The position numbers and the translations under genes were made by a program. The notes beneath the pieces are model-generated. The model worked only from the letters and a program-made list of their open reading frames with translations, was not told where the DNA came from and made no database searches. 20,128 bases of DNA from Acidobacteriaceae bacterium (lineage in GTDB: Bacteria; Acidobacteriota; Terriglobia; Terriglobales; Acidobacteriaceae): contig JASIJX010000069.1 in assembly GCA_030049955.1 (NCBI GenBank), positions 1 to 20,128 on the forward strand, given 5' to 3'. Positions 1-20,128 of the stretch are shown piece by piece (position 1 is the first letter of the stretch; the number at the start of each line of letters is the position of its first letter).

Positions 1-326
1 CCATAGAGCTCTACGGGAGCAGGGGCATCAGCGCCCTCGTCCATCCACGCGGTAGCAAAAGGCACGAGGGCAAGCCAGAACAGCAGGTTCATATTGGCCC
101 ACAGTGTTAAACCCGTTACGCGTTCGGTTGCCTGGAGAAGATGATGATGGTTGTTCCAGTAGATTGCGATGTAGATAAAGCTCAAGGCGTAGCTTAATAA
201 AACAGGAAGAACAGACCGGAGCGCCGCAAAGGTGGTTGCGTGCGGTACCTGCATTTCCAGAACCATGACGGTGATGATGACCGCCAAAACCCCATCGGTG
301 AACGCCTCAAGGCGACTTTTGCTCAT
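1..326 (-). CDS. TMEM175/DUF1211-type membrane channel, 3'-truncated by window edge
   Basis: The first 108 codons of a leftward gene; the C-terminus lies outside the window. The protein opens MSKSRLEAFTDGVLAV, the signature of the bacterial TMEM175 (DUF1211) family, where an R-x-x-x-F-[ST]-D motif in the first helix lines the pore. Here the motif reads FTD instead of the commoner FSD. Three hydrophobic segments are visible: the first helix, one around residues 37-55 (LPVLLSYALSFIYIAIY, followed by WNNHHH), and one around 75-92. WNNHHH is also typical of the family. Known members are potassium-permeable channels of the inner membrane; that function is taken from the family. The ATG (324-326, complement) is preceded by GGGAG about 10 nt upstream. 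The zinc-finger gene lies 75 bp upstream on the same strand, so the two may be cotranscribed. Confidence 0.82.
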   Translation of the reverse strand, partial: MSKSRLEAFTDGVLAVIITVMVLEMQVPHATTFAALRSVLPVLLSYALSFIYIAIYWNNHHHLLQATERVTGLTLWANMNLLFWLALVPFATAWMDEGADAPAPVELY

Positions 327-401
327 CTGCCACGCTCCCGGCATCCAGTTCTGACGTTCGTCTAACCCACGCCCGTCCGGCGCATGCTGAGCAATTCCGC
401 T

Positions 402-752
402 TTAGTGCAAATGCGATTCCCAGTCGGCCGGAACTTTTTTCACCGGGCCGGGAACGGGCTGATCTTCAGGATGCCATCGAGGAGGCGCAAGCTTTTCGCC
501 GTGGACGGTCTGCTGTGTTTCGTAGCTGTAGAACCAGGTTTCGCCCGGCTCAAAGCTGGCGATGATCGGGTGGCCCGTAGCGCGAAAGTGCTTAGTCGCG
601 TGCTGGCTGGGTGAGCTGTCACAACAACCCACGTGTCCGCACTCCGTGCAGCGCCGCAAGTGCAGCCACCATCCGCCGGAAGCCAGGCACTCCACGCAGC
701 CATTGCCGCTGGGCGGAACATTGGGATTCATTCCCTTTCGCTCGGATTTCAT
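402..752 (-). CDS. UBP-type zinc finger domain protein
   Basis: A 116-residue soluble protein that is essentially one zf-UBP domain. It has CVEC near residue 20, then WWLHLRRCTECGHVGCCDSS, a pair of His in the HATKHFRATGH stretch, and the GETWFYSY segment. These are the Cys/His ligands and aromatic residues of the family. In eukaryotes this domain binds the free C-terminus of ubiquitin; in bacteria it stands alone and its ligand is not known. I chose the ATG at 750-752 because GGAG sits about 8 nt upstream and the coding sequence before it lacks family resemblance. A second in-frame ATG seven codons later (MNPNV) is possible. It diverges from the DUF5996 gene, with about 180 bp between their starts, and lies upstream of the channel gene on the same strand. 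Confidence 0.85.
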   Translation of the reverse strand: MKSERKGMNPNVPPSGNGCVECLASGGWWLHLRRCTECGHVGCCDSSPSQHATKHFRATGHPIIASFEPGETWFYSYETQQTVHGEKLAPPRWHPEDQPVPGPVKKVPADWESHLH

Positions 753-930
753 GGTTGGTTCTCCAGCCAAATAGAAGGGTTTGGCGTGCGAGCTTCGAAA
801 CGAATTCCGCACGCCCGATGTTGACGAGCATACGCTACCCGATACCTTGACATCGAGCTTCGTTCTGCGCATCGTAGAGGTACTCGCGCGCTGCGCACTG
901 CACCTGCGATCTGCCGTAGGAGGTGCTTCC

Positions 931-1884
931 TTGTCACATCCATTGCCGAACTTTGGAACATGGCCCGATCTTGCATGGGATCAGTGGAAAGACACTGCCG
1001 AAACCCTGCACATGTATATGCAGATCGTGGGCAAGACACGCCTGGCTCTTACGCCGCTGCAGAACCACTGGTGGAATGTTCCGCTCTACCTGACGGCGCG
1101 GGGGCTGTGGACCTCGCCGATCCCGACGCCCGACGGCCAGATTCTTGACGTTGAATTCGACTTTCTCTCGCATGAGGTCATCTGCCGCACCAGCCTTGGA
1201 GAGATTCGCAGAATCGAACTGGCGCCCAAGCCCGTTGCCACATTCTTCCAGGAGTTCACCGCAACGCTCGCATCGCTTGGGATTCACGTGACCATTGACC
1301 CCATGCCAGCGGAAGTCGCAGATCCCATTCGTCTCGATCTGGACACGGCGCACCGCAGTTACGACCGCGACGCAGCCTGGCGGTTCTGGCGGGCGCTGAT
1401 CATTGCCGACACGCTCCTGAAGCGCTTCTCCACCAATTTTTATGGCAAGATCAGCCCCGTTCATTTTTTCTGGGGCTCCTTTGACCTTGCCGTCACGCGC
1501 TTCAATGGCAAGCTGGCGCCGCCTCGTCCCAATGCCGACAGCATCCAGGCCGAGGCCTACTCGCACGAGGTGATCAGCGCCGGCTTTTGGCCGGGAAATG
1601 GCGGCTATGGCCGCGCTGCGTTCTACGCGTACGCAGCGCCCGTTCCGGATGGACTCGGGAAAGTTGTCCTCAAGGACAGCGGCGGATTCAACGAGACGAT
1701 CGGAGAGTTTGTGCTCGATTATGACGCCGCCAGAAAGACACCCAATCCTGCAAGAACGGTCCTCGAATTTCTCGAAGAGACCTACTCTGCCTCGGCAGAC
1801 CTTGCCAGGTGGGATCGAGCGAGCCTGGATCGTAAATTCCGTTTCGAGCATAAAGGCAGTGAGAAAATTCCGTTTCGGCCATAA
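931..1884 (+). CDS. DUF5996 family protein
   Basis: A 317-residue protein matching the DUF5996 family. Recognisable stretches are WPDLAWDQWKDTAETLHMYM near the N-terminus, LTPLQNHWWNVPLYLTARGL, FDFLSHEV, a central FWGSFDLAVTRFNG, and SHEVISAGFWPGN. The family is common in soil bacteria and has no assigned function; no catalytic motif is evident and there is no signal peptide or membrane segment. The start is a TTG: TAGGAGGT (917-924) lies 6 nt before TTG (931-933), and the conserved domain begins just after. An upstream in-frame ATG/GTG would add about 50 residues without family resemblance. The last residues (KIPFRP) lie in a short tandem duplication, so the natural C-terminus may have been altered. 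Confidence 0.8.
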   Translation: MSHPLPNFGTWPDLAWDQWKDTAETLHMYMQIVGKTRLALTPLQNHWWNVPLYLTARGLWTSPIPTPDGQILDVEFDFLSHEVICRTSLGEIRRIELAPKPVATFFQEFTATLASLGIHVTIDPMPAEVADPIRLDLDTAHRSYDRDAAWRFWRALIIADTLLKRFSTNFYGKISPVHFFWGSFDLAVTRFNGKLAPPRPNADSIQAEAYSHEVISAGFWPGNGGYGRAAFYAYAAPVPDGLGKVVLKDSGGFNETIGEFVLDYDAARKTPNPARTVLEFLEETYSASADLARWDRASLDRKFRFEHKGSEKIPFRP

Positions 1885-1894
1885 AAGCAGCGAG
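1834..1894 (+). repeat. 31-bp imperfect tandem duplication at the DUF5996 stop
   Basis: Two 30-nt copies (1834-1863 and 1865-1894) with period 31 share 26 of 30 positions; both begin AAATTCCGTTTCG and end in GAG. The period is not a multiple of three, so the second copy is read in another frame by the DUF5996 gene and supplies the stop (TAA, 1882-1884). In the first copy the frame reads KFRFEHKGSE. Read in the equivalent frame, the second copy gives KFRFGHKSSE and stays open to 1930. Confidence 0.8.
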
Positions 1895-2443
1895 GGCCAT
1901 GCTTGCTTTGGAGCAAGTGGGCAAGCGTAAATCCACTCGTCCATCCTGATCTGCCGGCGTCGTCGAAACGCGACGGAATCTGCTTGCGCGCGGTCAGCTT
2001 CGCCTGCTTCATCACGATCGCTGCTTCTGTTGCAATGACTGCTCTACGACGCAGGCGCGCAGCGGTCCAACTCTCTGCGTTGCAATTTTTTACTTGACAT
2101 TCCGTTTTGTTTCGGACACGATTGCTCTCGTTTCTTAGATACGCAGGAATCTCTCTGGAACGAATCCTGAACGGACATACGGGATGAATCAGGACGTGCG
2201 CAGTTTGCACCGACCTGAGCTGGTTAACAGGACAGCTAGTATTTTCCCAGCCCGCTTTGTTCAACCCTGGAAAAAACGGTAGGCGCTGATGCGATACGGA
2301 GCCGCTTTGCGGCTGCCGTCGGCTGCACATTGCAGTAGTTGATGCTCTCGTGCCCAGTTGAACGCGTGCGGCGTGCGTGCCCGCTCAGTATCGTGCGCGC
2401 CGCTCGTGATCGGAGTTAAAATCCGCTCGCTCGAGGTGTGTCT
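1885..2443 (+). other. Intergenic region of about 560 bp
   Basis: I see no confident gene here. It holds the right half of the tandem duplication, a promoter-like element (2094-2122), and a 32-codon ORF at 2184-2282 (MNQDVRSLHRPELV..., rich in basic residues) with only a weak ribosome site. A small hairpin AGCCGC-TTT-GCGGCT lies at 2300-2314 with no T-tract. Longer ORFs on either strand have compositions (Arg/Ser/Pro-rich) typical of chance frames. Confidence 0.5.
2094..2122 (+). promoter_or_regulatory. Putative sigma-70-type promoter
   Basis: A perfect TTGACA (2094-2099) is followed after 17 nt by CACGAT (2117-2122), which matches three of six -10 positions including the key A2 and T6. It faces the central gene block but lies about 320 bp before its first start, so a long leader would be implied. 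The call rests on the consensus -35 and the ideal spacing. Confidence 0.35.
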
Positions 2444-2956
2444 ATGCCGCCCTCGGTCAATCTTGCAGGATCCTGGAAGCTGCTCGCCTGGCGCCGCATC
2501 GAGCAGGATGGCTCAACTACATACCCGCTTGGCGAAGATGCCACAGGCGTGTTGATCTACGCGGCCGACGGAAGCATGGCCGTGCAGATGACCGCGGCGC
2601 ATCGTCCTGCTATCCGTTCTGAAAATGCGCTCGGCGGCGACCTGCACGAGCGCGCCCAAGCCTACTCAACGTGCCTCGCCTATTTCGGCACGTGGGAGGT
2701 GCAGGCCGACACGGTCATTCACCGGCTCGACGCCAGCCTCTATCCCAACTGGTCCGGCACGCTGCAATCGAGGCCATTCGAATGCGACGGTTCCACACTG
2801 GTGCTGCGGACGCCGCCTTCCAGCGGCAAAGATGGAACCGTGGTGAATGAAATGTCCTGGTCACGAATTCCGACACGGGTTTCGACGCCGGCTACTGCGC
2901 GAGACCCGACAGTCGATCGGACCGCTGACTCGGCACTGGCCAAGTCAGGCGACTAG
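2444..2956 (+). CDS. Lipocalin-like domain protein
   Basis: A 170-residue protein with the lipocalin-like fold signature (Lipocalin_5 type): LAGSWKLLAWRRIEQDG at the N-terminus, TYPLGEDATGVLIYAADGSM, then YSTCLAYFGTWEVQADTVIH and LYPNWSGTLQ. Members are small cytoplasmic beta-barrels, often found beside oxidoreductases; the ligand is unknown. The domain is complete by about residue 140, and the remaining 30 residues (TRVSTPATARDPTVDRTADS...) are a polar tail. ATG 2444 is preferred because GAGGT (2433-2437) sits 6 nt upstream; an in-frame GTG at 2438 would abut that site. It lies 52 bp before the GH15 gene and probably opens the central operon. No signal peptide is visible. Confidence 0.7.
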   Translation: MPPSVNLAGSWKLLAWRRIEQDGSTTYPLGEDATGVLIYAADGSMAVQMTAAHRPAIRSENALGGDLHERAQAYSTCLAYFGTWEVQADTVIHRLDASLYPNWSGTLQSRPFECDGSTLVLRTPPSSGKDGTVVNEMSWSRIPTRVSTPATARDPTVDRTADSALAKSGD

Positions 2957-3008
2957 ATGCCAAGCGGCGCATCACGCACAAGACACGAAACGCGATGAGG
3001 AGGAATCC

Positions 3009-4436
3009 ATGAGCACAGCCACTATCGAAGCATCCGCTGTTGCAGCGGCGCCCGGCGCAGCCGTCCCCAGGCGGCATCACATGCACATCCGTGCCAGCGT
3101 GGCCACACCCCTGGCCACCATTCCGCGCGTGGGTCCGCAGATCATCGCACCCAACGGCGACTTCACGCGCATTGCGGAACACATGTTCTTCCTCATGCTG
3201 CGCAACGTCTCCAGCGACGGCTTCGCTTTCACCGATCCTCTGCACGCGGGAATCTTTTCGCTTCCCGGCTGCATCATCGCCGCGCCATCGTTCCCCGCCA
3301 ATACCGCGGGCATCGACCAGGATTACGTCTACAACTGGGTGCGCGATGCGGCACTCACGACAATGGAAATCGCCGCTGCCAATATTCCTCCTGTCGCGGC
3401 GAAGGGCGGGGTTGAGCCGCTCATCGACTATGTGAACTTTGCGCAGCTCTGCCAGAACAATGCGACGCCCACCATGGGCCACGCCTGCTTCACCGTCGAC
3501 GGCGAATCGCGCCCGTGGACCGAGCAGAACGATGGGCCGGCGCTGCAGTCTATCGCCGTGCTCAACGCGTACAATCAGCTCGACGCAGCGACACAGGCCA
3601 AGGCGAAGGCGCTCGTCACGCGCAACATCGAGTACCTGCTCGATGTCTATCAGCAACCAACCACCAACCTTTGGGAAGAGCATCAGGGCCAGAGCTTCTT
3701 CGCGCGGTCCGCGCAGCTCCGCTGCTTCCAGCTGATCAAGAAGAACTCGATCGGCGTGACTGTTCCACCGGCAATCGATGACGCCATCCAGTGGCTGCAG
3801 TCGGCGCTCGCGCAACACTGGAACGGAAGCATCTATGTCTCGTTGCTGCCCGCGCCGCAGGGCTACGACCCGAACATCGACATTCTCTGCGCCTGCATGT
3901 ATGGCGCCATTCCCTGCACCGATACAAAACTGCTGGCGACAGCAGCGCGGCTGCGCAGCCAGTGGGCAGACGATGGCTCGCCCTACCAGTATCCGATCAA
4001 CGCAGCCGACCACAAGCTCGGCCTCGGTCCGCTGCTCGGCCGCTATCCCGAGGATACTTACGACGGCGACATGGCGGACACCACGCAGGGCCGGCATCCG
4101 TGGGCGCTGTGCACCTGCAACCTAGCTGAGCTGTACTATCGCCTTGCTCACACCATTCCGCACCTTGGCAGTGTGCCCATCGACGACTTTTCTCAAGAGT
4201 TCTTCAATCAGGTGGGTGTAACCAGAGACACGCCTCTCGCGCAGGCGGCCAAGAGCCTGCAGGGCGCAGGCGACGCCATGATCGAGGCCGTGCTCTACCA
4301 CAGCGATCATCTGGAGCTCAGCGAGCAGTTCGATGGCGTTACCGGATATGAGAAGAGCGTGAAAAACCTTACCTGGAGCTATGCAGCATTCCTATCTGCC
4401 GTGCGCGCAAAGAGCGGCCTGAATGTGGAGGGATGA
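3009..4436 (+). CDS. GH15 family glucoamylase-like glycoside hydrolase
   Basis: A 475-residue glycoside hydrolase of family 15 (glucan 1,4-alpha-glucosidase type), an inverting exo-acting enzyme that frees glucose from non-reducing ends. Family motifs in order: DQDYVYNWVRDAALT (103-117), QNDGPALQ (173-180), NLWEEHQGQSFFARSAQ (220-236) containing the catalytic acid (Glu223 by analogy with the fungal enzyme), GRHPWALCTCNLAELYYRLA (361-380), and SEQFD (438-442) with the catalytic base Glu439, then VKNLTWSYAAFLSA. The (alpha/alpha)6 domain is complete and no starch-binding domain is present. The N-terminus is Ala-rich without a signal peptide, so it appears cytoplasmic, which is unusual for a starch-degrading enzyme and fits a small intracellular glucoside as substrate. 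ATG 3009 follows GAGGAGG by about 5 nt. The next gene starts 6 bp after the stop. Confidence 0.88.
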   Translation: MSTATIEASAVAAAPGAAVPRRHHMHIRASVATPLATIPRVGPQIIAPNGDFTRIAEHMFFLMLRNVSSDGFAFTDPLHAGIFSLPGCIIAAPSFPANTAGIDQDYVYNWVRDAALTTMEIAAANIPPVAAKGGVEPLIDYVNFAQLCQNNATPTMGHACFTVDGESRPWTEQNDGPALQSIAVLNAYNQLDAATQAKAKALVTRNIEYLLDVYQQPTTNLWEEHQGQSFFARSAQLRCFQLIKKNSIGVTVPPAIDDAIQWLQSALAQHWNGSIYVSLLPAPQGYDPNIDILCACMYGAIPCTDTKLLATAARLRSQWADDGSPYQYPINAADHKLGLGPLLGRYPEDTYDGDMADTTQGRHPWALCTCNLAELYYRLAHTIPHLGSVPIDDFSQEFFNQVGVTRDTPLAQAAKSLQGAGDAMIEAVLYHSDHLELSEQFDGVTGYEKSVKNLTWSYAAFLSAVRAKSGLNVEG

Positions 4437-4442
4437 TCCGCG

Positions 4443-4913
4443 ATGCAGCAGACCATCGAGAATTTTCTCGGCCTGTCGGCGCTGCTCACCGGCTTTGGCA
4501 GCGTGGTCCTCGCCGGCACCGGGATGACGGGCGAGTACCTTCGCACGCTCGCCGTCGCGCTGCCCACGGGAGTTCTGGAGGAGCTACTGGCTGGTTATGC
4601 AAAGCTGCCTTCCGGAGGCGCACACGATGCCGCCATCGAGTCCATGCTCCAGGATCCGAAACTTGGACCGGTGGCCCGGAACCTGATGTTGCTCTGGTAC
4701 ACAGGCGCGTGGACCAGTTTGCCCGCGATCTGGCACGACGTATACGGCGCCGCGCCGGCTGATAAATCGGGCGTGGTTTCAGCCGAAGCCTATCAGGCAG
4801 GGTTGCAATGGATTGCAGCCGGCGCACACGCTGCGGGCAGCGCGCAGCAGGGCTTCGGAGCGTGGAGTCTGCCGCCGGACTTATCGAATCTGCCACCGGA
4901 GAGGAGCCTGTGA
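4443..4913 (+). CDS. Sorbitol-dehydrogenase-type small subunit (FAD-SLDH family), copy 1
   Basis: A 156-residue protein resembling the small 'hitchhiker' subunit of FAD-dependent sorbitol/fructose/glucose dehydrogenase complexes. Seen features are FLGLSALLTGF at the N-terminus, LGPVARNLMLLWYTGAW in the middle, and AYQAGLQWIAAGAHAAGSAQQGFGAW near the end. These parallel the family's LLTGR, LFAFYSG and W-x-x-IGAHPPG blocks. In known complexes this subunit carries a Tat signal and escorts the folded flavoprotein across the membrane; no twin-arginine or hydrophobic signal is present here. Its stop overlaps the GMC start (TGATG at 4911-4915), so the two are translationally coupled and are probably partners. 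GGAGGG lies about 10 nt before the ATG. A second copy lies at 9845. Confidence 0.65.
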   Translation: MQQTIENFLGLSALLTGFGSVVLAGTGMTGEYLRTLAVALPTGVLEELLAGYAKLPSGGAHDAAIESMLQDPKLGPVARNLMLLWYTGAWTSLPAIWHDVYGAAPADKSGVVSAEAYQAGLQWIAAGAHAAGSAQQGFGAWSLPPDLSNLPPERSL

Positions 4914-6751
4914 TGGCCGCATCCCCGATGTCTCCCGAGGTCCAGCACGATGTTGTGATCGTCGGCGCGGGCGTTGCAGGCGCGCTGGTGGCCAAGCATC
5001 TCACGCGCGCCGGATTTCGTGTGCTGGTGCTCGAAGCCGGTCCTGATACCGCGGCCAGCTTCGACGGCTACATGCAACATCTGGCGCAGTTCTACGCAGC
5101 AGCCAGTAAGGGTCCGGAGTCCGCGTGGACACCTGACCCCAACGCGCCGCAACCCGATACTGCAAACCTGCGTAACAACGATGGCTATTTCGTGCAGAAG
5201 GGCCCCGATCTTTACGGCAGCAGCTATACGCGCGCGCAGGGCGGATCGACTCTGCACTGGCTGGGCGTGTGCCTGCGCATGCTGCCGGAGGATTTTGCGC
5301 TGCGTACGCATTACGGCGTAGGCCGCGACTGGCCGCTCACCTATGAGCTTCTCGAGCCTTACTACCGCAAGGCCGAGTACGAAATCGGCGTCTCGGCGAA
5401 CGTCGAGGACCAGCGGTATTTCGGTCACATCTTTCCGCGCGATTACGACTATCCCATGGAGCGCGTTCCGCTGAGTTACTCCGACCAGGCGCTGGCTACG
5501 GCCATTAACGGCATGAAGGTGCAACTTGGCGGCGACCCGATCGCGTTGCAGGTGCGCAGCTACCCGGCTGGCCGCAACTCCACGCCGCGCGGCAGCTATC
5601 AGCCGGTGGCAGCCGCCGATGTGCGGGGTGGGGGCCAGGTAGTTCCCATGTACATCGGGCAGCGCTGCGCCGGCAACACCTCCTGCACGCCCATCTGTCC
5701 CATCCAGGCCAAGTACAACGCGGGAAAGACTCTGGCGCAGGCGGATCGCAGCAAGCTCGAGGTGCTGGCGCGAGCCGTAGCTTCCAAAATCAACGTTGAT
5801 GCGGCAACGGGCCGCGTGGAGAGCATCACATACCAACGCTACGGCAGCGATGGCGTGACAGCGCACACGGCCAAGGCGCGCATTTATGTGCTGGCCGCGC
5901 ACGCTGTGGAGAATGCCAAGCTGATGCTGGCCTCCAGCCTGGGCGGCGGCAGAAGCCCGGTAGGCAAGACACTCATGGATCATCCGGCGCTGTATGCGTG
6001 GGGTCTTGCGCCGCAGCCGGTCGGCGCGTTTCGCGGGCCACTTTCTACCGCAGGCATTGAAGACCTGCGCGGCGGCACATTCCGAGCCTCGCATGCTGCC
6101 TTCCGTTTCGACATCGGCAACGATGGCTGGCGTGCCACCACCGGCGCGCCCGATTCCACCGTATCCGAGGCAGTGCTCAACCAGGGTCTCTGGGGTCAGC
6201 GGCTGCGCAGCCAGCTTGCCTCCACGCTTTCGCGCCAGGTGCGCTTCTCGCTTGCTGTCGAGCAACTGCCGGACACGGATAACGCCGTCACCATCGACCC
6301 GCGCTATACCGATCCGCTCGGCAATCCGCGGCCTGTCATCAGCTACGCGGTTGGCGTGTACACGCTGGCCGGCATGTTCGTCGCCACCAGCGTTTACAAA
6401 CAGATCTTCGAACGAGCCGGCATTACCGACTGCAGCACCGCAAGCGACAGCCTGTGGTTTCCTTCCGCGCAGTTCGGCACCACAAGGTTTCATTACCACG
6501 GCATGGGCCACTTCTCCGGCACGCATGCCATGGGCACGCACCCGGGCGACTCCGTTGTCGATACCTCGCAACGCGCGTGGGGGCACCCTAACCTTTACCT
6601 GGTCGGTTCAGGCAGTTTTCCCACCATGGGCACATCAAACCCCACGCTGACGCTGGCTGCGCTAGCCATCAGAACAGCGGAGCGACTGGTGAGCGAGCTC
6701 ACAACCAGAGAGCAGATCGCGCAGCCGGTAGCGGCGGCGAATCGCGGCTAA
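4913..6751 (+). CDS. GMC-family FAD-dependent dehydrogenase, copy 1, with [3Fe-4S]-type Cys motif
   Basis: A 612-residue GMC oxidoreductase. The Rossmann FAD motif is VVIVGAGVAG (14-23) with E41 at the end of beta2. The stretch GGSTLHW (110-116) matches the family's second flavin segment. The C-terminal domain carries GHFSGTHAMG (532-541, active-site His) and GTSNPTLT (573-580, active-site Asn). C252-x5-C258-x3-C262 (RCAGNTSCTPICPIQAKY) matches the cysteine pattern that binds a [3Fe-4S] cluster in FAD-glucose dehydrogenase alpha subunits, so electrons probably leave by the cluster instead of going to oxygen. The probable reaction is oxidation of a sugar or cyclitol hydroxyl to a ketone or lactone; the substrate is unknown. 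There is no signal peptide. It starts inside the stop of small subunit 1. It aligns clearly along its length with the next gene. Confidence 0.85.
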   Translation: MAASPMSPEVQHDVVIVGAGVAGALVAKHLTRAGFRVLVLEAGPDTAASFDGYMQHLAQFYAAASKGPESAWTPDPNAPQPDTANLRNNDGYFVQKGPDLYGSSYTRAQGGSTLHWLGVCLRMLPEDFALRTHYGVGRDWPLTYELLEPYYRKAEYEIGVSANVEDQRYFGHIFPRDYDYPMERVPLSYSDQALATAINGMKVQLGGDPIALQVRSYPAGRNSTPRGSYQPVAAADVRGGGQVVPMYIGQRCAGNTSCTPICPIQAKYNAGKTLAQADRSKLEVLARAVASKINVDAATGRVESITYQRYGSDGVTAHTAKARIYVLAAHAVENAKLMLASSLGGGRSPVGKTLMDHPALYAWGLAPQPVGAFRGPLSTAGIEDLRGGTFRASHAAFRFDIGNDGWRATTGAPDSTVSEAVLNQGLWGQRLRSQLASTLSRQVRFSLAVEQLPDTDNAVTIDPRYTDPLGNPRPVISYAVGVYTLAGMFVATSVYKQIFERAGITDCSTASDSLWFPSAQFGTTRFHYHGMGHFSGTHAMGTHPGDSVVDTSQRAWGHPNLYLVGSGSFPTMGTSNPTLTLAALAIRTAERLVSELTTREQIAQPVAAANRG

Positions 6752-6841
6752 GGCTGAGCACGAAAATTTTCCCCTCACTGCAGTTGTTTCGGGCTCGTCT
6801 CCGGCAGAGGCCGGTTGATATCCCAGGGCAGGAGGAGCGAC

Positions 6842-8788
6842 ATGATTTTTCCGGCGGGCGCGGCAAAAAGGACCACGAGTGAAGCGGTGCAGGGCGAAAT
6901 CTATGACGCGGTCATCGTCGGCGCCGGCATCTCCGCATCGCTGATCGCATACGAGCTCAGCCGTGCCGGCAATCGCGTGCTCATGCTCGAGGCCGGCCCC
7001 GGCGAAGACATCACGCTCAACGGCTACCTTGGTTATCTCGAGCGGTTCTACGGCGCCGTCTCCAAAGATAATCAGGCGCCCTATCCGCCAAATCCCAACG
7101 CGCCCATGCCGCGCAGCACTGACGCGCAGAAAATCGAGCCCGGCCATCCAGCAACATCAGCCTACCTCGTGCAAACCGGCCCGTTTTCGACCGACACCAC
7201 GTACACGCGCGTCCTCGGTGGCACCACGATGCATTGGGAAGCGAAGACGCTGCGTATGCTGCCGGAAGATTTCAAAATGCGCAGCCGCTTCGGGCAGGCG
7301 CAGGACTGGCCGCTCGAATACGACGATCTGGACCAGTATTACGAGATGGCCGAGCATGAGATTGGCGTCTCCGGCGACGTGGAGGGACAAAAACAGATCG
7401 GCATTCCGTTCTCTGACGGCTACGTTTTCCCGATGTACGAAATGCCGCTCTCTTATCTCGATCAGATGGTGGCCCGCGGCATCGACGGCACCAGCGTGTC
7501 GCTGGCCGGCGAAAGCTACAAGCTGAAGGTGCGCACGTTTCCGCAGGGCCGCAACGGCGTTCCCAATCCAAAATACGATCGCGGCAAGAGTTTCTCGCCC
7601 ACCGGAGCGGTGAGCACCAGCCAGGTGGAAATAGGCGGCCGCTGCCAAGGCAACAACAACTGTGTGCCCATTTGCCCCGTGCAGGCCAAGTACCACGCGG
7701 GCAAGACGCTGGCCAAGGCACTGCAAACGGGCAAGGTCGACATTCTCGCGCAGGCCGTCGCCTCGAACGTCGTCGTCGACCGCGCAAACGGCGTCGTCAA
7801 GTACATCGAGTACAAGCACTATAACGATCCGCAGAGGCCCGAATACACCACCGGCAGAGCGCAAGGGCGCATCTTTGTGCTGGCTGCCAACGCCATCGAA
7901 AATCCGCGCCTCATGCTCTCCTCCGGACTGCAAATGCAGAACGGACTGGTGGGCTGCAACCTGATGGATCACGCCTACCTGCTGAACTGGGCGCTGATGC
8001 CGGTGGACTGCGGAACCATGCGCGGCACCAACTGCACGGGCGGAATCGTGGACCTGCGCAGCGGGTCATTTCGCAATAGACAGGCAGCCTTCAGCGTTGA
8101 CATTCACAACGACGGCTGGGGCTGGGCTACCGGCTCACCGTTCTCCGATCTCGTTCAGCTTGTCGATGCGGAAAACAGGTTCGGCCGCAGCCTGCGCCAA
8201 GAGCTCGCCCGGCGTATCACGCGCCAGCTCCTGCTGGCTTTCATGATCGAGGTGCTGCCCAGCCAAAGCAATCGAGTTTCCATCGATCCGGCGTACCGCG
8301 ATCCGCTCGGCAACATGCGGCCGGAGATCTCCTACAACGTTCCCGAGTACAGCATGCGCGGCGCGGCTTACGCGCGCCAGTTCGCGCAGCTCATTTTCCA
8401 GCGCCTGGGCGCCGCCGACTATACCGCCTATGACGCTTCCGATTACGGCTACATCACGCACGAGGGCGTGGGCTACATCATCCGCGGCGGAAATCACCTT
8501 GCCGGAACTCACTCCATGGGTTCCGACAAGAGCAACTCCGTGGTCAACCGCGACCTGCGCTCATGGAACCACGAGAACCTTTACCTGGTAGGCGGCGGAA
8601 GCATGCCCACCATCGGCACTGCCAACGTCACCCTCACCATCGCCGCGCTCTGTTATCGCAGCGCCCGCGCCATGATTGCGCAACTGGCCCGTGAAACGAG
8701 CATTGCCACCCGTGTCGTTACCCGCGCCTCCATCCCTGCAAAACGAGGAGAAAAACATGCCGTCGCCCACACTGCCCGCAAGAATTGA
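6842..8788 (+). CDS. GMC-family FAD-dependent dehydrogenase, copy 2, with [3Fe-4S]-type Cys motif
   Basis: A 648-residue paralogue of the preceding GMC protein. It has AVIVGAGISAS (23-33) for FAD binding and E50, GGTTMHW (126-132), C268-x5-C274-x3-C278 (RCQGNNNCVPICPVQAKY), NHLAGTHSMG (551-560) with the active-site His, and GTANVTLT (592-599) with the active-site Asn. Substrate-side segments differ from copy 1, for example an insertion around residues 92-107, and Asn replaces Gly just before the catalytic-loop His. The two enzymes may therefore act on different substrates or positions. GGAGGAG lies about 6 nt before ATG 6842. A 90-bp gap separates it from copy 1, the largest gap near the redox genes. 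Its last 32 nt overlap the ferritin-like gene, and the basic tail (RVVTRASIPAKRGEKHA...) is beyond the conserved domain. Confidence 0.85.
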   Translation: MIFPAGAAKRTTSEAVQGEIYDAVIVGAGISASLIAYELSRAGNRVLMLEAGPGEDITLNGYLGYLERFYGAVSKDNQAPYPPNPNAPMPRSTDAQKIEPGHPATSAYLVQTGPFSTDTTYTRVLGGTTMHWEAKTLRMLPEDFKMRSRFGQAQDWPLEYDDLDQYYEMAEHEIGVSGDVEGQKQIGIPFSDGYVFPMYEMPLSYLDQMVARGIDGTSVSLAGESYKLKVRTFPQGRNGVPNPKYDRGKSFSPTGAVSTSQVEIGGRCQGNNNCVPICPVQAKYHAGKTLAKALQTGKVDILAQAVASNVVVDRANGVVKYIEYKHYNDPQRPEYTTGRAQGRIFVLAANAIENPRLMLSSGLQMQNGLVGCNLMDHAYLLNWALMPVDCGTMRGTNCTGGIVDLRSGSFRNRQAAFSVDIHNDGWGWATGSPFSDLVQLVDAENRFGRSLRQELARRITRQLLLAFMIEVLPSQSNRVSIDPAYRDPLGNMRPEISYNVPEYSMRGAAYARQFAQLIFQRLGAADYTAYDASDYGYITHEGVGYIIRGGNHLAGTHSMGSDKSNSVVNRDLRSWNHENLYLVGGGSMPTIGTANVTLTIAALCYRSARAMIAQLARETSIATRVVTRASIPAKRGEKHAVAHTARKN

Positions 8789-9848
8789 TTCGGTCGAAAG
8801 ACTCTGCAAGTACCTGTATCACGCGATGCAGATCGAACACTCGACCCTGCCGCCGTATCTGCTGGCGCTCTATTCCATTCATCCGGGAACCAACCTGGAC
8901 GCGGCGCAGGTGATCCGTGCGGTAGTCGTGGAGGAGATGCTGCATCTCACGCTCGCGGCCAACCTGCTCAACGCCGTCGGCGGCAAACCCGACCTCACAT
9001 CGCCGGATTTCGTCCCGCTCTATCCGGCCTACCTGCCCGATGGCGAAGACGATTTCGAAGTCAGCCTCACGGCGTTTTCGAGAGAAGCGCTCGAAACCTT
9101 CATTAAGATCGAGCGGCCCAGCCCCGCGCCCAGTGAAGCCACGCGGCTCGTACGCCGTCCGCCGAAGGTTTCGGCCATGGCCGCCGCGCCAGATGATACA
9201 GGACTGCATTTTTACAGCATTGGCGAGTTCTACGAGGAGATCCGCCGCGGCTTCGACCATCTGCACGACAAGCTTGGCGACAAGAAACTGTTCACTGGCG
9301 ATCCCGCCCGCCAGGCCGACTCGCGCTACTACTACTCCGGTGGCGGCAGGCTCTTTCCGGTCACCGACATTAAATCCGCGCGCGAAGCCATCAACCTGAT
9401 CATCGAGCAGGGCGAAGGCTTTGGCGGCGGAATCTACAACGATGAGCACGAGCTCGCGCACCTCTACCGCTTCGAGCAACTGCAGAAGCAACGCTACTAC
9501 CAGAAGGGCGACAGGCCGGGCAATCCAACCGGCCCCGCGCTCACCGTCGACTGGAACGCCGTTTATCCCATCAAGAAAAACGCGCGCCTCACCGACTATC
9601 CCGAGTCATCGGAGCTGCACGCGGTGGCAATGGCCTTCAATGGAGCGTATGCCGAGTTCCTCGACCTGCTCACGCGTGCCTACAACGGCAAGCCGGAGTT
9701 GTTGCTCACGCAAGCAGTTCCGCGCATGTTCGAGCTGCGCAACCGTATCAATCAACTCATTCGCAACCCGGTTCCGGGTCTGGAGGGCGTCAACGCCGCG
9801 CCCACTTTCGAAATGGCCGGCGTATTCGCCGCGGGGGTGCCGGCATGA
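8757..9848 (+). CDS. Ferritin-like diiron protein (VioB/RebD iminophenyl-pyruvate dimer synthase domain type)
   Basis: A 363-residue protein whose N-terminal part matches the 'Ferritin-like' domain first defined in VioB and RebD, which couple two oxidised amino-acid units. Candidate metal ligands are E27-H28 in MQIEHSTLPPYLLALYS, E60-x2-H63 in VVVEEMLHLTLAANLLNA, a Glu in EFYEEIRRGF (158-166), and E232-x2-H235 in HELAHLYRFEQL. Together these make two carboxylate/His pairs, as in a four-helix diiron site. VioB itself is far larger; stand-alone versions of about 350 residues are widespread and uncharacterised. No tryptophan-dimer pathway genes are nearby, so a pigment role is unlikely. ATG 8757 follows GAGGAG by about 6 nt; the gene overlaps GMC copy 2 by 32 nt and small subunit 2 by 4 nt, implying coordinated production. 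Confidence 0.78.
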   Translation: MPSPTLPARIDSVERLCKYLYHAMQIEHSTLPPYLLALYSIHPGTNLDAAQVIRAVVVEEMLHLTLAANLLNAVGGKPDLTSPDFVPLYPAYLPDGEDDFEVSLTAFSREALETFIKIERPSPAPSEATRLVRRPPKVSAMAAAPDDTGLHFYSIGEFYEEIRRGFDHLHDKLGDKKLFTGDPARQADSRYYYSGGGRLFPVTDIKSAREAINLIIEQGEGFGGGIYNDEHELAHLYRFEQLQKQRYYQKGDRPGNPTGPALTVDWNAVYPIKKNARLTDYPESSELHAVAMAFNGAYAEFLDLLTRAYNGKPELLLTQAVPRMFELRNRINQLIRNPVPGLEGVNAAPTFEMAGVFAAGVPA

Positions 9849-10309
9849 TGGACCAGTTCCTTAACCAATTTCTTCCATTCTCGGCCGAGCTTACCGCTTT
9901 CCGTGCCTTCGAGCTGCTGGGCACGGGCCAGGCACAGACGTATCTCGCCGCTGCGCGCAAGGTTGTCGGCGACGATCTGCTCAACGAGCTGTTCACGGCC
10001 TGGGCGTCCATTCCTGCAGGCGATTCGGACGAGCGCGAGGCCGAAATACGCCGACGGATTCTTGGCGACGAAAAGCTTGGCCCCATTGCGCGCAATATCG
10101 TCAAGCTCTGGTTCACCGGCGTCTGGTATGAGCTGCCCCGCGCCTGGAGCGAAACCTACGGAGCACGCGAAAACGACGCAACGTTCGTTGCTGCGCCCGC
10201 AGCCTACGCGGAAGGACTGCTGTGGACCACGATCGGCGCGCATGCGCCCGGCGCCAAAGCGCCTGGATACGGCTCATGGACGGGCCCGCCGGTGATTCCG
10301 CCGGCCTAA
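9845..10309 (+). CDS. Sorbitol-dehydrogenase-type small subunit (FAD-SLDH family), copy 2
   Basis: A 154-residue paralogue of the small subunit at 4443. Shared blocks are an N-terminal FLPFSAELTAFRAFELLGTG, then DEKLGPIARNIVKLWFTGVW, and AYAEGLLWTTIGAHAPGAKAPGYGSW near the end. It is the likely partner of GMC copy 2, though separated from it by the ferritin-like gene. It has no Tat motif or hydrophobic signal sequence. Its ATG overlaps the ferritin-like stop (ATGA, 9845-9848); a second ATG follows immediately. Identity of the family is inferred from these motifs and from adjacency to GMC genes. Confidence 0.65.
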   Translation: MMDQFLNQFLPFSAELTAFRAFELLGTGQAQTYLAAARKVVGDDLLNELFTAWASIPAGDSDEREAEIRRRILGDEKLGPIARNIVKLWFTGVWYELPRAWSETYGARENDATFVAAPAAYAEGLLWTTIGAHAPGAKAPGYGSWTGPPVIPPA

Positions 10310-10372
10310 CAGAATGCAGGTGCACCTGAAACTCAACCGGCAACACATTGAGATAAGGAGAATCAACGGATC

Positions 10373-11287
10373 ATGAGCACACCTGGCAACCTATTCAGCC
10401 CGCAAAAAATCAAGCTTGGCATTACGCCAACGCTTTGGTGGAACGACGACTTTCCTCTCATCGACATCGGCATCCCCTTCGAGCAGTGCGTGAGCGAGAT
10501 GGCGCTGGCCGGCTTCCACGGATGCAGCATAGGCCACAAGTATCCTACTGAGCCTTCCGTGCTCGAGCGCGAGCTCACACTCCGCGGCCTGAGAGTCTCC
10601 GAGCCCTGGGTGAGCACCTATTTCACGATCAAGTCCATGCGGCAACAGACCATCGAGAATTTCATCAAGCAGATGCAGTTCATCAAGCAGATGGGCGCAA
10701 GCGATATGGTGGTGGCTGAGTTCGGCCAGGCCGTCAATCCGCTGCCGGTTGCCGTCTTCGCCAACCGTCCCATCTTCACGGACGAGCAATGGAAGGATCT
10801 GCTCGACGGTCTGAGCGAACTGGGCAAGATGGCGAACGCCAACGGCCTGCACCTCTGCTATCACCCGCACATGGGCACCGGCGTCATGATCAAGGAAGAT
10901 GTGGACCGGCTGATGCAGAACACCGACCCCGACCTGGTGCACCTGCTGCTCGACACCGGCCATCTGGCCTTTGCCGGCGCCGATCCTCTCGAAGTCACCG
11001 TCCAGTACGGGCCGCGCATCAAGCACATCCATCTCAAGGACGTCCGCTCCAAGGTGGTCAAGCGCGTGCGCGACGAAGGACTGTCGTTCGAGCAGGCCAT
11101 CGAAGCCGGTGTTTTCACAGTTCCCGGCGACGGCGACATCGACTTTCCGCCCATCTTCCGCGCGCTCGACGAGGCAGGCTTCCAGGGCTGGCTGGTGGTG
11201 GAAGCCGAGCAGGATCCGGCCAAGGCCAATCCGCTCGAGTACGCCTCCATGGCGCGAACCTATTTGCGCAAAGAACTTGGATGGTAA
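10373..11287 (+). CDS. iolE: IolE-like sugar isomerase/dehydratase (myo-inosose-2 dehydratase family)
   Basis: A 304-residue TIM-barrel protein of the xylose-isomerase-like superfamily, closest by eye to IolE, which dehydrates 2-keto-myo-inositol. Recognised stretches: KIKLGITPTLWWNDDFP (12-28), IPFEQCVSEMALAGFHGCSIG (34-54), LCYHPHMGTGVM (161-172), LLLDTGHLAFAGADP (191-205), IKHIHLKDVR (216-225) and LVVEAEQD (274-281). The D194, H197, H218/H220 and E277 positions fit a divalent-metal site. Length equals IolE (about 300). No other inositol gene (iolG, iolB, iolC, iolD) is in the window, so the substrate could instead be another keto-cyclitol or keto-sugar made by the adjacent GMC enzymes. AAGGAG lies about 11 nt before ATG 10373. 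The gene ends 28 bp before the next TIM barrel. Confidence 0.72.
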   Translation: MSTPGNLFSPQKIKLGITPTLWWNDDFPLIDIGIPFEQCVSEMALAGFHGCSIGHKYPTEPSVLERELTLRGLRVSEPWVSTYFTIKSMRQQTIENFIKQMQFIKQMGASDMVVAEFGQAVNPLPVAVFANRPIFTDEQWKDLLDGLSELGKMANANGLHLCYHPHMGTGVMIKEDVDRLMQNTDPDLVHLLLDTGHLAFAGADPLEVTVQYGPRIKHIHLKDVRSKVVKRVRDEGLSFEQAIEAGVFTVPGDGDIDFPPIFRALDEAGFQGWLVVEAEQDPAKANPLEYASMARTYLRKELGW

Positions 11288-11315
11288 CTTTCCGCAACCG
11301 ACTTGGATGGTAGCT
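11275..11315 (+). repeat. Short direct repeat spanning the iolE-like stop
   Basis: Two 15-nt copies of ACTTGGATGGTA[A/G]CT (11275-11289 and 11301-11315), period 26, differing at one position. The first contains the last codons and stop of the iolE-like gene; the second ends directly before the ATG of the next gene and supplies its leader, whose GGATGG may serve as a weak ribosome site. Confidence 0.7.
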
Positions 11316-12329
11316 ATGGCAATCGCGACAAACAATGACTTGCTGTTCAGCTTCTTCATGTTTACGGTCGATCTGCAGCCGGAGAACCCGGCCTACACGC
11401 CGACGATCGTACGCCACATGAAAGCGCTCGTGGCGATGGGCTATGACGGCTTCGATTTGCCCATCGCTCCCTGCGCCACGCTCAACCATCGCCACGAAGT
11501 AGAAAATTACAAGCGCCTGCGCGGAGCTCTCGACGACGCCGGCCTGGGTGACCTGAAGGTGACGACGAACGTTGCGGCCACGCGCACCTTCGACCCGTCG
11601 TCGATGTACCGCGAGCAGCGCGAAATTGCGCTTGCGTATCTGAAGTCGCGCGTCGATATCACCCGCGCGCTGCGCGGCGAAATCATGGCTGGCCCCATCG
11701 TTCTGCCCTACGGGGTCTTTCCTACCACGGATGCAAACCAGCCCATCTGGAGCGACGCGCTGCAGGAGTGGCTGGCGGCGCGCTATCGCAATGCCGAGCC
11801 CGTGCTGGAGGCGCTTAGCGAACACGCGGTCACGCAGAACGTCAAGGTGGCCATTGAGCCGGTGGACCATTGGGAAACACCCGCGCCCAACATGGTCTCT
11901 GACGTCCTCCGCTTTCTCGATGGCGTGGCCAATCCGCAGATGGGCGTCTGCGTGGACAGCGCACATGTCGTCCTGGGAAGCGACGGGCCGGCAACATTTA
12001 CCAAGAACATAGAACTGGCCCTCGATGCCGGATGGCTGCACTACGTGCATCTCTCGGCGCCCGACCGCGGCGCGCTCGCCGCCAGCTGGATTCCGTGGAA
12101 GCCGTTCCTCAAGCCCATCGCCGGCCGTTACCAGGGGCCGTATCTGGTGGAGGTTTTCAACGCCATCCCCGTGTTTCTCAACCCGCTGCGCATCACGCGC
12201 CGCAAATTCTGGATTCCGGACGAAGACAATCCGGTGAAGGATTCACCGGATGCCTACACCGTCGCGCGCGAAGCGCTGGCCGAAGTGCGAAGCCAACTGC
12301 CAGCCGTTGCCTTACCTGTTCCGGTGTAA
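11316..12329 (+). CDS. Sugar (phosphate) isomerase/epimerase, D-tagatose 3-epimerase-like TIM barrel
   Basis: A 337-residue AP_endonuc_2-type TIM barrel. Metal-site candidates are E181 (VKVAIEPVDHWETP), D214 and H217 (VCVDSAHVVLG), H245 (LHYVHLSAPDRG) and E279 (PYLVEVFN). The Glu-Asp-His-Glu order and the 33-residue Glu-Asp spacing match D-tagatose/D-psicose 3-epimerases, which invert C3 of a ketose through a metal-bound enediolate. Related proteins also eliminate or isomerise 3-keto-glycosides, so the actual reaction is open. It is longer than typical 290-residue epimerases because of an extended C-terminus (after residue 290). The ATG at 11316 has only GGATGG upstream; a later ATG (11358, MFTVDL) is less likely because LLFSFFMFTVDL is part of the first strand. 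The next gene is 49 bp away. Confidence 0.72.
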   Translation: MAIATNNDLLFSFFMFTVDLQPENPAYTPTIVRHMKALVAMGYDGFDLPIAPCATLNHRHEVENYKRLRGALDDAGLGDLKVTTNVAATRTFDPSSMYREQREIALAYLKSRVDITRALRGEIMAGPIVLPYGVFPTTDANQPIWSDALQEWLAARYRNAEPVLEALSEHAVTQNVKVAIEPVDHWETPAPNMVSDVLRFLDGVANPQMGVCVDSAHVVLGSDGPATFTKNIELALDAGWLHYVHLSAPDRGALAASWIPWKPFLKPIAGRYQGPYLVEVFNAIPVFLNPLRITRRKFWIPDEDNPVKDSPDAYTVAREALAEVRSQLPAVALPVPV

Positions 12330-12378
12330 GATCGCGTTCCGGCAGCTCCAATTCACCGCGCCTGAAAGGACATTTTCG

Positions 12379-13332
12379 ATGACCACCACCGTGCGCACCA
12401 CCCGCCTCGGCCGGGCAATCGTTCCTGAAGATGAGCAGTCCCTTGCCGACCGCAACGTCACGTCGTACCGTGCGGCCTCCACGCATCTTGCCACGGCAGA
12501 GCGGCTCGGCCCGCTGCAGGATCTTCCCGGCTTTTGGGAGGGCGTTGGATTCAGCCTCATCGCGCGTCCGGATTTCTCCAGCGGAAACAAGAACGGATTC
12601 TTCCTGGAGTTGAACATTCTGCGCGAAAGCCTCATGTTCACCACCATCGGCTCGCCGGTGATGAACCGCGGCAGCCAGCAGGAAGATATCGCAATTTTCG
12701 GACTCACCTACTTGCATCGCGTCACCGACGCGCTCACCGGTGGCGCTCTGCACATCGAGCCCGGCACTTGGCTCAACATCCCAAAGACCACCGTTCCCAA
12801 ATCACCCGCCAGCATCGCGCGGCTCTTAACCATACCCCATGGAAACGCGGTGTGCACTTACGGCCACTCGGAGGACGTCGTCTTTCAGGGCCTGCCCGAC
12901 ATTCCACCGGCGAACACTGTTCCCTTCATCATCGGCAGCAACACGCCGGCGCCCGGAACCGAGAATCCGTATCCGGAGTTCAACCTGAGCGTGGAATCTG
13001 AATTCCGCACCAGCCCGCTGCACCCCAACATCACGCAGGCCTTCGTCAACGATCCGAACGAGATGCTTCGCCAGGCGCTCCAGGGTCAGCACCTGACCAA
13101 AATCATCCGCCTCATCACCAACACGGCCGAGATCAACGGCACCTGCAACATTCCGTTCATCGAGAAAAATGCAGACACGCCCAGCCTCGAATCCGTTTTC
13201 GCCATCGAAACGGTGCAGAACCCTGGCGGCGACGACTTCCTCCAACTGCAGTACTCGCAGACGGCGATCTTGAATTTTCGCGGAATGAGCTTCCCGCACG
13301 TGACGGTGGGAACGCTGATCAAAGCGTTCTAA
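12379..13332 (+). CDS. Conserved protein of unknown function (FWEGVGF/HIEPGTW motif family)
   Basis: A 317-residue soluble protein that I cannot assign to a characterised family. Striking stretches are LPGFWEGVGFSLIARPDF (48-65), FFLELNILRESLMFTTIGSP, EDIAIFGLTYLHRV, ALHIEPGTWLNIP, TIPHGNAV, and the C-terminal LQYSQTAILNFRGMSFPHVTVGTL. The alternating beta-rich pattern and single Trp/Gly motif near the start suggest a beta-barrel of lipocalin or nitrobindin style. I recall similar fungal and bacterial proteins carried under the loose name 'heme-binding protein', but I cannot confirm heme binding. There is no signal peptide. AAAGGA lies about 9 nt before ATG 12379. It is the last gene of the central block, followed by a strong hairpin. 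Confidence 0.6.
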   Translation: MTTTVRTTRLGRAIVPEDEQSLADRNVTSYRAASTHLATAERLGPLQDLPGFWEGVGFSLIARPDFSSGNKNGFFLELNILRESLMFTTIGSPVMNRGSQQEDIAIFGLTYLHRVTDALTGGALHIEPGTWLNIPKTTVPKSPASIARLLTIPHGNAVCTYGHSEDVVFQGLPDIPPANTVPFIIGSNTPAPGTENPYPEFNLSVESEFRTSPLHPNITQAFVNDPNEMLRQALQGQHLTKIIRLITNTAEINGTCNIPFIEKNADTPSLESVFAIETVQNPGGDDFLQLQYSQTAILNFRGMSFPHVTVGTLIKAF

Positions 13333-13443
13333 AACGCGGTCTGCTGAGGTTTGCCAAGGCGTCGCGAGCAGGATTACCAGGCGCCCCGCGCGCAGCGGGC
13401 ACCCCCTCCGCTGCGCTACGACTCCGCAATGGCGCCAAAGCGG

Positions 13444-13473
13444 AACGGCCGGAGTTCCCATCCTCCGGCCGTT
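13444..13473 (+). terminator. Strong inverted repeat, probable terminator of the central block
   Basis: A perfect 11-bp stem AACGGCCGGAG / CTCCGGCCGTT with an 8-nt loop (TTCCCATC), about 110 bp after the last gene of the block. The following T-run is short (TTTCC), so it is not a classical intrinsic terminator; it may act in both directions, as it lies between the rightward block and the leftward remnant. Confidence 0.45.
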
Positions 13474-13501
13474 TCCGTACCACCCTTCCCCAGTCTGCTG
13501 C

Positions 13502-13749
13502 TCATCCTGTCTGTTGATTGTTCACCACGGAAAACGTGAAGTTCGCCGGTCCGTTGTGATAGCCGTTCGAGTTCTCCATGTTCGTCCATCGCTCCACGTG
13601 CCGCCCATCGGCACATTGAATGGCGGCAGCGTGTACTGCGTCTGGAAGTTCGGCGGGTCGTACATTGTGCCTGTGAATGTCACTTCGATCGAATAATCGT
13701 CGAGCAGCGCGATCGTCGCCGCCTGCTCAGATGTTTCCAACGCGTTGCG
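13502..13749 (-). pseudogene. Frameshifted remnant of an unrecognised protein gene
   Basis: Read leftward, one frame gives a natural-looking stretch (IEVTFTGTMYDPPNFQTQYT..., then LPPFNVPMGGTWSDG) and then degenerates into Arg/Thr-rich residues ending at 13522. A second frame at the same place takes over with ERWTNMENSNGYHNGPANF and FTFSVVNNQQTG before a TGA at 13502-13504. The switch lies near 13585-13610. The upstream frame closes at 13750-13752 without a good start, so the 5' part is missing. Together this looks like the C-terminal 75-80 residues of a beta-rich protein broken by a frameshift. I do not recognise the family. Confidence 0.4.
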
Positions 13750-13865
13750 CTATTCGCAGGCGTTAAAACAAAACTGCCATCAGCACAGGCGAATACGGAC
13801 AGGTGAGAGGCATCGACCTTGCAGCCAACTGACTTCTCCAAATTGTTCCAAATGCTTCGCTGGCC

Positions 13866-13881
13866 CTGTCAGGAATGACAG
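13866..13881 (+). promoter_or_regulatory. Small hairpin in the HAD gene leader
   Basis: CTGTCA-GGAA-TGACAG, a perfect 6-bp stem closed by a GNRA-type tetraloop, about 48 nt before the HAD start. It could be an RNA structure or a chance or dispersed repeat; nothing else supports a regulatory role. Confidence 0.25.
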
Positions 13882-13928
13882 TTCCCGTTTATTTGCTGAT
13901 CGGATGAAGATGCCACGGGGAGGCATCG

Positions 13929-14999
13929 ATGATCGAACCTCCGGAGAAAGAACTCTCCAGACGCCGCCTATTGCAGCTGGGTCTCGCGGCTGCTGCTGCG
14001 GCGCTAGTTCCACCCGGAGCGGAGGGGGTTTCTCCATCGCAGGCTCTTGCGCAGGTAGATGATCCGCTGCGTTCGTGGAATGAGGGGCCGGCGAAGCAGG
14101 CAATTCTCGAATTCATTCGCGTCACTACGGACACATCCAGCTCAAAGTTTGTTCCGCCTGTGCAGCGCATCGCCGCCTTCGATCAGGATGGCACAACGTG
14201 GGTGGAGCAGCCCATCTATACCCAAGTCGCCTACTGCCTGAGTCGCGTGCCAGCCGTGGTAAAAGCGAAGCCGGAGTTGTCCAAGGTCGAGCCGTACAGG
14301 ACAGTCCTGTCGGGTGATCGCGCGGCAATGGCGAAGCTGCCAAAAGCAGATCTCGTCAAAATCCTGGTGACGACCCTTACCGGCATGAGCGTTGACGAGT
14401 TTCACGATCAGGTGCAGCAGTGGCTTGCCACCGCGCGCCATCCACGCTGGAACAAGCCCTTTACGGAACTCATTTACCAGCCGATGCTCGAAGTGATGCA
14501 GTATTTCCGCGATAACGGCTATAAGACGTATTTTGTGACTGGCGGTGGGCAGGATTTCGTGCGCGTCTATTCCGAGAGGGTTTATGGGATCCCGCCCGAG
14601 CAGGTAGTTGGCACTGCGGGCGGCACGAAATTTGGCTACGACGCAAACGGGCGGCCGTTCCTGACAAAGGATCCGAAGCTCCTGTTAAATGACGACAAGG
14701 CAGGCAAGCCGCAGGGAATTCACATGATGATCGGGCGTGTGCCCCGCGCCGCGTTTGGCAACTCCATCGGTGATCGGGAAATGCTGGAATATACGAAAGC
14801 AGGAAACGGTGAGAGGTTGGCCATGCTGCTGCTCCACGACGACAACAAGCGTGAGTATGCCTACGGCCCGGCTCTCGGACTCCGCGACAGCAGGGTCGGC
14901 ACATTCACGCAAGCCCTCTACGATGAGGCGAAGACGAGGGGTTGGCTAGTGATCAGTATGAAGAATGACTGGAAGCGGATCTTCGCCTTCGAGACATAG
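13929..14999 (+). CDS. Tat-exported HAD-superfamily phosphatase
   Basis: A 356-residue haloacid-dehalogenase-type hydrolase. Residues 10-41 form a Tat signal: SRRRLLQLG, an Ala-rich hydrophobic run and a likely cleavage after ALA. Motif I is AFDQDGTTW (83-91) with nucleophile D85 and acid/base D87; motif II is YFVTGGGQDF (T204); a basic residue near 257-260 (DKAGK) can serve as motif III; motif IV is GNSIGDREML (277-286) with D282. The layout resembles phosphoserine-phosphatase-like HAD enzymes. The protein should act in the periplasm, exported folded, perhaps to free phosphate from organic esters; the substrate is unknown. GGGGAGG lies 6 nt before the ATG. The MscS gene follows after about 40 bp and is probably cotranscribed. 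Confidence 0.82.
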   Translation: MIEPPEKELSRRRLLQLGLAAAAAALVPPGAEGVSPSQALAQVDDPLRSWNEGPAKQAILEFIRVTTDTSSSKFVPPVQRIAAFDQDGTTWVEQPIYTQVAYCLSRVPAVVKAKPELSKVEPYRTVLSGDRAAMAKLPKADLVKILVTTLTGMSVDEFHDQVQQWLATARHPRWNKPFTELIYQPMLEVMQYFRDNGYKTYFVTGGGQDFVRVYSERVYGIPPEQVVGTAGGTKFGYDANGRPFLTKDPKLLLNDDKAGKPQGIHMMIGRVPRAAFGNSIGDREMLEYTKAGNGERLAMLLLHDDNKREYAYGPALGLRDSRVGTFTQALYDEAKTRGWLVISMKNDWKRIFAFET

Positions 15000-15040
15000 A
15001 ACCCGCCAGTTACGGAATCGCATCATTAAGGAACATGGGG

Positions 15041-16765
15041 ATGGCGAAGTGTCCGAGCGTTGCGTGGGCCACGATTGGCAAGTCCAGCTTCGTCCGGGTG
15101 GCCGCGTTCCTTCTCCTATCCGGATTCCTTTGCGCTTACGCCGCATCCCTGCAGAAGCCATCGGCCAATCCACCGGTGGCCAACCCTGCAGGATCGATTC
15201 TGTCAAAACCTGCCGCAAATGAGCCTGCGCAGGAACCGGCGCCTGCTGCTCAGGAGCAGCCGCCCCAGGATCCTCTCGGCCGATCCACCCCCTATGGATG
15301 CGTCGTCGGGTTTCTGAACGCCGTCGCGGACAACAACCTCGCAACAGCGACCCAGTATCTTGATACCGATCTGCCCGAAGATCAGGCCGAACAACTCGCT
15401 GTGCAGTTGAAGGCCGTGATGGACACCAACCTCTCCACCAGTATTGACGGACTCTCACATGAAGAATCGGGCAATTTGAACGATAACCTGGAGATGACGC
15501 GCGAGAAGATCGGCGTCGTGAGAACGCCTTCCGGCGACGTCGACATTTTGCTTGACCGGGTACAGCGTAAGCAGGAGCCTGCTATATGGTTATTTTCCGC
15601 CGATACGCTTAAACAAATTCCGGGCGCGTACGCCCATTTGCAAAGGCAACATTTTGCCCGATATTTGCCGGAGGCGCTTCGCCGGATCGAGTTCCTCGGC
15701 CTGCCGCTGTGGCGCTGGTTGTTTATCGTTATCGCAATCTTGCTGGCGATTCTCCTTTCGACTGTCGTTACCCGTCTTCTTCTGCTGGTCTTCGGCGCCA
15801 CGCTTCATGAGGGACAATTGCTCCCCAAGAGTGAGATTCTTGGCAAGCTCAGGCAGCCCATCCGTCTTCTGCTCCTTTCGCTCGCCATCTGGACCTGTCG
15901 ATTCTTTTCTCTGTCGATTATTGCCAGGCACCGCTGGACCTTGGCTGCTCGAGTGCTCTTCGTGCTTGGGCTTGCGTGGTTGCTTATCAGCGTCGCAAAC
16001 CTCGTAGCCGAGGCGGGCAAACGCAATTCCGTGGCGCGTGGGCTGCAACACAGAATCGCTGTCATTGTCCTAGCGAAGAGGCTCTTCAAGATAACTGCTG
16101 CATTTGTTGTGCTGATGATTCTGCTGCGCGAGGCCGGCGTTAATATCTCCGCCATGCTCGCCGGGCTGGGTATCGGGGGCATCGCGCTCGCGCTCGCTGC
16201 GCAGAACACGTTAGCGGACTTGTTTGGCGGAATCTCGATAGTTTCTCGGGAAGTAATTCGCGTAGGCGACTATTGCCGGCTTGCAGACCAGCTCGGAACT
16301 GTTGAGGACATTGGTCTCTCGTCGACTCGCCTCCGGACTACGGATCGCACGGTGATCTGGGTTCCTAATGCGAAGGTGGCGCAGTCTGCCGCGGAGAACT
16401 TCACACTGCGCGACAATTTTCTGTTCCGTCACACCCTGTCGCTTCGTTTTGATACGCCCCAGCCGCAGATCGAGCGAGTCCTGACGGATCTGCGAGCATT
16501 GATCGCCGGCGACAACTCGGTTCAGCCGTATACCAGCCGTGTTAATTTGATTGGCCTTCAGGGCGCTTCCTATCAGATCGAAATTTTTGCGTTTATCATG
16601 GCCGCAGACTATAACTCATTCGTTGCTCGCCAGCAGGACCTGCTGCTTAGAGTGTTGGCAGCCGTATCCAAGGCCGGGGCGCGCCTGGCCTTTCCATCCA
16701 GCACCACATATCTGGAAACCCGTGAAACGGCGTCGAAGGAGCCCGGCAACGAAACCCGGAGCTAG
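15041..16765 (+). CDS. MscS-family mechanosensitive ion channel with N-terminal periplasmic extension
   Basis: A 574-residue inner-membrane channel. An N-terminal hydrophobic signal (VRVAAFLLLSGFLCAYA) precedes a Pro/Ala/Gln-rich linker (about residues 40-80) and a soluble domain of about 130 residues (TPYGCVVGFLNAVADNN...). Several transmembrane helices follow from about residue 222. The pore helix and start of the beta domain are unmistakable: MLAGLGIGGIALALAAQNTL, then LFGGISIVSREVIRVGDY, and GTVEDIGLSSTRLRT with VIWVPNAKV. MscS channels open under membrane tension and release osmolytes. The N-terminal domain is typical of large environmental homologues; its role is unknown. Two ATGs lie 6 nt apart (15035, 15041); AAGGA (15028-15032) spaces better to 15041. 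It follows the HAD gene closely. Confidence 0.88.
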   Translation: MAKCPSVAWATIGKSSFVRVAAFLLLSGFLCAYAASLQKPSANPPVANPAGSILSKPAANEPAQEPAPAAQEQPPQDPLGRSTPYGCVVGFLNAVADNNLATATQYLDTDLPEDQAEQLAVQLKAVMDTNLSTSIDGLSHEESGNLNDNLEMTREKIGVVRTPSGDVDILLDRVQRKQEPAIWLFSADTLKQIPGAYAHLQRQHFARYLPEALRRIEFLGLPLWRWLFIVIAILLAILLSTVVTRLLLLVFGATLHEGQLLPKSEILGKLRQPIRLLLLSLAIWTCRFFSLSIIARHRWTLAARVLFVLGLAWLLISVANLVAEAGKRNSVARGLQHRIAVIVLAKRLFKITAAFVVLMILLREAGVNISAMLAGLGIGGIALALAAQNTLADLFGGISIVSREVIRVGDYCRLADQLGTVEDIGLSSTRLRTTDRTVIWVPNAKVAQSAAENFTLRDNFLFRHTLSLRFDTPQPQIERVLTDLRALIAGDNSVQPYTSRVNLIGLQGASYQIEIFAFIMAADYNSFVARQQDLLLRVLAAVSKAGARLAFPSSTTYLETRETASKEPGNETRS

Positions 16766-17004
16766 CCAGTGCGCAACGCAATGGCCCTGGGCATGCTGAG
16801 CCACCGCACGGAATATCATCGCTCAATCCACTGTCAACTTTCACAGTTACAGCATCCTGTAGAGTCTGACTATGCTGACCGTGTGGCACTGTGTGGTCCC
16901 ATCCTACCGCACGGGAAGAGGAGTCTCGTCAGAACGGTCCACCGATGTCGCTGGAAGCAAATCGCCCGCCGGATTTCCCGTCGTACAAGAAAGGGAAGCC
17001 AGAG

Positions 17005-17859
17005 ATGAGACAACAATCTAAGTTCCAGATGCGCCGAAGCGCAGTTACTCGGCTTGCGCAAGGACTGCTTCTTTTGGTCTGCCTGGTATCTGCAGCACGA
17101 GGCAATGCTCAAGCAAGCGACGAGGATCTGGATGCCTACAAAATCTGGATTTCAGGCTATTGGTGGTACTCCCAGCCTTCAGGTTCTTTCAATGCAAACG
17201 GGAGCAACGGCGTCCGCTCGTTTAACCTGCAGCAAGATTTCGGCTTTGGTAATTATTCAACCTTTACCGGCTACGTCGACTGGAGGTTCAAGAGAAGGAG
17301 CCATCTCACCTTTAACGCCAGCCCGGTTGACCTTACCAAGAGCGCGACACTGACCCGGACTATCACGTATCAGGGCGATACCTTTAACGTAGGGGCTCAG
17401 GTGTCGGCGAATCTTCATGCGTTTTCATTTACACCCGGCTATCAGTACGACATCACTCGCCGCGACCACGGGTTTTTGGGGGTGGCGGCACAAATGAACC
17501 TCATCGATACGAGGGCCAGCCTAACGGGCACCGCATCTGTCAATGGGCAGTTCGCGACTCGCACCGCTTCTGGTTCCGTTTTTGCGCCACTGCCTGTGAT
17601 TGGCGCACGCGGCCGGTGGTATCCCCTGCCCCACTCTGGCGTTCTAGATTTCGACGGCTCGGGGCTGGCAATGTACTTCTTTGGCTACGGAAGTTTCATC
17701 ACCGCGGAAACAAGAGTTGACGTCGGTTTAGGCTCACATTTTAAGCTCAGCGCTGGATACCGGATGGGATCACGGCTCAGAATCAGCGGAAGCAGCGACC
17801 AGATAGGAATGCGGCTGACCCAGACAGGAGCAATTGCAGGAGTGGTGGGTCATTGGTGA
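17005..17859 (+). CDS. Outer-membrane beta-barrel protein
   Basis: A 284-residue secreted protein. The signal peptide spans RRSAVTRLAQGLLLLVCLVSAARGNAQA with probable cleavage after residue 37. The mature part alternates hydrophobic and polar residues with many aromatic girdle residues (IWISGYWWYSQPSG, NYSTFTGYVDWRFKRRSHL, FSFTPGYQYDITRRDHGFLG) and ends GVVGHW, the terminal aromatic recognised by the BAM machinery. This fits a small eight- to twelve-stranded barrel; no transport or enzymatic function can be assigned. ATG 17005 follows AAGGGA by about 8 nt; upstream in-frame ATGs (16891, 16945) would bury the signal peptide. It is convergent with the next gene, only 28 bp apart, and I see no terminator hairpin between them. 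Confidence 0.75.
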   Translation: MRQQSKFQMRRSAVTRLAQGLLLLVCLVSAARGNAQASDEDLDAYKIWISGYWWYSQPSGSFNANGSNGVRSFNLQQDFGFGNYSTFTGYVDWRFKRRSHLTFNASPVDLTKSATLTRTITYQGDTFNVGAQVSANLHAFSFTPGYQYDITRRDHGFLGVAAQMNLIDTRASLTGTASVNGQFATRTASGSVFAPLPVIGARGRWYPLPHSGVLDFDGSGLAMYFFGYGSFITAETRVDVGLGSHFKLSAGYRMGSRLRISGSSDQIGMRLTQTGAIAGVVGHW

Positions 17860-17887
17860 TTGCAAGTAAGGATTGAAGATGGCTGTA

Positions 17888-19066
17888 TTACGCCAGGAAC
17901 TTCAACAGCAGTTTCACGATCTCTCTCAGCGGCATAATTGACAGCAGCAATGGCGCCATGGGTAGAAGACTGACAATTACCAGATGAACAATGATGTGTG
18001 GATCAATGGGCACCGCGTGCATACGCTCGATATGGACATAGCTGTTTTCAAGATCTGCGAGAGACTGAATATCGGCCGTGCCCAGCAGCGGCTCATCGTC
18101 CGGATTCTTTCCCAGAATCCACTTCCGGTGAAATGATCCGGCGTAGGATGTGCCCAGGGTACCGTACTCATAAAGTCCGCGGCGCTTGGTTCGGAGTAGC
18201 GTCCTGGTAAAAACGGCCAGGGGGCCAACAACCACAACGACGACCGCCAGCACGTAAACCGCAATGCCTGGGGCAAAACGCTGGAGCGGAATCTTCTCAT
18301 AAACAATCTCATTTGCCATCACGCCTGTAACACCAATCGAGAAAGCGAATAACAGGGTTCTGAAGTACAGCTGTGTCACGCCGACAAAACCCAGCCCCGC
18401 CGCCTTATCCGGATGAGTCGGAAAAAGTTTCAGGTTGAGATTGCCCACGCGGCTAAGAAACTCGAACCAGAGATAGAGTCTCCAGAGCCAGCGGAGTAGC
18501 AGAAAGTGAAGCAGCGGAGCCGAAAAGCCGATCAGCCACCACCCTGCCCATGTGAGGGATTCTCTGCCGTTTGCCCGGACGCCGTACCACGTGGAAACGC
18601 TGGCAGCCGTTAGCCTGAACCCGGTGAACGCGACGAGGTAGGCAAGGATCGCGACTACAACTTCTGGGGACTTGGAGTCGCGTGACCGCAGGCCCTGCTC
18701 TACGAATCGGTCGAATTGCTGGTAATCCTTCTGCTCTACGACTCCTGATGTCAGGAAATGCTCTACGGCATCTGCGATTCTTGGGCCGAGGCTTTTCTCT
18801 GCCAACACGAGGAAAGGAATGCCGAGCAGAAACCGGGACCATGCGCTGAAATCCCGCAGAAACGGAACCTGTACTCTGTGACCGAAGGCCGTGCCCTGAA
18901 GGCCGGACAAGACCAGTAGCGGGAACCAGGCAAGCAGTGCGGCCAGACAAGCTCTCCTCGCTGTCTGATGTGAGCCTTTTCTGATCAAGCCAACACGAGC
19001 TTCGAAATCAAACAGCGGCCCGCACTCCACGAGCAGGAATGGCCGTGTTGCGTGATTCTCATCCAT
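17888..19066 (-). CDS. Uncharacterised polytopic membrane protein
   Basis: A 392-residue inner-membrane protein that I do not recognise by function. Hydrophobic segments are seen at about residues 40-60 (ACLAALLAWFPLLVLSGLQG), 75-90, 135-160, 170-195, 230-255, 265-290 and 360-385. Between them lie a polar loop (LTSGVVEQKDYQQFDRFVEQ) and a conserved-looking FPTHPDKAAGLGFVG and YGTLGTSYAGSFHRKWI. No known catalytic or transporter signature is evident. Conserved membrane proteins with the PTHPDKAAGLGF stretch occur in Proteobacteria and Acidobacteria, as far as I recall. The start ATG (complement of 19064-19066) has only GTGAGAAG upstream. About 200 bp separates it from the response-regulator gene, which reads the same way. 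Confidence 0.65.
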   Translation of the reverse strand: MDENHATRPFLLVECGPLFDFEARVGLIRKGSHQTARRACLAALLAWFPLLVLSGLQGTAFGHRVQVPFLRDFSAWSRFLLGIPFLVLAEKSLGPRIADAVEHFLTSGVVEQKDYQQFDRFVEQGLRSRDSKSPEVVVAILAYLVAFTGFRLTAASVSTWYGVRANGRESLTWAGWWLIGFSAPLLHFLLLRWLWRLYLWFEFLSRVGNLNLKLFPTHPDKAAGLGFVGVTQLYFRTLLFAFSIGVTGVMANEIVYEKIPLQRFAPGIAVYVLAVVVVVVGPLAVFTRTLLRTKRRGLYEYGTLGTSYAGSFHRKWILGKNPDDEPLLGTADIQSLADLENSYVHIERMHAVPIDPHIIVHLVIVSLLPMAPLLLSIMPLREIVKLLLKFLA

Positions 19067-19264
19067 GGCTTCTCACAAACGGCTGCCGAGTAGGGCTAGT
19101 CCTGCGCGTTGGGCAGCGTGCTCCTGTGGAAAGAAAGCACAGCCTGTGAAAACATTTCTGGTGTGGAGCAGGGAGAGCACAGATCGAGACCCACGCCGGG
19201 CGTGCCGCAGGAAGGCTCCGCAGCGTCCTGGGCATTGAGGGTACAAGTAAAAGCGGCGCGCCTC

Positions 19265-19903
19265 CTATTCCGGCGACACAAGGCGTTCGCGAAGCGCTAG
19301 TCTGAGCAGCTCCAGATTGTTGTGCAGATTAAAATCTTCCATGATCTGATACTTATGAAATGCCACCGTTCTGGTGCTGACGCTCAGCGCGCGAGCGACC
19401 TCTTTCATCGTGAAGCCCTCAGCCAGCAATTGAAGCACTTCGCGCTGGCGGGGCGTAAGCGTCTTGTCGCCGGTAGACGAGGGGTTACGGATAAACTCCC
19501 TTTGCAGTTGTTGTGAAATGGGTGGAGTCACATACGATTTGCCCGCCAACAGCTCGCGAATCGCGTAAATCAGCTCCGCGCCGGCGGATTTCTTCAAAAG
19601 AAATCCTGCCGCCCATTCGCGAAGTGCTTCAATCGCGATGCCGACGTCTTCGTTCACTGTCACAACCAGGAGTCTGACCTTCGGCAGCAGTTCCTTCAGT
19701 TTCCTTCCCGCATCCATGCCGTTCAGAAGCGGCAACCCAAGATCGACCACAATCAGATCGGGTATAACCCGGGAAGCTTCTGCGACGAGGGTCTGGCCGT
19801 CTGAAACGGTGCCTACAATTTCGAATTCCGGTTCGAGAAGTTTTCTGAATGCGTCCGTCAGCAGAATGTGATCATCTGCAAGAAGAATGCGAGGTCGTCT
19901 CAC
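19265..19903 (-). CDS. NarL/LuxR-type two-component response regulator
   Basis: A 212-residue regulator. The receiver domain covers about residues 4-118 with the acidic pair D10-D11 (LLADDH), the phospho-acceptor D54 (IVVDLGLP), T82 (VVTVNED) and K104 (FLLKKS). The LuxR-type helix-turn-helix covers about 148-205: LTPRQREVLQLLAEGFTMKEVARALSVSTRTVAFHKY is split here only by reading, and it contains the recognition helix around STRTVAFH. Phosphorylation would drive dimerisation and DNA binding. The start is a GTG with GGAGGT 6 nt upstream. No histidine kinase is in the window, so it is an orphan here, and its target genes cannot be told. The upstream 225 bp (19904-20128) show no further gene. 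Confidence 0.9.
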   Translation of the reverse strand: MRRPRILLADDHILLTDAFRKLLEPEFEIVGTVSDGQTLVAEASRVIPDLIVVDLGLPLLNGMDAGRKLKELLPKVRLLVVTVNEDVGIAIEALREWAAGFLLKKSAGAELIYAIRELLAGKSYVTPPISQQLQREFIRNPSSTGDKTLTPRQREVLQLLAEGFTMKEVARALSVSTRTVAFHKYQIMEDFNLHNNLELLRLALRERLVSPE

Positions 19904-20128
19904 GGGTCACCTCCGTGCGGAAATGGCGGGAGCGACTTGTAGGATTCGTCTCGTTCTTCTTCTCGACTCGTCACAGATAGAACTTTGTGCGAGTCTGGCG
20001 AAGAGAAACCAGGAGACGCGAGAGACTTAATGAAATGTCGTCAAGATAATGGCGAAGTCTGGGTTTGAAGGAGCGAACAGCCTCAGAGAGGAAGAGAGTA
20101 ACGTATCGCTAAGCTGCGAAACGCCCCC

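Follow-up and report, generated by a model that had tools for sequence, protein, structure and literature searches.

A recurrent bacterial gene cluster of GMC dehydrogenase, ferritin-like and TIM-barrel proteins with a core and swappable parts

Do ten adjacent genes encoding a glucoamylase-like enzyme, two GMC flavoproteins with small subunits, a ferritin-like protein and two TIM-barrel enzymes form a biological unit and, if so, what might that unit make? The genes occupy positions 2444–13332 of the window, by which we mean the whole 20,128-nucleotide stretch of Acidobacteriaceae DNA that was analysed. All ten open reading frames lie on the + strand (Table 1) with short gaps or overlaps, as a first-pass annotation of this DNA had described, and the three junctions that it singled out are confirmed: TGATG at 4911 gives a 1-nt stop/start overlap between ssA and gmcA, gmcB and fer overlap by 32 nt (8757–8788), and fer meets ssB at an ATGA at 9845. 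The remaining intergenic gaps, calculated from the coordinates, are in order 52, 6, 90, 63, 28 and 49 nt; the start of tim2 is a choice between 11316 and 11307, on which the neighbouring gap depends. Pfam and NCBIfam matches also bear out the family calls made at that stage (GH15, two GMC, ferritin-like, IolE, TIM barrel and others). A promoter and terminator scan returned nothing above the shuffled background, and we infer that the ten genes are co-transcribed.

Table 1. Genes of the cluster in the window, with predicted product, coordinates and family evidence.
Gene	Product	Length (aa)	Coordinates	Strand	Status	Family match or relationship
lip	Lipocalin-like protein	170	2444..2956	+	optional	PF13924, E 8.5e-31
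GH15	Glucoamylase-like enzyme (apparent alpha-glucan hydrolase slot)	475	3009..4436	+		PF00723, E 5e-35
ssA	Small subunit paired with gmcA	156	4443..4913	+	optional	39% identical to ssB
gmcA	First GMC flavoprotein	612	4913..6751	+	optional	PF05199/PF00732
gmcB	Core GMC flavoprotein	648	6842..8788	+	core	PF05199/PF00732
fer	Ferritin-like protein	363	8757..9848	+	core	PF12902, E 8.4e-67
ssB	Small subunit of gmcB	154	9845..10309	+	core	
iolE	IolE-type dehydratase (TIM barrel)	304	10373..11287	+	core	TIGR04379, 365.7 bits (cut-off 290)
tim2	Second xylose-isomerase-like TIM barrel	337	11316..12329	+	core	PF01261 (AP_endonuc_2)
hemeFMP	FWEGVGF protein	317	12379..13332	+	optional	Nitrobindin-like barrel

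Recurrence of the cluster across bacteria

With gmcB as the anchor, we retrieved 80 loci, which span seven phyla. The neighbouring core genes recur in most of them (fer in 79, ssB in 78, iolE in 73 and tim2 in 65), and the order gmcB–fer–ssB is kept on one strand in 73. Among 199 genomes of the family of Rhizobium sophoriradicis, tim2 occurs in 6 and gmcB in the same 6 (2 of them seed genomes), within around 6 kb on one contig, so the association of these two genes is not a matter of chance. Of 296 Actinomycetota genomes, 2 contain tim2, and gmcB is found in the same 2 plus one more; tim2 was detected in 1 of 149 Planctomycetota genomes, which is the seed genome, and gmcB in 2 of 345 Bacteroidota genomes, namely the seed genome and one with a distant copy (42% identity). 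Co-occurrence is strong and reciprocal, and the rarity that the first-pass annotation had said would count against its reading is therefore not what we observe. We conclude that the ten genes are part of a genuine bacterial gene cluster that recurs, and are not a chance row.

The earlier description of a single ten-gene set needs correction: the set is not fixed, and four genes are optional. The genes lip, ssA with gmcA, and hemeFMP are found together in 13 of the 80 loci: hemeFMP and ssA are confined to that number, ssA always alongside gmcA, and lip is present in exactly the gmcA-bearing loci. A pair encoding an MBL protein and a TPP enzyme is found in 44 other loci, never with this optional set. 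The cluster is a core plus swappable parts, and many of the plasmids that bear it are typed as conjugative. A compact unit that recurs in seven phyla and on plasmids, and in which one part cleanly stands in for another, bears the marks of a defined but unstudied pathway; the replacements give testable predictions on the role of each enzyme. We found no paper describing the gene set by title or the start of the abstract in the open-licence literature.

A probable dehydrogenase with a ferritin-like neighbour

Both flavoproteins resemble glucose dehydrogenase 6a2u_B (E 3.4e-75 for gmcA and 1.2e-70 for gmcB) and carry a CX5CX3C motif, formed by C252, C258 and C262 in gmcA (motif present in 14 of 14 sequences) and by C268, C274 and C278 in gmcB, whose Fe–S cysteines line up with their counterparts in glucose and fructose dehydrogenase. 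The small subunits were harder to place. Neither ssA nor ssB matches any Pfam or NCBIfam model, a small-subunit profile produced one weak match among solved structures (E 0.063) and Foldseek alone found none at E 0.001; dehydrogenase small subunits emerged only with VIA-align, by which ssB resembles the fructose dehydrogenase small subunit and has the hitch-hiker fold of the FAD glucose/fructose dehydrogenase complex. The proteins are thus like these enzymes (6a2u, 8hdd and 7w2j) in large-subunit sequence, cysteine motif and small-subunit fold. Unlike them, the window has no cytochrome c gene among the 17 proteins scanned; as judged by a crude pattern, ssA and ssB lack a twin-arginine (Tat) motif within their first 60 residues; and a ferritin-like gene lies between the genes for the large and small subunits.

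That gene, fer, scores 225.7 bits against PF12902 (threshold 22.3). Residues E27, E60xxH63, E220 and E232xxH235 are kept in at least 95% of 80 sequences and form a putative diiron site. A Ruegeria locus (L085) has a divergent trio of GMC, small-subunit and ferritin-like genes without iolE or tim2, as expected if the three form one unit. We regard fer as a candidate electron acceptor of gmcB–ssB; to our knowledge, no ferritin-like acceptor is known for the FAD/Fe–S GMC dehydrogenase class. Such a role, if true, would bear on glucose-sensor enzymes.

Hydrolase and TIM-barrel positions

In GH15, E223, E224 and E439 are kept in at least 93% of 55 sequences; we take E223/E224 and E439 to be the catalytic glutamates. 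A hydrophobicity scan of the N terminus revealed no obvious signal peptide. Although GH15 is absent from 26 of the 80 loci, 13 of the 26 have a glycogen-debranching enzyme (which scores over its cut-off) and/or a GH63/MGH1-like enzyme, the other 13 having neither, so that 67 of the 80 loci contain at least one of the three hydrolases. The position looks like an alpha-glucan slot. Intracellular hydrolysis of a glucoside had been proposed for this step; hydrolysis is still favoured, but because a debranching enzyme or GH63 fills the slot in half of the loci without GH15, glucose from glycogen or maltodextrin is the better guess as to what is released.

The position of tim2 is informative in the same way. 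The protein is a close relative of 2qw5 (E 2.9e-124 over 326 residues), a structural-genomics xylose-isomerase-like TIM barrel presumably from Anabaena variabilis. In 8 of the loci without tim2 we found an AUDH propeller; no locus has both, and 7 have neither. The bacterial protein resembles the fungal aldos-2-ulose dehydratase (AUDH) 4a7k at E 6.4e-60, and four histidines that are found in all 8 bacterial propellers fall on histidines of the fungal enzyme in the alignment. Fungal AUDH, which also has cupin and lectin domains, is 900 residues long, whereas the bacterial protein has 421 and matches residues 79–432 only; no AUDH domain was detected among the 17 window proteins scanned. The alternation of tim2 with AUDH suggests that a 2-keto-sugar is dehydrated or isomerised at this step. 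Reverse checks for AUDH are thin: three of 20 genomes contain the domain, two of them inside the cluster and the third, Singulisphaera (81.9 bits), outside it although its cluster has tim2, and of 345 Bacteroidota genomes 5 contain it, one strongly (the seed genome) and four weakly at 28–32 bits.

The core dehydratase iolE matches the IolE structure 3cny at E 9.2e-73 and, weakly, 2-hydroxy-3-keto-glucal hydratase 8ro4 at E 3.8e-9. The weaker match would suit a catabolic or scavenging route in which C3 of an alpha-glucoside or of maltodextrin is the site of oxidation by gmcB, and the TIM barrels provide the 3-keto-glycoside lyase and hydratase. Known 3-keto-glycoside pathways draw their lyases and hydratases from the AP2-type TIM barrels, and Fe–S GMC enzymes that pair with a small subunit to act as glucoside 3-dehydrogenases are also known. 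We consider this route rather unlikely, given that iolE is far nearer to IolE and tim2 nearer to 2qw5, that the exchange of tim2 for AUDH speaks for a 2-keto-sugar and that no sugar uptake system recurs in the annotated plasmid loci.

Its score places iolE in the family that acts in myo-inositol catabolism with IolD and IolB. Among 20 cluster-bearing genomes checked from the 80 loci, however, both IolB and IolD exceed their cut-offs in 10 and neither does in the other 10. Inositol catabolism was downgraded on this count, and of the keto-sugar or keto-cyclitol product suggested earlier we retain the keto-sugar, the cyclitol branch being weakened by the half of these genomes in which IolE stands without its two partners at that threshold. 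A variant is conceivable in which GH15 splits an alpha-glucosyl-cyclitol to release the cyclitol, gmcB converts the cyclitol to an inosose, IolE dehydrates the inosose, and tim2 and, elsewhere, the TPP enzyme isomerise the product and open the ring. The TPP enzyme does belong to the IolD superfamily (83.4 bits, far below the cut-off of 715), but it is nearer to indolepyruvate decarboxylase (258.4 bits, below that model's cut-off of 946); a glycogen-debranching enzyme in the hydrolase slot does not suit a glucosyl-cyclitol, and the AUDH alternation does not fit either, making the variant quite improbable. We gave no weight to an IolE tree that carried a long-branch warning; of its 55 rows, one was the window, 40 came from the 73 cluster IolE sequences, 3 were further cluster-type rows and 11 were others. 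The six IolE rows that adjoin IolB/IolD fell in a group of eight that separates from the cluster rows, with a split support of only 81/58 and three 'other' rows (L110, L117 and L118) falling among the cluster rows.

The optional hemeFMP matches the NCBIfam model 'heme-binding protein' (250.3, cut-off 150) and has a nitrobindin-like beta-barrel fold at low identity (15–21%); a sequence search of solved structures gave no match. A histidine near the C terminus, H307, is invariant in 27 sequences and is a candidate for the proximal haem histidine. In contrast to the nitrobindins (the THAP4 C-terminal domain and Arabidopsis nitrobindin, with Rv2717c a relative), hemeFMP is about twice as long. We consider it a putative haem protein. 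The FWEGVGF protein had been suggested to bind reactive intermediates, but its nitrobindin-like barrel gives no clear sign of carrying intermediates of a sugar pathway. Its fold, the ferritin-like protein and a Dyp-type peroxidase that adjoins the Gloeothece version of the cluster could instead indicate a redox or stress-protection module, in which GMC, ferritin-like and haem proteins make or remove reactive species with sugar as the reductant and dehydrated sugars as by-products. With the haem protein in just 13 loci, as against 73 for IolE and 65 for tim2, we give this reading a low probability.

A possible route to a dehydrated sugar

From gene content, co-occurrence, part replacements and folds, we infer the reactions, the C2 site, the electron flow and the product of a cytosolic pathway that would convert glucose from intracellular alpha-glucan into an oxidised, dehydrated sugar, a tentative proposal to which we give somewhat less than an even chance. 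Hydrolysis followed by GMC oxidation and TIM-barrel chemistry, as first outlined, remains the most coherent scheme once its substrate, its cyclitol branch and its fixed gene set are corrected. GH15, or elsewhere a debranching enzyme and/or GH63, would free glucose; gmcB–ssB, with FAD and Fe–S but without a Tat signal or cytochrome c, would oxidise a ring carbon, most likely C2 (giving glucosone), and electrons may pass from the Fe–S cluster to fer, encoded between the subunits, and on to O2. IolE could then dehydrate the keto-sugar as IolE enzymes do scyllo-inosose, and tim2, or elsewhere the AUDH propeller, may carry out a second dehydration or an isomerisation. The net change, glucose minus 2H and 2 H2O, would give C6H6O4, the composition of anhydro-cortalcerone and kojic acid. 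The second GMC pair, lipocalin and haem protein, or in other loci the TPP enzyme and MBL hydrolase, might process this product further.

A fungal route from glucose through glucosone to cortalcerone was reportedly described by Koths in 1992, a work cited in PMC11650716. The proposed pathway is like that route (pyranose 2-oxidase and aldos-2-ulose dehydratase) in starting from alpha-glucan or glucose, in oxidation by a GMC-superfamily enzyme followed by a dehydratase, and in that some bacterial clusters themselves carry an AUDH propeller. It differs in that the bacterial oxidiser is an Fe–S dehydrogenase with a small subunit and a ferritin-like protein, in the addition of IolE and in the replacement of AUDH by tim2 in the window.

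A bolder version, which we regard as unlikely, is that a horizontally mobile pathway turns glycogen into a cortalcerone- or kojic-acid-like pyranone (at the C6H6O4 level) that serves as a signal or antibiotic, that fer replaces cytochrome c as the terminal acceptor and that in Rhizobium the pathway is the missing output of RaiI/RaiR quorum sensing. 

Apart from that reading, the cluster lies next to raiIR on many Rhizobium plasmids. A 2014 paper (PMC4149787) states that no genes under raiIR control had been identified. In R. etli CIAT 652, raiI and raiR adjoin the cluster; judged by where tim2 or gmcB lies, the same neighbourhood is seen in at least 59 of 60 plasmids with RaiI that were listed out of 99. 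This adjacency is a concrete lead on which genes the raiIR cell-density signalling system regulates.

A conserved gene cluster in seven phyla

The ten-gene cluster is a conserved system. An alignment-based search of one-genome-per-species data yielded 146 relatives of gmcB, a GMC flavoprotein with Fe-S cysteines, and the loci of the best 80 were scanned for the window proteins using score thresholds of our own choice. The first-pass annotation had named repeated co-occurrence in other genomes as support for its reading, and such co-occurrence is seen: the core families recur together in these 80 loci, which are distributed across Actinomycetota, Pseudomonadota, Bacteroidota, Planctomycetota, Myxococcota, Nitrospirota and Cyanobacteriota. 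Family counts are 80 for gmcB, 79 for the ferritin-like protein fer, 78 for the small subunit ssB, 73 for IolE, 65 for the second xylose-isomerase-like TIM barrel (tim2) and 54 for GH15. The order gmcB–fer–ssB is kept on one strand in 73 loci, with IolE and tim2 next in 57. Missed genes are owing in part to contigs that end within the cluster (L018 and L055); in L066, the only one of three Flammeovirga loci in which this was looked at, IolE seemed to be missing but is present just outside the fetched stretch.

Several loci depart from this arrangement. The Flammeovirga loci (L066, L069 and L070) have ssB flanked by two gmcB-like genes, and a Saccharothrix genome (NZ_MTQP01) carries two clusters (L024 and L067, both among the 80). 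A Streptomyces/Saccharothrix group (L056, L063, L064, L067, L068, L072, L073, L076 and L079) has a divergent ssB (75–88 bits) and neither an enzyme in the hydrolase slot nor the pair of an MBL hydrolase and a TPP enzyme that is found in other clusters; in two of its members, L056 and L073, IolE gives a short or weak match. In the cyanobacterial version, on a Gloeothece verrucosa plasmid, tim2 is separated from gmcB by genes for a galactose-oxidase-like protein, DJ-1/PfpI, VOC and a Dyp-type peroxidase; a gene for a glucan 1,4-alpha-glucosidase lies downstream.

Coordinates of features flanking the cluster in the window and of related loci
Sequence	Position	Feature	Remarks
Window	402-872	zf-UBP domain protein	upstream of cluster; other strand from DUF5996 protein
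Window	781-1884	DUF5996 protein	upstream of cluster; 393.4 bits
Window	13929-19903	HAD-like protein, mechanosensitive channel, LuxR-type response regulator	downstream of cluster; HAD-like protein has a weak Tat-type signal match
Window	13929-19903	two proteins without Pfam match	downstream of cluster
Singulisphaera G001, contig C5	5901848-5902375	AUDH-propeller domain	81.9 bits
L082, Rhizobium sp. T1473 plasmid	7614-19575	full-type cluster	both GH15 and gmcA split in two
L083, Gloeothece verrucosa plasmid	1181-17324	cyanobacterial version of cluster	
L085, Ruegeria	9498-12960	divergent GMC, small subunit and ferritin-like trio	without IolE or tim2

Alternatives within the cluster

Besides the 65 loci with tim2, 8 encode a protein that matches the propeller of aldos-2-ulose dehydratase (AUDH); none has both and 7 have neither. 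The bacterial AUDH-type protein (Pfam PF22301) matches the fungal AUDH structure 4a7k (E = 6.4e-60), and four histidines that align with histidines of 4a7k are invariant across the 8 bacterial propellers. Clusters of both types were found within the genus Aquimarina. Strict exclusion is weakened by Singulisphaera, the genome of which has an AUDH-like gene apart from its tim2-type cluster (L002).

A second alternation concerns add-on genes. The lipocalin-like lip, the small subunit ssA, the GMC flavoprotein gmcA and the FWEGVGF protein hemeFMP occur jointly in 13 of the 80 loci and never separately; MBL and TPP occur jointly in 44, never as a split pair and never alongside gmcA. Both add-on types occur in Rhizobium. 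The hypergeometric probabilities of zero overlap, 2e-7 for tim2/AUDH and 7e-6 for the add-on slot, are too small given shared descent. Ten of the 13 loci with the optional four also have GH15 and all ten window families; the GH15 match of L027 is short (60 bits), and L003 has lip and GH15 on the opposite strand. Three plasmids fetched later (L082, L086 and L087) each have all ten families, with some L082 genes fragmented; L082 lies close to a luxR/luxI pair and to IS elements and has the look of a copy in decay.

The hydrolase slot is occupied by GH15 alone in 52 loci, by a glycogen-debranching enzyme and/or a GH63-like protein alone in 13 and by both in 2, and is empty in 13; the debranching enzyme scores above its NCBIfam cut-off (429.2 versus 364.15). 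This slot points to an alpha-glucan substrate, which would be intracellular because signal peptides are absent.

Proposed chemistry

A sugar ring carbon would be oxidised by the dehydrogenase. That tim2 alternates with the AUDH propeller suggests that the intermediate is a 2-keto-aldose (glucosone). The IolE family removes water adjacent to a ketone. Among 20 cluster-bearing genomes picked from the 80 loci, 10 have IolE, IolB and IolD above the cut-offs, and in the other 10 IolE alone of the three exceeds its cut-off, so standard inositol breakdown cannot be the role of IolE in this half. By our arithmetic, oxidation and two dehydrations of glucose would give C6H6O4, a formula shared by anhydro-cortalcerone and kojic acid. 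The proposed route is analogous to the fungal one in which glucose is reportedly converted to cortalcerone by pyranose 2-oxidase and AUDH (Koths 1992, as cited in PMC11650716). Which carbon is oxidised, how the steps follow one another and what they yield are all inferred.

The fer gene lies between the large- and small-subunit genes in 73 of the 80 loci, and residues E27, E60xxH63, E220 and E232xxH235 are conserved in at least 95% of the 80 sequences. The window proteins scanned include no cytochrome; the simplest guess is therefore that fer is a candidate electron acceptor of the dehydrogenase. The Ruegeria trio also includes a ferritin-like protein; it is close to an adenylate/guanylate cyclase gene.

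Pathways that oxidise a sugar and then dehydrate it are a known type. No open-licence paper listed in our searches describes the gene set in its title or the start of its abstract. Each family is known; as far as our searches of this literature go, the combination, the replacements and the link to Rai quorum sensing are undescribed.

Mobility and quorum-sensing neighbours

The reverse approach took tim2 as the starting point. In the family of R. sophoriradicis (199 genomes), tim2 and gmcB are each present in six genomes, which are the same ones, and lie every time on one contig and at most ~6 kb apart; two of these (G007 and G008) were known beforehand from L034 and L035. In the phylum of Streptomyces monashensis (296 genomes), 2 genomes have tim2, and gmcB is present in the same 2 and 1 more (G003 was known beforehand). 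Of 149 genomes from the phylum of Singulisphaera, the seed genome alone has tim2. On these counts, the system is patchily distributed and its genes are closely linked, as those of a system transferred as a unit would be. In a plasmid collection, 141 records (76 typed conjugative) encode gmcB-like proteins, the more distant matches being other GMC enzymes, and 95 (65 conjugative) encode tim2 relatives.

On p42f of R. etli CFN42, genes for an AHL synthase and a LuxR protein are directly upstream of the cluster; in R. etli CIAT 652 these genes bear the annotation raiI and raiR. A RaiI relative is encoded in 99 plasmid records. Among the 60 records listed for each, RaiI and tim2 share 56 records, at a distance of 7.6 to 8.1 kb; in at least 3 of the other 4 listed RaiI records gmcB is 2.3 to 2.4 kb from RaiI, the fourth being CP050553.1. 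Earlier accounts place raiI and raiR on pRetCFN42f (PMC4125696), describe raiIR as present in not many strains and the genes that it regulates as not identified (PMC4149787), and, for R. leguminosarum bv. viciae, link Rai to no phenotype beyond AHL production but report a nodulation effect in R. etli (PMC5977203). The link between raiIR and the cluster is one of adjacency, which does not prove regulation. No relatives of two LuxI query proteins were found within the fetched stretch of 68 of the 80 loci, and no LuxI relative among the window proteins scanned. The 12 loci with LuxI-type relatives are all from Rhizobium (L041 is weak, 30 bits), and in Rhizobium sp. T1473 the upstream luxR/luxI pair is of a different sequence.
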